From contig NC_015436.1 of the NCBI RefSeq assembly GCF_000208385.1, positions 62,001-126,000 on the forward strand: a stretch of 64,000 nt of DNA, given 5' to 3'. Positions 1 to 64,000 of this stretch are shown in pieces. Both the position numbers and the translations under genes were made by a program. Below the pieces are notes generated by a model. The model was not told the DNA's origin, did no database searches, and saw only the letters and a program-made list of their open reading frames with translations. The stretch's first letter is position 1; the number at the start of each line of letters is the position of its first letter. This DNA is from Parasphaerochaeta coccoides DSM 17374. Its GTDB lineage: Bacteria; Spirochaetota; Spirochaetia; Sphaerochaetales; Sphaerochaetaceae.

Positions 1-1
1 T

Positions 2-3000
2 GACCTCATCTCCCTTGTCAATCGCCGGAACATTGACGGACTGATCAGCTGGGCATCATCACTGGGAGGCCACGTCCCTCTGACGGAACTGTCGGATGTC
101 CATGATGCCTTTGACATACCGTATGTGACCATAGGAATGAAAAAGACCGGACATCCTAATGTTGAGTTTGACGCATATACCGGCGTGCGCTCCGCCGTGA
201 TGCATTGCATCAAGGTTCATGGCGCCCAACGAATAGCTTTCATCAGGGGGCCGGAGAGCCATGTGTCGGCGCAGGACAGGTACCGTGCCTATCTTGATGC
301 CCTTGCCTTGGCGGGAATCGGACTTGACCCGGCCTTGGTGTCGCCTCCCTTTGCATGGTCACGGGGTGGAGACGCCCTTGATGTCCTGGCGGGAGAACGT
401 GCACTGGTTCCCGGCAAAGATTTTGATGCGCTGGTATGTGCCAGCGACCTTCTCCTCTATGGAGCCGGAAGACGCCTTGAATCCATGGGCGTCAGGATTC
501 CCCAGGATCTCATCCTCATCGGCTTCAATGATTCCCAGGAAAGCAGATTGCTCCAAGTCCCCTGTACAACAGTCCGCATGCCCATTTCTGATTTAGGAAT
601 GGCGGCATGGAATGCCATTATGAGACAGATTTCAGAAGTAACAGGGGCTTCTCAGGATATCATGCTTCCCGTTGACCTCGTTCTGAGACACTCATGCGGA
701 TGTGAAGCCGCCGATGTTTTCGGACCTGCCGGACGAGGAGGGGAACGGCAACCGCTGATGAAACGCATCGGGGAACTGTTCAGCCTTTCCGAAGCAGGAA
801 AGAGAAAACTGGAGATTGTATGGGATGCCATTGAAAAAGCCGCTTTACTTGACGACAAGGAAGGCGGCAAGGAAGCTGACATGTCCGCGTTCCGGGGATT
901 CGGCGAATTTCTCTATTCCCTCATATCTTCCGGAGCTGCCGGAGCCGGCACAGGACTGCTCTATGAAGCCTTGGATCGACTGTGCCTGGGAAGCCCGGAC
1001 ATTCCCCGCGTGCGCCGTTATGTGGAAAAACGCTTGTACCCTCTGGTTTCTCAGGTTCAGGACAGGATTCATAACCAGCATACATATGAACTCGGACAGA
1101 CGGCGCGGCATCTTAATGCCTTGAAAGTGGATTTGCTGCGAGTGCGCAGTCTTTCCGTGATACCCCAACTGCTGGCAAGTCACCTTCCTGCCCTGGGAAT
1201 CACAGGAGCGTATCTGGTGCTTTCCGATGACGCCGGCTATCCCCGGCTTTCCGGAGGATATGATGCTTCCGGACTCATCGGGCAGGGGCACGCCTTCTCC
1301 CGTGAAGACCTTCTTCCGCGGGAAATCATGGAACGTCTGGGAGCCGGAGTGTATGTCGTCGAAGCTCTCCATGTTGACAGGCAGAGCTTGGGATACCTTG
1401 TCATACGGACAACAGCATGGGATGGCTCACTCCTTGAAGAACTACGGGCATCGCTCAGCAGCGCAATCAACGGAGCATTGCTGGTTGACGACGCGAACCG
1501 TGCGCGGGAAAAGGCGGAACAAGCAGAACGCATCCGCACGGAATTTCTGGCGAGCGTCGGTGATGGACTCAAGGAACCGCTGGAGGGAATCCGCAAGATA
1601 GTACAGGAATCAGGGACGGCATCCTCCCCGGCAGGCATAGGAATCCTCAATCATATTTCCCGTGCAGGATACCTGATGGATCTTGCCATGTCCCGGACAG
1701 GGAGCATGGAAATGGAGCGTCGGCTCATCAATCCGGGCATCTGGCTCACGGAAACCTGCGGACGCCTGGGGTACGGCCTGACTGCTCCCGAAAGGACGCC
1801 GATGATCCTTGCCGATGTCCGTCGCTTGAGCCAGGTATGCGAGATTATCGGCACAGAGATAATAGCCGACGGTCATGGCTGCATGCTTTCCTGCGCTGTC
1901 CATCGTTCCGGACTTGCCATATCCTTGGCATCTGATTCCGGCGGATGGAGGGCGCGTGTCTTTGAAAATTCTCCCGGACTTGCCTTGGCGGAGAGAATCA
2001 TCCTGCTTCATGGAGGTGAGTTTTCCATAGGGGAGAATTCCGTATCATTGAATCTCCCGTGGCCGACTTTATCCGGCGCGTCGCCGACATCTTCTTCCGG
2101 TACGGCTGTCGTCCTGGGCCCTTGCCCGGAAAACGGAGGATATCCTCCATGGGCAGACATCCACGTCATTGACGCGAGCAATGTTTCTTCAGGCAATCTT
2201 CTGTCGGTCGATGCCGGTCTTCTCATATGGGATGCCTCGGATGCAGTCCCCGCATCATTTTCCGCTTTGCGCAGGCTTGGGGAAGAACCACGTTTCAGTG
2301 CGCTTGGCTTCATGGCGTATGGCTTGGCGTCGGGGGGACAGAGCCTGATGGAAAGCGTGGAAAGCCTTTCCGGTGATATGTCGGTCGGCTCTGTCTTCCT
2401 CTATGGCGACGTACCGACGGAACTTAGGCAGGTATTCCAGCATCTGGAGACCATCATCCTGTCAAGTCCCTCGGATTTTGTTTCCCGCGCTCCCATGAAA
2501 CCTCCTCTCATCCTGTTGTCCGACCGGCTTGCCGCCTATGATGCCGAAGTGATTCGCCGTCAAGTCATAGGAGGTGATGTCCCCATCCTTCTTTATAAAA
2601 GTGTGATTGATGAGGCTGTGGTCAAAGCATTCGGGGAGATGCCGGGACTGATTTTCTGTGATGACGTCCTTGCCCGGTGCGAGGCTTTCCATGTACGGCT
2701 CAAGGCGGCCATGAGCGGAGCGGCGCCGATTCTTCCTGCCCTGACAGGAATCATCGTCAAGAGGGCAATGGCGTATCTGCAAGCCCATGCCGCCGAACAC
2801 GTGTCACGCTGGCAGGTCGCTGAAGCGGTCAATGTCAGCGAGGATTATCTTACGCGTATTTTCCGCCGGGAGACAGGACTCTCACCGTGGGACTATCTGA
2901 TTCGGTGCAGGATAAGCAGGGCTGTCAGGTTGCTCCGCACTTCCGGCATGACCATCAGTGAAGTCGCGTTCCGCACGGGCTTCCAGGATCAAGCATATTT

Positions 3001-3058
3001 CTGCCGTGTCTTCAAGAAAATCATGGGGGATCCGCCGGGACGGATGCGCGGCCATTGA
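2..3058 (+). CDS. Hybrid LacI-type sensor / degenerate kinase / AraC-family transcriptional regulator (5' end outside window)
   Basis: The reading frame is open to the left edge, so the true start lies upstream; the GTG at 125 is only an internal codon. The first part resembles a LacI-type periplasmic-binding-protein sensor domain. A coiled stretch leads to a histidine-kinase-like dimerisation segment near 1530-1590, in which the expected phosphoacceptor His is Asp (codon 1562-1564). A degraded ATPase-like segment follows (LALAERIILLHGGEFSIGE) and then receiver-like segments. The C-terminus (about 2740-3055) is a clear AraC-type double helix-turn-helix ending in the usual TISEVAFRTGFQDQAYFCRV-like pattern. 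It is followed by importer genes and a GH105 hydrolase on the same strand, so it probably controls them in response to a sugar or its bound protein. The domain calls for the middle part are inferred from pattern only. Confidence 0.85.
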   Translation, partial: DLISLVNRRNIDGLISWASSLGGHVPLTELSDVHDAFDIPYVTIGMKKTGHPNVEFDAYTGVRSAVMHCIKVHGAQRIAFIRGPESHVSAQDRYRAYLDALALAGIGLDPALVSPPFAWSRGGDALDVLAGERALVPGKDFDALVCASDLLLYGAGRRLESMGVRIPQDLILIGFNDSQESRLLQVPCTTVRMPISDLGMAAWNAIMRQISEVTGASQDIMLPVDLVLRHSCGCEAADVFGPAGRGGERQPLMKRIGELFSLSEAGKRKLEIVWDAIEKAALLDDKEGGKEADMSAFRGFGEFLYSLISSGAAGAGTGLLYEALDRLCLGSPDIPRVRRYVEKRLYPLVSQVQDRIHNQHTYELGQTARHLNALKVDLLRVRSLSVIPQLLASHLPALGITGAYLVLSDDAGYPRLSGGYDASGLIGQGHAFSREDLLPREIMERLGAGVYVVEALHVDRQSLGYLVIRTTAWDGSLLEELRASLSSAINGALLVDDANRAREKAEQAERIRTEFLASVGDGLKEPLEGIRKIVQESGTASSPAGIGILNHISRAGYLMDLAMSRTGSMEMERRLINPGIWLTETCGRLGYGLTAPERTPMILADVRRLSQVCEIIGTEIIADGHGCMLSCAVHRSGLAISLASDSGGWRARVFENSPGLALAERIILLHGGEFSIGENSVSLNLPWPTLSGASPTSSSGTAVVLGPCPENGGYPPWADIHVIDASNVSSGNLLSVDAGLLIWDASDAVPASFSALRRLGEEPRFSALGFMAYGLASGGQSLMESVESLSGDMSVGSVFLYGDVPTELRQVFQHLETIILSSPSDFVSRAPMKPPLILLSDRLAAYDAEVIRRQVIGGDVPILLYKSVIDEAVVKAFGEMPGLIFCDDVLARCEAFHVRLKAAMSGAAPILPALTGIIVKRAMAYLQAHAAEHVSRWQVAEAVNVSEDYLTRIFRRETGLSPWDYLIRCRISRAVRLLRTSGMTISEVAFRTGFQDQAYFCRVFKKIMGDPPGRMRGH

Positions 3059-3246
3059 ACAGACAATGAATCCCGGACATCAAACAGGACATCGACCTGG
3101 ACGAAGAAAGGGTTTTTTCCTCCTTTCGGTCATGGCTTGGTTGCTCTTTGTCTGTTTCCGATGTCGGAAAAGTACAAATCAATCCCTGCATTTTCCTCTC
3201 CCGCCTGTGTATGCTGAACATGTGTGAAGGGGAGAAATACATCGAA

Positions 3247-4215
3247 ATGACGAGAATCACAGAGAAAACCCGGAAGACACCCGCTCTCGATTTATACAGA
3301 AGACAGAAGCGTGGACGCTTGTGGCGGGAAGTGGTGCGGCACAGGTCGGCCTATCTTCTGCTGGCGATTCCCTTTGTTTATTACATCATATTCAAATATG
3401 GCCCCATCTGGTACGGCCAGATTGCCTTCCGTGACTACCGGGCCTTGGATGGAGTGCTGGGAAGCACGTGGATTGGGTTCAAGAACTTCCTGACGTTCAT
3501 CAATTCATTCTATTTCTGGGAGCTGCTGCGCAATACGCTGATGTATAGCTTTGGCAAGATTATCTTTTCTCTTCCGCTGTCCATCCTGCTGGCCATAACC
3601 ATTTACGAGGCGACAGGAACAAAGTTACGTAAGACGGTGCAGACGCTGACATATCTGCCTCACTTCCTCTCATGGGTCATCATGTATGGCATTCTGCTGA
3701 CGTTGCTGGCTCCAGGGGATGGCATAGTGAACGATGTCATCAAGTTCTTCGGAGGCAGGCCGATAGATTTTCTGACCAATACTAAGGCTTTTCCGTGGAT
3801 TGTGATTCTGTCCGACGCATGGAAGGAAATGGGCTGGAGCGCAATCATCTTCATTGCGGCTTTGATGGGCATTGACATGTCCCTGTTTGAGGCGGCAATG
3901 GTGGAGGGAGCCAATAGCTGGCAGCGGGTGAGGTACATCACGCTTCCCTCCATCAGGCCGGTAATCGTGGTCGTCCTGCTGTTGAAGATAGGGACAATCC
4001 TGGATGCCGGATTCAACCAGATTTTCATTCTGTACTCGACGCCGGTGCTGAGCGTGGCGGACATCATTGACACGTGGGTATACCGGCAGGGGCTGTTGCA
4101 GTTTGAGTTCGGACTGGCTACGGCGGTGGGGTTGTTCAAGGGAGCAATCGGCATGAGCTTGATTCTGTTTGCCAACTGGATGACGCGGAAAGTTTCCGAC
4201 ACTGGGATACTGTAG
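3247..4215 (+). CDS. Sugar ABC transporter permease, LplB/YteP type
   Basis: A 322-residue inner-membrane permease of the carbohydrate importer family (MalF/UgpA-like, LplB subgroup). It has a short basic N-terminus, a first membrane helix near residues 36-52, several further hydrophobic segments, and the cytoplasmic EAA loop (EAAMVEGANSWQRVRYITLP) that docks on the ATPase. I chose the ATG at 3247, which follows a GGGGAGA ribosome-binding sequence; an upstream in-frame ATG at 3211 is less convincing. It is 10 bases from the second permease gene and, with the binding protein, forms a three-gene importer without its own ATPase. That is normal for this subgroup, which shares an MsmK-like ATPase encoded elsewhere. 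The substrate is inferred from the neighbouring GH105 gene: oligosaccharides from pectin or another glycuronan. Confidence 0.92.
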   Translation: MTRITEKTRKTPALDLYRRQKRGRLWREVVRHRSAYLLLAIPFVYYIIFKYGPIWYGQIAFRDYRALDGVLGSTWIGFKNFLTFINSFYFWELLRNTLMYSFGKIIFSLPLSILLAITIYEATGTKLRKTVQTLTYLPHFLSWVIMYGILLTLLAPGDGIVNDVIKFFGGRPIDFLTNTKAFPWIVILSDAWKEMGWSAIIFIAALMGIDMSLFEAAMVEGANSWQRVRYITLPSIRPVIVVVLLLKIGTILDAGFNQIFILYSTPVLSVADIIDTWVYRQGLLQFEFGLATAVGLFKGAIGMSLILFANWMTRKVSDTGIL

Positions 4216-4225
4216 GAGGCCGCCG

Positions 4226-5170
4226 ATGAACAACACTCCCATGAAAAATACGCCTATGAACAACAAAGGAAATATCGCGATTGTGACGGCAGTCAAAGTA
4301 CGCAAGACAGGAGCGGATCGCACATTCGATATTTTGGTGAAAGTATTCCTGTGGGGGATGCTGGTGGTGATTTCCCTGCCTTTGTGGAGTACCATAACGC
4401 TGAGCTTCCGTCCCTATGACTTCCTGGGGACGAATTTTGAAGGGATGTTCCTTCTTCCCTGGAACTGGTCAACCGCCGCGTACAAGGCATTGCTGGGGAA
4501 CAATGGGTTTGTGATGTCCTTTGGCAACAGCCTGAAGATTCTGGTGATGGGCGTGGGTTCTGCCTTGGCTCTCACGATACCGCTGGCCTATGTCCTGTCC
4601 CTTCCGACACTGCCGGGACGGCGTTGGCTGAACGTGCTGATTATCATTCCGTATGTATTCAATGTAGGCATGATTCCTTCATACTTGGTGGTGACGCACC
4701 TGGGGCTGATAGACAAGCTTGCGGCAGTCTTCCTGCCGGGAGCGGTGAGTACATACAACTGCTTGATTATGAAAAGTTTCTTCCAGGGGATTCCAAATGA
4801 ATTGAGGGAGAGCGCGCAGATGGATGGATGCTCGGAAGTGCAGGTATTGGTGCGAATCGTCCTGCCTTTGAGCAAGGCAATCATCCTGACGGTGGGGCTG
4901 TATTACGGGGTGTCGTTCTGGAACGATTTCTTCCATGCCATGCTGTACCTGAACAGAAATGCATTGCAACCCTTGCCAATACTGTTGCGCAACATCCTGA
5001 TGGCTTCGGGAATGAACGAATTTGTGGAGGTGAATGCCTTCGGCGAAGCTCCGATTGCGGCAATCAAGGCGGCAAGCGTGTTCATGAGCGCTATCCCGAT
5101 GGTGCTTGCGTATCCGTTCATCCAGAAGTATTTCACCAAGGGGACCTTGCTTGGCAGCGTCAAAGGCTGA
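4226..5170 (+). CDS. Sugar ABC transporter permease, YtcP/LplC type
   Basis: A 314-residue partner permease of the importer, MalG/UgpE-like. The ATG is preceded by AGGAGG that overlaps the stop codon region of the upstream permease, so the two are translationally coupled. The N-terminus is a repetitive Asn/Met/Thr-rich leader (MNNTPMKNTPMNNK) before the first membrane helix. The EAA loop is visible as RESAQMDGCSEVQVLVRIVLP, and the C-terminus ends in the typical YFTKGTLLGSVKG of this subgroup. It acts in the inner membrane with the preceding permease. The family is secure; the transported sugar is only inferred. Confidence 0.93.
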   Translation: MNNTPMKNTPMNNKGNIAIVTAVKVRKTGADRTFDILVKVFLWGMLVVISLPLWSTITLSFRPYDFLGTNFEGMFLLPWNWSTAAYKALLGNNGFVMSFGNSLKILVMGVGSALALTIPLAYVLSLPTLPGRRWLNVLIIIPYVFNVGMIPSYLVVTHLGLIDKLAAVFLPGAVSTYNCLIMKSFFQGIPNELRESAQMDGCSEVQVLVRIVLPLSKAIILTVGLYYGVSFWNDFFHAMLYLNRNALQPLPILLRNILMASGMNEFVEVNAFGEAPIAAIKAASVFMSAIPMVLAYPFIQKYFTKGTLLGSVKG

Positions 5171-5247
5171 CCGGGCATGAATGCGGCCTGCATTGCATGG
5201 CCGTGACAGATATGAAAGATGGTATTCCAGATAAGGAGGAAATAACC

Positions 5248-6819
5248 ATGAAGAAAAATGTGATGACCATTGTCCTGGCGATAATGCTCGCCATGCTGTG
5301 CGCTCTTCCTGTATTTGCCCAAGGCACCAAGGAAAGCGCCGCAGCCTCTGCTGCGCCAGTGAAGATCAGCCTGTGGTATGGCGCCGCCATCACCGAGGCT
5401 GGTCCCCCTCCGGCTGACTGGGTGGCGTTGCAGATCATCCGGGAGAAGCTGAACATAGATCTTGAGCTTACCGCCTTGCCATCCAACGAAAGCGACCAGG
5501 ATGTGAAGATTCAGGCGGCTGGCGCGGCCAACAACCTGCCGGATGTTTTCATGGTGCGCAGGGATGCGTGGCTTCGTCTGGTGAACCAGGGGCTTATTGC
5601 GCCGGTTGACAGCCTGTATGCCAAGATGCCGGTGAGAACCGCTGCCCAATATGACTCGGCAAGCATTGCTTTCACGACAGTGAGCGGCAAGTCCTATGGG
5701 TTTGCTTCCCCCGGCTCCATTTCCAAGAATGAAGGTCTCCTGATCCGCAAGGATTGGCTGGACAAGCTGGGACTTGCCATTCCCAAGACTACGGAAGACT
5801 TGGCAAAGGTTCTCCATGCCTTCACATACAATGATCCCGACGGCAATGGCAGGAATGATACCTATGGCTTCGGCGCTTTCCTTGAGATTAATAACTATGA
5901 AGGAGGCTTGGGACGCCGCTTGCAGCCTATACTTGGTGCCTTCGGAGTTGAAGGAACATGGAACCTGACCGAGGCAAATGCCGGTCTCAGCGTGCGCAAG
6001 CCTGAGATGTATGATGCCATGGTCTATATCAAGAGTCTGGTCGATGACGGTTCGATTGATCCGAACTGGCTGGCATATCAGAAGGATGACTTCCGCGCCG
6101 CGTGGAAGCAGGGACGTTTTGGCGTCATGCGTGAGCAGAACGCCGCCTATGCTGCTACGGCCAACTATGCTCCTTTTGACAAGAACTTCCCGGACGGGGA
6201 GTGGATTGTCATTGATCCTCCTGTAGGCCCGAAGGGTCATTCTTCTGTCGGCCCCTATACCACCGGCTACCGCATCTATGCAATCAGCGCCAAGGCCGCC
6301 CAGGCTGGCAAGGCTGAGAAGATTGCCGAGCTTCTGGAATGGATGAGCAGCGACGAGGGTTATTATCTCCTGGGTTGGGGCGTTGAAGGCGTGAACTATG
6401 TCAAGGATGCCAATGGTATTCCTGTTGACAAGGATATGCCGCTGGGCTTCTCGACCGCCACAGGGCAGACTGTCACCCAGTTGCGCAACATGGTGTTCTT
6501 CAATGGCGACGTTGAATTGTACGCCCGGTATCCGAAGTACGTGACCGAGGTAAGCAAGAAAGAAATGAGCGCTCTGGATGTCTTGCGTGACATGGAAAGC
6601 CGCAAGTGGACGCCGAACAACGGCGGTGACACGCTTCCCGCTCCAAACGCCGACCTGAAGCGTTTCTATGAGCAGGGTCTTGCCGAGTTCCTGACGGGCA
6701 GGCGTGTGTTGAACCAGCAGAACTGGAATGCATGGATTGCTGAGTTCGACCGTGTCGGTGGCAAGGCATGGGAAGATGCCGGCATTGCCCACGCCAAGGC
6801 GAACAACCTTCTGTATTAG
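5248..6819 (+). CDS. Extracellular solute-binding protein of the LplA/YtcQ type
   Basis: A 523-residue periplasmic binding protein for the preceding two permeases. It starts at the ATG after an AAGGAGGAAATAACC ribosome-binding site. A signal peptide of about 24 residues ends in LPVFAQG; no lipobox cysteine follows, so cleavage by signal peptidase I is expected. The mature protein begins with the G-T-K-E-S start seen in many spirochaetal binding proteins. The size and the DPDGNGRNDTYGFG segment match the large LplA-like family, which binds oligosaccharides. A strong terminator follows directly, closing the importer operon, while the GH105 gene lies beyond it. Confidence 0.92.
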   Translation: MKKNVMTIVLAIMLAMLCALPVFAQGTKESAAASAAPVKISLWYGAAITEAGPPPADWVALQIIREKLNIDLELTALPSNESDQDVKIQAAGAANNLPDVFMVRRDAWLRLVNQGLIAPVDSLYAKMPVRTAAQYDSASIAFTTVSGKSYGFASPGSISKNEGLLIRKDWLDKLGLAIPKTTEDLAKVLHAFTYNDPDGNGRNDTYGFGAFLEINNYEGGLGRRLQPILGAFGVEGTWNLTEANAGLSVRKPEMYDAMVYIKSLVDDGSIDPNWLAYQKDDFRAAWKQGRFGVMREQNAAYAATANYAPFDKNFPDGEWIVIDPPVGPKGHSSVGPYTTGYRIYAISAKAAQAGKAEKIAELLEWMSSDEGYYLLGWGVEGVNYVKDANGIPVDKDMPLGFSTATGQTVTQLRNMVFFNGDVELYARYPKYVTEVSKKEMSALDVLRDMESRKWTPNNGGDTLPAPNADLKRFYEQGLAEFLTGRRVLNQQNWNAWIAEFDRVGGKAWEDAGIAHAKANNLLY

Positions 6820-6841
6820 CATACGGATGATGCATTGCATG

Positions 6842-6872
6842 GGCCCGTCCGGGAGGGCGGGCCTGTTTTCTT
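6842..6872 (+). terminator. Rho-independent terminator after the binding-protein gene
   Basis: GGCCCGTCC pairs with GGGCGGGCC (one G-T pair) around a short GGGA loop, followed by TGTTTTCTT. It lies 22 bases after the stop codon. Confidence 0.85.
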
Positions 6873-6931
6873 AAAGAGAGCATCATGGTGTTCACGTCAT
6901 CGAAGCATAAAAATGATCAAGAGAGAATAAG

Positions 6932-8047
6932 ATGAAAAGCGAGTCTTCACAACTACTTTCCGTCCGTATGGCGGATTCCGTCCGTTCACGCTATCTGCCT
7001 GGCATGATGGTGTGGCACTATGAACATGGTCTGGTAATCAGGGCTGTGGCCGAGGTTGGGGAACGTATTGGTGATCCTTCGTTCTTTGATTGGGCGCATG
7101 CCATGTACTCTCCGCTTGTTTCGGAGGACGGGACCATAGCTACATACCGCCACGGTGAATACAACCTGGATCAGATTCAGGCTGGTCGGTTTCTGTTCGC
7201 TTTGCATGACAGGACGCGGGAAAAGCGTTTTCTCTTGGCCGCGGAAAAGTTGAAAGGGCAGCTCCGTTCGCAACCGCGCACTCTCACAGGCATTTTCTGG
7301 CATAAGGAAATCTACCCATGGCAGGTCTGGCTTGACGGGTTGTACATGCAGGGGCCTTTCAATGCCCTGTACGCAGTGAGGAACAATGACCAGGGAGCCT
7401 TGGATGACCTTGTTGAACAGATGGTGAAGACATCACGCATCCTGCGGGATGGGAAGACGGGGTTGCTGTTCCATGCGTGGGATGAATCACGCGGGCAGAG
7501 ATGGTCGTCCCCGGACACAGGGCTGTCTCCCCATATCTGGGGGAGGGCGCTTGGCTGGTTCATCATGGCGGTGATCGATGTCATCGGGATTCTTCCGCCG
7601 GGACATGCCGGTCGTGTCCGTCTTGAAGCTCTGGTTCCGGGTTTGCTTGATCCGGTGCTTGCCTGCCAGACTTTTGCCGGGCTGTGGTGGCAGGTGATGG
7701 ATGTCGGCGAGCGTGATGGAAATTATCTGGAGACTTCCGGCTCCGCGATGTTCACCTATGCTTTGCAGAGGGCGGCATCTCTTGGTCTGGCTTCCGATAC
7801 CGCTCGGTATCTTGCGGCAGCTGACAAGGCACTTGACGCTTTGGTCAGAACCCGTCTGCGTGAGGAGCCTTCAGGAGAGTTGCATTTGGGCGGCATTTGC
7901 TCCGTAGCTGGTCTTGGCGGCAATCCTTACCGGGATGGTTCGTTCCCGTACTACATCAAGGAGCCTGTCGTTGAGGATGATTTCAAGGGAGTTGGTCCTT
8001 TTATCCTTGCTCTGGTCGAGCAGGAGAAAAGACGGACGATGTTGTAA
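6932..8047 (+). CDS. Glycoside hydrolase family 105 (unsaturated rhamnogalacturonyl hydrolase-like)
   Basis: A 371-residue protein of the YteR/YesR type. These enzymes remove the unsaturated uronic acid left at the non-reducing end by polysaccharide lyases, by hydrating the double bond. Visible family marks are the PWQVWLDGLYMQGPF segment, whose Asp135 matches the catalytic Asp region of YteR, and the SPHIWGRALGWFIMAVID segment. There is no signal peptide, so it acts in the cytoplasm on imported oligosaccharides, which fits the importer upstream. The ribosome-binding site (AAGAGAGAATAAG) is weak. A related specificity for other unsaturated glycuronides cannot be excluded. Confidence 0.9.
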   Translation: MKSESSQLLSVRMADSVRSRYLPGMMVWHYEHGLVIRAVAEVGERIGDPSFFDWAHAMYSPLVSEDGTIATYRHGEYNLDQIQAGRFLFALHDRTREKRFLLAAEKLKGQLRSQPRTLTGIFWHKEIYPWQVWLDGLYMQGPFNALYAVRNNDQGALDDLVEQMVKTSRILRDGKTGLLFHAWDESRGQRWSSPDTGLSPHIWGRALGWFIMAVIDVIGILPPGHAGRVRLEALVPGLLDPVLACQTFAGLWWQVMDVGERDGNYLETSGSAMFTYALQRAASLGLASDTARYLAAADKALDALVRTRLREEPSGELHLGGICSVAGLGGNPYRDGSFPYYIKEPVVEDDFKGVGPFILALVEQEKRRTML

Positions 8048-8156
8048 AATTGTGAAAAATTTGGGTAATGATTTCTCATCATATACAAGAAACATCATAT
8101 AACCCTGTTGATGTCTGACATGGGGAACTCCTACAATGATATGTATGTGTAATGAG

Positions 8157-8180
8157 CAGCCACGGATGTGGCTGTATTTC
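8157..8180 (+). terminator. Possible terminator after the GH105 gene
   Basis: CAGCCAC and GTGGCTG form a perfect 7-bp stem around a GGAT loop, followed by TATTTCAT. The T-tail is poor, so the call is tentative. Confidence 0.5.
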
Positions 8181-8220
8181 ATGCGAATGTTATCCCTGGA
8201 TTCAATTTCAAAAGGAATGA

Positions 8221-8265
8221 ACCGGCGTGGCGGAACGACCTGTTGATTGGTCGGCGTGCGCCGGT
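8221..8265 (-). repeat. Inverted repeat downstream of the first RCC1 lipoprotein gene
   Basis: ACCGGCG (8221-8227) and CGCCGGT (8259-8265) form a stem just after the stop codon of the minus-strand gene. The paralogous gene has the same arrangement at 10826-10868, with the stem extended by two pairs. There is no good T-run, so it may be a transcript-end stabiliser rather than a classic terminator. Confidence 0.5.
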
Positions 8266-8352
8266 ATCTCCTCATGTTCCGGTCAGAAAATTACCTGTTC
8301 GGGCGTGGTTCTGTGGTTTCCCGAACCGCTGTCACCCAGACCCAGTTGACCA
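8256..8352. repeat. 97-bp direct repeat, copy 1 (3' end of RCC1 lipoprotein gene 1)
   Basis: By eye this block is identical, base for base, to 10859-10955. It covers the last 23 or so codons, the stop codon and part of the 3' flank of both paralogous genes. Perfect identity in otherwise diverged genes points to recent gene conversion. Confidence 0.8.
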
Positions 8353-10433
8353 TTTTCGTTTTGTCCAGTCGCCCAGAGCGTGCCGTCCTTCTTCAGGATC
8401 ATCGTGTGTCTTTCTCCGGCGAAGATTTCCTTGACATCAGTCATGACCTGCACGGGGATGCCTGTCTGGGTAGGGGTAGCGCCGATACCCAGTTGACCAT
8501 AAGTGTTGTTTCCCGTCGCCCAAAGCGTGCCGTCCTTCTTCAGGATTAATGTGTGGAAAGACCCGGCGGAGACAGCCGCGACATCAGTCATTACCCCGGA
8601 ACCATTGGTATCATCCTTGACCTGCACGGGTGTGCTTTTGTCGGCATAATCGCCTAAAGTGCCGTCACCCAGTTGACCATTTAAGTTGTATCCCGTCGCC
8701 CAGAGTGTGCCGTCCTTCTTCAAGATCATCGTATGCCGATCTCTGGAGGAGACAGCCGCGACATCATAACCCATGGATAAAACCTGCTCGGGCGTGCTTG
8801 TTTTATAGGAGGTTCCAGCGCTGACACCCAGTTGACCAGAACTGTTGGCTCCAGTCGTCCAGAGCGTGCCGTTCTTCTTCAGAATCATCGAGTGAACATC
8901 TCCAGCAGAGATGGCCTTGACATCAGAACGCATGGACGAAACCGGCACGGGCGTACTTTTGTTGGCCGTAGTGTCATCTCCCAGTTGACCATTGTTGTTC
9001 CGTCCTGTTGCCCAGAGCGTGCCGTCCTTCTTCAGAATCAGCGTGTGATTGCTTCCGGCGGAGACAGCCACGACATTAGTCATGAAGTCGTTGGGAGTGG
9101 TACTAGCCTTGACTTGCACGGGAGTACTTCTGTTGGTCGTAGTGCCGTCACCCAGTTGACCATAGTTGTTCCGCCCCGTCGCCCAGAGCGTGCCGTCCTT
9201 CTTCAAAATCATCGTATGGTAATTTCCGACGGAGACAGCTGCGACATCAGAACCCATGGACGTGACCCATACGGGTATGCTTGTTTTATAGGAGGTCGCA
9301 GCGCCGACACCCAGTTGACTATAGATGTTCAGTCCAGCCGCCCAAAGCGTGCCGTTATTCTTCAGGAACATCGTATGATAAGCTCCGGCAGAGACGGCTC
9401 GGTATGGTTTGAACGTAGCAGCCCAGTTCCCGCCGTCACTTTCATCCCAGTCTCCGATCTCAATCTGGATGGCGGCAACGGCGACTTCTTCATCAGACGT
9501 GTTCAGCGTCATGTTGTAGACATGCTGCTTGCCTTTGTCAAAGTGAATCTTGCCTTGATCAGAGGTCGCTACGGAATCCGCTGCCCATGTGTATGTACCA
9601 GCGCCAGTACCCCCGGTCAGGGTAAACTCCAGGCTCACGTTAGCCAGAGCATCAGTGTTGCCCACAGGTATCAGCACAGCCTCGAACCTGCGCTTACCCT
9701 CGGCTCTTTCCGTGGTCGTAAGAGTGTCGGAAATGTCCTTCATGAGAATAGATGCGCTCGTATCCGTCGTGCCCAAGGTTCCGTCATTCAGGTTTATCGT
9801 AGTTTCAGAACCCAAGCCCTTGACCGTGACGGTAAAGCCGCCGGTGGCATTGTTGATGGCACCCTTATCAACGGTCGTGCTGGGAGAGATGTTGACAATC
9901 AGACGGGAGAGCATATGGTCAAGCTTCAGATGCACCGTTGAGGTATTGTTCTGTACGTTGTCGGTACGTCCCCACAGGAAGTCAGCCTTTCCGGTGTCCT
10001 GTTCCCCGGAACCCGGATAGACATTTATGGGTAGAGCGGTGGTATCAGCGATGGGAGACACGTAAGGATAATAGGCGATGAAGTCGAACGTGTCGTCGGC
10101 ATTATCGGCAATGTCATTCCACTTCAAGGTGTCACCAGCGGTAGCAGGAGTGAAGCCGGAAGTCTGGAAGGCTGTGTCAGCCGTGTAGTGTCTGTTTGCA
10201 CGTTCTGAGGCGGCAGTAGCTGCCGTGCCAGTGCCATGTTCCAGCATGTAGATGCCGACTTCATCAGCGGCTTGCCATTCGGAATTTGCTGTGGCCTTGC
10301 GCCCTATCGCGGAAGTGAATCGTACTTCATTGGTATGTGAAACATTCAGCTTGCTGTCGCATGAAATAAGGGCGACAAGTAGTATCAGAATGGTTGTAAG
10401 AACCACAAAACCTGGTCTGCTAGATTTGTTCAT
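8283..10433 (-). CDS. Predicted surface lipoprotein: fimbrillin-like domain plus seven RCC1 repeats (paralogue 1)
   Basis: A 716-residue protein counted from the ATG at 10433. The signal peptide ends in a lipobox (VALISC), so it is a lipoprotein. Residues of about 25-380 resemble the fimbrillin/Mfa-like family common in Bacteroidales (W-x-x-x-D-E-V-G-I-Y-M near the start, F-I-A-Y-Y-P-Y, and L-D-H-M-L-S-R-L-I-V-N-I). The rest is seven RCC1-type beta-propeller blades, each with H-T-M-I-L-K-K-D-G-T-L-W-A-T-G and G-Q-L-G. The protein is probably exposed on the cell surface; a binding role is plausible but unproven. An alternative start at 10487, within the GA tract, has a better ribosome-binding site (AAAGGAA, 9 bases) and would add 18 residues of alternating Arg-Glu. 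The paralogue at 10886-13375 starts at the position equivalent to 10433. Confidence 0.85.
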   Translation of the reverse strand: MNKSSRPGFVVLTTILILLVALISCDSKLNVSHTNEVRFTSAIGRKATANSEWQAADEVGIYMLEHGTGTAATAASERANRHYTADTAFQTSGFTPATAGDTLKWNDIADNADDTFDFIAYYPYVSPIADTTALPINVYPGSGEQDTGKADFLWGRTDNVQNNTSTVHLKLDHMLSRLIVNISPSTTVDKGAINNATGGFTVTVKGLGSETTINLNDGTLGTTDTSASILMKDISDTLTTTERAEGKRRFEAVLIPVGNTDALANVSLEFTLTGGTGAGTYTWAADSVATSDQGKIHFDKGKQHVYNMTLNTSDEEVAVAAIQIEIGDWDESDGGNWAATFKPYRAVSAGAYHTMFLKNNGTLWAAGLNIYSQLGVGAATSYKTSIPVWVTSMGSDVAAVSVGNYHTMILKKDGTLWATGRNNYGQLGDGTTTNRSTPVQVKASTTPNDFMTNVVAVSAGSNHTLILKKDGTLWATGRNNNGQLGDDTTANKSTPVPVSSMRSDVKAISAGDVHSMILKKNGTLWTTGANSSGQLGVSAGTSYKTSTPEQVLSMGYDVAAVSSRDRHTMILKKDGTLWATGYNLNGQLGDGTLGDYADKSTPVQVKDDTNGSGVMTDVAAVSAGSFHTLILKKDGTLWATGNNTYGQLGIGATPTQTGIPVQVMTDVKEIFAGERHTMILKKDGTLWATGQNENGQLGLGDSGSGNHRTTPEQVIF

Positions 10434-10454
10434 ACGCAAATCTCTCAGATTCTT

Positions 10455-10488
<34 letters not shown>

Positions 10489-10508
10489 GTATCTGTTCCT
10501 TTCTCCAT

Positions 10509-10825
10509 GAAGAAGATGGCAGCATATCAGCACAACTAATGTGGAGGTAATAATACGGTAGTATAAATCCGTTATGGGCAGTTTGCTATTATCCAAAAGT
10601 ATTATTTTGCATGAAAAGTATATAATACTTTCGGGTTATTTAATGATTTTAAATGTTAATAGTTGTTATTAATTCGGTTTTAAGCGTGTAAAAGCCAAAG
10701 ACACGTGAGAACATGGGAAAAAGACGAATACCACAAGTTTTTCACATTATTGTTTTCCCTGTGTTGCAAATTTTCATCTCTCCATGCAGATGACGCTTGG
10801 TCATAGGGCGTGGTAGGGAAGGAGA
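10509..10825. other. AT-rich intergenic region between the two RCC1 lipoprotein genes
   Basis: This stretch must hold the promoter of the lipoprotein gene to its left (minus strand). It is markedly richer in A and T than its surroundings. A TATACT-like -10 on the minus strand is present near 10565 but no good -35 accompanies it, so I do not mark a promoter. I see no gene here. Confidence 0.4.
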
Positions 10826-10868
10826 ACCGGCGCAGCGGAACGACCTGTTGGTTAGCGTGTGCGCCGGT
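10826..10868 (-). repeat. Inverted repeat downstream of the second RCC1 lipoprotein gene
   Basis: ACCGGCGCA (10826-10834) pairs perfectly with TGCGCCGGT (10860-10868). It occupies the same place after the stop codon as 8221-8265 does for the paralogue. Confidence 0.55.
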
Positions 10869-10955
10869 ATCTCCTCATGTTCCGGTCAGAAAATTACCTG
10901 TTCGGGCGTGGTTCTGTGGTTTCCCGAACCGCTGTCACCCAGACCCAGTTGACCA
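10859..10955. repeat. 97-bp direct repeat, copy 2 (3' end of RCC1 lipoprotein gene 2)
   Basis: Identical by eye to 8256-8352; the matched block ends where the two genes diverge inside the last RCC1 repeat. Confidence 0.8.
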
Positions 10956-13375
10956 AATTCGTTGTCTCCTGTCGCCCAGAGCGTGCCGTCCTTCTTCACA
11001 ATCATCGTGTGATTCAGCCCGGCGTAGACAGCCGCGACATCAGAACCCATGGACGAAACCTGCTCAGGCGTTGTTATGTGGAAGTCCATACCGCTGTTTC
11101 CCAGACCCAGTTGACCATATTCGTCGAATCCTGTCGCCCAGAGCTTCCCGTCCGTATCCACAATCATCGTGTGATAACCTCCGGCGGCAACAGACTCAAC
11201 AGTAGGGAGAGATCCTATTGTGGTGTCCGTGACCTGCATGGGCGTGTTTTTGTCTTCATCATTACCAATACCCAGTTGACCATAATTGTTGAATCCAGTC
11301 GCCCAGAGCGTCCCGTTCGTACCTACAATCATTGTGTGCTCATTTCCGGCGGCAACAGACATGACAGCAGGCAGATTTCCCGTGGATGTGGATGTGACCG
11401 GCACAAGAAAGTTTTTGTTGGCCCCATAGCCCGAAGTGCCGTCACCCAGTTGTCCACCACTGTTGTTTCCCGTCGCCCAGAGCTTCCCGGTCGTATCAAC
11501 GAGCAGCGTGTGATGGGAGCCGGCGGCGACAGACGCAACAGCAGGGAGAGGTTCCGTCCCTGTGGTGAAAAGGATCTGCCTGGGCAAGGTCACGGGTGTG
11601 TTAAAGTCGCCTAAACCCAGTTGACCCAAATCGTTGCGTCCATTCGCCAAGAGCCTATCATTCGGATTTAAAATCGTACCTACGATTATTGTATGATACT
11701 TTCCAGTGGCGACAGACGCAACAGTAGGGAGAGTTCCCGTTGAGGTGCCCGTGACCTGCGCGGGTATGTCTGTGTAGGTAATAGTGTTGATACCCAGTTG
11801 TCCATAGATATTCCGTCCAGTCGCCCAGAGCGTGCCGTTATTCTTCAGAATCATCGTATGGTCAGCTCCGGCGGAGACTGACTTGACATCAGTCATGAAG
11901 TCGTTGGGAGTGGTACTTGCCTTGACCCGCACAGGAGTAGTTCTGTTGATCCAAGTGCCGTCACCCAGTTGACCATCTATGTTGTATCCCGTCGCCCAGA
12001 GCGTGCCGTCCTCTGCCAGGATCATCGTGTGATTGTCTCTGGCGGAGACTGCCTTGACCTTCGGCACCCACCTTGCATACAACGTCACGTTATTATTGGT
12101 GGGAATGGTGAAGGAGTCACCGGCAGCATACTGGGTTCCGTTGCCATCAGGCAAAGTATTCCATCCGTAGACGTAATGGTATTGCTTCTCCAACGTCCCA
12201 GGATCCGGTAGTATGACGGAGCTTCCTCCATGAGCGATTATCGCTTCCGGCGCAGTACCGCTTGTAGCGTTGTTGCCGTCAAAGGAAAGGCGGTATGCCT
12301 TGACAGCAGGTGCGTTTATGCCGTCCCCGGTGTCCCAGTCCTTTATCTCAATCTGGATGGCGGCAACGGCGACTTCATTGTCATCCGTGTTCAGCGTCAT
12401 GTTGTAGACATGCTGCTTGCCTTTGTCAAAGTGAATCAGGTGCTTGTCTCCCTCAGCTACAGCACCTGTGGTACTTGGCTTCCATGTGTATGTACCAGCT
12501 TTAGCACCACCGGTCAGGGTAAACTCCAGGCTCACGTTAGCCAGGGCATCAGTGTTGCCCACAGGTATCAGCACTGCCTCGAACCTGCGCTTTCCCTCGG
12601 CTCTTTCCGTGGTCGTAAGCGTGTCGGAAATGTCCTTCATGGCAATAGGCGCAGTGAGACCGGATACATCAGCCAAAGAACCGTCATCCAGACTCATCGT
12701 GGTTATGTTGTCCAAGCCTTTGACCGTAGCCGCAAATGCAGTGGCATCATTGATAGCCACAGCATCGACGGTCGTGCTCGGAGAGATGTTGACAATCAGG
12801 CGGGAGAGCATATGGTCAAGCTTCAGCCGTACTGTTGAGGTATTGTTCTGTACGGTGTCGGTGCGTCCCCACAGGACATCGGCCTTTCCAGTATCCTGTT
12901 CATGTGTCCCCCTGTCCCGGTTGATATCTATGTACAAGGTATCAGTGTCATAGAAGGATGTCGTACCGGCACCATCTTCGGTATGAGCCAGGTACGCCCA
13001 CGGATAGTAGGAGATGAAGTCGAACGTGTCGTCGGCATTATCGGCAATGTCATTCCACTTCAAGGTGTTGGCATTATCAGCAGGAGAGAAGCCGGAGGTC
13101 TGGAAGGCCGTGTCAGCCGTGTAGTGTCTGTTTGCACGTTCTGGGGCAGTAGTAGCTGCCGTGCCAGTACCATGTTCCAGCATGTAAATGCCGACTTCAT
13201 CATCGGCTTGCCATTCGGAATTTGCCGTGACCTTGCGTCCGATTTCCGTGGAGAAGCGCACCGCATTGGTATTTGAAACATTCAGCTTGTTATCACACGA
13301 GACAAAAGAGGCAAGGAGAATCAGCAAAATCGTAAAAACCACAATGCCTGGTTTAGCTCCCTTTTTCTCATTCAT
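10886..13375 (-). CDS. Predicted surface lipoprotein: fimbrillin-like domain, InlB-type repeat and seven RCC1 repeats (paralogue 2)
   Basis: An 829-residue paralogue of the preceding gene. The signal peptide ends in a lipobox (ASFVSC). The fimbrillin-like domain (roughly residues 25-370) is close to that of paralogue 1. It is followed by a segment absent from paralogue 1 that looks like an InlB/Listeria-Bacteroides repeat (residues ~375-450; Y-x-F-D-G-N-N, Y-G-W, V-T-L-Y-A-R-W). Seven RCC1 repeats then run to the C-terminus, and the final 17 residues are the same in both proteins. The ATG at 13375 has a good GAGGAAG ribosome-binding site and no GA tract. The protein is probably anchored to a membrane and faces outwards; its ligand is unknown. 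Confidence 0.85.
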   Translation of the reverse strand: MNEKKGAKPGIVVFTILLILLASFVSCDNKLNVSNTNAVRFSTEIGRKVTANSEWQADDEVGIYMLEHGTGTAATTAPERANRHYTADTAFQTSGFSPADNANTLKWNDIADNADDTFDFISYYPWAYLAHTEDGAGTTSFYDTDTLYIDINRDRGTHEQDTGKADVLWGRTDTVQNNTSTVRLKLDHMLSRLIVNISPSTTVDAVAINDATAFAATVKGLDNITTMSLDDGSLADVSGLTAPIAMKDISDTLTTTERAEGKRRFEAVLIPVGNTDALANVSLEFTLTGGAKAGTYTWKPSTTGAVAEGDKHLIHFDKGKQHVYNMTLNTDDNEVAVAAIQIEIKDWDTGDGINAPAVKAYRLSFDGNNATSGTAPEAIIAHGGSSVILPDPGTLEKQYHYVYGWNTLPDGNGTQYAAGDSFTIPTNNNVTLYARWVPKVKAVSARDNHTMILAEDGTLWATGYNIDGQLGDGTWINRTTPVRVKASTTPNDFMTDVKSVSAGADHTMILKNNGTLWATGRNIYGQLGINTITYTDIPAQVTGTSTGTLPTVASVATGKYHTIIVGTILNPNDRLLANGRNDLGQLGLGDFNTPVTLPRQILFTTGTEPLPAVASVAAGSHHTLLVDTTGKLWATGNNSGGQLGDGTSGYGANKNFLVPVTSTSTGNLPAVMSVAAGNEHTMIVGTNGTLWATGFNNYGQLGIGNDEDKNTPMQVTDTTIGSLPTVESVAAGGYHTMIVDTDGKLWATGFDEYGQLGLGNSGMDFHITTPEQVSSMGSDVAAVYAGLNHTMIVKKDGTLWATGDNEFGQLGLGDSGSGNHRTTPEQVIF

Positions 13376-13830
13376 GGCTTCCTCACTTTTTTAGCATGTG
13401 TTCCTTGCATACTTACATAATTTGCAACCGCATATGTTTTCCTGCTTTCTTCCATGTGAATCTCTTGACGGCACTACGGAACCATATCAGGCGGGCATTC
13501 TCTTTACTTTTTGAGTTAACGTTAACGCATTTTCTGCGCTTATTATCTTTTCCGCTTGAAAATATGTCAAGTTTTATTTCTTACATCCTTTTAATTTCCG
13601 TAATACTTTCTGGTACTTCGCACCAGATTCCCACAGCAGTCTTGACTGCAATTATCACATGCAATACATCTGATACAGAAAGGACAGGCAGGAGCAAAGT
13701 GCGGAGCTGGAACGATGTGAAAAAACACAATGGCCTGTAAGATAGCGTTTGTGGAAAACCGCTTCAGATTCAACCAGGGTTTTGATGAATGCCTTGCCAT
13801 CATATTTCACCAAGAACTGGTTTTCCCGGT
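13376..13830. other. Intergenic region between lipoprotein gene and nucleoside importer
   Basis: This stretch of about 450 bases separates divergent genes and must contain the lipoprotein promoter. It holds one palindrome (13515-13526). A short minus-strand frame at 13655-13837 begins MSNRENQFLVKYDGKAF and could be a decayed gene fragment, but it lacks a convincing ribosome-binding site and ends in unusual sequence, so I do not call it. Confidence 0.4.
13515..13526. promoter_or_regulatory. Palindromic operator candidate
   Basis: GTTAACGTTAAC is a perfect 12-bp palindrome with a central CG, as in LacI-family operators. It lies 140 bases upstream of the lipoprotein start at 13375. It shares the core TAACGTTA with the inositol-locus operators at 33460 and 33687. 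Confidence 0.4.
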
Positions 13831-13859
13831 TTGACATCTGGTATGCGTGACGGTACTAT
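13831..13859 (+). promoter_or_regulatory. Sigma-70 type promoter of the nucleoside importer
   Basis: A consensus -35 TTGACA (13831-13836), a 17-base spacer and a TACTAT -10 (13854-13859) lie 38 bases upstream of the binding-protein start codon. Confidence 0.7.
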
Positions 13860-13897
13860 AGATACAAGAATTCACATTTTTATCAGAGGAGATATCC

Positions 13898-14971
13898 ATG
13901 AAGAAGATCATTGTTATTCTTGCCATCCTGCTGCTTGCTGGTGCAGTTGTATTTGCACAGGGAGCAAAAGAGACTTCCAAGGCATTGAAGGTCGGCATGG
14001 TCACTGATGCCGGTACCATTGACGACAAGTCCTTCAACCAAGGGACATGGGAAGGAATTTTGCGCGCAGAAAAGGATTTGGGTCTGGATATCCAGTACCT
14101 GAAGCCTTCCGGAACCACAGAAGCCCACTATCTCAGCGAGATTGGCAACCTGTATGACGCCGGGTACAAGTTCATCATCACTCCCGGATTCAAGTTCGAG
14201 ACGGCCATCTATGTCGCGCAGGATCGTTATAAAGACGCCAAGTTCGTCATCCTTGACGGAGAACCCCACAGCGCTGACTATTCGACGTATCGGATTGAAA
14301 AGAACGTCGTCGGCGTCTACTGGCTGGAACATCAGTCTGGATTCGTCGCTGGCGTAGCTGCCGCTCTCCAGATCAAGACTGGTGATTTCGGCTTCATCGG
14401 TGGCATGGAGATTCCTGCCGTGCAGAAGTTCAACTGGGGCTTCCAGCAGGGTGTCGCCTATGCTAACAAGAATTTCGGGACTTCCATTACCATGAAGGCC
14501 GAGAATGTCCTGTACCAGGGTTCCTTTGACAACGTGGCAGCCGGACAGCAGTTGGCCGCTTCCATGTATGACAAAGGCGTGAAGGTCATCTTCGCCGCCG
14601 CCGGTGGTGTCGGTGTGGGTGTCATCAACGAAGCAAAGAACCGTGCTTCCTCCGGGCAGAACGTGTGGGTCGTCGGTGTTGACGTTGACCAGTACAACGA
14701 AGGGCTTCTTCCCAACGGCAAGTCGATCATCCTGACCAGCGCCATGAAGTATCTTGACCGCGCTTCCTACGAGATGATCCAGCTTGAGACTGAAGGAAAG
14801 TTCCCCGGCGGACAGATATTCTACTTCGATGCGACTTCCGACAGCGTCGGAATTCCCGTTGAGAATCCGAATCTCGGCGCCGATGTGACAGCCAAGGTCA
14901 ACGAAGTCTACGCACAGCTCAAGGCTGGCAAGATTACCGTGGCTGATAACAGCACCGGTCTGTTGAAGTAA
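13898..14971 (+). CDS. BMP-family (PnrA/TmpC-like) nucleoside-binding protein
   Basis: A 357-residue binding protein of the Bmp family, which in spirochaetes (TmpC/PnrA) binds purine nucleosides. The ATG follows AGAGGAGATATCC. The signal peptide ends at VVFAQG without a lipobox. The mature part contains the family start G-M-V-T-D-A-G-T-I-D-D-K-S-F-N-Q-G and the segment P-G-F-K-F-E-T-A. It is followed by a hairpin and then by the ATPase and two permease genes, so it is the first gene of a complete importer. The purine nucleoside phosphorylase downstream supports nucleosides as substrate. Confidence 0.93.
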   Translation: MKKIIVILAILLLAGAVVFAQGAKETSKALKVGMVTDAGTIDDKSFNQGTWEGILRAEKDLGLDIQYLKPSGTTEAHYLSEIGNLYDAGYKFIITPGFKFETAIYVAQDRYKDAKFVILDGEPHSADYSTYRIEKNVVGVYWLEHQSGFVAGVAAALQIKTGDFGFIGGMEIPAVQKFNWGFQQGVAYANKNFGTSITMKAENVLYQGSFDNVAAGQQLAASMYDKGVKVIFAAAGGVGVGVINEAKNRASSGQNVWVVGVDVDQYNEGLLPNGKSIILTSAMKYLDRASYEMIQLETEGKFPGGQIFYFDATSDSVGIPVENPNLGADVTAKVNEVYAQLKAGKITVADNSTGLLK

Positions 14972-14993
14972 GGGCTGACGTGTCGCGTTAATT

Positions 14994-15033
14994 TTCAAGG
15001 GTCGTCACTTACGACGGCCCTTGAAGTTTTTTT
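14994..15033 (+). terminator. Intra-operon terminator/attenuator after the BMP gene
   Basis: TTCAAGGG(T)CGT pairs with the following ACGACGGCCCTTGAA (one small bulge), followed by seven T. Partial termination here would raise the binding protein above the rest of the operon. Confidence 0.8.
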
Positions 15034-15092
15034 GCGGGATCTCCCGCATGTCATCATACGGCTTGCCGTATCCTCATGGAGATTATCTACCA

Positions 15093-16613
15093 ATGAGTCA
15101 CGCCATTGAAATGTTGCATATACGGAAGGAATTTCCCGGCATCATCGCCAACGATGATATTTCCTTTTCCGTCAACCAGGGGGAGATACATGCTCTCTTG
15201 GGAGAAAACGGCGCCGGGAAGTCAACCTTGATGAGCATTCTGTTCGGCCTCTATCGCGCCGATCAAGGGACAATCAAGGTCAAAGGACGGGAGGTGTCCA
15301 TCACATCCCCCAACGATGCCAACGACTTGGGCATTGGCATGGTGCACCAACATTTCCAGCTCGTCCATAATTTCACGGTCACGGAGAACATCATCCTCGG
15401 CAAGGAAGGTGGATTTGTCTTCAATGCAAAAGAAGCAGCCGCAAGGATTGCCGGACTTTCCAGGCAATATGGCCTGATGGTCAATCCGGAGATGGTGATT
15501 GAGGATATCAGTGTTGGTATGCAGCAGCGCGTGGAGATTTTGAAGATGCTGTACCGCAATGCGGATATCCTCATCTTTGATGAACCTACGGCTGTGCTTA
15601 CTCCGCAGGAGATAGATGAATTGATGGACATCATGCGCAGCTTGCGTGATGAAGGGAAATCTATCATCCTGATTACCCACAAGCTGGCAGAAATCAAGGC
15701 AGTGGCCGACAGATGTACCATCATCAGGCGTGGTACGGTCATTGATACCGTAGATGTCGCCTCGACCAGCCAAGCTACGATGGCTGCCATGATGGTGGGG
15801 CGTCCTGTAAACTTCAAGGTTGAAAAGAAACCGATGACTCCCGGTGCGCCTGTATTGGAGATACAGGGTCTGAATGTCATGAACGCCAAGAAAATCCTGG
15901 GCGTGAAGGATTTCTCCTTCAGTGTGCGTGAGGGTGAGATTGTCGGCCTGGCCGGTGTTGATGGCAATGGACAGAGCGAATTAATTGAGGCTATCACAGG
16001 ACTGCGTCCTGTGGTGTCCGGCTCAATCCTTCTTTCAGGAAAGGACATCACTCCTTTGTCGGTTCGTACCCGCAATGAGATGGGCATGGGGCATATCCCT
16101 GAGGATCGTCAGAAGCGTGGGCTGGTGTTGAACGCGACCGTTGCCGCCAATATGGTGGTGAAGGACTATTATCACAGTCCTTTTTCCCGCAACGGCCTTC
16201 TGGATCAGAATGCCATAGTGGAATATGCCCAAGGCATTGTACGCAGGTTTGACGTGCGCAGCGGGGAAGGCATCCATTCCCTTGCGGGGATGCTGAGCGG
16301 TGGCAACCAGCAGAAAGCAATTGTAGGGCGGGAAATTTCTTATGATCCGCGTCTGCTCATTGCCGTCCAGCCCACCCGTGGCTTGGATGTTGGCGCCATT
16401 GAGTTCATCCATAAACAGCTGATATCCCAGCGTGAGAGAGGGAAGGCTGTACTTTTGATTTCCTTTGAGCTGGATGAGATATTCAACCTGTCCGACCGGA
16501 TTGCGGTCATCAATTCCGGAGAACTGATGGACATTGTGGATACCCGCTCTACCGACGAACACGCTGTCGGTCTAATGATGGCGGGCATCAAGGATCGGGG
16601 AGGAGAACAATGA
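15093..16613 (+). CDS. Nucleoside ABC transporter ATPase (two-domain, YufO/RbsA type)
   Basis: A 506-residue cytoplasmic protein with two ABC domains. Domain 1 has Walker A GENGAGKST near residue 37, a signature ISVGMQQRVEI and Walker B ILIFDEPTAVL. Domain 2 has a degenerate Walker A (GVDGNGQSEL), signature LSGGNQQK and the TRGLDVGAIE segment. This asymmetry is usual for the family. I chose the ATG at 15093, preceded by GGAG at 11 bases; longer frames read into the terminator and lack a ribosome-binding site. It powers the two permeases encoded downstream. Confidence 0.93.
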   Translation: MSHAIEMLHIRKEFPGIIANDDISFSVNQGEIHALLGENGAGKSTLMSILFGLYRADQGTIKVKGREVSITSPNDANDLGIGMVHQHFQLVHNFTVTENIILGKEGGFVFNAKEAAARIAGLSRQYGLMVNPEMVIEDISVGMQQRVEILKMLYRNADILIFDEPTAVLTPQEIDELMDIMRSLRDEGKSIILITHKLAEIKAVADRCTIIRRGTVIDTVDVASTSQATMAAMMVGRPVNFKVEKKPMTPGAPVLEIQGLNVMNAKKILGVKDFSFSVREGEIVGLAGVDGNGQSELIEAITGLRPVVSGSILLSGKDITPLSVRTRNEMGMGHIPEDRQKRGLVLNATVAANMVVKDYYHSPFSRNGLLDQNAIVEYAQGIVRRFDVRSGEGIHSLAGMLSGGNQQKAIVGREISYDPRLLIAVQPTRGLDVGAIEFIHKQLISQRERGKAVLLISFELDEIFNLSDRIAVINSGELMDIVDTRSTDEHAVGLMMAGIKDRGGEQ

Positions 16614-17725
16614 TCAAGGGTAAGAAACTACAGGCTCCCGGCCAGCACGTATTCCTGACGGGGTTCTCAGCCATCATTCTGGGGCTTCTCGCCGGAGCGG
16701 TGCTTATGGCCCTCATCGGCAGGAACCCCTTCAGCGGGTATCTTTATCTGTTCCGTGGCGGCTTGATGAACATCAAGCGCATTGGCGATACAATGGCGAC
16801 GGCAACCATGCTGATTTTGGTGGGGTTGTCAGTCGGATTCTCCTTCAAGACAGGTCTTTTCAACATAGGTGGCGCGGGACAGATGCTGATGGGCGGTCTT
16901 GCCGCTACTTTCGTCGCTCATCGGATGAATCTTCCCCGGCCGTTGCTCTTGGTCATGATTATCTTTTTCGGCTTGCTGGCGGGGGCGGTCTGGGGCATCA
17001 TACCGGGCTTTTTGAAAGCACGGTTCAACGTCCATGAGGTCGTGGCGACCATCATGATGAACTGGATAGCGTACTGGGTGGTCTACTATATTGTGCCGGC
17101 TCATCTGAAAGGGCCGAGCCTGGAGACTGAATCCATGTCCATTCCCGCGGGTAATTCGCTCAGGATGGAGTGGCTGAGCAGGTTGTTCAATGGCTCATAC
17201 ATCAATCTGGGCATATTCATAGCCATAGCGGCAGTGCTCATCATCAAGTTCATCCTGGACAGGACGACCCTTGGCTTTGAGCTGAAGACAGTTGGTTCCA
17301 ACCGGTTCTGCGCGGAATACGCCGGTATCAAGGTAAACCGGGACATCATTATCTCCATGATGATTAGCGGCGGCTTGGCCGGTCTCGCTGGTATGGCTTA
17401 CTATACCGGCTACAGTCTGAACGTCCAGATTGGCGTCATGCCCAGCCAAGGTTTTGATGGCATTGCGGTGGCTCTCCTTGGAGCCAGCACGCCTCTCGGT
17501 ATTCTTCTGTCCGGTTTGTTCTTCGGGCTTCTCCAGGCGGGCAAGGGGTTCATGAACGCAATGACGAAAGTGCCGCCGGAGATTGCGGATACAATCATTG
17601 CCATCATCATCTATTTTACGGCGACCAGTTCCCTGTTCCTTCGTTTTTTTGTACGGTGGAGCAAACGTCGGGAAAATGTGAGGCAGGAAAAGGCGATGGC
17701 CGCGTCGCGGAAGGAGGATGTGTGA
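16610..17725 (+). CDS. Nucleoside ABC transporter permease (YufP-like)
   Basis: A 371-residue inner-membrane protein of the BPD_transp_2 family, mostly hydrophobic helices. The start overlaps the ATPase stop by four bases (ATGA), behind GGAGAACA. The segment F-S-F-K-T-G-L-F-N-I-G-G-A-G-Q is typical of nucleoside permeases of this group. The C-terminus is a short basic cytoplasmic tail. It pairs with the next gene to form the membrane channel. Confidence 0.93.
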   Translation: MIKGKKLQAPGQHVFLTGFSAIILGLLAGAVLMALIGRNPFSGYLYLFRGGLMNIKRIGDTMATATMLILVGLSVGFSFKTGLFNIGGAGQMLMGGLAATFVAHRMNLPRPLLLVMIIFFGLLAGAVWGIIPGFLKARFNVHEVVATIMMNWIAYWVVYYIVPAHLKGPSLETESMSIPAGNSLRMEWLSRLFNGSYINLGIFIAIAAVLIIKFILDRTTLGFELKTVGSNRFCAEYAGIKVNRDIIISMMISGGLAGLAGMAYYTGYSLNVQIGVMPSQGFDGIAVALLGASTPLGILLSGLFFGLLQAGKGFMNAMTKVPPEIADTIIAIIIYFTATSSLFLRFFVRWSKRRENVRQEKAMAASRKEDV

Positions 17726-17726
17726 T

Positions 17727-18659
17727 ATGTGGCATATAATAACTCTTGTCTTTCCTTATGCGATTGCCTATACCATCCCCATGTTGGTCACTGCGCTCGG
17801 CGGTCTGTACAGCGAGAGAAGCGGTGTCACCAACCTGGGTCTCGAAGGTTTGATGCTGGTTGGTTATTTTGCTTGCGCTTTGTTCATCAGAAGTTTTGAA
17901 AGCAGCTTCTACGCGTGGGCTTTGCCACTCGGACTTTTGACAGGGATGCTGGCGGGAGCGTTGTTCAGTCTTCTCCACGCCTTTGCTTCAATTAATCTGC
18001 GTGCTGACCAGACGATTAGCGGCACGGCAATCAATATGCTTGCCGCCGCCCTGACTGTCTATCTGGCACGGGTTTTCAGCGGCAGCGGCAACATCCGCAT
18101 CATGATGGGCATTGTCCGTTCAGATGTCCCGGTGCTGTCGAAGATTCCCGTCCTTGGGCCTCTGTTCTTTTCCCAGACATACTGGAGTACATGGCTTGTC
18201 CTGGCAATCTGGGGGGCTTCCTGGTGGTTCCTCTACAAGACATCCTTCGGTCTGCGTCTGCGTGCCTGCGGCGAGCATCCGTCGGCTGTTGCGTCAGCAG
18301 GTGTCAATGTGCGGCTGATGCGCTACTTCGGAGTAGTGATGAGCGGAGCATTGGCAGGGCTGGGCGGTGGTGCCATCCTGATTACCTACAGCGGTGAGTT
18401 CAACGGGAGCGTGGCAGGGCTTGGTTTCCTCTCCATTGCGGCGTTGATTTTCGGGCAGTGGAAGCCTTTGGGCATCCTGGGCGCTACGTTCTTCTTTGGG
18501 TTGGCTACTACTGTTGCAAATGTGTCCCAAGCCATTCCACAGCTTGCTGTCATTCCTCCGATGTACCTGAAGATATTCCCCTACGTGGTGACGTTGATTG
18601 CTTTGGTCGTTTTCTCCAAGCGGTCCGCGGCGCCCAGGGCGAGCGGCATACCGTTCTGA
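17727..18659 (+). CDS. Nucleoside ABC transporter permease (YufQ-like)
   Basis: A 310-residue second permease of the importer. The ATG at 17718 lies directly against AAGGAGG with no spacing, so I chose the in-frame ATG at 17727, which is nine bases from it and one base past the upstream stop codon. The family start is clear: Y-S-E-R-S-G-V-T-N-L-G-L-E-G near residue 30. The remaining sequence is hydrophobic helices, including A-C-G-E-H-P-S-A-V-A-S-A-G. A hairpin terminator follows. Confidence 0.92.
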   Translation: MWHIITLVFPYAIAYTIPMLVTALGGLYSERSGVTNLGLEGLMLVGYFACALFIRSFESSFYAWALPLGLLTGMLAGALFSLLHAFASINLRADQTISGTAINMLAAALTVYLARVFSGSGNIRIMMGIVRSDVPVLSKIPVLGPLFFSQTYWSTWLVLAIWGASWWFLYKTSFGLRLRACGEHPSAVASAGVNVRLMRYFGVVMSGALAGLGGGAILITYSGEFNGSVAGLGFLSIAALIFGQWKPLGILGATFFFGLATTVANVSQAIPQLAVIPPMYLKIFPYVVTLIALVVFSKRSAAPRASGIPF

Positions 18660-18671
18660 TTCCCTGGTTGC

Positions 18672-18725
18672 TGTCCCGCCGGCTGATGAATCTTGGCATG
18701 GCGGGACAATGACCGGTTTTCTTTT
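18672..18725 (+). terminator. Probable terminator after the nucleoside importer
   Basis: TGTCCCGCC (18672-18680) pairs perfectly with GGCGGGACA (18700-18708). A T-rich stretch GGTTTTCTTTTTC begins seven bases later. The 19-base loop and the gap before the T-run make it imperfect. Confidence 0.6.
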
Positions 18726-18852
18726 TCGTGCCGCTGAGAAAAGAGGTCTTTCATAGGAGCCATGCGTGTAAAAGGAAGAAGACGCAAGGGGAAAAATACG
18801 GTATGGTGTAGAGGGGACATCCATCTCTGATTGTGATGTTCCGGGAGGCACC

Positions 18853-19683
18853 ATGGAAGATTTGAAAAAGAAAATGAATGAATCATCCGCATACATTCGC
18901 GGAATCATAGGGGATATGCCCGTGGAGATTGGCATTATCCTGGGCAGCGGGCTTGGCGCCCTTGCTGATGAAGTGACCGATGCAACAGTAATCCTTTACA
19001 AGGATATTCCCCATTTCCCGGTATCCACCGTCCCCGGTCATGCCGGTCGCTTAGTGATAGGTTCCCTCCGTGGACGGAAGGTTGTGTGCATGCAGGGTCG
19101 TTTCCATTACTACGAAGGCTATGGGATGGATCTCGTGGTGTTCCCCGTACAGGTCATGTACGCCCTCGGTGTAAGGAATCTCCTGCTCACCAATGCCGCC
19201 GGATGCGTGAACCCCGCATGGGAGCCGGGTTCCCTTATGATTATCAGCGACCATATCAAGCTGGTTCAGGATAATCCCCTGAGGGGACGCAACGATGAGT
19301 CCCTTGGCCCACGTTTCTTTGATATGTCCCGTGCCTATGATATACAGCTCAGGAAGCTGGCTCGACGCTGCGCCCAGGATCTGGGCATTGATATCCGCGA
19401 GGGGGTCTACCAGTTGTTCACCGGGCCATCCTTTGAAACTCCCGCTGAGGTCAGGATGGCACGTCTGCTCGGAGCTGATGCCGTGGGCATGTCTACGGTT
19501 CCGGAAGCCATTGCGGCAAGTCATCTGGGCATAAGGACGTTGGGAATCAGTTGTCTGACCAACATGGCGTCCGGAATCCTTGATCAGCCGCTCAACCATG
19601 AAGAAGTGCTGGAGACAGGGGAAAAGGTCAAGGAGACATTCTCCGCTTTGGTTCGCGACATCGTACAGAAATGGCCGTTGTGA
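18853..19683 (+). CDS. punA: Purine nucleoside phosphorylase (trimeric type)
   Basis: A 276-residue cytoplasmic enzyme that cleaves purine nucleosides with phosphate to base and ribose-1-phosphate. The ATG follows GGGAGGCACC. Family marks are ILGSGLG near residue 30, the phosphate-binding VPGHAGRLVIG, MQGRFHYYEGY, TNAAGCVNP, FTGPSFETPAE and the C-terminal S-C-L-T-N-M-A-S-G-I-L substrate-binding segment ending in N-H-E-E-V. It sits just after the nucleoside importer, so imported purine nucleosides are probably salvaged directly. The next gene overlaps its 3' end, which suggests one transcript with the following four genes. Confidence 0.95.
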   Translation: MEDLKKKMNESSAYIRGIIGDMPVEIGIILGSGLGALADEVTDATVILYKDIPHFPVSTVPGHAGRLVIGSLRGRKVVCMQGRFHYYEGYGMDLVVFPVQVMYALGVRNLLLTNAAGCVNPAWEPGSLMIISDHIKLVQDNPLRGRNDESLGPRFFDMSRAYDIQLRKLARRCAQDLGIDIREGVYQLFTGPSFETPAEVRMARLLGADAVGMSTVPEAIAASHLGIRTLGISCLTNMASGILDQPLNHEEVLETGEKVKETFSALVRDIVQKWPL

Positions 19684-20159
19684 ACGCTTCTGATGTCATC
19701 TCTCGGCTCGGTCTTGAGCCGCTGGAAGGAGAGGGCGGGTATTTTCGGCCGCTCTCTCCCTTTCTCTCTCCGCAGGGAGAAAAAATTGGGAGCGGCATCC
19801 TCTATCTGATGACGACCGCTTCTTGGTCCAGTCTCCATCTGCTTTCCGCCGATGAAAGCTGGCATTTCGCCGCGGGAGATCCTGTGGAGCAATTGCTTCT
19901 GGAGCCTGACGGGTCATGGTCTGTCCGTATCCTGGGAGCGGATATCATGGCGGGACATATCCCTGCCGCCATGGTGGAAAAAGGCAGATGGCAAGGAAGC
20001 CGGCCATATCCCGGCGGAGAGGCGGGCTGGTCATTATGTACCGCTGTCATGTGTCCTCCATTTGACGATCAGCAGTATATTCAAGGTAGGGAGGATTTGC
20101 TGAATCATTATCATGGCTGTGCCTTGGTACGCGAGTTTCTTGCCGCATGGGGGACGTGA
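19671..20159 (+). CDS. Cupin-type protein of the DUF985 family
   Basis: A 162-residue protein resembling the small cupin family typified by yeast YML079w: L-G-L-E-P near the start, G-G-Y-F-R, S-S-L-H, W-H-F-A-A-G-D-P in the core and A-V-M-C-P-P-F-D near the end. Proteins of this family form a beta-barrel but their reaction is mostly unknown. The first ATG overlaps the phosphorylase gene by 13 bases. A GTG at 19680 would overlap its stop by four bases and is an equally good start. Neither has a clear ribosome-binding site, so coupling to the upstream gene is likely. Confidence 0.8.
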   Translation: MAVVNASDVISRLGLEPLEGEGGYFRPLSPFLSPQGEKIGSGILYLMTTASWSSLHLLSADESWHFAAGDPVEQLLLEPDGSWSVRILGADIMAGHIPAAMVEKGRWQGSRPYPGGEAGWSLCTAVMCPPFDDQQYIQGREDLLNHYHGCALVREFLAAWGT

Positions 20160-20902
20160 TGGAAATGAATGTACATGATGCCGTCATTGTAGTGACAGGC
20201 GGAACCAGCACTTTGGGGGAAGCCATATGCCGCGCTTTCCTTCATGAAGGCGCATACGTATGGTGCGGCTGGACTTCCCCACACGGAAAGAAGCGAGCCT
20301 TGACCTTGGCAGAGGAAGTCGGCTCGCGACTTTTGCCCCTGCGTATTGACGTGCGTGATGGTGCCTCTGTAACTGCGGCGCGGGATGCCGTCATGAAAGA
20401 ACATGGATACCTTGATGTCCTGGTCAACAATGCCGGAGTATTCACGGTATCCAGTCAGGAAGACTTGGCGGAGCAGGATTGGGATACTGTTTTTGACACC
20501 AACATCACGGGTGTGTGGCGCATGGTGAAGACTTTCCTGCCAGTATTGGCTGATGGTGGTTCCATAGTGAACATCTCCAGCATGAACGCATCCCGTCCGG
20601 GCTTCGGCGGTACCGCGCATTATGATGCCTCCAAAGGTGCCGTGTCTTCCTATACGGCCAGCCTTGCCGCCGAGGTGGGGCCGCGGATACGGGTCAATGC
20701 CGTGGCGCCCGGCTTGATTGATGCGCCGTATCTGCATGAAGGAGATTCTTCCCTTGCCCAATCCTATGTGCGGAGGGCGGCACTGGGTCGCCTTGTCCAG
20801 GCTTCGGAGGCAGCGGACATGGTGCTGTTCCTGGCTTCGGAAAGGGCGCGTGCTGTCACAGGCCAGATTTTTGGTGTAGACTGCGGATATCCTTTGGGAT
20901 GA
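20159..20902 (+). CDS. Short-chain dehydrogenase/reductase
   Basis: A 247-residue classical SDR oxidoreductase. The N-terminal nucleotide-binding motif is T-G-G-T-S-T-L-G, a variant of TGxxxGxG. VNNAGVF follows, then the catalytic Ser in V-N-I-S-S-M-N and the Tyr-Lys pair in H-Y-D-A-S-K. The C-terminal R-A-V-T-G-Q-I-F-G-V-D-C-G is standard. I chose the ATG at 20159, one base overlapping the cupin stop; an in-frame ATG at 20147 would overlap by 13 bases. Cofactor choice and substrate cannot be read from sequence. It belongs to the run of overlapping genes after the phosphorylase. Confidence 0.9.
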   Translation: MEMNVHDAVIVVTGGTSTLGEAICRAFLHEGAYVWCGWTSPHGKKRALTLAEEVGSRLLPLRIDVRDGASVTAARDAVMKEHGYLDVLVNNAGVFTVSSQEDLAEQDWDTVFDTNITGVWRMVKTFLPVLADGGSIVNISSMNASRPGFGGTAHYDASKGAVSSYTASLAAEVGPRIRVNAVAPGLIDAPYLHEGDSSLAQSYVRRAALGRLVQASEAADMVLFLASERARAVTGQIFGVDCGYPLG

Positions 20903-20909
20903 GGAAGAA

Positions 20910-21599
20910 ATGAAAATACTCTGCATATCAGATACGCCGGATCCCATTGTATATTCCAGCCACATAACCGAGCGTTACGGGAATGTGGATTTTGTCATCA
21001 GTGCCGGAGACCTGTCACTGCCCTATTATGAATACATTATTTCGACCTTGAACAAACCGCTGTTCTTTGTCTTCGGCAATCACAACCTGGAGCATTTCCA
21101 TTACTTCAAGAAAGACGGGATGGAGGCTGCCATGGAGCAGCCTCGGTTTGGCAGTCTGCCTCCCTATGGAGGGGACTACATAGACGGTAAAGTAACGCGG
21201 GACAGGAAAACGGGAGTTCTTGTCGCTGGACTTGGAGGGTCAAACCGTTACAACAATGGTGCGCATCAGTTCACTGACAAGCAGATGATGCGCAGGATTC
21301 TGGCCATGGCGCCGCGTCTGCTCTACAACAAACTCAGGTATGGACGCTATCTTGATATCCTGGTGACCCATGCGGCGCCCTATGGCATCAATGATGACAT
21401 TGATCCCTGCCATGTCGGGTTCAAGAGTTTCTTGAAATTCATGAAATGGTTCGAGCCGAAGTACCTGTTGCACGGACATGTGCATATGACCGACTTGAAT
21501 GCCGCGCGTATCAAGACGTATCACAAGACGAAAGTCATCAACGTGTACCTGAACTACACGCTGGAGGATTCGGAACTTGGAGGAAAGGACAATGAATAG
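20910..21599 (+). CDS. Metallophosphoesterase-like protein with an atypical first metal motif
   Basis: A 229-residue protein of the calcineurin-like phosphoesterase fold. The later motifs are intact: S-A-G-D-L, F-G-N-H-N, V-T-H-A-A-P and H-G-H-V-H. The first motif, normally D-x-H, reads S-D-T-P-D-P, so the usual metal-binding His is Pro. I recall a subfamily with S-D-x-x-D-P here, so it may be a family trait and not damage. The ATG follows GAGGAAGAA. The gene overlaps the next one by eight bases, and such pairs with a ParB-like gene may be conserved in spirochaetes. The substrate is unknown. Confidence 0.82.
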   Translation: MKILCISDTPDPIVYSSHITERYGNVDFVISAGDLSLPYYEYIISTLNKPLFFVFGNHNLEHFHYFKKDGMEAAMEQPRFGSLPPYGGDYIDGKVTRDRKTGVLVAGLGGSNRYNNGAHQFTDKQMMRRILAMAPRLLYNKLRYGRYLDILVTHAAPYGINDDIDPCHVGFKSFLKFMKWFEPKYLLHGHVHMTDLNAARIKTYHKTKVINVYLNYTLEDSELGGKDNE

Positions 21600-22503
21600 G
21601 GATTTGGCGTATCAGGCCAATGAAGATTTCGCCAAGGCTCGCTCCAGAGGCCGGATGCAGTCGTTGATGGATGCCATCCAATGGCACAACGTTGACCTGC
21701 TGTCACTGTACGAAGTCACCAGCCTCATCAAACCGAAGAAAGAGACATATTTGGGAATCAAGACGATTCCTGTGGATAAAATCATTGGTTCCGAGGGACG
21801 TTACCATGATTTCACCAGCGCCTTCTATCCCAAGAAGGACTTGCTCAGGGGACGGTGGGAAAGCATAGACCGCGCCCACAGAACCTATATCAACCTGCCG
21901 CCGATTAGCGTCTATAAGCTAGGGGAATGGTATTTTGTCCGTGACGGAAACCACCGGGTGTCCGTGGCGCGGACACAGGGGGTGGAGTTCATTGATGCGG
22001 AAGTGGTCGAGCTGGATACCGAGATTGAACTTGAACCGGGCATGACCATGCGCACGCTGCGCAAGAGCGTGGTGGACTACGAACGGAAATGCTTCATAGA
22101 GGAATATCAGCCGGAGAAATACCTGGACATGGGACTGATTTCCTTCACATCGCCCGGCATGTATCCTGAGATGGTCAATCATATCCTTGTACATAAATAC
22201 TATATCAACCAGAACCGTAAAGAGGAGATTCCGTTCTCGGAGGCCGCCCGCTCATGGTTCGACAATGTTTATATGCCCATTGTGAGGGAAATACGGCGTG
22301 ATGGTCTCTTGGCTACGTTTCCGGGAAAGACGGAAACTGATCTCTACATGTGGATTGTGCGCCATTGGGACAATCTGAAACATTCCACGGGGAATCAATC
22401 AGTTTCCATCACCACCGCTGCCCGTGATTACCAGAAACGCTTCGGGACAGGATTTTGGGGTCGCATGAAGCAGCGGTTCAAGAATGTTTTCTCCAAGAAG
22501 TGA
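21592..22503 (+). CDS. ParB/sulfiredoxin-like domain protein of unknown function
   Basis: A 303-residue protein. The central segment (about residues 35-135) contains I-K-T-I-P-V-D-K-I-I-G-S-E-G-R and W-Y-F-V-R-D-G-N-H-R-V-S-V-A-R, which resembles the ParB N-terminal nuclease/CTPase fold motif. The rest is not recognised; it is rich in charged and aromatic residues and ends in a basic tail (MKQRFKNVFSKK). The ATG follows GGAGGAAAGGACA inside the previous gene, so the two are coupled. It is convergent with the flavodoxin-like gene, three bases apart. There is no nearby ParA, so a chromosome-partition role is unlikely. Confidence 0.7.
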   Translation: MNRDLAYQANEDFAKARSRGRMQSLMDAIQWHNVDLLSLYEVTSLIKPKKETYLGIKTIPVDKIIGSEGRYHDFTSAFYPKKDLLRGRWESIDRAHRTYINLPPISVYKLGEWYFVRDGNHRVSVARTQGVEFIDAEVVELDTEIELEPGMTMRTLRKSVVDYERKCFIEEYQPEKYLDMGLISFTSPGMYPEMVNHILVHKYYINQNRKEEIPFSEAARSWFDNVYMPIVREIRRDGLLATFPGKTETDLYMWIVRHWDNLKHSTGNQSVSITTAARDYQKRFGTGFWGRMKQRFKNVFSKK

Positions 22504-22506
22504 CAG

Positions 22507-23103
22507 TCAGTTCTGCGGCGTGACTATCTTGGCCATGGTGTGGGCGTAAACTTCCAGGGCTTTCCCCATGCTTTGAGCAGGGCGGATGGTGCCGTCCTTT
22601 CCTGCCCGGTGGACGACGCCCTGGGGCGGCTGTGCGGGAACTCCCGGCTTTATCTGCGTGCCATAGGGTATGTGTATCATTCCCAGGCTCTGCGCCCAAT
22701 GCGCCATTGTCTCAAGGGCACGGGAAGGTTCATCCGTCTCGTCCGAACTGCTGGTGAAGCATCCGAAGAACTTGCCTTCCAGTTCCCCGCTTTCCTTCAG
22801 CGGCCATGCTGTGTCCATGAAGGCGTTCATCTCCGGCGTCACATTGCCGAAGCGCGAAGGAGAGCCGAGGATGATGAGGGAGCTTTTGATGAGGGTGGAT
22901 ATTGTGGCTTCTCCCAGGGAGATGATGTCTTCATAGAAATCGTTGGTGCTCTCCAGTGTGTTCGCCAGAATGTGAAGGTCATCGTCCTTGACCCGGTACA
23001 GGCGTGCATCAAAGCCCATTTCGGCAAAGGAATCCTTCAGGTGACTGCCCATGATGAAGCAGTTTCCCGTGGTACTGTGAATGATGATGGAACAACGTTT
23101 CAT
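22507..23103 (-). CDS. Flavodoxin-like NAD(P)H-dependent oxidoreductase (WrbA-like)
   Basis: A 198-residue flavodoxin-fold protein. The FMN phosphate loop is visible as S-T-T-G-N near residue 10, and the isoalloxazine-binding region as G-S-P-S-R-F-G-N-V-T-P-E-M, which is close to the WrbA pattern (G-x-P-T-R-F-G). The ATG at 23103 has GAGG eight bases upstream; a longer frame upstream lacks a ribosome-binding site. It probably reduces quinones or small electrophiles or carries electrons. It is transcribed in the same direction as the ABC ATPase and GntR genes but 78 bases away. Confidence 0.85.
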   Translation of the reverse strand: MKRCSIIIHSTTGNCFIMGSHLKDSFAEMGFDARLYRVKDDDLHILANTLESTNDFYEDIISLGEATISTLIKSSLIILGSPSRFGNVTPEMNAFMDTAWPLKESGELEGKFFGCFTSSSDETDEPSRALETMAHWAQSLGMIHIPYGTQIKPGVPAQPPQGVVHRAGKDGTIRPAQSMGKALEVYAHTMAKIVTPQN

Positions 23104-23181
23104 GTCAAGAACCTCGCTTGTGAAGTGGTACGTCATATCCACTATATACTATGGATCGGACGTCTCGGATAGCTAAATGTA

Positions 23182-23964
23182 TCAGCACCACGCGGAATAC
23201 AAACCGTCGCGATGATCAATGTAGACCTTTTGTCCATATGCGTCAGCCAGGATTTCCTCGGTGAGGATGTCTTCCTTGGGACCGTCAGCCATAATCCTGC
23301 CGTCCTTCATCACGATGACCCTTTCGATTTCCGTGATGATTTCGCTCAGTTCATGGGTGATGAGAACCAATGTCTTGCCGGTATCCGCCAGGGTTCTGAG
23401 CGTGGAACGGTACTGCGCGCGGGAAGGGAAGTCCAGGCTGGTGACGGCTTCATCGAGTATCAGCAGGGAAGGGTCGTTGATGCAGGCGCGGGCAATCAGC
23501 GCTCTGCGGGCTTCTCCTGATGAGAGGGTGTTCATGCTCTTGTCCTTCAGATGGATGATGTTGAATTTCTCCATGATGTCATGCGCCTGACGGTCATGCT
23601 CAGGGGTGACATGATGGGAAAAATCAAGGCCGATGGAGCTGAATAGACCGGAAATGACGATTTCCGTGACAGTATAGGTGGTCGAGCAAAGTGTCTGGAG
23701 CGGTTGTGACACAATACCTAGCTTTTTCCTCAGTTCATGGATATGCCATTTCCTTTGTCCGAAAAGGATGCGTGAGAAGTTTTCCCTGTACAGGGGATGC
23801 ACGCCCATGGACATGACACCCGCCAAGGTGCTTTTGCCTGCTCCGTTAGCTCCGATGATGGCAATATGCTGATGTTCTTCTATGCACAGGGATACATCAT
23901 CAAGGATGATGCGGCCGTTCCTGCTTACGGTGGCATGGCTGATATCGACGACAGGCATATTCAT
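23182..23964 (-). CDS. Stand-alone ABC ATPase (YlmA/ModF-like)
   Basis: A 260-residue ABC ATPase with Walker A GANGAGKST near residue 38, signature L-S-S-G-E-A-R-R and Walker B L-L-I-L-D-E-A-V-T-S-L-D. The signature lacks the usual Gly-Gly, as in the YlmA/ModF-like stand-alone group. There is no permease or binding protein nearby. The gene starts four bases after the GntR regulator stop, so the two are one transcript. It might energise a transporter encoded elsewhere or act in the cytoplasm; neither can be shown here. Confidence 0.85.
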   Translation of the reverse strand: MNMPVVDISHATVSRNGRIILDDVSLCIEEHQHIAIIGANGAGKSTLAGVMSMGVHPLYRENFSRILFGQRKWHIHELRKKLGIVSQPLQTLCSTTYTVTEIVISGLFSSIGLDFSHHVTPEHDRQAHDIMEKFNIIHLKDKSMNTLSSGEARRALIARACINDPSLLILDEAVTSLDFPSRAQYRSTLRTLADTGKTLVLITHELSEIITEIERVIVMKDGRIMADGPKEDILTEEILADAYGQKVYIDHRDGLYSAWC

Positions 23965-23968
23965 CTTT

Positions 23969-24736
23969 CTATAGGTTGACAGGTCTTGCCAGTTCTAAAT
24001 CTGAAACGAACATGTTTTCAAACATGCGGCGCAGGTTGGTCATGCGAGTCAGTATCAGGGCAACGGCCAGGTTCGTTTGCCCGTCATCAAGGGCTTCTAT
24101 CAAATAGCGATATTCGTTGACCTTCTTCTTTTTCTCCGTGAAGGACTCTTCGAGTTTCTCCAAATGGGAATGGAGCAGAGGTGAAAAGTTTTCATAGAAG
24201 CTGTTGAAAATGATGTTGTCGACGGAGTGGAACAGGGTCTTGTGGAAGTTGATGTCAGTCTGGCGGAAAAGTTGGACGGCTTCCGTGTCCTTGTGGTCTT
24301 CAAGGCGGGGAATGAGCTGCTCCATCTTGGTGACGAAACGTTCCAAAGTGCGCACTATCAGCATCCTCTGAGGATTGCGGGAGAGTTCGTAGGTCGAGGC
24401 AATCTCAATCACCGTCCGGGCTTTTATCAGGTCGAGTGTCATTTTCCGATCGTGGCAGTGGGAAGAAAACAGTGTGGCGGAAAGAGATCCGACGAATTGG
24501 TCAAGGTTGTTGGACTTCACGATCGCGTTGCGTCCTTGGCTGATTTGTACCAAGCCTTTTGCCTCAAGTCCCTTGAAGGCTTCCCTTATGGAACGGGAGC
24601 TTGTGGAGAACTGCTTGGCGAGCTCCTGTTGGGAGGGCAGCTTCTCTCCTGCCTTATAGGTGTTGTTCAAGATCATGTCTTCCAGTTTTGAGGCGATTTG
24701 GGAAGATTTTGTTTCTGTCACCAACGATAGCATCAT
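23969..24736 (-). CDS. GntR-family (FadR subgroup) transcriptional regulator
   Basis: A 255-residue regulator. The N-terminal winged helix is typical: L-E-D-M-I-L-N-N, G-E-K-L-P-S-Q-Q-E-L-A-K-Q-F, S-x-R-S-I-R-E-A-F-K-G-L-E-A-K-G-L-V. An all-helical FCD-like domain (about residues 85-235) should bind the effector. Three ATG codons lie close together; I chose 24736 because AAAAGG is eight bases away, while 24742 is only two bases from it. A perfect 16-bp palindrome (24835-24850) lies about 100 bases upstream and is the likely operator for autoregulation. It is cotranscribed with the ABC ATPase gene. Confidence 0.9.
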   Translation of the reverse strand: MMLSLVTETKSSQIASKLEDMILNNTYKAGEKLPSQQELAKQFSTSSRSIREAFKGLEAKGLVQISQGRNAIVKSNNLDQFVGSLSATLFSSHCHDRKMTLDLIKARTVIEIASTYELSRNPQRMLIVRTLERFVTKMEQLIPRLEDHKDTEAVQLFRQTDINFHKTLFHSVDNIIFNSFYENFSPLLHSHLEKLEESFTEKKKKVNEYRYLIEALDDGQTNLAVALILTRMTNLRRMFENMFVSDLELARPVNL

Positions 24737-24834
24737 CAGCATGTCCTTTTTTCGGGGGATGGAATGGATTTGTCTTTATGGATGAGGCACCATCATTTTT
24801 CTGAATGATACTTGAAATATGAGAAAAATTAAAG

Positions 24835-24850
24835 AAGTCAACGTTGACTT
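24835..24850. promoter_or_regulatory. Palindromic operator candidate of the GntR regulator
   Basis: AAGTCAACGTTGACTT is a perfect 16-bp palindrome in the region between the divergent GntR gene and the 25-kb noncoding stretch. Confidence 0.55.
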
Positions 24851-24889
24851 TATGGTTTCATAATGCATTTTTCGGTTACTCCGAAGGGA

Positions 24890-25236
24890 GATATGAGGGT
24901 GTTGTCGAAATAAATGTGACTCTCCTGTAATTTTTTTCCTTTCCACATCCTGTTTTCCATGTAATAATCCTTTTGTCGTTGCTTTCGTCCGTACTGATTT
25001 TTTCCGCATACGGACAAACCAGGGGGAGAGAAATCACCTTGGGAGTAGAAGGAGGAGCCGCTGGGTCACTGGTCCAGCGGTTTTTTTGCGGCCACAAAAA
25101 GCCGGGGACAAACAAGACCACCGGCTCGGACAAGCCAACCAAACCGCAGTATCACGTACAGATGAGGGGAGCTTCCCCACGTAAGAGCCTTGTCCACGGT
25201 TGAAACGGAAAGCCGGGTTCCCGCATTCAATGCATC
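24890..25236 (+). other. Structured non-coding region, possible small RNA or leader
   Basis: No convincing gene lies here. A possible promoter (TTGTCG at 24902, 18-base spacer, TGTAAT) precedes a stem GTCCGTA/TACGGAC, a purine-rich stretch and then the strong terminator at 25058-25087, giving a putative transcript of about 150 bases. Beyond the terminator are two more possible stems (GCCGG/CCGGC and GGGGA/TCCCC) before the lipoprotein start. I do not recognise a known riboswitch or RNA family. Confidence 0.4.
25058..25087 (+). terminator. Strong orphan terminator
   Basis: CCGCTGG (25058-25064) pairs perfectly with CCAGCGG (25074-25080) and is followed at once by seven T. No gene upstream on this strand needs it. 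Confidence 0.85.
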
Positions 25237-26004
25237 ATGAAGCTTTTTTCTCGTCAGCTTGGATTTCTGCTCTGTCGCATCTTCTGTCTTCTTTGCCTCC
25301 TGGCGCTTGCGGGATGCGGATGGGAACCTGTGGGGCATCGTCCTGTGCGTGTTTCCTTGGATGCGCACCATCCCTGGGATGAAGAAGGAACGGAGATTTG
25401 GTATACCCTGATATGGAACAATGGGGAAACATTGGTACGACGCCACATGAATGCTGGCAAAGAGACTGTCATCTCCGTGCCGTTGGGCAAGACGTGCGTC
25501 ATCTGCGCGTTCCCCTTGGGAGAACTGGCTCCCTATGCCGGGGCATGGACGCCACGGTCGGGAGGTTCCACGGTTGTTCTTTCCCAGACGCAGGGCGCTC
25601 TCGGTGATTTTCTTCTTTCCCTTGTGAAGCAGGACGCAATAGTCATTGAAGCGATGGATTATCCTGCCGTCGCCGCTGTTGCCACGGAGAAATGTGGGGA
25701 TGTGAGGATGCTGGATCTGGAAAAGTTTGGCCTTGCCCTGCTCAACGGAACCTTGTCGGAAGCATCTTTCTCCCGGAAAGAAGAAAAAATTGTCGTCCTT
25801 CATGACGTTCCTTCAGGACGTTGGGTATCAGAGACAGGAAGTGACAAACCTCTCTGGATTGGCATGGGGATGCCTGTTCCTCATATGAGCCTGGGTGCCG
25901 GAAAATACAGGTACTATTGTGCATCCCTCCGCATTGAGCTTGATATCGTGGTAGAGGAAGGCGTACCGAATGCGTCAATTATGCTGAAACCACGGTATCT
26001 GTGA
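25237..26004 (+). CDS. Hypothetical lipoprotein
   Basis: A 255-residue protein. The signal peptide is long and hydrophobic with several Leu and Cys residues and ends in the lipobox L-A-G-C at about residue 27, so it should be lipid-anchored. The mature part is rich in beta-type sequence and contains no motif I recognise. There is no clear ribosome-binding site before the ATG at 25237. It precedes the serine dehydratase gene by about 125 bases. Function unknown. Confidence 0.7.
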   Translation: MKLFSRQLGFLLCRIFCLLCLLALAGCGWEPVGHRPVRVSLDAHHPWDEEGTEIWYTLIWNNGETLVRRHMNAGKETVISVPLGKTCVICAFPLGELAPYAGAWTPRSGGSTVVLSQTQGALGDFLLSLVKQDAIVIEAMDYPAVAAVATEKCGDVRMLDLEKFGLALLNGTLSEASFSRKEEKIVVLHDVPSGRWVSETGSDKPLWIGMGMPVPHMSLGAGKYRYYCASLRIELDIVVEEGVPNASIMLKPRYL

Positions 26005-26128
26005 AAACATGTCGCGGTAGTGAAGTCCTTGATGGCAATGCAATGGACATAAATGCCATCCAAGAGGAAAAACAAAGGAGGATATCCTTCCATTTTTCGC
26101 TGAAAAGTACTAGATTCGCTTATAGATT

Positions 26129-27343
26129 ATGGAATCATTGCGGGAATTGTACAGGATCGGTTATGGTCCGTCGAGCAGTCACACCATGGGGCCGCGTTAC
26201 GCTGCCCTGGATTTTCTTTCGGCCTATTCCCAGGCTCCAGGATTCAAGGCCGACTTGTTCGGCAGTCTGGCGGCGACAGGCAAGGGGCATCTCACCGACC
26301 AGGTGCTGAAGGATGTCTTTGAAAAAGCGGGAAAGACTATCGAGATATCGTGGCATCCAGAGGAATTTAAGGACTTCCATCCCAATGCGCTGACGTTGAA
26401 GGCTTTTGGATATGCTGATGACGAGCTTATTGGCGAAGAAACATATTATAGTGTAGGCGGGGGAAAAATCCTCCGTGAGAAGGACAGGAAGACGGGCAGG
26501 ACAGCGCCATATCCGGGTTTCCTTGGTTCTATGGCTGACATCCTGCGTTACTGTGAAAATGAAGGTCTGCGAATATGGGAAATCCCTGTCATTTTTGAAG
26601 GTCCGTCCATCATGGATTTCATAACAGACATTTGGGAAGCTATGTGTGCCTCCATTGAGAGCGGGCTGTCCCATGAGGGTGTGCTGCCCGGTGGTTTGAA
26701 ACTTGCCCGCAAGGCCGCACAGGTCAATGCCCGTGCCCAAGGTTCAGGGCCTACCGAGGCAGCCGTATTCGCCATGAGCTATGCCTTGGCTGTCAGTGAA
26801 GAAAATGCGGGGGGCGGCCAGATTGTCACCGCTCCTACCTGCGGGGCAAGCGGCGTTTTGCCCGGCGTCCTTTATTATTTCTACAAGCATCGCAGCATTC
26901 CCCGCGCCAAGATTCTGCGTGCTTTACTGACAGCCGGAGTCATCGGGAACCTTGTGAAGGAAAACGGATCGATCAGCGGTGCTGAGGTCGGTTGCCAGGG
27001 AGAAGTGGGCGTCGCCTGCTCAATGGCGGGTGGGGCAGCCGTGCAGCTGCTGGGCGGAACGATTTATCAGATTGAGTATGCCGCCGAGATGGGGCTGGAG
27101 CATCATCTGGGTCTCACCTGCGACCCTATGCTCGGCCTTGTCCAGATACCGTGCATCGAACGTAATGCCTTGGCTACCATGAGAGCCATCGACCATGCCG
27201 CCTATGCTTTGATTTCCGATGGACGGCATAAGGTGTCCTTTGATGATATCATCGGGGTGATGATGGAAACAGGTCATGCTCTGCCGTCCCTCTATCGGGA
27301 GACGAGCATGGGAGGGTTGGCAAAGGTTCGTTCCTCGAAATAA
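26129..27343 (+). CDS. sdaA: L-serine ammonia-lyase, iron-sulfur dependent (single chain)
   Basis: A 404-residue enzyme that deaminates L-serine to pyruvate and ammonia. The N-terminal beta domain has the S-S-S-H-T-M-G-P motif near residue 15. The C-terminal part holds the conserved cysteines of the [4Fe-4S] cluster in T-A-P-T-C-G-A-S-G, A-C-S-M-A-G-G and L-T-C-D-P-M-L-G, and L-V-Q-I-P-C-I-E-R-N-A. The cluster is oxygen sensitive, in keeping with an anaerobe. The start is fixed by an in-frame TAG at 26123-26125. No ribosome-binding site lies at the normal distance, although AAAGGAGG is present 48 bases upstream (26074-26081). Confidence 0.95.
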   Translation: MESLRELYRIGYGPSSSHTMGPRYAALDFLSAYSQAPGFKADLFGSLAATGKGHLTDQVLKDVFEKAGKTIEISWHPEEFKDFHPNALTLKAFGYADDELIGEETYYSVGGGKILREKDRKTGRTAPYPGFLGSMADILRYCENEGLRIWEIPVIFEGPSIMDFITDIWEAMCASIESGLSHEGVLPGGLKLARKAAQVNARAQGSGPTEAAVFAMSYALAVSEENAGGGQIVTAPTCGASGVLPGVLYYFYKHRSIPRAKILRALLTAGVIGNLVKENGSISGAEVGCQGEVGVACSMAGGAAVQLLGGTIYQIEYAAEMGLEHHLGLTCDPMLGLVQIPCIERNALATMRAIDHAAYALISDGRHKVSFDDIIGVMMETGHALPSLYRETSMGGLAKVRSSK

Positions 27344-27439
27344 GGCAATAACACCAGAGTTGCAATGAAACTACATCCTCCGGGAACCGTAAGAACGCGC
27401 AGCCCAATTGAATGCCTGTATTGTTGCCATTTCCCGCCC

Positions 27440-28462
27440 TCAGGTGCCGTCTTGTGCGTTACCATTCAGAGTCGAGGTTGATTCCCGGATTATCAGCTGG
27501 GACGGCATGGCGATATTGACGTTGAGATGATTCTCACTTGTGATGAGGGAATGAATCATCGCGACAGATGTCTGAGCCATTTCGCCGAGAGGCTGGCGGA
27601 TGGTCGTGAGACGCGGAATGGTGAATGAAGAAATCTCTATGTCATCAAAGCCTACGATGGATACATCTTGCGGGACGGAAATGCCATGATCCTTCAATTC
27701 CCGCATTGCGCCGATAGCCAGCTCATCTGTCACCGCAAAGACAGCAGTGAACGGCGTATTGCGCTTCATAAGCTCCCGCATTCCTTCTCCTCCGGAGAGG
27801 ACACTGTAGGAATCAACATATACGACAAGGTTTTCATCATACTTCAATCCTGCGTATTCCAGGGCATTCCTGTACCCTCGTTTTCGTTCAAGGCTGAAAG
27901 AGTATCTCTTTCCACAGATCAGGGAGATGCGCCTGTGACCCAGCTGGATGAGATGATTGACTGCGGCATGAGCCGCTTCTTCTTCGCTGACATGTATGCT
28001 CGTCGAGGTCCATTCATCTTTCTCGAAGGTTGTGATTACACAGGGAATCTTGTTGCTTTCAAGATATTCGTAAAAAGCGTGGAGCTGGATTTCCTGGAGC
28101 ATGATGATTCCGTCCGTCCTTTCGGACTTGACCCTCTGAAAACAGTCATCTTCTCCATCAGGCCCCATCGCGACAAAATAGAAGACAGTGCGATATCCGA
28201 ATTTCTGGAGATGATGCTCTATATTGGAGAAAAGTTGTCGTTGGAATATGTTGAAGGTATCAGGAATTATCAGGGCGACGGTGAATGTTCGTTTCATCAC
28301 CATGTCACGGGCGGCCTTGTTCGGCACGTACCCGGTAGATTTTATTGCTTGAAGCACCCGCGCCTGTTTTTCAAGGTTCACGCCCTTTTTGTTGTTGATA
28401 ATCCTGGATACGGTGGAAACAGACACGTCAGCAATTCTTGCGATATCCTTGATACTTACCAT
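27440..28462 (-). CDS. LacI-family regulator, probably of the inositol island
   Basis: A 340-residue repressor. The N-terminal helix-turn-helix and hinge are classic (V-S-I-K-D-I-A-R-I-A-D-V-S-V-S-T-V-S-R-I-I-N-N). The ligand-binding domain follows with G-Y-V-P-N and the late G-F-D-D-I-E segment. The ATG at 28462 follows CGGAGGAAACCCGCCG. It lies downstream of and on the same strand as the sugar importer genes, but a terminator (28731-28756) separates them. Two operators with LacI-type symmetry (33460-33473 and 33687-33700) in the divergent control region are its probable targets. Confidence 0.92.
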   Translation of the reverse strand: MVSIKDIARIADVSVSTVSRIINNKKGVNLEKQARVLQAIKSTGYVPNKAARDMVMKRTFTVALIIPDTFNIFQRQLFSNIEHHLQKFGYRTVFYFVAMGPDGEDDCFQRVKSERTDGIIMLQEIQLHAFYEYLESNKIPCVITTFEKDEWTSTSIHVSEEEAAHAAVNHLIQLGHRRISLICGKRYSFSLERKRGYRNALEYAGLKYDENLVVYVDSYSVLSGGEGMRELMKRNTPFTAVFAVTDELAIGAMRELKDHGISVPQDVSIVGFDDIEISSFTIPRLTTIRQPLGEMAQTSVAMIHSLITSENHLNVNIAMPSQLIIRESTSTLNGNAQDGT

Positions 28463-28730
28463 CGGCGGGTTTCCTCCGGGTTCCGGTTCGCGATTGCGTC
28501 ATCCCACTGCGGCCATTCGACAATATAAGATGCCGTATAATCTTTTTCCAGCAACAACTTCAGCGGTAGTTTCCGCATAGTGACCGAAACCCATATGATA
28601 TTATCAGGAATCATACAATACTCGTCCAAACGTATCCATACATAAAGAAGTGTTCATTTTCCGGTCATTTCTGCTCATTTCAAGGCAGTGCGGACGAGCG
28701 GCATGCTGATGTTTGGCAGGCACGGGAAAA
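28463..28730 (-). other. Upstream region of the LacI regulator gene
   Basis: This stretch holds the regulator's own promoter but no clear -10/-35 pair or copy of the TGGTAACGTTACCA operator. Nothing else is recognised. Confidence 0.4.
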
Positions 28731-28756
28731 ATGAAGGGAGCCGAAGCTCCCTCCAT
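28731..28756 (-). terminator. Rho-independent terminator after the inositol importer operon
   Basis: On the minus strand GGGAGC, a TTCG tetraloop and GCTCCC form the stem-loop, followed by TTCATTTTT. It lies just after the binding-protein gene. Confidence 0.85.
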
Positions 28757-28766
28757 CAAGAAGATG

Positions 28767-29720
28767 CTACTTGAGGTTGTCCAGGGCTGCCTGGGCGGTT
28801 TCCTTGACAATGACATCGACACCGCTATCAATGCGTTTTTCAACCGTACCGCCGTTCGCCAGGGTAATCGCGATTTCAACTCCAAGATATCCCATGGCTT
28901 CCGGCTTCTGGGCGACGCTGGCGAAAAGGCCATCGGCAAGAATGGACTCCAAAGCCTCTTTGTTTCCATCAGTACCCATGACAGCAGCTTTCACCCCTGC
29001 CTGCTGGAGCGCGCGCAAGGCTCCCAACGCCATTTCATCATTGGAAGCGAATACTATGTTGACGCTTCCGTGAGTCTGTAGCAGATTCTGCATGACCGTG
29101 TATGCTCTTTCACGGTCACTATATCCTGGCTGCCGTGCAAGGACGGTGATTCCCGCGGCCTGGAAAGCAGCTTGCGCTCCATCTGCCCTCTGGGTGGTCG
29201 TCGGATTTCCGGGAGCCCCTTCAATGATGATGGCTTTCGCGCCTGGACCGACCGCTTTTATCAAAGCTTCAGCACCGAGCTTTCCGGCTGCATAGTTCTC
29301 CGTACCGATGAATGTCGCATAATTCGCATATCCATCAGGCATGGGCGTATCAACAAGGACGACAGGAATACCTTTCGCCTTTGCGGAATCCATGACATTG
29401 ACTGCTGTCGGTGGCTGGCTTGGTGAGAAGACCAATGCGGCAGGGTTCTGTGCCAGGGCATCCTGTACCATGTTGATCTGCTGCTCGATGGCATCTTCCG
29501 TCGGAGGGCCGAGCTTGATGAGCTCCACTCCGTAGTGTGCCGCGGCCTCGTCCGCGCCGGAAACGACACGTTGCCAGTATTCACTGCTCAGAGTCTTCAG
29601 GACAACGGCAATCTTCATCTTCCCGCTATCCTTGGCGGATTCCTGCGTTCCACGGGAAAACAGGGTTGCGGGAACCATCAGAAGCGCGATGATCAGGAAC
29701 AATAAACCAATTTTCTTCAT
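28767..29720 (-). CDS. Sugar/polyol-binding protein, RbsB type
   Basis: A 317-residue periplasmic binding protein of the ribose/inositol (Peripla_BP_4) family. The ATG at 29720 follows AAGGAGGATCGAT. The signal peptide ends near L-F-S-R-G, and the mature part begins G-T-Q-E-S. Family segments include V-D-T-P-M near residue 125 and F-A-S-N-D-E-M-A-L-G-A. It is the last gene of an ATPase-dehydrogenase-permease-binding protein operon. Myo-inositol or a related inositol is the probable ligand because the divergent operon encodes inositol catabolism. Confidence 0.92.
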   Translation of the reverse strand: MKKIGLLFLIIALLMVPATLFSRGTQESAKDSGKMKIAVVLKTLSSEYWQRVVSGADEAAAHYGVELIKLGPPTEDAIEQQINMVQDALAQNPAALVFSPSQPPTAVNVMDSAKAKGIPVVLVDTPMPDGYANYATFIGTENYAAGKLGAEALIKAVGPGAKAIIIEGAPGNPTTTQRADGAQAAFQAAGITVLARQPGYSDRERAYTVMQNLLQTHGSVNIVFASNDEMALGALRALQQAGVKAAVMGTDGNKEALESILADGLFASVAQKPEAMGYLGVEIAITLANGGTVEKRIDSGVDVIVKETAQAALDNLK

Positions 29721-29791
29721 ATCGATCCTCCTTGATATGGATGGGATGTTATTTCCCACTTTCTTTGCGAAAACCCTCTTTGCTTCGTGTC

Positions 29792-30781
29792 CTACTTTGC
29801 GACAGCCGATACACGCTGCCGCAGGACATCAATGTACACAGCCAGAATGATGACGACACCTATGGTGACAGTCTGGAATGCGGAATCGACATTAAGCAGA
29901 TTCAATCCATTGCGCAGAACGGCAATGATCAGGACACCGATGATAGTATTGCCGATTTTCCCGGTTCCTCCGGAGAAACTTGCTCCGCCTATGATGACGG
30001 CTGCGATTGCATCAGACTCATAATCCTGTCCCGCCAAAGGGTACGCCGCATTGACACGTCCGACCAGGACTATGCCGGCGAGGGCAGCGGTGAAACCACT
30101 GAGCGCATATACGATGCATTTGACCTTTGATACGTTGATGCCGCTCAACCGGCTGGCTTCCGTGTTTCCTCCGATTGCGTAAATATGTCGTCCCGTTGCT
30201 GTATGGGTCAGGAAAAAGAACATGCCTATATACAGGACGATGACAAGGACGATGCTTGCGGGAATCGGGCCAAAGTAATGGCTGCCCATGAACTGAACCG
30301 CCATGGGGAAACCGCTGATAGGCATGGCTGCGGTAATCGCCAACGCAATTCCCCGGCCTATCATCTTTGTACCTGTAGTGGAAATGAACGGGTGGGGCAG
30401 CTTGAGCTTTGTCAGGAGCAGACCATTGATAAGCCCGAACAAGGTTCCTATCAACAGGCAGAGAAGCATGCCGAGAAAAGGATCCATGCCGAGCCTTACG
30501 ACAAAAACTCCCATGGCCATGATGGACATGGCAAGGATAGAACCGATGGACAAGTCTATGCCTCCCGTAAGGATTGCAAGGAACTCGCCAACGGAAATCA
30601 CGGCGCTTACGGTAGCCTGTGCCAGTACATTCCGCAGATTGTCCAAAGACAGGAATCGCGGTGAAAGTATGGCAATCACTATGCTCAGCACAATCAGGCT
30701 GAACACGATGCCATATCCTTTCATGAATAATGAAAACCCATTCCTTTTTCTTGCATCCTGCTTCTCTGCTGTCGGATTCAT
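29792..30781 (-). CDS. Sugar/polyol ABC transporter permease, RbsC type
   Basis: A 329-residue inner-membrane permease. The ATG follows GAGGGAGGAAAAAGA. The family segments G-G-I-D-L-S-I-G-S-I-L-A and N-T-E-A-S-R-L-S-G-I are present, as is the late G-G-A-S-F-S-G-G-T-G-K. About ten hydrophobic segments are visible. It works with the ATPase at 31868-33370 and the binding protein next to it. Confidence 0.93.
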   Translation of the reverse strand: MNPTAEKQDARKRNGFSLFMKGYGIVFSLIVLSIVIAILSPRFLSLDNLRNVLAQATVSAVISVGEFLAILTGGIDLSIGSILAMSIMAMGVFVVRLGMDPFLGMLLCLLIGTLFGLINGLLLTKLKLPHPFISTTGTKMIGRGIALAITAAMPISGFPMAVQFMGSHYFGPIPASIVLVIVLYIGMFFFLTHTATGRHIYAIGGNTEASRLSGINVSKVKCIVYALSGFTAALAGIVLVGRVNAAYPLAGQDYESDAIAAVIIGGASFSGGTGKIGNTIIGVLIIAVLRNGLNLLNVDSAFQTVTIGVVIILAVYIDVLRQRVSAVAK

Positions 30782-30829
30782 TCTTTTTCCTCCCTCTGTT
30801 CTGGCGTTGTCGTCCTCATGACCTTCATG

Positions 30830-31828
30830 TCAGACAGGAACCGGTTTGCCCTGTCTCAGGGATGCGTTGGCCGCAATGCCGAGCTTAAGGGCTGCTATGC
30901 CATCGTCAATGCCGACGCATGGAGCGTTTCCCGCCTGGACATCGTGGATGAAGCGGCGCAGTTCTTCGAGATATGCCTGTCCGAACCTGCCCAGAAAACC
31001 ATCCACTGTGTTTTTATGTATTCCGGAGGCATCCATGACTTCCATGGGAGAATCCTGGAGGTTCCCAATGAAGGCTGCCCCTTCCGAACACACTACCTCG
31101 GTACGCACGTCATAGCCGTACCGTGAGTTTCTGCTTCCTTCCAGAGAGCCGAGAACCCCGTTTGCAAAAGTAATTTCAATGTTCACATGGTCTATGTCGC
31201 CGACCGCTTCAAGTTCTTTGTACCGGACGATGCCGCCCCGTGCGTATATTTCAACGGCTTCGGAACCCGTGAACCATCTGCACAAATCGAAGTCATGGAC
31301 GCACAGGTCAAGGATAAGTCCCCCGCTTGACTTGGCGAACTCTATCGGAGGGCAGGAAGGGTCCCGGCTTATTCCCAGCAGGGAAACAGGGGTTCCGATG
31401 TCTCCGGATTCAATTTTCTTTTTCGCTGCCGCATATCCAGCGTCAAACCGTCTCATGAAGCCCAGTTGCACGAAAGCATGCTTTTTTGCAGCCAGTTCCT
31501 GGACGGCAAGAGCCTCATCAAGATTCAATGAAAGAGGTTTTTCACAGAAAACGGCCTTGCCTGCATTGATGGCATCAGTAATCATGGCGGCATGCATGGT
31601 TGTTGAAGAAGCAATGACGACAGCATCGATATCCTTGCTATTCAGAACATCATGATAGTCCGTAAACCCCGCTACTGAAGGATAGCTGGCCGTGAACAAT
31701 TCCAATGCCTTGGAAGACACATCCGAGACAGCGGTCAGTTCCGCGCCAGGAATGCTGCCGGCAAGGTTTGCCGCATGGCGGAAGCCGAGCCGCCCCAGTC
31801 CTATGACACCACAACGAATTCTTTTCAT
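30830..31828 (-). CDS. Gfo/Idh/MocA-family dehydrogenase (inositol dehydrogenase-like)
   Basis: A 332-residue NAD(P)-dependent oxidoreductase. The Rossmann motif is G-V-I-G-L-G-R-L-G near the start, the proton-relay lysine is in F-C-E-K-P, and the catalytic D-x-x-x-H is in L-D-L-C-V-H-D-F-D-L. The ATG at 31828 has AGGAGC seven bases upstream. The gene sits between the ATPase and permease genes of the importer, so it should act on the imported compound. Because iolG is encoded across the divergent promoter, this one may handle a stereoisomer such as scyllo-inositol; this is inference. Confidence 0.88.
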   Translation of the reverse strand: MKRIRCGVIGLGRLGFRHAANLAGSIPGAELTAVSDVSSKALELFTASYPSVAGFTDYHDVLNSKDIDAVVIASSTTMHAAMITDAINAGKAVFCEKPLSLNLDEALAVQELAAKKHAFVQLGFMRRFDAGYAAAKKKIESGDIGTPVSLLGISRDPSCPPIEFAKSSGGLILDLCVHDFDLCRWFTGSEAVEIYARGGIVRYKELEAVGDIDHVNIEITFANGVLGSLEGSRNSRYGYDVRTEVVCSEGAAFIGNLQDSPMEVMDASGIHKNTVDGFLGRFGQAYLEELRRFIHDVQAGNAPCVGIDDGIAALKLGIAANASLRQGKPVPV

Positions 31829-31867
31829 CACTTTGCTCCTGTTTGTAAAGCCCATATAGTGGACTCG

Positions 31868-33370
31868 TTATGTACTACTGATGCCGGATGCGGCATACAT
31901 GATTTTCCCTTGGTCAAATTCTTCTCTTTGCAGCTCTCCGGTGATCCGTCCTTCATGCATGACAATGATCCTGTCCGCCATGCCCATGCATTCATCCATC
32001 TCAGAACTTATCATGATGACGGCGGCGCCATTTTCCAGAAGGCTGTTGATGAGGTTGTACACTTCTATTTTCGCGCCGACATCGATACCGCGTGTCGGTT
32101 CATCAAAAATGAAAATCTTCGCTTGGGTCATGACCCATTTCGCAAGGACTACTTTCTGTTGATTTCCGCCACTCAATTGACCGGCGAGCGTTGATGTGTC
32201 CGGAGCTTTTATCCTCAGTTCCTTGGCAATCTTCCCGGCGTGATTCTTCATCCCGAACAAATCAAGGAAAAACTTGTTTTTCTTGAAGTTCTTCAGATGC
32301 ACCAAGGTTGAATTGAATTCTATGGACTGAATAAGTATCAATCCCTGCTGTTTCCTGTCCTCGGTGAGAAAAGCTATTCCAGCTTTGATTGAGTCCGCCG
32401 GAGAATTGATTCTTACTTTTTCCCCGAAGACAGTGACCTCTCCGCTGTCTGATGGATCGGTACCGGTCAGCCCCCTTACCATCTCGGTACGTCCGGCTCC
32501 GACCAACCCGGAAAAGGCAAGTATCTCGCCCGTGTTCACGGAGAAGGAAATGTCTTCAAATACTCCTTTCCGCGTCAGTCCCTTGACTTCAAGGGCAGTC
32601 TCTCCAATGGCAATTTCTTTCTTGGGATATTTGTGCGTGATATCACGTCCGACCATCAGGTGGATGATGTTGTCCACCGTTACATCGGAGATTCTATTGT
32701 TGGCGACGACACATCCGTCCCGCATGACAGTAAGTGAATCACAGATATTTTTTACTTCCTCCAGCCTGTGGGATATATAAATGACAGTGACCTGCTTTTC
32801 TTTCAGTGCCTTGATAATCCTGAAAAGCTCCCCGGCGTCTTTCTCACTAAGGCTGGCGGTTGGTTCATCCATGATGATCAGTTTTGCTTCGGCATGGACG
32901 GCTCTGCATATTTCTATCATCTGGCACTGGCCTACGCCCAGCAAACCGAGCGGCGTTGTGGAATCAATGTCCAGTTCAAATTCCTTGAGGATTTCCGTCG
33001 CTCTCCTGTTTGCTTCGGCCCTGTCAAGGAACAGTCTGTTTTTCTTCAATTCACGTCCCAGGAATATGTTTTCCGTCACTGTCATATGGGGGACTTGGTT
33101 AAGTTCCTGGTAGATGCAGGCAATGCCGAGATCCATAGCCTGATGGGGTGTAAGGGAGGGGAAGACCTGTCCATCAAAATAAATCTCTCCTGAATCCGGG
33201 GAATGCGCTCCCGCGAGGACTTTTATCAACGTCGATTTTCCCGCGCCATTCTCACCGACAAGTCCGTGTACTTCCCCTTGACGGACATGCATGCTTACAG
33301 AATCAAGAGCCAGAACCCCGGTAAACCGTTTCGTGATGTTTCTCAACTCCAACAGATTCTTGTCTTCCAT
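31868..33370 (-). CDS. Sugar/polyol ABC transporter ATPase, RbsA type (two-domain)
   Basis: A 500-residue ATPase. Domain 1 has G-E-N-G-A-G-K-S-T near residue 38, the short signature L-L-G-V-G-Q-C-Q-M-I-E-I and Walker B L-I-I-M-D-E-P-T-A-S-L-S. Domain 2 has G-L-V-G-A-G-R-T-E, L-S-G-G-N-Q-Q-K-V-V-L-A-K-W and F-D-E-P-T-R-G-I-D-V-G-A. I chose the ATG at 33370, eight bases after GGAG; a GTG at 33376 is too close. It is the first gene of the minus-strand operon controlled from the divergent region. Confidence 0.94.
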   Translation of the reverse strand: MEDKNLLELRNITKRFTGVLALDSVSMHVRQGEVHGLVGENGAGKSTLIKVLAGAHSPDSGEIYFDGQVFPSLTPHQAMDLGIACIYQELNQVPHMTVTENIFLGRELKKNRLFLDRAEANRRATEILKEFELDIDSTTPLGLLGVGQCQMIEICRAVHAEAKLIIMDEPTASLSEKDAGELFRIIKALKEKQVTVIYISHRLEEVKNICDSLTVMRDGCVVANNRISDVTVDNIIHLMVGRDITHKYPKKEIAIGETALEVKGLTRKGVFEDISFSVNTGEILAFSGLVGAGRTEMVRGLTGTDPSDSGEVTVFGEKVRINSPADSIKAGIAFLTEDRKQQGLILIQSIEFNSTLVHLKNFKKNKFFLDLFGMKNHAGKIAKELRIKAPDTSTLAGQLSGGNQQKVVLAKWVMTQAKIFIFDEPTRGIDVGAKIEVYNLINSLLENGAAVIMISSEMDECMGMADRIIVMHEGRITGELQREEFDQGKIMYAASGISST

Positions 33371-33459
33371 TGACACGCTCCTTTTTTACCAGGGCAGGGG
33401 ATTGCTACAGGGATTAATCCAATGATGAAGCACAAATGGCTCTTTTTGGATGTCCATGT

Positions 33460-33507
33460 TGAAAACGTTACCAACAAAACAATCTCATCGATTTCGGCAT
33501 TTGTCAA
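33460..33507 (-). promoter_or_regulatory. Promoter and LacI-type operator of the importer operon
   Basis: On the minus strand a consensus -35 TTGACA (33507-33502) is followed after 17 bases by a weak -10 GATTGT (33484-33479). Just downstream is the operator TGGTAACGTTTTCA (33473-33460), which matches the plus-strand operator at 33687 in 12 of 14 positions. Confidence 0.65.
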
Positions 33508-33649
33508 ATATTTATTTTCCTAATTTGATTCTGGTGTTCGTGTATGTTCCTTTAATCATCTATTTATTATGTAAAATGCATATTTTGGGGATTAATTTAA
33601 TGAAGAAGACACGGTTTAGGAATCTTGTAAGGATGCAGAGTGAAATGTC

Positions 33650-33700
33650 TTTACAAATTTTTTTATGGATGTATACTTGAAAAGTCTGGTAACGTTACCA
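33650..33700 (+). promoter_or_regulatory. Promoter and LacI-type operator of the iol operon
   Basis: A -35 TTTACA (33650-33655), 16-base spacer and -10 TATACT (33672-33677) are followed at the expected transcription start by the perfect 14-bp palindrome TGGTAACGTTACCA (33687-33700). A bound repressor here would block RNA polymerase. Confidence 0.75.
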
Positions 33701-33754
33701 AAATATTAAGGGTAACTGATGTCCTGTTCGTCAAGAAACCAGTGAGGTAAAAAG

Positions 33755-34795
33755 ATGGAAAAGAAGATGGCTATCGGAATCATTGGCGCCGGTCGCATCG
33801 GCAAACTACATGCGGAAAATATTTCCCGTCTGGTACCCGGTGTCGTGATTGCTGGAATTTCCGATGTACACATGACGGAAGATATACGTTCATGGGCGCA
33901 AGGACTGGGCATCCTCAGGATAACGGCGAATCCGCAAGACATCATCACTGATTCTGAAATTCAGGCAATCATCATCTGTAGCTCGACGGAGACGCATGCC
34001 GACATGATCATTGCCGCGGCGAAAGCTGGCAAACATGTTTTCTGCGAAAAACCCATCGACCTTTCCGTCCAGAAAGGTCTTTTGGCCGTGGAGACTGCAC
34101 GAAAGAACAACGTGAGGCTTCAGCTTGGCTTCAACCGCCGGTTCGATCATAACTTCCGGAAAATACGGGAGCTGAGCAAGGCAGGCACGGTCGGGGACAT
34201 CCACATAGTGAAGATTACATCACGTGATCCCGCGCCGCCTTCCCCTGCTTATGTCGCCTCATCAGGGGGTATTTTCCTGGACATGATGATTCATGATTTT
34301 GATATGGCCAGGTTCCAGGCGGGCAGTGACATCACCGAGGTACATGCCATTGGCTCCGTGCTCGTAGATCCGGAGATAGGGAAAGCCGGGGACATTGATA
34401 CTGCCATAGTTACCTTGAAATTTGCCAATGGAGCCATTGGTGTCATTGATAATTCCCGTCAGGCTGTCTATGGGTACGACCAACGGGTTGAAGTCTTTGG
34501 TTCAAAAGGTTCCGCCGAAGCGTTCAATGATACGGAGACAACAGTGAAACTTTCCACTGCCGAAGGGGTTGCGGGAGACAAGCCGCTGTATTTTTTCCTT
34601 GAACGGTACAAGGGTGCGTTTGTCAGTGAAATCAATTCCTTCATTGAGGCAATTGGCGGCAAGCATGATGTGGAAGTCACGGGTGAAGATGGTCTTGAGG
34701 ACATGATTGCGGCTTTGGCGGCAGGGAAGTCGTTGAAGGAAGGCCGTCCGGTGACAATCAGGGAAATGAAAAAAGAATTGGGAGTGCGGCAATGA
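33755..34795 (+). CDS. iolG: Inositol 2-dehydrogenase (Gfo/Idh/MocA family)
   Basis: A 346-residue NAD-dependent dehydrogenase, first enzyme of myo-inositol catabolism (to scyllo-inosose). It shows the Rossmann motif G-I-I-G-A-G-R-I-G-K-L-H, the F-C-E-K-P segment, G-F-N-R-R-F-D and the catalytic region F-L-D-M-M-I-H-D-F-D-M-A-R-F, all close to known IolG proteins. It is the first gene of the plus-strand operon and overlaps the next gene by four bases. Other Gfo/Idh/MocA proteins share these motifs, but the iolB, iolD and iolE genes that follow support the assignment. Confidence 0.9.
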   Translation: MEKKMAIGIIGAGRIGKLHAENISRLVPGVVIAGISDVHMTEDIRSWAQGLGILRITANPQDIITDSEIQAIIICSSTETHADMIIAAAKAGKHVFCEKPIDLSVQKGLLAVETARKNNVRLQLGFNRRFDHNFRKIRELSKAGTVGDIHIVKITSRDPAPPSPAYVASSGGIFLDMMIHDFDMARFQAGSDITEVHAIGSVLVDPEIGKAGDIDTAIVTLKFANGAIGVIDNSRQAVYGYDQRVEVFGSKGSAEAFNDTETTVKLSTAEGVAGDKPLYFFLERYKGAFVSEINSFIEAIGGKHDVEVTGEDGLEDMIAALAAGKSLKEGRPVTIREMKKELGVRQ

Positions 34796-35604
34796 CAACG
34801 CAGATGCGGCATAGCGGTCCTTATGTCCATGGATACACGGATCTGGTTCCAGGGACGGGTCCTACTTCCGATATGTTCATGAGCTTCGGAGTCCTTTCCC
34901 TCAAGGAAGGAGATACATGGACTGATACAGGACGGGTCTCAGGAGAAGAACGCGTCTGGCTCCTGGCTCAGGGGAACGCAAAGATTTCCTGGGGAAAGGA
35001 ACGACTGTCCATCTCCCGCCCTGACTTGTTCGACCATGAACCATGGGTGTTGTCCGTTCCCTCGGCTGTGGATGTTTCCATCGTTGCCGGCAAGGGGGGA
35101 GCAGAGTTCTATCGTAGCGCTACGGACAATCCTCTACAGTTTGCGTCCCGTCTCTTTACCCCGGAAGAATGCAGGAGTGAATTTCGTGGTGAAGGGATGA
35201 TGAACGAGACATCGACCCGTATTGTCAGGACTGTTTTTGATGATACCAACAGGCCGGAATCGAATCTTGTCATCGGGGAGGTCATAGGGGTTCCGGGGAA
35301 ATGGTCCAGTTACCCGCCTCACCATCATCCACAGCCGGAAATCTATCACTATCGGTTCCTTCCCGGTCAGGGATTCGGTTTCTGCGCCATCGGAGAAACT
35401 CCCTGTCTTATCAAGGATCGGGATACGATTCTTATTCATGACCATGAAGTTCATCCCCATGTCACGGCTCCGGGATATGCCATGTGGTATATATGGATTA
35501 TCAGACATATCGAAGGGAACCGTTACGCCGTTCAGCATGTTCCACCGCAGTATCAGTGGGTTACAGAGTCCGGCGCGGAAATCTGGGCTCCGAAGAAAAA
35601 GTAA
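34792..35604 (+). CDS. iolB: 5-deoxy-glucuronate isomerase
   Basis: A 270-residue cupin-fold enzyme that isomerises 5-deoxy-glucuronate to 5-keto-2-deoxygluconate in inositol breakdown. The metal-binding segment is clear: S-S-Y-P-P-H-H-H-P-Q-P-E-I-Y-H-Y-R-F, and a later H-D-H-E-V-H-P-H-V. The size matches the family. It overlaps iolG by four bases and precedes iolD by 22 bases. Confidence 0.95.
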   Translation: MTTQMRHSGPYVHGYTDLVPGTGPTSDMFMSFGVLSLKEGDTWTDTGRVSGEERVWLLAQGNAKISWGKERLSISRPDLFDHEPWVLSVPSAVDVSIVAGKGGAEFYRSATDNPLQFASRLFTPEECRSEFRGEGMMNETSTRIVRTVFDDTNRPESNLVIGEVIGVPGKWSSYPPHHHPQPEIYHYRFLPGQGFGFCAIGETPCLIKDRDTILIHDHEVHPHVTAPGYAMWYIWIIRHIEGNRYAVQHVPPQYQWVTESGAEIWAPKKK

Positions 35605-35626
35605 AATAAAAGGATTGGGTTTCTAT

Positions 35627-37492
35627 ATGGCAAAAATCAGACTGACAATGGCACAGGCTCTTCTCCGTTTTCTTGATAATCAGTATGTAGACTTTGACGG
35701 CCAGACAACAAAGTTTGTCACGGGGGTCTTCGGCATCTTCGGACATGGAAGTGTCGTCGGTCTTGGAGAAGCACTTGCCGCGGAAAGCAACAAACTGCCT
35801 TTTTATCAAGCGAAGAATGAGCAGGGGGCAGTCCATGCCGCCACCGCGTATGCAAAGGAAAACAACAGGCTGAAAATCATGGCCGTCGTGTCTTCAATAG
35901 GGCCGGGGGCTCTTAACATGGTAACTGGCGCGGGTACGGCTACCGCAAACCATCTGCCGGTTCTGCTGCTGCCGGGAGACGTGTTCGCCTGTAGGCAGCC
36001 TGATCCGGTTCTTCAGCAGATTGAGATTCCTTACGACTATACAATTACGGCGAATGATGCCTTCCGTGCCGTAAGCCGCTATTGGGACAGGATAAACCGG
36101 CCGGAACAGGTGATGAGCGCCATGCTCAATGCCATGCGGGTATTGACGGATCCCGCAGAAACCGGGGCTGTCACCATTGCTTTGCCCCAGGATGTACAGG
36201 GCGAGGCATATGATTATCCCCAAGAATTTTTTGAGAAGCGTATCCATCATATCGAGAGACGGATGCCGACCGAAGCACAGATAAAGAGGGCTGCCGATGC
36301 AATTCGGAAATCCCGCAAACCCTTGGTCATCTGCGGTGGGGGCGTAAGGTATTCTTCAGCGGGTGATGTGCTGCGGGAATTTTGTCATAAGTTCCATGTT
36401 CCTTTCGGAGAAACCCAGTCAGGCAAAGGCGTGATTCCCTGGGATGACGCGTATAACCTTTCCGGGATTGGAACGACAGGCAGCCTGGCTGCAAACAGGA
36501 TTGCGGCGGATGCTGACCTTGTCATTGGCATTGGTACCCGGCTCGGAGACTTCACCACCTGCTCGAAGTGGCTGTTCAAGAATCCTGACTGCACGTTCCT
36601 GTCGGTCAATGTCTCTGGTTTCGATGCCTATAAGATGAACAGTGAACCGATTGTCTCCGATGCAAAGGCTTTCTTGGAGGCGTTGCTCCGTGATTCTTCC
36701 CTCGGCGCATATGAAACGGCATGGGGCAAGGAAGTCCCGGATATCAAAGGACAGTGGGACAAGGAAGTCTGCCGGTTATATTCCGAAGAAGTCAGCGGTG
36801 GATTGTCACAGGCGCGGGTCATTGGAGAACTGAATGACAGACTGCTTCCTCATGATGCCGTTGTGATTTCAGGTTCAGGTTCAGTTCCCAGCGACATGCA
36901 GCGTGTATGGCGTACCCGTGTAACGGGGACATATCATGTGGAATACGCTTTCTCATGCATGGGATATGAGATAGCTGCTGCCTTGGGCGCAAAGATTGCG
37001 CATCCTGACAGGGAAGTCGTCGTCATCATTGGTGATGGAGCGTATGCAATGCTTCATTCTGAACTGCTGACGGCTGTCCAGGAGGGCAAGAAGATAATTG
37101 TGTTTGTCCTGGACAATGCTGGTTTCCAGTGCATAGACAATCTCCAGCATAGCCAAGGCATTGTCCACTATGGAAACGAATGGAAAGTGCGGGAGGAGAG
37201 TACGGGACGACTGACCGGAGCATCCCTTGCCGTCGATTATGCGAAGAACGCGGAAAGCTGGGGAGCCGTCGGGCTCCGGGCGGATACAATCCAGGAACTG
37301 GAGGACGCGACTCGCCGGGCGTTGAAGGAAACTCGTCCGACTGTCGTACATGTGCATGTGACGCCGAAGTCAATGACGGGAAACTATGAGGCGTGGTGGA
37401 GAGTCGGTATTGCCGAAGTGTCGGAAAATCCTGATGTCGTGACGGCATGGGAACGGATGCAGGATGAAATCGAGAAGACAAGGAAATTTTGA
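35627..37492 (+). CDS. iolD: 3D-(3,5/4)-trihydroxycyclohexane-1,2-dione hydrolase (ThDP-dependent)
   Basis: A 621-residue thiamine-diphosphate enzyme that opens the inositol-derived ring to 5-deoxy-glucuronate. The N-terminal domain has G-I-F-G-H-G and the catalytic Glu in A-K-N-E-Q-G-A-V-H-A-A. The ThDP-binding motif is G-D-G-A-Y-A-M-L-H-S-E with the Asn of L-D-N-A-G-F downstream. R-Q-P-D-P-V-L-Q-Q-I-E is typical of IolD. The ATG at 35627 has a distant AAAGGATTGGG; a longer frame upstream overlaps iolB and lacks support. It overlaps the frame of iolE only by the region before its start. Confidence 0.96.
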   Translation: MAKIRLTMAQALLRFLDNQYVDFDGQTTKFVTGVFGIFGHGSVVGLGEALAAESNKLPFYQAKNEQGAVHAATAYAKENNRLKIMAVVSSIGPGALNMVTGAGTATANHLPVLLLPGDVFACRQPDPVLQQIEIPYDYTITANDAFRAVSRYWDRINRPEQVMSAMLNAMRVLTDPAETGAVTIALPQDVQGEAYDYPQEFFEKRIHHIERRMPTEAQIKRAADAIRKSRKPLVICGGGVRYSSAGDVLREFCHKFHVPFGETQSGKGVIPWDDAYNLSGIGTTGSLAANRIAADADLVIGIGTRLGDFTTCSKWLFKNPDCTFLSVNVSGFDAYKMNSEPIVSDAKAFLEALLRDSSLGAYETAWGKEVPDIKGQWDKEVCRLYSEEVSGGLSQARVIGELNDRLLPHDAVVISGSGSVPSDMQRVWRTRVTGTYHVEYAFSCMGYEIAAALGAKIAHPDREVVVIIGDGAYAMLHSELLTAVQEGKKIIVFVLDNAGFQCIDNLQHSQGIVHYGNEWKVREESTGRLTGASLAVDYAKNAESWGAVGLRADTIQELEDATRRALKETRPTVVHVHVTPKSMTGNYEAWWRVGIAEVSENPDVVTAWERMQDEIEKTRKF

Positions 37493-37518
37493 AGAATTTT
37501 TGCAGAAGGGGGAAAGAT

Positions 37519-38412
37519 ATGAGTGATGACGCAATCAGATTGGGCATAGCCCCTATTGGATGGACGAATGATGATTTGCCTGAGCTTGGCGGGGAGATAC
37601 CTTTTGAACAATGCGTGAGTGAAATGGCTCTGGCAGGTTTTTCAGGGTGTGAAGTAGGGAACAAGTATCCGAAGGATCCTGCGGTCTTGAAAAAAGCGCT
37701 TGGACTCCGTGGGCTTTCCATCTGTAACGCATGGTTCAGTATGTATCTGACTTCCAGGCCGTATGAAGAAGTCGAGAAAGATTTCCTGGCTCATTGTGAT
37801 TTCCTCCATGCCATGGGAGCAAAGGTGGTGGGGGTGGCCGAGCAAGGGAATTCCATCCAGGGTCGTCAGGATCTTCCTGTGTTTGATAAGAAGCCTTTCT
37901 TTTCCGAAAGCCAATGGAAGCAGGTTTCCGAAGGTCTCAACAGGCTGGGTGAAGCAGCTTTGAAGAAAGATATCCGCCTTACATACCATCATCATATGGG
38001 AACTGGGGTACAGACGACCGAAGAAATCGACAGATTGATGGAATCGACTGATCCGGAGCTTGTCGGATTGTTGTACGACTGCGGACATATTGCCTTCTCC
38101 GGTGAAAATCCCGTGGATTCCTTGAAAAAGTGGCTTCCCCGCATCTGGCATGTACATCTGAAAGATGTCCGCAAGGAACGCAGGGAAAAAGCCATTGCGG
38201 AGAAATGGTCTTTCCTGACATGCGTGAAGAACGGTGTCTTCACTGTCCCCGGAGACGGCAGCATATCCTTTGAACCGATCTTCAAGGAGCTGATCACACG
38301 AGGATACTCCGGATGGTGGGTGGTCGAGGCGGAACAGGATCCGGCCAAGGCCAATCCATTGGAATATGCGCTCAAGGCGCGTTCCTTCATCAGGGATAAG
38401 GCCGGAGTTTAG
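37519..38412 (+). CDS. iolE: Inosose dehydratase
   Basis: A 297-residue TIM-barrel enzyme of the xylose-isomerase-like group that removes water from scyllo-inosose. The start at 37519 follows AAGGGGGAAAGAT. Family marks are G-I-A-P-I-G-W-T-N-D-D near residue 10, the metal-binding segments Y-H-H-H-M-G-T and L-L-Y-D-C-G-H-I, H-V-H-L-K-D-V, and W-W-V-V-E-A-E-Q-D near the end. The four iol enzymes together convert inositol as far as 5-keto-2-deoxygluconate. A short repeat follows before the GAPDH gene. Confidence 0.95.
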   Translation: MSDDAIRLGIAPIGWTNDDLPELGGEIPFEQCVSEMALAGFSGCEVGNKYPKDPAVLKKALGLRGLSICNAWFSMYLTSRPYEEVEKDFLAHCDFLHAMGAKVVGVAEQGNSIQGRQDLPVFDKKPFFSESQWKQVSEGLNRLGEAALKKDIRLTYHHHMGTGVQTTEEIDRLMESTDPELVGLLYDCGHIAFSGENPVDSLKKWLPRIWHVHLKDVRKERREKAIAEKWSFLTCVKNGVFTVPGDGSISFEPIFKELITRGYSGWWVVEAEQDPAKANPLEYALKARSFIRDKAGV

Positions 38413-38450
38413 CTGGTATCTAGAGTTATCTGGAGTTATCTGGAGTGAGG
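38411..38450 (+). repeat. Tandem 10-bp repeat before the archaeal-type GAPDH gene
   Basis: Four imperfect 10-base units end to end: AGCTGGTATC, TAGAGTTATC, TGGAGTTATC and TGGAGTGAGG. The last unit supplies the GAGG ribosome-binding site of the GAPDH gene, so unit number changes the distance from iolE but not the site itself. Confidence 0.75.
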
Positions 38451-38457
38451 TGTAATC

Positions 38458-39492
38458 ATGAAAAAAATTAAAGTCGGAGTTGCAGGATATGGCGTGATAG
38501 GGCAACGTCTCGCTGATGGTGTCGCACTCCAGGGAGATATGGAGCTTGTTGGTGTTGCCGATGTAGCCCCTACGCTTAGCGTGAAGGCGTTGAAAGAAAA
38601 GGGGATGCCCTACAAGTTCTTTACGGCTGCTCCTGAAAGACAGGCTGAACTTGAGGCCGCCGGTATTCCTGTCAGCGGCGACCTTGATGATTTGGTCAGA
38701 CAGTCGGACATCATGCTTGACGCGACCAGTGCCGGCGTCGGCGCAAAGAACAAGCTTCTCTACGAGAAGTACGGGAAGAAAGCAATATTCCAGGGCGGAG
38801 AAAAGAACACTGTCGCCGATGTTTTTTTCCATGGATATGCGAATTATGAAAAAGGAGTGGGAGCTGATTTCCTCAAGCTGACATCGTGCAATACGACAGG
38901 GTTGATCAGAGCTGTCGATTGCCTGGACAGGGCGGTCGGCGTGGAGAAAGTCGCCATTACAATCATACGGAGGGTCGCCGATCCTGGTGATTATCATCGG
39001 GGACTGACGAACGCCTTGCAGATTGACAAGGCTCCAAGCCACCAGGCGCTCGACCTCATGACCATCATGCCGCATGTCGAAGCAACAGGAATCCTTGTCC
39101 ATACTCCAGTCACTCATGGTCATATCATCACCGTTGTTCTGACTCCAAAGAAAGACATCAGTGTTGCGGAAGCTCTCATGTATTTTGACGGACATCCTCG
39201 TATCAGGCTTGTCTCGATAGATGAAGGTTTCCAGGGAAACGCCAGTCTGTTCCGCTATGCGCGTGACTTGGGAAATCCACGGGGTGACATGTATGAAATT
39301 GCAATCTGGCGTGATTCGATAGTCAAAAGCGGTCGGGACATCATGTTTGCCATCAACATCCCGCAGGAAGCGGTCGTCATTCCTGAAAACATAGATGCCA
39401 TCCGTGCGTCCATGAAAATGCAGCTTACACGGGACGAGGGAACTGCCGAGACAAACACATATCTGGGGATTGGAAAATGGAAGATTTCGTAA
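38458..39492 (+). CDS. Archaeal-type (type II) glyceraldehyde-3-phosphate dehydrogenase family protein
   Basis: A 344-residue protein of the class found mainly in Archaea, not the usual bacterial GAPDH. The nucleotide-binding motif is G-Y-G-V-I-G-Q-R (residues 10-17) and the catalytic Cys144 is in T-S-C-N-T-T-G-L. R-R-V-A-D-P and the H-V-E-A-T-G-I-L-V-H-T-P-V-T-H-G-H segment are also family features. It oxidises an aldehyde phosphate to an acyl phosphate. Its 3' end overlaps the PGK gene by 16 bases. Position inside an iol operon is unusual, and the true substrate might be triose phosphate from inositol or a different aldehyde. Confidence 0.9.
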   Translation: MKKIKVGVAGYGVIGQRLADGVALQGDMELVGVADVAPTLSVKALKEKGMPYKFFTAAPERQAELEAAGIPVSGDLDDLVRQSDIMLDATSAGVGAKNKLLYEKYGKKAIFQGGEKNTVADVFFHGYANYEKGVGADFLKLTSCNTTGLIRAVDCLDRAVGVEKVAITIIRRVADPGDYHRGLTNALQIDKAPSHQALDLMTIMPHVEATGILVHTPVTHGHIITVVLTPKKDISVAEALMYFDGHPRIRLVSIDEGFQGNASLFRYARDLGNPRGDMYEIAIWRDSIVKSGRDIMFAINIPQEAVVIPENIDAIRASMKMQLTRDEGTAETNTYLGIGKWKIS

Positions 39493-40781
39493 AAATCAAT
39501 ACCTTGGATGATTTTGATTTTTCAGGGCGGACGGTTCTTTTCCGTCCTGACATCAACTCTCCCCTTGACCCCAAGACCAAGCGTATCGCCAACATCAACA
39601 GGCTTGAAAAAGCGGCTCTGACCTTGCGGGAGCTTCTGGAAAAAGGTGCGAAGGTCGCTCTGATAGCCCATCAGGGAGATACCTTGGATTATCAGAATCT
39701 TATACCGCTGGAAGAACATGCCGCCATACTGGAGCGGATGACCGGACATCCTGTTGCGTATAGTGATGATGTCTGCGGTCCCGCGGCGGTTCAGGCTGTC
39801 AAAAAATTGAAAAAAGGAGAGGCTGTCGTCCTGGGGAATCTCAGGTATCTGAGCGAAGAAGTCACGGCTTTTGAGAAGGAAGTCAAACTGGAGCCGAAGG
39901 GAATGTTCGATACATGGCTTGTCCGTTCACTTACCCCGGTCGTGGACTTTTATGTGAATGATGCTTTTGCGGCCGCTCATCGGAACTGTCCTTCCATGGT
40001 AGCGTTCCAGGAATTACTTCCCACGTCTGGTGGACGACAGCTTATAGCGGAATATACGGCGCTTTCCAAAGTCACCGCGCATCCTGCGCATCCCTGTGTC
40101 TTTGTTCTTGGCGGCGGTAAGATTTCTGATGCTTTCGGCATGATGAGGAATGTCCTGGAATCGGGAACCGCGGACAAAATACTGACGGCGGGAATCACAG
40201 GACTTGTCATGGCGCTGGCAGATGGCATAGATCTGGGTCATGCGACGATGAAATTCCTTGAGGACAGGGATCTCATAGGTTTCATTGAAGAAGCCCGCCA
40301 GCTTCTTTCGGCGTGGGGAGATAAATTCATGTATCCGGAAGACCTTGCCTATGAACAGGACGGCAAAAGGCAGGAAACATCAGTATCTTCTCTTTCGCCT
40401 CTTTCGCCGGAACTGAAAGACAAGCTTTTTCCTGATATAGGTCAGAGGACAATTGAGAAATACCAGCGGGAACTCTCCATGAGCGCGACAATCTTTGTCA
40501 ATGGCCCTGCGGGAGTCTATGAGGATGAACGGTGGGCGTTGGGAACTCAGGAAATCTGGCAGGCCATTGCGTCTTCTCCGGGATATACCGTAGTCGGGGG
40601 AGGAGACACGATTAACGCCGCGTCACGTTTCACGGACTTGCAGGATTTCTCCTATGTTTGTACTGCCGGTGGGGCGATGGTCAGATTCCTTGCGGGAAAA
40701 AAGTTGCCGCTTATCGTCGCCATGGAAAAAGCCTACGTTCCTCCTGAAGTCCTTGAAACCGTGAGAAAAACACTGGGATGA
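39477..40781 (+). CDS. pgk: Archaeal-type phosphoglycerate kinase family protein
   Basis: A 434-residue protein closest in pattern to archaeal PGKs: R-P-D-I-N-S-P-L-D (residues 23-31), Y-V-N-D-A-F-A-A-A-H-R (159-169), G-G-G-K-I-S-D-A-F (212-220), V-N-G-P-A-G-V-Y-E and a late G-G-G-D-T nucleotide loop. The substrate-binding segment that normally reads H-x-G-R-P is H-Q-G-D-T here (residues 65-69), so a phosphoglycerate-contacting Arg is missing. With the overlapping GAPDH gene it can make ATP from an acyl phosphate. The altered segment leaves open a substrate other than 3-phosphoglycerate. Confidence 0.85.
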   Translation: MEDFVKINTLDDFDFSGRTVLFRPDINSPLDPKTKRIANINRLEKAALTLRELLEKGAKVALIAHQGDTLDYQNLIPLEEHAAILERMTGHPVAYSDDVCGPAAVQAVKKLKKGEAVVLGNLRYLSEEVTAFEKEVKLEPKGMFDTWLVRSLTPVVDFYVNDAFAAAHRNCPSMVAFQELLPTSGGRQLIAEYTALSKVTAHPAHPCVFVLGGGKISDAFGMMRNVLESGTADKILTAGITGLVMALADGIDLGHATMKFLEDRDLIGFIEEARQLLSAWGDKFMYPEDLAYEQDGKRQETSVSSLSPLSPELKDKLFPDIGQRTIEKYQRELSMSATIFVNGPAGVYEDERWALGTQEIWQAIASSPGYTVVGGGDTINAASRFTDLQDFSYVCTAGGAMVRFLAGKKLPLIVAMEKAYVPPEVLETVRKTLG

Positions 40782-42061
40782 TAGAAGACATGATACACAT
40801 TCAATATGTGAAGAAGGACATTGCGGTCGATATAAAAAAGGAAAATCTCCTGGGGGTGTTTGAGCCTAATGCTGTGGATGAGCCGTCAGATATCTCCGAG
40901 GCCATCCGCAATGCCTTGTTCGCTCCATACGGAGGACCGGACTTCAATGGGTTCCTTGAAGGGGCGAAGACAGTCCTTCTTGTCATCAATGACGCGACAC
41001 GCCCTACGCCGTCAGGAACGATCATCGCGACGCTTCTTCCTCTGCTGGAACGGTATGGCATCACCGAGAAAAGCGGGCTTGGCATACTTATTGCCACCGG
41101 TGCCCATCGGGGAGCCACGGATGAAGAATTCGGGCAGTTGTTCGGTTCTTTGGCCGCACGCCTGAAAAACTGTTGTATATCTCATGATTCCCAGGATGTG
41201 GATGAGCTTGTGAATCTGGGGGTCACGCGCAACGGAACGCCCATCATTTTGAACAAAAGGTTGTTCCTGTTTGACAGAATCATCATTATCGGAAGTGTCG
41301 AGCCACATTATTTCGCCGGTTTCACAGGCGGCCGCAAGGCTTTCCTGCCCGGTGTCGCCGGATATGAGACCATAGTTGCAAACCATAGGCTTGCATTGTC
41401 TGAAAAAGCTCAGTCGCTGGCATTGGAAGGCAATCCTGTACATGAAGATATGATGGATGCCCTGCGCCATATTTCCGCGCCTGTGTTTTCCATCATGTCT
41501 GTTCTTGATAAGGAACAGGGAATTGCGGCTGTCACGGCGGGAGACATCACTGATTCATTCCATGCCGCGGTGGATGTCGCCAAAAAGGTTTTCTGCGTGA
41601 AGATTCCCCGGAAAGCGGACATTGTCATATCTGTTGCCAAATTTCCCATGGACATCAATCTGTATCAGTCCCAGAAAGCGATTGACAATGGAGCGCATGC
41701 GGTAAAAGACGGAGGCATCCTGATTTTGGTATCCGCTTGCAGGGAAGGGATTGGGGGCAAGACTTTTGCTGATCTTCTTGCCCGTTCTTCTTCTCCGGAA
41801 GATGCGTTGGAGAGGATAAGTCGGGAATACAAGCTGGGTTATCACAAGGCTGCAAAGATGGCTGCCATCATGCAGCGGATGACGGTTTTTGCCGTTACGA
41901 ATCTGGATGCCGGGCTTCAGGAAAGTCTTTTTCTGACACCGGTCGGCACTGTCCAGGAAGCAATCACCAAGGCAATCGGGGTCATGCATGACAAAGGCAT
42001 TGATACACCTCAGGTCATTGTTTTTCCTGATGGCTGCGTGACTATCCCTGTGGAAGAATAA
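40778..42061 (+). CDS. Nickel-dependent lactate racemase family protein (LarA homologue)
   Basis: A 427-residue protein of the LarA (DUF2088) family, which uses a nickel-pincer nucleotide to epimerise 2-hydroxyacids by hydride transfer. Catalytic and cofactor residues known for LarA are visible: N-D-A-T-R-P-T-P, A-T-G-A-H-R, S-H-D, V-E-P-H-Y-F-A-G-F-T-G-G-R-K (His and the cofactor-bound Lys) and N-P-V-H. It overlaps the PGK stop by four bases, so the three genes are one unit. LarA homologues act on several 2-hydroxyacids, so the substrate is open. Cofactor synthesis genes (larB, larC, larE) are not in the window. Confidence 0.87.
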   Translation: MIEDMIHIQYVKKDIAVDIKKENLLGVFEPNAVDEPSDISEAIRNALFAPYGGPDFNGFLEGAKTVLLVINDATRPTPSGTIIATLLPLLERYGITEKSGLGILIATGAHRGATDEEFGQLFGSLAARLKNCCISHDSQDVDELVNLGVTRNGTPIILNKRLFLFDRIIIIGSVEPHYFAGFTGGRKAFLPGVAGYETIVANHRLALSEKAQSLALEGNPVHEDMMDALRHISAPVFSIMSVLDKEQGIAAVTAGDITDSFHAAVDVAKKVFCVKIPRKADIVISVAKFPMDINLYQSQKAIDNGAHAVKDGGILILVSACREGIGGKTFADLLARSSSPEDALERISREYKLGYHKAAKMAAIMQRMTVFAVTNLDAGLQESLFLTPVGTVQEAITKAIGVMHDKGIDTPQVIVFPDGCVTIPVEE

Positions 42062-42176
42062 CATTCTCCGCTTCTCGTTCTTCTGGCTGTTCATGCTTGC
42101 TTGAGATCATAGGAAGAATGGGGAGCGGAGATTTCCTTTATACTTTCTCTTTCTGACTTTTTTAGCCTTTCGCCGT

Positions 42177-44696
42177 TTATCCCTTCACCACTATGTTGAC
42201 CAGCTTGTCCTGGACAAAGATTTCCTTGACGATGGGTTTGCCCTCAATCCAGCCCTTGACTACCTCATTTGCACGGGCGGTCGCCAAAGCCTCGTCACGG
42301 GACAGTCCTTTGGCAACGACCACGCGCGCGCGGAGTTTCCCGTTCACTTGGATGACCAGTTCAACCTCATCGTCTTGAGTCAGTTCCTCGGCATAGGTCG
42401 GCCAGCTTGCGTAGGCAATGGATGGCGTGTGTCCGGCTCTTTCCCACAATTCTTCAGCGATATGGGGTACATAAGGGGAAAGCAACAGGAGCAAGCTCTC
42501 CCATACCTCGCGGGGGAGGACATCACACTTGTACATCTCATTGACCAGTACCATCATCTGACTGATCGCCGTGTTGAAGTTCAGGGCTTCCGTATCGGTC
42601 GTCACTTTCTTGATTGTCTTATGCAGGGTCTTGAGCAATTCAGCGGAAGGAGCTTCCTCGGAAATGGCACGATCTTCATGGAGTCTCCAGATACGGTCAA
42701 GGAAACGCCAAATACCAATCAGGCTCGTGGTAGCCCATGGCTTCGATTCTCTCAAAGGCCCCATGAACATCTCGTACATCCGCATGGTGTCGGCGCCATA
42801 TTCACGCACAATGTCGTCAGGATTGATGACATTCTTCAAGCTCTTGGACATCTTGGCTATGACTCTCTCCAGCGCAATGCCGGTTTGCTTTTCCATGAAG
42901 GAGCCGTCGGGCAGTTCTTCAACCATGTCCGTCGGAACCAGGCTTTTGTCAGGACGCTGATAGGCGAATGAAGTAATCATGCCTTGATTCACCAGCCGCT
43001 GGAAAGGTTCCTTGGTGGAGACGTGTCCCAGGTCGTAGAGAACCTTGTGCCAGAAGCGGGCATAGAGCAGGTGCAGGACGGCATGTTCTGCTCCTCCTAC
43101 GTACAAGTCTACCGGCATCCAATATTCCTCGGCTTCCTTGCTGACGAACCGTTCGGAATTGTGAGGATCGAGATAGCGGAGGAAATACCAGCATGATCCT
43201 GCCCACTGGGGCATGGTATTGGTCTCGCGTCGGGCTGGGGAGCCGTCGACCGGGCTTTGGGTTTCCACCCACTCGGTCACATTTGCCAAAGGACTCTCTC
43301 CGGTGCTTGCGGGTTGGTAACGCTCTATTTCAGGAAGAAGCAGGGGCAATTGGTTCTCAGGAATCAGTTCTACGGCGCCATCACGGGTATGGACGAGGGG
43401 GATAGGCTCTCCCCAATATCGTTGCCGACTGAAAATCCAGTCGCGCAGTTTGTAGTTGGTCGTCTTGTGTCCCAGTTTATTTTTTTCCAGCCATGAAAGC
43501 ATGGTGGCTATGGCGTCTTCTTTATCCAGGCCGTCGAGGAAACCACTGTTCACATGGATGCCGTCCTCGATCCATGCCGCTTCCTGTACATCTCCTTCTC
43601 CCTTGAGGACTTCGATTATGGGGAGATTAAACTTCTTTGCAAATTCCCAGTCCCGTGTATCATGGGCGGGTACTGCCATGATAGCTCCGGTGCCATAGGA
43701 AATCAGTACGTAGTCAGCAATCCATATGGGGATGCGTTCTCCGTTGACGGGATTGACGGCATAGCTGCCGGAAAAGACACCGGTCTTGTCCTTTGCAAGG
43801 TCGGTTCTTTCCAGGTCGCTCTTGTGGGCGGCTTGATGGATATATGCTTCAACTTCTTTTTTCCGGTCAGGAGCCGTCAGTTTCCCGACCAGTGGATGTT
43901 CAGGGGAAATGACCATGTACGTTGCGCCGAAAAGAGTATCGCAGCGGGTCGTGTAGACTTCCAGGTTCTCATTGTGACCATCAACCTTGAAAAAGACGGA
44001 AGCTCCCTCTGAACGGCCAATCCAATTGCGCTGCATTTGCTTCACGGATTCAGGCCAGTCCAAGCCATCCAGGTCGTCAATGAGCCTGTCAGCGTAGGCG
44101 GTAATCTTCAGTACCCATTGGCGGATGTTACGGCGGATGACAGGTGTCCCGCAGCGTTCGCACCGGCCTTCCTTCACTTCTTCATTGGACAGGACGGCGT
44201 TGTCGTGGGAACACCAGTTAACCGGCATTTCGGACTCATAGGCCAGCCCCATCTTGTACAGTTGCTCAAATATCCACTGGGTCCATCTATAGTATTCCGG
44301 TTCATGGGTGGAGATTTCCCTGTCCCAGTCGTAGGAGAATCCCAGGCTCTTGATTTGCTTGCGGAAGTTGGCAATGCTGGCTTCAGTGGTGACGCGGGGA
44401 TGTATTCCCGTTTTGAGCGCATATGTCTCGGCGGGCAGACCGAAGGAATCGAAGCCCATGGGATGGAGGACGTTGTATCCGTTCATCCGCAGGAAGCGGC
44501 AGTAGATGTCCGTGGCAGTGTAGCCTTCCGGATGTCCGACATGGAGTCCTTCTGCCGAAGGATAGGGAAACATGTCAAGAACATACTGACGTTTCTCCGG
44601 GGGAAAAGAAGGGTCTTCTTTTGCAAGGAAGGTCTTGTGTTCTTCCCAGAACTTCTGCCATTTTTTTTCTATTTCATTGAAAGAATATGTGCTCAT
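42177..44696 (-). CDS. leuS: Leucyl-tRNA synthetase
   Basis: An 839-residue class I aminoacyl-tRNA synthetase that charges tRNA-Leu. The H-V-G-H ATP-binding motif is at residues 52-55, a zinc-binding-type segment C-E-R-C-G is near residue 180, the editing domain follows, and K-M-S-K-S is near residue 614. The length is normal for bacterial LeuRS. I chose the ATG at 44696 ([10 protein letters not shown]); in-frame ATG codons further upstream are possible, and none has a good ribosome-binding site. It is convergent with the racemase gene and unrelated to the inositol operon. Confidence 0.97.
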
Positions 44697-44760
44697 GCTG
44701 GCAATCATAGCGACGGGGTTGTTTTCAGTCAACAAAACCACGGGCAAGGAGAGCAAAGCG

Positions 44761-44778
44761 CGCGCGGTTCTATCATCT
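44761..44778. repeat. 18-bp direct repeat, left copy (flanks the Fic module)
   Basis: CGCGCGGTTCTATCATCT; the right copy at 46165-46182 differs in one base. The two copies bracket the Fic gene and the gene remnant. Confidence 0.7.
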
Positions 44779-44898
44779 AGGCACGTCTACCATCTGCGCG
44801 GGATCCTCTTCTTCTTGAAAATCCAGTAGTTTCTGCTCGAAAAACTTGATATCATTCTCTTCGATCACTGGTCGTTTTCTCCATGTTTGAGTCGTTAC
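44773..44898 (-). pseudogene. Remnant of an unidentified gene (C-terminal fragment)
   Basis: A 41-codon open stretch between a TAA and its own TGA reads K-R-P-V-I-E-E-N-D-I-K-F-F-E-Q-K-L-L-D-F and continues with an acidic tail to V-D-V-P-R. It has real-protein composition but no ATG start, and the TGA lies inside the left direct repeat. It may be the tail of a gene lost when the Fic module arrived. A GTG at 44868 is the only possible start. I do not recognise the family. Confidence 0.45.
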
Positions 44899-45020
44899 TT
44901 ACATTTTTGAACTTCCGGAGGCTCTTTTTCAATCCTCTTTTGCAAATTGCAAACTTCACTATACGCGACCCAGAGTCCAGGCCATAAGAAATTATTCTGG
45001 AAAACTTTTTCGACTGGTTC

Positions 45021-46073
45021 TTATTTCCTGTTCACTACATATCCACTTGTCGAACCTGCTCCTGCTTTTATGAGGAAACCATCTTTCACCAGCTGGGTGA
45101 GGGTTCTTTCAATAGTGACTTTGCTTATATCCGGGCAGATATCCATGATTTCTTTCTTTGTTATCTTTCCTGTAGACCTGTCCACTACGGCCTTGATCCT
45201 ATCTGGTTTTGACAGATTCCTGTATTTCAGATGGGCTACCCGGTTTTCGAACTCAGAGTATGCCCCTGTGAGAATTCCCAGGTAGTATTTCACAAAAGGC
45301 TCGTAAGTATTCTTTCCTGCATGCCAGTTTGCCGATGAATCCTGCAAGGCTTCATAATATGTTTCCTTTGTCTTTTCAATGAGCATCTCAAGGCTGATAT
45401 ATTTCCCCACGATGTAACCGGCCTTATAATACAGAAGTAGAGTCAGAAGCCTGCTCATACGTCCGTTACCATCATTGAATGGGTGTATGCACAAGAAATC
45501 AAGTATGAACATAGGAATCAGCAATAACTTGTCATAGGCAGCATTTTCCCAGGCTTTAAAAAAAGCTTCGCAGAGCTGATCCATGGCCTCCGCTGTCTGA
45601 TAGGCAGGGACAGGAATGAAGCGAACCCTTTCTTTGCCCTCCTGATCTATCTCTGCAATCACGTTGTCTGAATTCTTATAGATGCCACCAATTGCGGATG
45701 GGCTGAAATGGTAGAGATCCCTATGAAGTTGGAGAATGACATTGGGGCGGGGAGTCATGTAGTCATAGCTTTCGTGGATGGTGGACAAGACTTCCCGATA
45801 GCCTGCGATTTCCTGTTCTGAACGGTTTCTCGGCTCGGCTTTCTGCTGTACCAGTTCCCGAAGCCGTGCATCTGACGTATGGATTCCTTCAATCCTGTTG
45901 GATGCGCCGGTGCTCTGTATTTTTGCAACCGCAAGAAGGGTTGTCAGGGAATCAGCATAGGCTTCAATATAGAGATCTTGTCGACCTTTGCACTCATGGA
46001 TATGCGTGAGCATCTGCACTATTTCAGAGGTAAGAAGCTGTGTCTGGGTTTCCTGATAATCAAAGGTTCTCAT
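45021..46073 (-). CDS. Fic-domain protein (class II, self-inhibited) with C-terminal winged helix
   Basis: A 350-residue protein. The Fic motif H-P-F-N-D-G-N-G-R is complete, so it should transfer AMP (or another nucleotide) to a target protein. An N-terminal inhibitory motif S-N-R-I-E-G matches class II Fic proteins, which inhibit themselves. The last 70 residues (R-S-T-G-K-I-T-K-K-E-I-M-D-I and onwards) look like a winged-helix DNA-binding domain, so it may repress its own promoter. There is no separate antitoxin gene. An inverted repeat lies 30-75 bases upstream, and an 18-bp direct repeat flanks the gene region. Confidence 0.9.
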   Translation of the reverse strand: MRTFDYQETQTQLLTSEIVQMLTHIHECKGRQDLYIEAYADSLTTLLAVAKIQSTGASNRIEGIHTSDARLRELVQQKAEPRNRSEQEIAGYREVLSTIHESYDYMTPRPNVILQLHRDLYHFSPSAIGGIYKNSDNVIAEIDQEGKERVRFIPVPAYQTAEAMDQLCEAFFKAWENAAYDKLLLIPMFILDFLCIHPFNDGNGRMSRLLTLLLYYKAGYIVGKYISLEMLIEKTKETYYEALQDSSANWHAGKNTYEPFVKYYLGILTGAYSEFENRVAHLKYRNLSKPDRIKAVVDRSTGKITKKEIMDICPDISKVTIERTLTQLVKDGFLIKAGAGSTSGYVVNRK

Positions 46074-46102
46074 TGATAATCTCCGTCATTCTCGTTCTAT
46101 CT

Positions 46103-46148
46103 CCATCATTGTTGCATAAAATGATGTAGATAACAACAGAAATGATGG
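46103..46148. promoter_or_regulatory. Inverted repeat upstream of the Fic gene
   Basis: CCATCATTGTTG (46103-46114) is mirrored by CAAC then, after three bases, AATGATGG (46134-46148). A further AATGATG lies between the arms. This may be the binding site of the winged-helix domain of the Fic protein. Confidence 0.45.
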
Positions 46149-46164
46149 TGATTCAGTTGCCGCT

Positions 46165-46182
46165 CGCGCGGTTCTAACATCT
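46165..46182. repeat. 18-bp direct repeat, right copy (flanks the Fic module)
   Basis: CGCGCGGTTCTAACATCT; 17 of 18 bases match the left copy at 44761-44778. Confidence 0.7.
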
Positions 46183-46284
46183 GTGACTCAAATCACTTGA
46201 AAGGTTTGGCAGGGCTTGATAGTATACGACGTTTTTCCGCAGTGACGGCAACATGACTTGTGTGGCCGGGGAGGTGACTTCTCT

Positions 46285-47073
46285 ATGGAAATCCACGACA
46301 CCAGTCTCAATGCCATCCTTCATGCCGGCGAGCATAAAGTTAATGTCCTGGGACACGACCCTGCTGCGTCAGTTTCAGCAGCCATGTTGGCGGGCGTTTT
46401 CGTCGGGCTGGGCATGTTCCTGATTTATACGATAGGTGGCTATCTCAATGCTTCCGGCATCACGCATTACAAAATACTGATGGGCGTTTCGTTTGGCATC
46501 GCCCTAAGCTTAGTGATGCTCCTTGACGGAAATCTCTTTACCGGAAACACCATGCTTGCCACCGCCGGACTCCTGGCTGGGAAGATGAAGGTCAGGCAGG
46601 CTGTGAAGCTCTGCGTCTGGAGCTGGCTGGGCAACTTCGCCGGATCAACTCTACTTGCCATTCTGTTCCTTTTTGCCGATACCACCCATGGCAGCGTGCG
46701 GCAGTTCTTCATTGACGGAGCCATGGCAAAGATGACGGTTCCCGCGGTGAATATCTTCTTCAAAGGAGTGCTGTGCAACTTCTTGGTCTGCTTTGCTACG
46801 CTCAGCGCCATCAAACTTAAGGAAGAGACAGCCCGCCTCATCATGATATTCTGGTGTCTTTTCGCCTTTATCACTACAGGCTATGAACATTCGGTGGCCA
46901 ACATGTCGTTCTTCAGCGCAGCATGGCTCCTTTCCGGCAGAACCATCCCTTTGATCAGCATTGGCCATGGCCTTTTGTGGTCTACGGTGGGGAACGCTGT
47001 AGGAGGAATACTGGTCGCCGTGGCGTATTATGTAATCGGCAGGAAAAACCTTGAACGCCCTGCGTCGGAGTAA
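46285..47073 (+). CDS. Formate/nitrite transporter family channel
   Basis: A 262-residue pentameric-channel protein (FocA/NirC family) with six hydrophobic segments. The ATG at 46285 has GAGGTG eight bases upstream. Family features are D-G-N-L-F-T-G-N-T-M near residue 87, N-F-A-G-S near residue 115, C-N-F-L-V-C in the middle and G-Y-E-H-S-V-A-N-M-S-F near residue 205. It probably exports formate or imports nitrite; formate is more likely in a fermenting anaerobe but no formate enzyme is adjacent. It is convergent with rlmE. Confidence 0.92.
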   Translation: MEIHDTSLNAILHAGEHKVNVLGHDPAASVSAAMLAGVFVGLGMFLIYTIGGYLNASGITHYKILMGVSFGIALSLVMLLDGNLFTGNTMLATAGLLAGKMKVRQAVKLCVWSWLGNFAGSTLLAILFLFADTTHGSVRQFFIDGAMAKMTVPAVNIFFKGVLCNFLVCFATLSAIKLKEETARLIMIFWCLFAFITTGYEHSVANMSFFSAAWLLSGRTIPLISIGHGLLWSTVGNAVGGILVAVAYYVIGRKNLERPASE

Positions 47074-47088
47074 GCCCTCCGGTCTCTC

Positions 47089-47709
47089 TCACCCTTTTTC
47101 CATTACTTCTTTCTTTAGATCCAGTCCGATGATGTAGGTTTCAAATGAATCAGAACGACACGCCGCAGGCTTGAAAGTCTTGCTTTTGATGAAATATTTC
47201 TTCACATCGGCAAGCACGGCATTGTGTCCGCCTCCCTGGAAAATCTTGATCACCAGGTTGCCATGGGGTTTCAGGTGTTCACGGGCAAGAGACAGAACAC
47301 TTTCCGCCAAGTTTTCGCTGCGCGCCACATCGACCATCCTATTGCCTGTTGTCATTGGCGCTGCATCGCTGATGATGGCATCATACGGCCCATTTACTAC
47401 CAAAAGAGAGCGGATATCTTCACTGAATGCATCGCCAGTAAATTCCATGACTGAAGGGGGCAGGGGATTGAGGGAAAGAGGATTCAGGTCAACGGCGACT
47501 ATGGAACCTTTTCCCTTGAGTATTTCCCGGTGGACGTAGAGAGTCCATGAACCGGGTGCTGCCCCGACATCCAGGACTTTCGCTCCCGGTCTGATGATGC
47601 GGAAAACCTTCTGGATTTCTTCCAGCTTGTACACTGAGCGTGCGGGATAGCCTTCCTTGCGGGCTCTCAATGTGTAGGAATCCGCTGTGTTTCTCTTACT
47701 GGTCGCCAT
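47089..47709 (-). CDS. rlmE: 23S rRNA 2'-O-ribose uridine methyltransferase
   Basis: A 206-residue FtsJ/RrmJ-type enzyme that methylates U2552 of 23S rRNA with S-adenosylmethionine. The SAM-binding motif is L-D-V-G-A-A-P-G-S-W. The catalytic K-D-K-E set is visible in R-S-V-Y-K-L, I-S-D-A-A-P, V-I-K-I-F-Q-G and S-F-E-T-Y. The length is normal. It lies seven bases after the G3E GTPase gene, so both are one transcript. Confidence 0.95.
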   Translation of the reverse strand: MATSKRNTADSYTLRARKEGYPARSVYKLEEIQKVFRIIRPGAKVLDVGAAPGSWTLYVHREILKGKGSIVAVDLNPLSLNPLPPSVMEFTGDAFSEDIRSLLVVNGPYDAIISDAAPMTTGNRMVDVARSENLAESVLSLAREHLKPHGNLVIKIFQGGGHNAVLADVKKYFIKSKTFKPAACRSDSFETYIIGLDLKKEVMEKG

Positions 47710-47716
47710 GGGTGGA

Positions 47717-49039
47717 CTATAGCATGTTGCGTCCGGGGTGGAAACCCGCTTGTTGCCCTGCTGACGCGACGCTTCCCATGATGTAGTTCTGGTCGGCAGG
47801 ATCCAAGCTCTCGAACCATGAGCGCCATACGTTCTTCTGCTTCATTTCTTCATCGGTCAGGAGAACTTCATCCAGACGTCTGCGTAGTTCCGCTTTGTCC
47901 CATGCGCGGCCGATGAACACAATTTCCTGACGGCGGTCGCCGAAGGGTTCTTCCCACATGGCAGCAAGGAACTTCTTGAAATCTGCATCGTCCGGTATTT
48001 GTTCGGGAACTGCTGCCCACCAGTATGCCTGTGGTTCAGAGAACAAGGTTGAGCCGGCGAGGGTGAGAAACCATGCCCGCATTGAGTCTCCCGCCATCCA
48101 GACATACCCTTTTGCGCGAAGCAATCCCGGCATTCCTTCAAGGAGGAATTTTTTCAAGCGGACAGGGTGGAAAGGCCGGCGGGCTTTGTACGTCATGCTG
48201 GTTATGCCGAACCCGCCCAATTCATGACCTTCCTCATGGTGATGAGCGTGTTCATGGCAGTGTCCGCAGGAACAGTCTTCGTCATGATTATCGTCGTCTT
48301 CATGATGATGGTGTTCATCATCCATGCTTTCCTGTGAGGCGATTCGTTCCTCCCATGCGGCGGAATCCAGAGCAGAACCGAAATCAAACCGACCGGTTCC
48401 GACAACATCCTCAAGAGGCACGATGCCATGGTGAGTACGGATGATACGGGCGCGTGAGTTTACCACGCCCAAGTATTCCTCAAGTTCCCTGAGAGACTGT
48501 TCGGTCGTCAAGTCGGTTTTGTTCAGGATGACTATATCGGCAAATTCTATCTGGTTGGAGAGCAGGATGCCCAGGTCGGGGTATTCATCCAGGTCATGGG
48601 AATTGAACATCCGCATGAAAGTCGAAGCGTCCACGACGGTAACAATTGTATCCAGCACGGCTCCTTTGCGTGATGCCCTCATCTTTCCGTCTTCTCCCAG
48701 GAAGGGCTGGGCGATGGTCAGGGGATCGGAGACGCCGGAGGCTTCAATGAGGAGATAGTCAAACTCCTGACGGGCAGCCAGCTTGTCTATCTGATCCATC
48801 AGGTCAGAACGCAGGGTGCAGCATATGCATCCGTTTTGCATCTGTATCAGGGTGTCCGAGGAGCGTGAAACATCCTGTCCCTGTAGGACAAGGGCGTCAA
48901 TGTTCACTTCGGAAAGGTCGTTGACAATGACGGCAATCTTGAGTCCGTGCCGGGAGGTCAGTATGTGGTTGAGAAGGCTGGTTTTTCCAGCTCCAAGGAA
49001 GCCCGACAGAACCGTGACGGGCAGTTTCTTGCGCGGCAT
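47717..49039 (-). CDS. CobW/G3E-family GTPase, putative zinc metallochaperone
   Basis: A 440-residue GTPase. Walker A is G-F-L-G-A-G-K-T-S near residue 15, the metal-binding C-I-C-C-T-L motif follows near residue 73, and N-K-T-D is the GTP-specificity motif. A His/Asp/Glu/Cys-rich linker (about residues 240-272) precedes the C-terminal CobW domain and should bind zinc or a similar metal. The ATG follows AAGGAGAATCCCT. The family delivers zinc to target proteins or supports cobalamin enzymes; the long His linker favours zinc handling. Confidence 0.92.
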   Translation of the reverse strand: MPRKKLPVTVLSGFLGAGKTSLLNHILTSRHGLKIAVIVNDLSEVNIDALVLQGQDVSRSSDTLIQMQNGCICCTLRSDLMDQIDKLAARQEFDYLLIEASGVSDPLTIAQPFLGEDGKMRASRKGAVLDTIVTVVDASTFMRMFNSHDLDEYPDLGILLSNQIEFADIVILNKTDLTTEQSLRELEEYLGVVNSRARIIRTHHGIVPLEDVVGTGRFDFGSALDSAAWEERIASQESMDDEHHHHEDDDNHDEDCSCGHCHEHAHHHEEGHELGGFGITSMTYKARRPFHPVRLKKFLLEGMPGLLRAKGYVWMAGDSMRAWFLTLAGSTLFSEPQAYWWAAVPEQIPDDADFKKFLAAMWEEPFGDRRQEIVFIGRAWDKAELRRRLDEVLLTDEEMKQKNVWRSWFESLDPADQNYIMGSVASAGQQAGFHPGRNML

Positions 49040-49245
49040 AGGGATTCTCCTTGCCGCATCATGGTGATGATGGGCATGGCAAATGTAATACAGAGACTAA
49101 GGAAGGTCAAACCCAACACCAATATCTGTCCGTTCGTCTTGCTGGACAGTGCCGAAAAGAATGGTCGTTCAATAACTCATCTTCCTGTCCACTCCTTGGC
49201 ATGGCAGGAAAACCAGCTTTACACCGTCATTTGAAATCATGTTAC

Positions 49246-49294
49246 TTTCATATGAAATAAAATAATTGACAAACGTAAATTTACTGCCTACATT
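49246..49294 (+). promoter_or_regulatory. Promoter and palindromes of the ROK/glycyl-radical operon
   Basis: A consensus -35 TTGACA (49266-49271), 17-base spacer and -10 TACATT (49289-49294) precede the kinase gene. TTTCATATGAAA (49246-49257) lies just upstream and GTAAATTTAC (49275-49284) sits inside the spacer; both are perfect palindromes and probable sites for the DeoR regulator encoded third in the operon. Confidence 0.7.
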
Positions 49295-49322
49295 GGAATC
49301 GTAAAAGGATAAGGTTTTGGTC

Positions 49323-50264
49323 ATGGGACAAAGGAATGTCATTGGAATTGATGTCGGCGGTACAAAGATTGCCTACGGCTTGTTCGATGAACACGGCATA
49401 TTATTGAATCGTTCGCAATATCCGACCGATATCAAGGCCGACGGACCGTCGTTATGTGATTCTCTCATAGAAACCGTCACGGCATTTGTCAAGGAAAACG
49501 GCCTGAGCTTTAAGCACATTGATGGAATCGGAATCTGTCTTCCTTCATATGTGAAGTTTGATGAAGGCTTCGTGTGTATGACAACGGCAATCATCGGCAT
49601 GCATGATTTCCCCATGCGGGAGTACCTTGAAACCCGTCTGCCGGTTCGCATCGTACTGGATAATGATTCTAACGCCGCTGCATTGGCAGAACATCGGCAC
49701 GGAGCGGGAAAGGGAAGCAGACATATGGTATATGTGGCGACTTCCACAGGCGTAGGCAGCGGCATCATCATTGAAGGCAAACTGTTCCGGGGAAGTTATG
49801 GATGGGCAGGGGAATGTGGACATATGCTGGCTACTCCTGATGAAGGCGTGCTGTGTGGATGTGAGAACAAAGGATGCTTCATGTCATATGTAGGGGGACG
49901 GTTTGCCCCCGATCACGTCAAACTCAACCTTGAAAAAGGCATTCCCAGTACTTTGTCTTCCTGTGACCAGATAGATTGTGAAGCTATTCTCAAGGCATAT
50001 GAAAATGGTGACTGCCTTGCGGGGAAAATGGTTGAATCCATGGCACATTGGTTGGCGGTATGTGTCTACAATGTTTATCAATTACTGAATATAAACCTGT
50101 TCGTGTTCGGAGGCGGCCTCGTTCATTTTGGCAATGCCCTTTTCGGGAGAATGCGCAAAGAATTTAACAGGTTCGACCATCTGGGGTATCCCGTAGAATT
50201 TAAATTTGCTGAATTAGGTAAGGATTGCGGCATCGTGGGTGCTGCTGAATTGGTGAGGGAGTAA
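49323..50264 (+). CDS. ROK-family sugar kinase
   Basis: A 313-residue cytoplasmic kinase. The ATP phosphate motif is I-G-I-D-V-G-G-T-K-I near the start; L-D-N-D-S-N-A-A-A-L-A-E-H-R holds the catalytic Asp region and T-S-T-G-V-G-S-G-I-I follows. The zinc-binding motif reads C-G-C-E-N-K-G-C-F-M-S-Y, with Met where Glu is usual. The ATG at 49323 follows AAGGTTTTGGTC. It is six bases from the glycyl radical enzyme gene, and a DeoR regulator follows, so these three form one operon. It probably phosphorylates a sugar or sugar-like compound before the radical enzyme acts. Confidence 0.9.
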   Translation: MGQRNVIGIDVGGTKIAYGLFDEHGILLNRSQYPTDIKADGPSLCDSLIETVTAFVKENGLSFKHIDGIGICLPSYVKFDEGFVCMTTAIIGMHDFPMREYLETRLPVRIVLDNDSNAAALAEHRHGAGKGSRHMVYVATSTGVGSGIIIEGKLFRGSYGWAGECGHMLATPDEGVLCGCENKGCFMSYVGGRFAPDHVKLNLEKGIPSTLSSCDQIDCEAILKAYENGDCLAGKMVESMAHWLAVCVYNVYQLLNINLFVFGGGLVHFGNALFGRMRKEFNRFDHLGYPVEFKFAELGKDCGIVGAAELVRE

Positions 50265-50269
50265 TATAC

Positions 50270-52663
50270 ATGAATCATTTCGGGGAATTGCATGAAAGAA
50301 CCGCAATAATGCGTCACAGGTTGTTGGAAACACAACCTACAGTCTGTACCGAGCGTGCAATCGCTACCACAAGGGCCTATAAAGAACATGAAATGGATCA
50401 AGTGGTAGTGAAACGTGCCCATATGTTGGATGAAGCATTGAGGGGCATGTCCATTTATTTGGATGAAGGCTTGCTGGCGGGAAACCAGGCAAGCGCCGAC
50501 CGTGCAGCCCCCATTTTCCCGGAATATGCCATGGACTGGGTAGTCGATGAACTGGACTTGTTCGATAAGCGGGACGGTGATCGATTCACTATTTCCGAGG
50601 AAAACAAGCAGATTCTAAGAGACATGCATCCCTATTGGAGAGGGCGCACCCTCAAGGACAAGGGATACGCGGCTTTTCCGGAGGATGCCCGATTGTTCTA
50701 TGACCTTGGCATCATCAAGACCGAAGGGAACATTACTTCCGGTGATGCGCACCTTGCCGTGGATTATGGACGTGTACTCCGGGAAGGCTTGGAAGGGTAT
50801 AGGGGACGGGTTCTTGATGCTCAAGCACATTTGGATTTAACGAGTTTCGATGATTTGAAAAAGAGCTATTTCTACCGTGCGGTTCTGATTGTCTTGGATG
50901 CGGTCAAAGCATTTGCCGGACGTTATGCGGACTTGGCGGAAATTTCAGCCAGGACCGCAGATCCTGTCCGGGCGGGGGAATTGAGTGAAATGGCAAGGAT
51001 CTTGAGAAAGGTTCCCATGAAACCCGCGGATACTTTCCATGAAGCATTGCAAAGCCTGTGGCTTTTGCATGTTGTTCTTCAAATCGAGTCCAATGGTCAT
51101 TCGCTTTCCTATGGAAGATTGGATCAATACTGTCTTCCGTATTATGAAAGAAGCCGGCGAGAAGGGATGACGGAGGAAGAGGGATGTGAATTGCTGGAAA
51201 ATCTGTGGCTCAAGACCTTTACGGTCAATAAGATTCGTAGTTGGTCGCACACTCGTTTTTCTGCTGGCAGCCCATTGTACCAGAATGTAACAGTCGGCGG
51301 GCAGACCGTTGATGGAAATGATGCCGTCAACGAGTTGAGCTGGTTGATTTTGAGGACTGTCGCCCGTTGTCATATGCCTCAACCGAACCTTACTGTGCGC
51401 TATCACAGAAATATCAGCCACGAGTTCATGTCAGAATGCATTGAAGTCATTCGTTGCGGTTTCGGCATGCCAGCATTTAACAATGATGAAATCATCATCC
51501 CTTCTTTTTTGGAAAAAGGTGTCGCTAAAGAGGATGCATACAACTATAGTGCCATAGGATGCGTTGAAGTCGCGGTTCCAGGCAAGTGGGGATACCGGTG
51601 TACTGGCATGAGTTTTCTGAATTTCCCCAAAACGCTGATGATTGCTTTGAACGATGGAGTTGAAATCAACAGCGGTCGGAAGCTGTACCCAGGAAATGGA
51701 CATTTTCTTCAGATGGAATCATTTGATGAAGTATTGGCAGCCTGGGATGTCTTTATCCGCGAGTTCTGTCGTCAGGCTGTGATTCTGGATTCCTGCGCGG
51801 ACATGGTATTGGAACAGGAGGTTCCGGATATCCTTTGTTCTGCATTGACCGAGGATTGCATCGGACGGGGAAAGCACTTGAAGGAAGGTGGAGCCGTCTA
51901 TGATTTCATCAGTGACCTTCAAGTCGGGATTGCTAATTTAGGAGATTCCCTTGCCGCCATAAAAAAATGTGTTTATGAAGACCGGAGCATTTCCCGACAG
52001 GAATTGTGGAATGCTCTGCTTATCGATTTTGCCGGAGAGGACGGAGAACGGATCAGGCAGCTTCTGTTGGCTGTTCCGAAATATGGCAATGATGATGACT
52101 ATGTTGATTCTCTTGTGGTCAAAGGCTATGAAAGCTATATTGATGAATTGTCGAAATACAAGAACACCCGTCATGGCCGAGGACCGATAGGAGGATGCTA
52201 CTATGCGGGCACCTCGTCAATTTCCGCGAATGTCCCCCAGGGCGCGGGGACGTGCGCGACTCCTGATGGCCGTCACGCCGGAGAGCCTCTCGCGGAAGGC
52301 TGCTCCCCGACTCATGCCGTGGATGTCAAGGGGCCTACCGCGGTATTTAAATCGGTGTCGAAACTTCCGACACATAAAATTACTGGCGGGGTGTTGCTGA
52401 ACCAGAAAGTTTCCCCATCCATGTTGGAGAAGGAACGGGACAGGGAGAAGTTGATGATGCTGTTGCGAACTTTCTTCAATACTTTGCATGGCTTCCATGT
52501 GCAGTATAATGTGGTATCGCGCACTACGTTGCTGGATGCCCAGATTCATCCGGAAAAGCACCGGGATCTGATTGTCCGGGTTGCTGGTTATTCTGCATTC
52601 TTCAACGTGCTTTCCCGACAAACCCAGGACGATATCATTGCCCGGACTGAGCAGGTGTTATGA
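50270..52663 (+). CDS. Glycyl radical enzyme 1 (pyruvate formate-lyase/dehydratase superfamily)
   Basis: A 797-residue glycyl radical enzyme. The C-terminal radical site R-V-A-G-Y-S-A-F-F is complete, and the thiyl cysteine lies in Y-S-A-I-G-C-V-E-V-A-V-P-G. The Glu two residues after that Cys is found in C-O cleaving members and not in pyruvate formate-lyase itself, so a dehydratase or ring-opening reaction is likely. The sequence resembles the PflD/YbiW group (A-G-N near residue 75, H-P-Y-W-R near 125, A-T-P-D-G-R-H-A-G-E-P-L-A near 675). There is no activating enzyme beside it; the one at 62615-63508 could serve. It overlaps the DeoR gene by four bases. Confidence 0.92.
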   Translation: MNHFGELHERTAIMRHRLLETQPTVCTERAIATTRAYKEHEMDQVVVKRAHMLDEALRGMSIYLDEGLLAGNQASADRAAPIFPEYAMDWVVDELDLFDKRDGDRFTISEENKQILRDMHPYWRGRTLKDKGYAAFPEDARLFYDLGIIKTEGNITSGDAHLAVDYGRVLREGLEGYRGRVLDAQAHLDLTSFDDLKKSYFYRAVLIVLDAVKAFAGRYADLAEISARTADPVRAGELSEMARILRKVPMKPADTFHEALQSLWLLHVVLQIESNGHSLSYGRLDQYCLPYYERSRREGMTEEEGCELLENLWLKTFTVNKIRSWSHTRFSAGSPLYQNVTVGGQTVDGNDAVNELSWLILRTVARCHMPQPNLTVRYHRNISHEFMSECIEVIRCGFGMPAFNNDEIIIPSFLEKGVAKEDAYNYSAIGCVEVAVPGKWGYRCTGMSFLNFPKTLMIALNDGVEINSGRKLYPGNGHFLQMESFDEVLAAWDVFIREFCRQAVILDSCADMVLEQEVPDILCSALTEDCIGRGKHLKEGGAVYDFISDLQVGIANLGDSLAAIKKCVYEDRSISRQELWNALLIDFAGEDGERIRQLLLAVPKYGNDDDYVDSLVVKGYESYIDELSKYKNTRHGRGPIGGCYYAGTSSISANVPQGAGTCATPDGRHAGEPLAEGCSPTHAVDVKGPTAVFKSVSKLPTHKITGGVLLNQKVSPSMLEKERDREKLMMLLRTFFNTLHGFHVQYNVVSRTTLLDAQIHPEKHRDLIVRVAGYSAFFNVLSRQTQDDIIARTEQVL

Positions 52664-53406
52664 TGACAGAAAGAAAGTTAATGATCATCAAGTTGATAAG
52701 CGAACGTGGGGCAATAGAAGTGACGGAACTCGCTCGTGAGCTTGGAATGTCTGCCGTTACTATCCGAAAGGATTTGGATCAACTTGAGCAAGAAGGACTA
52801 CTGGTTCGGCACCATGGATATGCCGTACCGGTGTCTTCCGATGATATCCGTTATCGCATGACTTTTAATTATGAAGTTAAACAAAAGATTGCGAAAATGG
52901 CGGCTGGTTTAGTCAAGAACGGGGAATCTGTCATGATTGAATCAGGCTCTACGTGCGCAATGCTGGCATATGAGCTGGCAAAGAGCCGAAAAGATGTGAT
53001 GATCATCACCAACTCCGCGTTTATTGCGGATTTCATACGACGGTGTGCTGCCGTCCGAATCACTCTGCTTGGGGGATATTATGATCATGATGCGCAAGTA
53101 ATGTCCGGTCCTTTGACCCGGCTTTGTGCGCAGCAGTTCAGCGTGGATAAATTTTTCATGGGTACAGATGGCTATGAAGTGGGGCAAGGGTTTTCAAATG
53201 TTGATTTGCAACGGGCTGAAACTGTCCGCGCCATGGCGGGTAGCGCCAAACATAACATAATAGTGGCGGATTCTTCCAAGTTCAACAAAAGGGGCGTTGT
53301 ATCGTTGATGCGTGCTGACGAGGTTTCGTATGTCGTGACGGACTTTGTCCCTGAGAATTGTCACAGTGATCTTGAACGCAATGGAGTAAAGATACTTCTT
53401 ACGTGA
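52660..53406 (+). CDS. DeoR-family transcriptional regulator
   Basis: A 248-residue repressor. The N-terminal winged helix has the DeoR pattern I-S-E-R-G-A-I-E-V-T-E-L-A-R-E-L and S-A-V-T-I-R-K-D-L-D-Q-L-E. The C-terminal domain is the sugar-phosphate-isomerase-like sensor (E-S-G-S-T, I-T-N-S, L-L-G-G, A-D-S-S-K-F). Such regulators respond to sugar phosphates, which fits the kinase in the same operon. It overlaps the glycyl radical enzyme gene by four bases (ATGA). The palindromes at 49246-49284 are its likely sites. Confidence 0.92.
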   Translation: MMTERKLMIIKLISERGAIEVTELARELGMSAVTIRKDLDQLEQEGLLVRHHGYAVPVSSDDIRYRMTFNYEVKQKIAKMAAGLVKNGESVMIESGSTCAMLAYELAKSRKDVMIITNSAFIADFIRRCAAVRITLLGGYYDHDAQVMSGPLTRLCAQQFSVDKFFMGTDGYEVGQGFSNVDLQRAETVRAMAGSAKHNIIVADSSKFNKRGVVSLMRADEVSYVVTDFVPENCHSDLERNGVKILLT

Positions 53407-53493
53407 TGTGTTTTTGAAAAAAATATTATTTCTTGGTTAATGACTTCAATGATTGATCATTGAGGGTATTTTTGTTTTCCCAATACAGTGTCT

Positions 53494-53512
53494 TGAACTT
53501 TTTTAGAGTTCA
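53494..53512 (+). promoter_or_regulatory. Inverted repeat upstream of the sugar-binding protein gene
   Basis: TGAACT (53494-53499) and AGTTCA (53507-53512) form a 6-bp dyad around a T-rich centre in the 262-base region before the importer. It may be an operator or part of a terminator for the DeoR gene; the stem is short. Confidence 0.35.
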
Positions 53513-53668
53513 TTATTGTGCATTTTTTGGTCAATATGTGGTGTGTTAATCTGGGCTATCCTTACCTACAATAAACCAAAAGCTGAACAGAGGAGGTATC
53601 GGAAGATATTGTTCATTATTGATGATATGCATCAATAAGTCAGGTTGCAAAAAAAGGAGTATTTTCAC

Positions 53669-54640
53669 ATGAAAAAGGTAATCGTAATCACATTTGTATT
53701 GTTGCTGTGTCTGGTTGGAGTTGCATTTGCTGGCGGGAACAAGGAAGCCGCCGGTTCTCAAGGAACAGGCAAGCCTCTCCGCGCTGTTTGGTGTTCGGCT
53801 ATGAACAATGAGTCCCAGCCGTTCGCTTATAAAATGTTCAAAAAGTATATGGCTCAATACAACATTGAGATTTCTGTCTTGGATGATCAGGGTGATGCCG
53901 CCAAGCAAGCAGCGAACGTCGCCCAGGCTGTAGCAGCGAATTACCAGTGGATCATCGTCAATCCTACCGATGCCGCTGGTATCGTGACTGCTTTCAAGGC
54001 TGCCAAGGAAGCTCGGCCAAACATTATCATTTCTACGTATTCATCTGATGTCCCCGACGACGCGGAACGGTATCGTGATTTCTTTGTCGGCATGGATGAT
54101 GCCACTGCCGGTGCCGTTGCTGCCAATGCATTCATTGAAAAGTTTCCCAATGGAGGCAACATAGTCGAGATAGGAGGACAGGCTGGTCATAATGCACAGA
54201 TTCTTAGGCATGATGGTTTCATATCTGTCATGAAGGATCATCCGGAATTCAAGATCCTCGATATTCAGAACACCGAACATTGGGCGACTGACGAAGCTCA
54301 ATCTATCATGGAAGATTTCATTACCAAATACGGTAAGAAAATTGATGCGGTTTTCGTTCATTGGGATAACGGCGCGACAGGTGTGATTTCCGCAGTGCAA
54401 GCTGCTGGCTTAAACGGGATTGTAATCGTTGGCGTCGACGGGTGCAAGGCTGGTTTTGACCAGGTCAGGGAAGGTACCCAATATGCAACGATCATGAATA
54501 ACTTTGAGACTCAGAGCATTGCTTCCCTGGAACTTGTTTCAAAACTTCTGGCTGGTGAAAAAGTCGCTTCCAATAACTATGCGGAAATGGATATCGTCAC
54601 ACTGGCGAACATCAATGAATTCACGACTCCTGAATGGTAG
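53669..54640 (+). CDS. Sugar-binding protein of an RbsB-type importer
   Basis: A 323-residue periplasmic binding protein. The ATG at 53669 follows AAAGGAGTATTTTCAC. The signal peptide ends at G-V-A-F-A-G-G, and the mature part starts N-K-E-A-A. Family features include V-N-P-T-D-A-A-G near residue 100, V-G-M-D-D near 145 and V-H-W-D-N-G-A-T-G-V-I near 235. It is separated from the ATPase gene by 300 bases containing a hairpin. Its ligand is unknown; the flanking kinase, dehydrogenase and radical enzymes suggest a sugar or anhydrosugar. Confidence 0.92.
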   Translation: MKKVIVITFVLLLCLVGVAFAGGNKEAAGSQGTGKPLRAVWCSAMNNESQPFAYKMFKKYMAQYNIEISVLDDQGDAAKQAANVAQAVAANYQWIIVNPTDAAGIVTAFKAAKEARPNIIISTYSSDVPDDAERYRDFFVGMDDATAGAVAANAFIEKFPNGGNIVEIGGQAGHNAQILRHDGFISVMKDHPEFKILDIQNTEHWATDEAQSIMEDFITKYGKKIDAVFVHWDNGATGVISAVQAAGLNGIVIVGVDGCKAGFDQVREGTQYATIMNNFETQSIASLELVSKLLAGEKVASNNYAEMDIVTLANINEFTTPEW

Positions 54641-54723
54641 CATAAGAATTGATGTCGGTGGCATGAATGAATCCGTAATGGAATGAGGTGAGCCACCGTC
54701 ACATCAAGTGCAGGTAGTATGGA

Positions 54724-54759
54724 AACATTGCCATCTATCAGAAAACGGATGGCAATGTT
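54724..54759 (+). terminator. Intra-operon hairpin after the binding-protein gene
   Basis: AACATTGCCATC (54724-54735) pairs perfectly with GATGGCAATGTT (54748-54759) around a 12-base loop. There is no long T-run, so partial termination or mRNA protection is more likely than full stop. Confidence 0.6.
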
Positions 54760-54940
54760 GTTGAGTCCAAGGAAGAACCTGCATAGATTCAGGTGGCAGC
54801 ATCTTATTCATTAAACGGAATGGAATACGTTTCGTGGCGGCACTTTTATTATTTCCGAGAGATTTATTGACGCTGATGAGATGATCAATTCGTTCATCGG
54901 GCAGTGTCTATGGCGGTGCTGCGGTGTTAAGGAGAGAGGC

Positions 54941-56419
54941 ATGGACAATAAGTATATCCTTACTGTGTCAAATGTTAATAAAGCATTTCCTGGCGTCAAA
55001 GCCCTGGATGATGTTTCAATACAAGTCAAACAAGGCGAGGTGCATGGTATTGTAGGTGAGAACGGAGCTGGAAAATCTACGTTGATGAAGATTCTCTCCG
55101 GAGTATATGCCAAGGACAGCGGGACGATTATCTTTGATGGCGAATCCATTGAGAAGTCAACGCCATTTGATTCTTTGCGTAGAGGCATAAGCATCATTTA
55201 CCAAGAGTTCAACTTAGTGGAAACCATGAGTGTCGGTGAAAACATTTTCATGGGTCGGTTCAAAGAAATGAGCGGTATGCGGGGAACGCACAAAAGAGCG
55301 GCAAAACTCATAGAAGATATCGGAAGCCGGATCAACTCCCATACATTGGTCAAGAATCTTTCTACTGCTGAGAAGCAGATGGTGGAGATTGCAAAAGCAT
55401 TATCGTTCAATTCCAAGTTGATTATCATGGACGAGCCATCAAGCTCCTTGACGAATGATGACTTGAAACAGTTGTTTCAGATTGTGAAATTGCTTGTTTC
55501 GCAGGGAATTTCGGTGATCTATATCAGCCATAAGCTTGATGAAGTATTTGAGCTTTGTGATACCGTCACAATCATGTGCGATGGCCGCGTCATTGATAGC
55601 AAGCCGGCATCGGAACTGACACGTGCGGAGATGATCATGAAGATGGTCGGTCGAGCGATAGAGAACGAGTTTCCCGAACGTCCGCGATGTGTCGGAGCTC
55701 CTCTGTTGCATGTCGCTGGTTTGAACACGCGAAAACTGCATGATGTATCTTTTACCTTGAACAAAGGAGAGATACTGGGTCTGGTCGGACTTGTCGGGGC
55801 CGGCAGGACGGAGATTGCCCGCTCTTTATTTGGAGCTGACAAAGTACGTTCTGCTGAGTTTGTCTTGGAAGGGGAGAGGATTTCCATTAAGAAGCCCCAC
55901 GACGCTATCCAGCATGGAATTGGTTTTGTCCCGGAAGATCGGAAGCAACAGGGACTTATTCTTCCTTTTTCAGTTGAAACCAACATTTCCATAGCATGTT
56001 TGAAGAATTTGTGCCGAGGCTTGTTCCGATTTGTCAGTCAGTCAAAGGAACGAGAATGTTCCAAACGGGAGATTGAAAACTTACGTATCAAGACTTCAAG
56101 CGCAGATACCAGGGTCGTAACTCTTTCTGGAGGGAATCAACAGAAAATCATTATTGGCAGGTGGCTGGAGATGCATCCTATGATCCTGATATTGGATGAA
56201 CCGACACGGGGAATCGACATTGGGGCGAAATACGAAATTTATATGCTCATGAAGAAAATAGTGGAGGCCGGTGGTTCCATCATCCTGATTTCTTCTGAAT
56301 TTCCTGAAGTTCTGAATCTGAGCAATCGTGTCTTGACGATATGTGACGGAAAGGTGACTGGTGAATTTGACCCTGAAGTGGCATCTGGCAATGAAATCAT
56401 GGACAAGGTAATGGGATGA
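54941..56419 (+). CDS. Sugar ABC transporter ATPase, RbsA type (two-domain)
   Basis: A 492-residue ATPase. Domain 1 has G-E-N-G-A-G-K-S-T near residue 40, signature L-S-T-A-E-K-Q-M-V-E-I and Walker B I-I-M-D-E-P-S-S-S-L. Domain 2 has G-L-V-G-A-G-R-T-E and L-S-G-G-N-Q-Q-K-I-I-I-G-R-W with D-E-P-T-R-G-I-D-I-G-A. The ATG at 54941 follows AAGGAGAGAGGC; the longer frame lacks support. The two permease genes follow at 12 and 15 bases. Confidence 0.94.
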   Translation: MDNKYILTVSNVNKAFPGVKALDDVSIQVKQGEVHGIVGENGAGKSTLMKILSGVYAKDSGTIIFDGESIEKSTPFDSLRRGISIIYQEFNLVETMSVGENIFMGRFKEMSGMRGTHKRAAKLIEDIGSRINSHTLVKNLSTAEKQMVEIAKALSFNSKLIIMDEPSSSLTNDDLKQLFQIVKLLVSQGISVIYISHKLDEVFELCDTVTIMCDGRVIDSKPASELTRAEMIMKMVGRAIENEFPERPRCVGAPLLHVAGLNTRKLHDVSFTLNKGEILGLVGLVGAGRTEIARSLFGADKVRSAEFVLEGERISIKKPHDAIQHGIGFVPEDRKQQGLILPFSVETNISIACLKNLCRGLFRFVSQSKERECSKREIENLRIKTSSADTRVVTLSGGNQQKIIIGRWLEMHPMILILDEPTRGIDIGAKYEIYMLMKKIVEAGGSIILISSEFPEVLNLSNRVLTICDGKVTGEFDPEVASGNEIMDKVMG

Positions 56420-56431
56420 AGGAGAAGCATA

Positions 56432-57439
56432 ATGACAGTAGTAAAGCACATAGTCAGCATGAATGATGGCAGGCTCGAAAGGAAAGCCAGATATTTCCTG
56501 CTTAATCACATGCTGGTAGTTCTCTTGTTGCTTCTTGTAATTGTTACCGCCGTCGTGGAGCCGAATTCTCTGAGCATCGGCAATATCACCAGCATCTTGA
56601 GACGTTTTGGCGCTCCTGCATTCATAGCGCTTGGACTGACTTTTGCCATCATCACTGGTTTCATTGATTTGTCCATTCCTGGCATAGTCAATTTTTCTGC
56701 GGTACTGGCTATCTATTTGATAAACCCATTGGGACAAGTGGGAGCATTAGTGGTGGTATTGATTTTCGGCTTGGCGGCAGGAATGATAAATGGATTGTTG
56801 ATCATCAAGTCCGGGGGAACGACACAGGCGGAAGGGCTGTTCATAACATTCGGGATGTCGCAGGTTTGGTCCGCGGCAGCAATGTTGCTGAGCCAGGGCA
56901 AGACACAGCAGTTGAGATGGTGCGATCGAAGTTATTCTTTGTTTACTTTTCTAGGCAGCTACAAGATTGGTTTTGTTCCGATTGCCATGGTCGTATTCGT
57001 CATGGTGCTTATTTTGTTGAATCTTCTTCAGAAAAGAACCTTTGCCGGGCGTTGCATGTGTCTGGTCGGCGGAAACAAGACAGTTGCCAGGCTTTCCGGC
57101 ATCCATGTGGACAGAACGATTCTCTCTGCGTTCATGATTTGTGGGTTGATGACCGTAATTGGCGCCGTGATGCTTGTGGGACGTGTGACGACAGCGTCCC
57201 CGACGGTAGGTAGTGGGTTTGATACCAATGCGATACTTGCTGTCGTTGTGGGTGGTACATCCTTGGCTGGTGGCAAGGGCAATGTGTTTGGGACTATGCT
57301 TGGCGTTTTTTTGGTAATTTTGCTTGCAAACAGCATGAATTTGCTTGGGGTCTCCACGCACATGCAGAATGTCATGAATGGTGCGGTTCTGCTTCTTGCC
57401 ATCTGGGCGGATGGCCGGAAAACCAGCCAGCTCAAATAG
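56432..57439 (+). CDS. Sugar ABC transporter permease, RbsC type (first of two)
   Basis: A 335-residue inner-membrane protein. The ATG follows AAGGAGAAGCATA. It shows I-T-G-F-I-D-L-S-I-P near residue 75, V-G-G-N-K-T-V-A-R-L-S-G-I near residue 215 and the late G-G-T-S-L-A-G-G-K-G-N. Residues 155-185 include a polar loop (L-R-W-C-D-R-S-Y) not usual in RbsC. With the next gene it makes a heterodimeric channel, unlike the homodimer of the ribose importer. Confidence 0.92.
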   Translation: MTVVKHIVSMNDGRLERKARYFLLNHMLVVLLLLLVIVTAVVEPNSLSIGNITSILRRFGAPAFIALGLTFAIITGFIDLSIPGIVNFSAVLAIYLINPLGQVGALVVVLIFGLAAGMINGLLIIKSGGTTQAEGLFITFGMSQVWSAAAMLLSQGKTQQLRWCDRSYSLFTFLGSYKIGFVPIAMVVFVMVLILLNLLQKRTFAGRCMCLVGGNKTVARLSGIHVDRTILSAFMICGLMTVIGAVMLVGRVTTASPTVGSGFDTNAILAVVVGGTSLAGGKGNVFGTMLGVFLVILLANSMNLLGVSTHMQNVMNGAVLLLAIWADGRKTSQLK

Positions 57440-57454
57440 GAGGAGGTAAAAATC

Positions 57455-58462
57455 ATGAGAATTGAGGCAAATCCATCCATGGTACAAGAAAAGGTCATTG
57501 ATTCCGGCAAGTTTTTGTATGAGCATAAAGCTATTGCAGGCATTGTGTTTTTGTACGCGCTCGCGTTCCTGTACAATCTGAATGGGAATTCTGGTTTTTT
57601 CTCAAGTTATTCCCAGACGTTGATATTGATCAAAGCGACGGTCAATATCATCGTGGCCTGTGGTGTAACCTTTGCCGTGATGACACGCTCCATTGATCTT
57701 TCAATTGGAGGGGTGTTGGCTTTGTCTGGTGTGCTGGTAATCAAATTCATGAATATCATGCCAGTTTGGCTGGCGATACTGCTTACTGTTCTCATTGGAG
57801 TCATTGTCGGTTTTATCAATGGCTTTCTGATTGTCCATCAAAATCTTGAAGGTTTCATTGTCACTCTGGGAATGGGCATCCTGCTCAAAGGTGTCGCTCT
57901 CCAGCTTACTGACGCCCACCCCATTTCTGCCCGCCTTTCTTTCAATGAGTTAGCGGATGGCAGACAACTGGTCTTTGGTTTGGCAAGAATACCCAATATG
58001 GTAATCATCATGCTGGTGATTGTGGTGATTTCCAGCCTGATTCTTCGTTATACGCAGTTTGGGCGTAACGTCTATGCAATTGGCGGCAATTATTCCGTAG
58101 CGAAGTACTCCGGTATTCCGGTTGTCCGTCAGAAATGGATTTGTTTCGGTATTTCCGCAGGACTGACCGCTATTGCGGGAATCGTCAATTCTTCTCATTT
58201 AGGTGCTGGTAATGCAAACTATGGCGATATGACAGCAATGATTGTGAACTGTGCAGTGGTAGTCGGGGGAACATCCATGGCAGGAGGCATTGGCGGAGTC
58301 TGGCAATCAGCAATCGGGGTTTTGTTTTTTGCGGTAATGGAATTCTCTTTGAACATAATGGTTCGGAATTCTTATGTGATAATGCTTATCCAGGGAATGG
58401 TGATTGTCTTGATCTTATTTGGAGACAGTTTCGGAAACAAGAAGCGTCGGGAGCGAGTCTGA
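57455..58462 (+). CDS. Sugar ABC transporter permease, RbsC type (second of two)
   Basis: A 335-residue permease. The ATG follows AGGAGGTAAAAATC. It has T-R-S-I-D-L-S-I-G-G-V near residue 75, G-G-N-Y-S-V-A-K-Y-S-G-I near residue 210 and G-G-T-S-M-A-G-G-I-G-G late. Its N-terminus is longer and more polar than in the first permease. It ends the importer; the LacI regulator gene follows after about 170 bases. Confidence 0.93.
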   Translation: MRIEANPSMVQEKVIDSGKFLYEHKAIAGIVFLYALAFLYNLNGNSGFFSSYSQTLILIKATVNIIVACGVTFAVMTRSIDLSIGGVLALSGVLVIKFMNIMPVWLAILLTVLIGVIVGFINGFLIVHQNLEGFIVTLGMGILLKGVALQLTDAHPISARLSFNELADGRQLVFGLARIPNMVIIMLVIVVISSLILRYTQFGRNVYAIGGNYSVAKYSGIPVVRQKWICFGISAGLTAIAGIVNSSHLGAGNANYGDMTAMIVNCAVVVGGTSMAGGIGGVWQSAIGVLFFAVMEFSLNIMVRNSYVIMLIQGMVIVLILFGDSFGNKKRRERV

Positions 58463-58517
58463 GAACCTCCATGCTATCGGGGCAAAAGCAGCTGCTGATA
58501 AAAAACATCGCCAACAG

Positions 58518-58570
58518 TTGAAAATTAGAAAAACCTGTTTATAATATAAAAACGATTACGTAATCGTTTT
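58518..58570 (+). promoter_or_regulatory. Promoter and 22-bp palindromic operator of the LacI gene
   Basis: -35 TTGAAA (58518-58523), 16-base spacer and perfect -10 TATAAT (58540-58545). The operator at 58549-58570 is a perfect 22-bp palindrome whose half is AAAACGATTAC, with CG at its centre, placed across the expected transcription start. Confidence 0.8.
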
Positions 58571-58631
58571 CAGCAAGTACTGACATGAAGTGAGCAGGTA
58601 GTGTCCAAGGCTCCGGAATGCGGAGGATCGC

Positions 58632-59639
58632 ATGGCTATGACGACAATTAAAGATGTGGCGAGGGTTGCCAAGGTTTCTACGGCAACCGTATCCCATGTA
58701 TTCAATGGGACTCGTTTTGTATCTGAGAAAACTACGGAGAGGGTACGTAGGGTAGCACAGGATCTTGGATACGTATCCAATATCAATGCCGTTGGACTGC
58801 GTAGCAACAAGACAAAACGGATTGGACTGCTTGTTCCGGCAATTGCCTCCTTCTTTTATGTGGATATCCTTGATGCCATAGAACAGGTGCTGGTCAAAAA
58901 TGGATATCAATTGGTTATCGGATGTTCCCATGAAAACCTGCAACGTGAAAAAGAACAGGTCGGTATTTTCAATTTTCAGCAGATTGACGGTATGCTGATG
59001 TTTCCCGCTCCCGGTGACCATGGCTATCTTGATGTAATGCCTCGGAAATATCCCATTGTGTTCATTGACCGGGAAGCGGAAGGTTGTTGCCGGGATGCCG
59101 TGATCGGTGATAACTTCAACTCCACGTATGAGGCTATTTCCTGTGTAATCAATGAAGGTCATCAGATGATAGGCATTCTCAGTGGGCCTGAAGGCATTTC
59201 AGCATTGAAGGAACGCGTACAAGGGTATAAGCAGGCCCTACAGGAGCATGGGATTGTTTTTGATCCTGAACTGGTGGTTAGCGATGTATCATCCAGCACA
59301 GGCGGATATGAAGCAACGCGCCGCTTGCTTTTCCATAGGAGACCGACGGCTATCTTGTCATTGTCTCCTGCCATGGCTGTCGGTTGTCTACAGTATTTAC
59401 ATGAACATGATATCAAGGTTCCTGAAGAAATAGCTCTGCTTTCTTTTGGAGATACCGAATGGATGTCTGTAACGGCTCCACCATTGACAGCTTTACAGCA
59501 TCCCATGTTTGACATCGGGCAGCTTGCTGCCAAAGTATTGCTGAAAAGACTTGAAGAAGAACAGGATTCTGGCAAGCCGAGGGAAGATTTCCAGACATAC
59601 CGTCTTCCTGTCAGCATGATTCGGCGGGACTCTTTTTGA
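58632..59639 (+). CDS. LacI-family transcriptional regulator
   Basis: A 335-residue repressor with the standard start T-T-I-K-D-V-A-R-V-A-K-V-S-T-A-T-V-S-H-V-F-N-G-T and hinge region, then a sugar-sensing domain (L-V-P-A-I-A-S-F-F-Y, F-I-D-R-E-A, G-I-L-S-G, L-L-S-F-G-D). It probably binds the 22-bp palindrome at its own promoter and controls itself and the dehydrogenase gene downstream. It lies between the importer and a Gfo/Idh/MocA gene, so its inducer should be the imported sugar or a product. Confidence 0.93.
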   Translation: MAMTTIKDVARVAKVSTATVSHVFNGTRFVSEKTTERVRRVAQDLGYVSNINAVGLRSNKTKRIGLLVPAIASFFYVDILDAIEQVLVKNGYQLVIGCSHENLQREKEQVGIFNFQQIDGMLMFPAPGDHGYLDVMPRKYPIVFIDREAEGCCRDAVIGDNFNSTYEAISCVINEGHQMIGILSGPEGISALKERVQGYKQALQEHGIVFDPELVVSDVSSSTGGYEATRRLLFHRRPTAILSLSPAMAVGCLQYLHEHDIKVPEEIALLSFGDTEWMSVTAPPLTALQHPMFDIGQLAAKVLLKRLEEEQDSGKPREDFQTYRLPVSMIRRDSF

Positions 59640-59704
59640 AAGAGAGAAAACAAGGACATAACGGAAGAAACGCTTCCGACAGTGTTGAAAGGGGTATGCT
59701 TTAG

Positions 59705-60808
59705 GTGGAAAAAATACGCATAGGACTTATTGGCGCGGGAATGATTTCTCAAAAGCATCTACAGATGTACCGGGAAATTCCTGAAGCCCAGGTAGTGGCA
59801 GTATGCAGTCGCACGCGATCTTCCGCTGAACGGTGTGCGCAGGAATGGGGCATTGAAAACGTTCATACGGATATTCAACAGATGCTTGCGCAGGATGACA
59901 TAGATGCTGTGGACATTTGCCTGCACACGATCCTGCATGCTCCGGTCGCCATTGCTGCGTTGAATGCCGGCAAGCATGTCTATTGCGAGAAACCGCTGGC
60001 AATGTCTTATGTCGATGGAGCAGCTATGCTTGAAGCCGCGCGACGCAATGACCGTACACTGCATATTCAGTTGGGATTCCTGTACCGCCCCAATGTCCGG
60101 GCAGCAAAACGGCTGGTAGATGGCGGCGCCTTAGGAGATATATACCATGCGCGTTCCATGGGATTCAGACGCAGGAACCGTCCTTATGTGGACGGATATG
60201 GAAGTGCTGATTTCGTTGAAAGGAAATATTCCGGTGGCGGTGCTTTATATGATTTCGGCGTATATCATATTTCTCAGCTTCTGTATCTCATGGGAATGCC
60301 ACGCCCCTTGAGTATGAGTGGGAAACTGCATCAGGCAATTCCTATGGATGAATCCCGACGTATCAGCGGACATTATGATGTTGAGGAACTGGGGGTTGGA
60401 CTGGTACGCTTTGAAAAAGGCATGACCATGGACCTTTTTGAATCATGGGCGGTTCATCTTGACTCCATGGATCCCAGCATCCTGTTGGGCTCCCGTGGGG
60501 GAATAAAGCTTGAACCATTCAGCTTTCATACTACTTTCTGTGATTTGGAACTGGATTGTACCGGTGACTTGGAAAAAATGGATTTTCGTTGGAAGAATAC
60601 GCTTCCATATGAATATGCCTATGCCTCGTCTGAAATGCACTGGATTGCGGCTCTGCTTCAGAAGGTTCCTTTGTTACCGACCGCAGAGCTGGCACTTCAA
60701 ACCTTGCTGATTCAGGAAGGTATTACGCTGTCTAACAGGCTTGGGCGTGAAGTAAGCGCGGAAGAAACAATTGAAAGTTCAATCCTCTCTGATCTCAGAC
60801 TTTCTTGA
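59705..60808 (+). CDS. Gfo/Idh/MocA-family sugar dehydrogenase
   Basis: A 367-residue NAD(P)-dependent oxidoreductase starting with GTG (no in-frame ATG fits; AAGGGG lies upstream). The Rossmann motif is G-L-I-G-A-G-M-I-S-Q-K-H, the lysine is in Y-C-E-K-P, and the catalytic region is A-L-Y-D-F-G-V-Y-H-I-S-Q, with His in the usual place. It is probably cotranscribed with the LacI gene. It converges on the ROK-like gene with 19 bases between stops. The substrate is unknown; 1,5-anhydrofructose reductases belong to this family, which is relevant to the neighbouring radical enzymes. Confidence 0.9.
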   Translation: MEKIRIGLIGAGMISQKHLQMYREIPEAQVVAVCSRTRSSAERCAQEWGIENVHTDIQQMLAQDDIDAVDICLHTILHAPVAIAALNAGKHVYCEKPLAMSYVDGAAMLEAARRNDRTLHIQLGFLYRPNVRAAKRLVDGGALGDIYHARSMGFRRRNRPYVDGYGSADFVERKYSGGGALYDFGVYHISQLLYLMGMPRPLSMSGKLHQAIPMDESRRISGHYDVEELGVGLVRFEKGMTMDLFESWAVHLDSMDPSILLGSRGGIKLEPFSFHTTFCDLELDCTGDLEKMDFRWKNTLPYEYAYASSEMHWIAALLQKVPLLPTAELALQTLLIQEGITLSNRLGREVSAEETIESSILSDLRLS

Positions 60809-60827
60809 AGTCCGGGGGTCATGGATT

Positions 60828-62609
60828 TTAGGACGTGGAAACAAAGGAAAGACATCCGTAGTATACTGCGCCGACAGCTTGGGCAAACTGTGCCACTGTA
60901 TAATCAGGATGTTTTTCCAGTTCTTTCATGAGACGCGTATGGGCCAGGTTCCCATCAGCCGCATGCTGTATCAGACCGGGGACAATTTTTGTCGCCCCTT
61001 CATTCAGGAGATTGAAGCAGACGGAATCTTTTACCATACGTCCGAACAGTGTGCGTTCTTTGGTTTCAGGATGTAAGATGAATTCTGTCTCAAGCCAGCA
61101 GACACCCAATGATTCTCCAATGTGTCGGAAAATATCCGCACAGGCATCTTGTCCGGGTTCCGAGGCTTTCTTCATGAAAAACTCCAGGCAAGGTTTCCGC
61201 ATATCTGTTGGTTTCGTGGGAACAATAATCTTGTCGCCAACCCGGACAAAAAATCCTTTGTCGAAGGCTTCCTGAAGTACGGAGGAAGCCTGCGCGGGCA
61301 GGTTACGGGCGGCGAGACGAAATACACCGGATTGGCAGGCATATTTTTGCAGTGTGCCGACTAGTCCGGTATTAAAGTTATTAATGCTCCTGATATCATC
61401 AGGTTCATGCTCTTTCTGTCTGTAACTACCGAGGTCAATGATGAAATTATAGACTTCCAGGGGGATTTCCGGGATTGAGCCGTCAGGTCTGACCCAGCCT
61501 GTTCCCAATTCCGTTCCCAACGTATGAGCAAAAAAGCCTGTTGACATATCCTGTCCGGCACTCGCCATTTCCACCGCTGTCGTAAAGGCAGCCATGGGAC
61601 CATCATTGGTGAGCAGGACTGAACCTTCAGGTACGACAAACATTTTCAGTTTGTCGCCAAAGGAGGCGATCCGACTGAACTGGAGTTCATAATCCAGGTC
61701 TTTGTTTCCGCGCATTCCTCTGGTCTTATACGTTTCTCCTCCTACAATCAGATTGCGTACCACCACATCGGGAAAACAGAGGCCGATGGCATCAAATCCA
61801 TGCAGATTCTCTCCAGCGGCATTTTCCATGGCTTCAATGCCTTTTTCCATGTGTTCCCACGAGGCGTACCTGTCCAAAGCGGTTTTATCAATGTCATTTT
61901 CACGGTTCTGTGCATACAGGCATGTCGCGGCTCTCATGAGTCGTGTCAGCATGAGCAATGGATCCAGAAACTGTTCCGCACGAGTAAAGCCAGCAGGAAA
62001 CCAATCATATTCCTTGAATATCGCCAGATGTCCTTTTATCGATGCCACAAGTTTCACATCCGTGCCGCCGATATCCATGCCCATGACAATCTTTTCCTGG
62101 CTGATGGAAGGTAACTGTCCAAAGATATCCGTGTGGGGATGTATGGGGAGAACGTCACTCACCGGTGGTTCCTGAGCTATATCATATGTATGGAACGCAA
62201 AACGGGAACCTGCCTCGTATAAGGTTGCCAGCATACGTTCGTTCACATTGAGGCATTTACCGTACCCTGTACGCTCTTCCTTGGGATATGTCGTCTGGAA
62301 TACTTCATCCAGTTCTTCCGTCAATACGACAATATCCTTGTTACGGGAGTCTATGTAGATGTCTATTTTGACAGCGCCAAGAGAAGATATGATGTTGTAC
62401 AGCATGGCATGAACATAGGATGCCACGAAGTTCCTTTCCGACCCAGGGGAGAAGTCGGGCAGGAGAAGTGGGAAACACCGTGTAGAGCCATCATGGAGCT
62501 TTACATGACAATGGAATGGATGGCATCCCTCCTGCTGGAATGCCTCGCGGACTTCACTGACATAGACGGAATCATCAGCGTCCGCTCTTTCCAGGAATTT
62601 CTTGAGCAT
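60828..62609 (-). CDS. Unusual 593-residue ROK-like protein with an extra N-terminal domain
   Basis: The first 165 residues match nothing I recognise. The ROK-type phosphate motif G-M-D-I-G-G-T-D-V-K-L-V starts at about residue 177, and a second motif H-T-L-G-T-E-L-G-T-G-W-V occurs near residue 370. The ROK zinc motif (CxCGxxGCxE) is absent, and the protein is almost twice the size of a normal ROK kinase. It follows the activating-enzyme gene by five bases, behind AAGGGGTAAACACT, so it is the third gene of the glycyl-radical operon. It may be a sugar kinase or a sugar-sensing/chaperone protein; activity cannot be read from sequence. Confidence 0.8.
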   Translation of the reverse strand: MLKKFLERADADDSVYVSEVREAFQQEGCHPFHCHVKLHDGSTRCFPLLLPDFSPGSERNFVASYVHAMLYNIISSLGAVKIDIYIDSRNKDIVVLTEELDEVFQTTYPKEERTGYGKCLNVNERMLATLYEAGSRFAFHTYDIAQEPPVSDVLPIHPHTDIFGQLPSISQEKIVMGMDIGGTDVKLVASIKGHLAIFKEYDWFPAGFTRAEQFLDPLLMLTRLMRAATCLYAQNRENDIDKTALDRYASWEHMEKGIEAMENAAGENLHGFDAIGLCFPDVVVRNLIVGGETYKTRGMRGNKDLDYELQFSRIASFGDKLKMFVVPEGSVLLTNDGPMAAFTTAVEMASAGQDMSTGFFAHTLGTELGTGWVRPDGSIPEIPLEVYNFIIDLGSYRQKEHEPDDIRSINNFNTGLVGTLQKYACQSGVFRLAARNLPAQASSVLQEAFDKGFFVRVGDKIIVPTKPTDMRKPCLEFFMKKASEPGQDACADIFRHIGESLGVCWLETEFILHPETKERTLFGRMVKDSVCFNLLNEGATKIVPGLIQHAADGNLAHTRLMKELEKHPDYTVAQFAQAVGAVYYGCLSFVSTS

Positions 62610-62614
62610 AGTGT

Positions 62615-63508
62615 TTACCCCTTCTTTATGATGTTGCGTATACCTTCCTGTTCCAGGATTCCGTAAAAAAAATCCATTTCCTGATCAGTCAGAGCCGGAT
62701 TTTTTACGGGGTAATCCTTTTCCATCGCACTATATTTGCTTCGGCACAGGGGATTATAATTCAGCAGTTCGTATTTGGTCTCAGGATTCGTATCTGCCAC
62801 GTACCGGGCAATGGCACGGATATTTTCCTCGGTAGCCGTATAGCCAGGAATCAACGGGGTGCGTACGAGGACATCAGCCCCCGAACTGACCAGGTAGGCA
62901 TAGTTGTCAAGAATCTGTTCATTGGACGCGCCAATTTGTTTGTGGTCACGTGCATTCCAGTATTTGATGTCCACCAGAAACTGGTCTACCAAGGGAAGCA
63001 TGGCTTCAAATTCTTTCCGGGGAGCCAGCAGGCATGTTTCCATGGCAGTGTTGACGCCGGAATCCTTGCAGCGTTTCAGTACAGATCGGGCAAATTCAGG
63101 TTGCGCCATTACTTCTCCGCCAGAAAGAGTCACGCCTCCTGAATCTCCGAAAAACGGACGATCCCTGAGCAATAATTCCGCTGCCTCATGGTCTGAGATG
63201 ACCCACCCGTCAAATGCCATTGCTGCTGCCGGACATTTCTCTATGCACATGCCACATCCAGTACAATGTTTTTTGTCGATATGAATCCGTCCATCCAGCT
63301 CCAGAGCTCTTTCAGGACATGTCTCTACGCATATCCCGCACTGTATGCAGGCAGAAGGGGAGTGCCAGAGAGAAATATGCTGTTTGATGCCTTCAGGGTT
63401 CTGACACCATGGGCACTTGAGGGGGCAACCTTTCAAGAACAGAGTGGTGCGGATTCCGGAACCATCATGGACGGCAAAGCGGGTGATGGCAAAGACTGTC
63501 CCGTTCAT
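62615..63508 (-). CDS. Glycyl-radical enzyme activating enzyme (radical SAM)
   Basis: A 297-residue radical-SAM protein. The SAM cluster motif C-P-L-K-C-P-W-C (CxxxCxxC) is near residue 29. Two ferredoxin-type [4Fe-4S] motifs follow (C-I-Q-C-G-I-C-V-E-T-C-P and C-T-G-C-G-M-C-I-E-K-C-P), as in activases of dehydratase-type glycyl radical enzymes. S-G-G-E-V-M-A-Q is the SAM-binding GGE region. Its start overlaps the stop of glycyl radical enzyme 2 by four bases (ATGA), so it activates that enzyme and perhaps enzyme 1 as well. Confidence 0.96.
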   Translation of the reverse strand: MNGTVFAITRFAVHDGSGIRTTLFLKGCPLKCPWCQNPEGIKQHISLWHSPSACIQCGICVETCPERALELDGRIHIDKKHCTGCGMCIEKCPAAAMAFDGWVISDHEAAELLLRDRPFFGDSGGVTLSGGEVMAQPEFARSVLKRCKDSGVNTAMETCLLAPRKEFEAMLPLVDQFLVDIKYWNARDHKQIGASNEQILDNYAYLVSSGADVLVRTPLIPGYTATEENIRAIARYVADTNPETKYELLNYNPLCRSKYSAMEKDYPVKNPALTDQEMDFFYGILEQEGIRNIIKKG

Positions 63509-64000
63509 ATGCGCTCATAAACTGTCCGGGCAATGATTTCATCTTGTAGATCCCGTGCCAGTTCCGTGAAATAGGCGGTATACCCCGCAACGCGAATGGT
63601 CAACCCTCTATACTTTTCCGGTTCTTTCTGTGCCGCCTTGAGATCCGTTTCATTGACTACATTGAACTGGACATGGCTGATTCCCAAGTCGACGAAAGCC
63701 CGTAGCAGATTGGAGAATTTCTTGATTCCTGTGGATGTCCGAAAAAACTCTGGCAGAAACTTCATATTGAGAAGGGTTCCATTGCTTGCCTTCCTGAAAG
63801 GCAAGGTCGATACCGAATGCAGCAATGCCGTAGGACCGTGGGTATCCCTGCCATACATGGCTGACACCCCTCCGTCTGCCAAGGGATCCCGCGCATGACG
63901 GCCATCAGCAGAAGCTCCGACATTCTGCCCCATCGGGACATGTGCGGACACCGTGTACAGACCCATCTGATAGATACCGCCCCTGTTGTTCCTGTATTTT
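63505..64000 (-). CDS. Glycyl radical enzyme 2, PflD/YbiW-like (start lies beyond the window)
   Basis: Only the last 164 residues are inside the window; the frame is open to the right edge. The glycyl radical site R-V-A-G-Y-T-A-Y-F is complete. From memory, the stretch Y-T-V-S-A-H-V-P-x-G, A-D-G-R, L-A-D-G-G, G-P-T-A, S-N-G-T-L-L-N-x-K-F and Q-F-N-V-V-N agrees very closely with E. coli PflD/YbiW, so it belongs to that clade. Those E. coli enzymes have been reported to open 1,5-anhydrohexitol-6-phosphates. The thiyl-cysteine region is outside the window. It is the first visible gene of the operon with the activase and ROK-like genes. Confidence 0.93.
   Translation of the reverse strand, partial: KYRNNRGGIYQMGLYTVSAHVPMGQNVGASADGRHARDPLADGGVSAMYGRDTHGPTALLHSVSTLPFRKASNGTLLNMKFLPEFFRTSTGIKKFSNLLRAFVDLGISHVQFNVVNETDLKAAQKEPEKYRGLTIRVAGYTAYFTELARDLQDEIIARTVYERI

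Follow-up and report, generated by a model that had tools for sequence, protein, structure and literature searches.

A probable inositol pathway through transketolase, a GAPDH/PGK pair, nickel malate racemase and malic enzyme in Spirochaetota, Bacillota and Chloroflexota

Results

The inositol locus

The window, i.e. the whole stretch of 64,000 nucleotides of Parasphaerochaeta coccoides DSM 17374 that was analyzed, carries an inositol locus organized as two divergent operons (Table 1). On the forward strand, gapII, pgkII and larA lie downstream of iolG, iolB, iolD and iolE, and the ORF coordinates bore out the overlaps of 16 bases (gapII/pgkII) and 4 bases (pgkII/larA) given in an initial annotation of this DNA. 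The same annotation had called the three genes fused to the inositol operon, which holds in that they overlap and belong to one operon, but the proteins are separate. The LacI-type regulator probably controls the locus, judging from its position and from the operator-like palindromes, and the ABC transporter is a probable system for the uptake of inositol, its predicted substrate. The perfect palindrome, TGGTAACGTTACCA, has no other exact copy in the 2.23-Mb genome. Scans for promoters and terminators gave chance level only.

Table 1. Features of the inositol locus, with positions in the window
Feature	Position	Strand	Basis
LacI-type regulator	27440..28462	-	Pfam LacI 59 bits, Peripla_BP_3 123 bits
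Sugar ABC transporter substrate-binding protein	28767..29723	-	Pfam Peripla_BP_4 206 bits
Sugar ABC transporter permease	29792..30781	-	Pfam BPD_transp_2 136 bits
Second IolG-like dehydrogenase	30830..31855	-	TIGR04380 349.8 bits, slightly below cut-off 355
Sugar ABC transporter double ATPase	31868..33376	-	Pfam ABC_tran 182 bits, two stretches
Operator-like site TGAAAACGTTACCA	33460..33473		2 mismatches to palindrome TGGTAACGTTACCA
Candidate LacI-type operator TGGTAACGTTACCA	33687..33700		Perfect palindrome between divergent operons
iolG, inositol 2-dehydrogenase	33755..34795	+	TIGR04380 469 bits, above cut-off
iolB, 5-deoxyglucuronate isomerase, divergent	34792..35604	+	KduI/IolB 167 bits; TIGR04378 89.7 bits, below cut-off 205
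iolD, trihydroxycyclohexanedione hydrolase	35627..37492	+	TIGR04377 905 bits, above cut-off
iolE, inosose dehydratase	37489..38412	+	TIGR04379 416 bits, above cut-off
gapII, type II GAPDH homologue, 344 aa	38458..39492	+	NF003251 408 bits (cut-off 185); clade-specific residues; co-occurrence with iolD
pgkII, PGK homologue, 434 aa	39477..40781	+	Pfam PGK (PF00162) 326 bits; Asp68 at Arg65 equivalent
larA, nickel-dependent 2-hydroxyacid racemase, 427 aa	40778..42061	+	Lar_N/LarA_C; malate signature residues

Inositol and glycolytic enzymes encoded in the genome

In the classical Iol pathway (IolG-E-D-B-C-J-A), IolC is the kinase of 2-deoxy-5-keto-D-gluconate (DKG), IolJ the DKG-phosphate aldolase and IolA the malonate semialdehyde dehydrogenase. 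The IolC-IolJ route yields triose phosphate, and iolD genes are usually taken to stand for this pathway, with malonate semialdehyde and acetyl-CoA as its endpoint. Among the upper enzymes encoded in the operon, IolG, IolD and IolE scored above the cut-offs of their families and IolB was homologous but below its cut-off. In the entire genome, however, the best scores were 107 bits for IolC and 91 bits for IolA, against cut-offs of 300 and 448.5, respectively. The one class II aldolase homologue is encoded outside the operon, at 1,071,210. Neighbouring proteins of 282 and 323 aa in relatives were considered as IolJ and IolC and turned out to be transketolase halves, and a 778-aa protein of a relative, considered as a phosphoketolase, gave just a weak transketolase match in Pfam.

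The genome encodes a malic enzyme and a single transketolase, which is of the split type and located outside the window, 40 kb away. That both genes lie outside the operon, here and in the closest relatives, counts against the explanation favoured below. Ordinary gap and pgk genes were found next to each other at 557 kb of the genome, so the GAPDH and PGK of the operon constitute a second set; a glycolytic replacement could thus be ruled out, and with it the possibility, raised in the initial annotation, that these are simply the glycolytic enzymes. A canonical gap-pgk pair likewise accompanies gapII-pgkII wherever completeness of the genome allowed a judgement, i.e. in 14 of 15 other genomes.

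Residue changes in GapII, PgkII and LarA

GapII retains the catalytic residues of type II GAPDH (the SCNTTG motif and the catalytic His align) and forms a clade of its own, apart from the archaeal enzymes, from which it differs clade-wide at about 25 otherwise conserved positions (positions of the alignment). PgkII has the Pyrococcus PGK (2cun) as its nearest solved chain. It has kept two of the three arginines that bind the 3-phosphate (65, 122 and 170 in mammalian numbering), and has lost Arg65, a known ligand of this phosphate (PMC7729029). The equivalent residue is Asp in 55 of 57 PgkII proteins, being Asp68 in that of the window, and this loss argues against a phosphorylated substrate. 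The two retained arginines, in turn, count against the explanation favoured below.

LarA matches Lar_N with 185 bits, and its nearest solved chain is that of Mar2 (6d6z), a nickel malate racemase of the LarAH6 family (PMC7583248). The Tyr/Gln/Lys signature of Mar2 (equivalents of Tyr172, Gln293 and Lys351) and the GxHK motif occur in 37 of 37 LarAs, although the score of the window's protein against the curated LarAH6 family (NF052593) was 412 bits, below the cut-off of 500. A search by crude motifs found neither LarC nor LarE, which with LarB supply the NPN cofactor of LarA, in the organism's own genome. This result and the low family score count against the explanation favoured below.

Distribution across genomes

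The gapII gene is immediately followed by pgkII in 60 of 66 loci belonging to several phyla, and such an arrangement is not due to chance; nor is the gapII-pgkII-larA trio scattered in relatives, an outcome that the initial annotation had named as speaking against a functional module. In the taxonomic order of the window's organism, GapII was present in all 11 genomes with a true iolD and in none of the 13 genomes without, and neither IolC nor IolA was found above cut-off in any of these 11. In a clostridial order, GapII and IolC were mutually exclusive, in that 8 of its 32 iolD genomes had GapII only, 22 IolC only, one both and one neither; in the sole genome with both, each is associated with a separate iolD copy. 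GapII was absent from all 44 genomes of that order lacking iolD. Overall, genomes with GapII are without IolC and mostly without IolA, the latter being missing from nearly all of them. The surveys thus show that the gapII-pgkII pair displaces the lower part of the classical inositol pathway.

The inositol loci containing gapII-pgkII (28 in number) also encode split transketolase halves (19 loci), LarA (22), malic enzyme (8) and PFK (6). Just two inositol loci, one of which has the gene next to PFK, contained a class II aldolase-like gene, and no aldehyde dehydrogenase was recurrent in the surveyed clusters. In some genomes, mostly Christensenellales-like MAGs, the pair is unlinked to inositol genes and sits beside flavoprotein and ECF genes. 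A glycolytic function was ruled out for these pairs, since a canonical GAPDH was detected in 5 of 6 genomes tested and a true iolD was found elsewhere in 10 of 10. However, no iolD was recognized in 8 of the 25 genomes carrying the pair outside inositol clusters, which counts against the explanation favoured here. The GAPDH/PGK/LarA/malic-enzyme unit was also encountered without inositol genes, in some genomes adjoining a gene for an HpaI-type aldolase.

Discussion

Taken together, the operon quite probably encodes an inositol pathway with a new lower half, in which transketolase, GapII, PgkII, LarA and malic enzyme would act after DKG, and the same pathway is likely to extend across Spirochaetota, Bacillota and Chloroflexota. 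The sequences themselves show which genes are present and in what order, how they co-occur with iolD and displace IolC, and which residues have changed; from these we infer all reactions beyond DKG, with a stereochemistry derived on paper. IolG, IolE, IolD and IolB would convert inositol to DKG as in the classical route, and DKG would be left unphosphorylated. DKG is a D-threo ketose. The two-subunit transketolase would cut off its two-carbon ketol unit and transfer it to glyceraldehyde-3-phosphate; the products would be xylulose-5-phosphate and (R)-malate semialdehyde. The latter is an analogue of D-glyceraldehyde-3-phosphate with a carboxylate in place of the phosphate. GapII, proposed to be a phosphorylating (R)-malate semialdehyde dehydrogenase, would then form D-malyl-1-phosphate with phosphate and NAD, and PgkII, as the proposed D-malyl-1-phosphate kinase, would use it with ADP to form D-malate and ATP. 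LarA, a proposed malate racemase, would turn D-malate into L-malate, from which malic enzyme would produce pyruvate, CO2 and NAD(P)H. A literature search returned no inositol pathway via transketolase and malate, and nothing relevant on type II GAPDH in connection with inositol.

The core idea of the initial annotation, i.e. that an aldehyde is oxidized to a 2-hydroxyacid with gain of ATP and the product then inverted, is consistent with all of these findings. Of its two readings, an undescribed branch that acts on a different aldehyde is to be preferred over a faster use of triose phosphate, because the set replaces IolC rather than accompanying it and because the phosphate-binding site of the PGK is altered. 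GapII and PgkII do match curated GAPDH and PGK families, the catalytic Cys and His of GapII are retained, and triose phosphate is a product of the IolC-IolJ route, as would suit glycolytic isoenzymes speeding up its oxidation. Yet genomes with GapII are without IolC and mostly without IolA, and therefore no DKG phosphate would be formed; moreover, canonical gap-pgk genes are present, Arg65 of the PGK has become Asp, and LarA, malic enzyme and transketolase would have no explanation, making this reading unlikely.

As to which aldehyde is used, (R)-malate semialdehyde released by transketolase appears most likely on the sequence evidence. The transketolase step is derived from gene neighbourhood only and the specificity of type II GAPDHs is unpredictable by sequence alone, so one could imagine that transketolase cleaves DKG while GapII and PgkII act on another aldehyde phosphate from the pool of sugar phosphates (e.g. 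erythrose-4-phosphate) and LarA on the corresponding hydroxyacid, and that an unrelated enzyme oxidizes malate semialdehyde. The malate signature of LarA, the malic enzyme genes in the clusters (including those without inositol genes), the loss of Arg65, which disfavours a phosphorylated substrate, and the lack of a recurrent aldehyde dehydrogenase in the clusters make this very unlikely. Finally, an aldolase might cut unphosphorylated DKG into dihydroxyacetone and malonate semialdehyde, which would need another fate given the near-general absence of IolA and could be converted to malonate by GapII and PgkII with gain of ATP, but this is highly improbable, as malonate semialdehyde has no 2-hydroxyl and LarA would be left without a role, transketolase would be unexplained, and class II aldolase-like genes were observed in no inositol loci other than the two mentioned above.

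Soil and gut are both rich in inositol and phytate. If the transketolase-malate route is real, many anaerobes would turn inositol into malate and xylulose-5-phosphate, spending no ATP on DKG and gaining an estimated ~0.7 ATP more per inositol. In many genomes, genes that now bear the name of a glycolytic GAPDH or PGK would then be misnamed, a GAPDH/PGK pair would have a non-glycolytic substrate, and a family of nickel racemases would have a clear role. Since the GAPDH/PGK/LarA/malic-enzyme unit also exists without inositol genes, in places beside an HpaI-type aldolase, malate semialdehyde may serve as a metabolic node beyond inositol breakdown.

The proposed pathway shares with the classical one its upper half, i.e. 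the conversion of inositol to DKG by the iolG, iolE, iolD and iolB products, but has transketolase, GapII, PgkII, LarA and malic enzyme where IolC and IolA, neither found above cut-off here, would be expected. The Thermotoga inositol pathway (diketo-inositol hydrolase route) is another alternative to the classical pathway, but branches off upstream of DKG and is without transketolase. With the archaeal type II GAPDH and PGK, the pair has in common its homology, gene order, style of overlap and catalytic residues, whereas it differs in its separate clade, in the changes at some 25 alignment positions of the GAPDH, in the replacement of Arg/Lys65 by Asp in the PGK and in its coexistence with canonical gap-pgk genes. 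LarA resembles LarAH6/Mar2 in its signature residues and, in relatives, in a nearby malic enzyme gene, but falls below the curated cut-off and has Phe in place of the loop residue Lys173. A precedent is SqwGH of the sulfo-TK pathway for sulfoquinovose, a transketolase that is likewise split and cleaves an acid ketose which carries no phosphate (PMC9594981); transfer of a ketol unit from such a ketose to glyceraldehyde-3-phosphate is also what is proposed here, but the substrate is another one, and the C4 aldehyde would be oxidized with gain of ATP rather than isomerized and cut again.

The trio and its operon

The initial annotation placed type II GAPDH, PGK and LarA genes directly after iolG-iolB-iolD-iolE, overlapping one another by 16 and 4 bases, and the genes were found exactly there, their families being borne out by family models; the nearest solved structures are Pyrococcus PGK 2cun for the PGK and the malate racemase Mar2 for LarA. 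As leuS, located after 42061, points the opposite way, larA is the operon's last gene. Ordinary gap and pgk genes, which the annotation had proposed to look for, adjoin each other elsewhere in the genome, and the trio is therefore a second set. Judging from sequence comparison, its most plausible role is that of the lower half of an inositol pathway running via malate semialdehyde, undescribed in the open-access literature searched.

Coordinates of the features discussed (window, G000:C1:62001-126000; the genome is one contig of 2,227,296 bases)
Feature	Position	Strand	Remark
Palindrome TGAAAACGTTACCA	33460-33473		LacI-operator-like; lies between the transporter operon and the divergent iol operon; 2 mismatches to TGGTAACGTTACCA
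Palindrome TGGTAACGTTACCA	33687-33700		LacI-operator-like; shared intergenic region; sole exact copy in genome
iolG-iolB-iolD-iolE	33755-38412	+	
gapII	38458-39492	+	type II GAPDH
pgkII	39477-40781	+	
larA	40778-42061	+	sole larA found in genome (tblastn)
ROK-family kinase	49317-50264		adjoins glycyl radical enzyme
Glycyl radical enzyme	50270-52663		PFL2-3/dehydratase family (TIGR01774, 906 bits)
Split transketolase	genome 143,886-145,672		single transketolase of the genome
Ordinary gap and pgk	genome 557 kb		
Malic enzyme	genome near 1,992,000		

Across the inositol loci, GAPDH was better conserved than any other protein of the operon, its median identity being 79% versus 58% for IolD and 36% for LarA. 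IolB is divergent in the window, and iolB is missing from several related clusters. Several Sphaerochaeta inositol clusters (L006, L007, L196, L200, L201 and L205) carry iolG, iolD and iolE with no iolB nearby; their iolB may lie elsewhere in the genome or have been replaced.

A sugar ABC transporter, a second IolG-like gene and a LacI-type regulator are encoded on the minus strand, divergently from the iol operon. Besides the intergenic pair of palindromes, just two more sites with at most two mismatches to TGGTAACGTTACCA occur in the genome, and a LacI-type switch likely governs uptake and breakdown jointly. Further along the window, the glycyl radical enzyme fits none of the named equivalogs.

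Settings of the GAPDH-PGK pair in other genomes

A scan of species genomes gave 445 GAPDH relatives, and the best 80 of these 445 loci were read. PGK was the gene right after GAPDH in 60 of the 66 loci that had a predicted GAPDH gene, and three settings recurred. The first, inositol clusters, comprised 28 loci besides the window. Of these, 22 encode LarA, 19 at least one half of a split transketolase, eight malic enzyme and six phosphofructokinase (PFK), which in one locus (L056) is followed by class II FBA. A typical full set is that of Clostridium magnum (L031), which has an ABC transporter, malic enzyme, GAPDH, PGK, transketolase N and C halves, iolB, iolD, iolE, iolG, LarA and PFK; Sphaerochaeta halotolerans (L007) has the order iolG-iolD-iolE-TKn-TKc-GAPDH-PGK-LarA.

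The second setting combines the pair with malic enzyme and/or LarA without inositol genes (L046, L047, L052, L078, L026 and L035), and some of these loci add HpaI-type aldolase, IolB/KduI-like, D-2-hydroxyacid dehydrogenase or Asp/Glu-racemase-like genes. The nearest model to this aldolase is 4-hydroxy-2-oxoheptanedioate aldolase. From a C7 acid, it could yield malate semialdehyde plus pyruvate, and such loci may represent a second origin of this aldehyde. Both module types, inositol-linked and inositol-free, occur in C. magnum. The third setting, mostly in Christensenellales-like MAGs, places the pair beside an HI0933-like flavoprotein, an FAD-dependent protein and an ECF S component (L045, L048, L053, L066 and similar loci), and a true iolD lay elsewhere, unlinked, in all 10 genomes tested. 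A recognised iolD was not found in 8 of 25 genomes carrying the pair outside inositol clusters, most of the eight belonging to the second setting.

DISPLACEMENT OF IolC

Co-occurrence was counted taking matches above 715 bits as true iolD and judging the 2-deoxy-5-keto-D-gluconate (DKG) kinase IolC and the malonate semialdehyde dehydrogenase IolA by curated cut-offs. In the window's order, 11 of 81 genomes had a true iolD, and all 11 had the GAPDH, 0.9 to 14.6 kb from iolD; neither IolC nor IolA exceeded its cut-off in any of them. The GAPDH was found in none of 13 order-mates without iolD (p = 4e-7 for the contrast), nor in any of 44 iolD-less genomes tested of a clostridial order. There, iolD was present in 32 of 194 genomes, of which 8 had GAPDH without IolC, 22 IolC without GAPDH, one both and one neither (p = 7e-6 for exclusivity); both p-values overstate independence because the genomes are related. 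The one genome with both, Clostridium ganghwense, has three iolD copies, two adjoining iolC and one adjoining GAPDH. The pattern is seen in two phyla and inside one genome.

Residue changes and the racemase

The 67 bacterial GAPDHs, from all settings, formed one clade, set apart from four archaeal structures by a long branch of uncertain exact length. At about 25 positions where the archaeal chains do not vary, the bacterial ones have a different conserved residue (e.g. Lys to Asp35, His to Gln196, Thr to Asn261, Ala to Asn300 and His to Pro302), and the catalytic Cys and His are retained. Asp35 lies in the nucleotide region and suggests NAD use. In PGK, the 3-phosphate of the substrate is bound by three arginines, 65, 122 and 170 (PMC7729029). 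Of 57 PgkII sequences, 55 have Asp and two have Ser at the position of Arg65, where the reference sequences used for comparison have Arg or Lys; both remaining arginines are retained, as are His62 and the contacts to the 2-hydroxyl. This pattern would fit a substrate whose C3 group is smaller and less charged than phosphate.

The Tyr, Gln and Lys marking Mar2-type malate racemases are kept in all 37 LarAs compared, including the window's. Clostridial LarAs are only about one-third identical to the window's, and two distinct LarA groups thus appear to share one role. A crude motif search of the genome revealed neither LarC nor LarE, and the nickel-pincer cofactor may therefore be made by divergent enzymes or taken from outside.

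A proposed route through malate semialdehyde

The initial annotation had the trio oxidise an aldehyde to a 2-hydroxyacid with ATP gain and then invert it, acting either on triose phosphate or, more boldly, on a different aldehyde in an undescribed branch; the sequence comparisons support the bolder version well. DKG is (3R,4S)-3,4,6-trihydroxy-5-oxohexanoate, and transketolase donors must have the D-threo (3S,4R) configuration. Read from its keto end, DKG is such a ketose, by our derivation of the configuration by hand. Transketolase would cut it into a ketol unit, passed to the pentose phosphate pathway, and (R)-3-hydroxy-4-oxobutanoate. This compound, malate semialdehyde, corresponds to D-glyceraldehyde-3-phosphate in which CH2-COO- takes the place of CH2-O-PO3. 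GAPDH and PGK chemistry would then give D-malyl-1-phosphate, ATP and D-malate; as this product is the D form, a malate racemase would be needed ahead of an L-malate-specific malic enzyme. The PFK and FBA of some clusters could regenerate the glyceraldehyde-3-phosphate acceptor. Since the split transketolase and malic enzyme are encoded elsewhere in the genome, the parts missing from the window's operon are available.

By our own count, the proposed route, with pyruvate going to acetate, would yield about 3.7 ATP per inositol versus 3 for the classical pathway. A direct precedent for the proposed split transketolase step on DKG is provided by SqwGH of sulfoquinovose breakdown, a split transketolase that cuts an unphosphorylated, acid-bearing ketose (PMC9594981).
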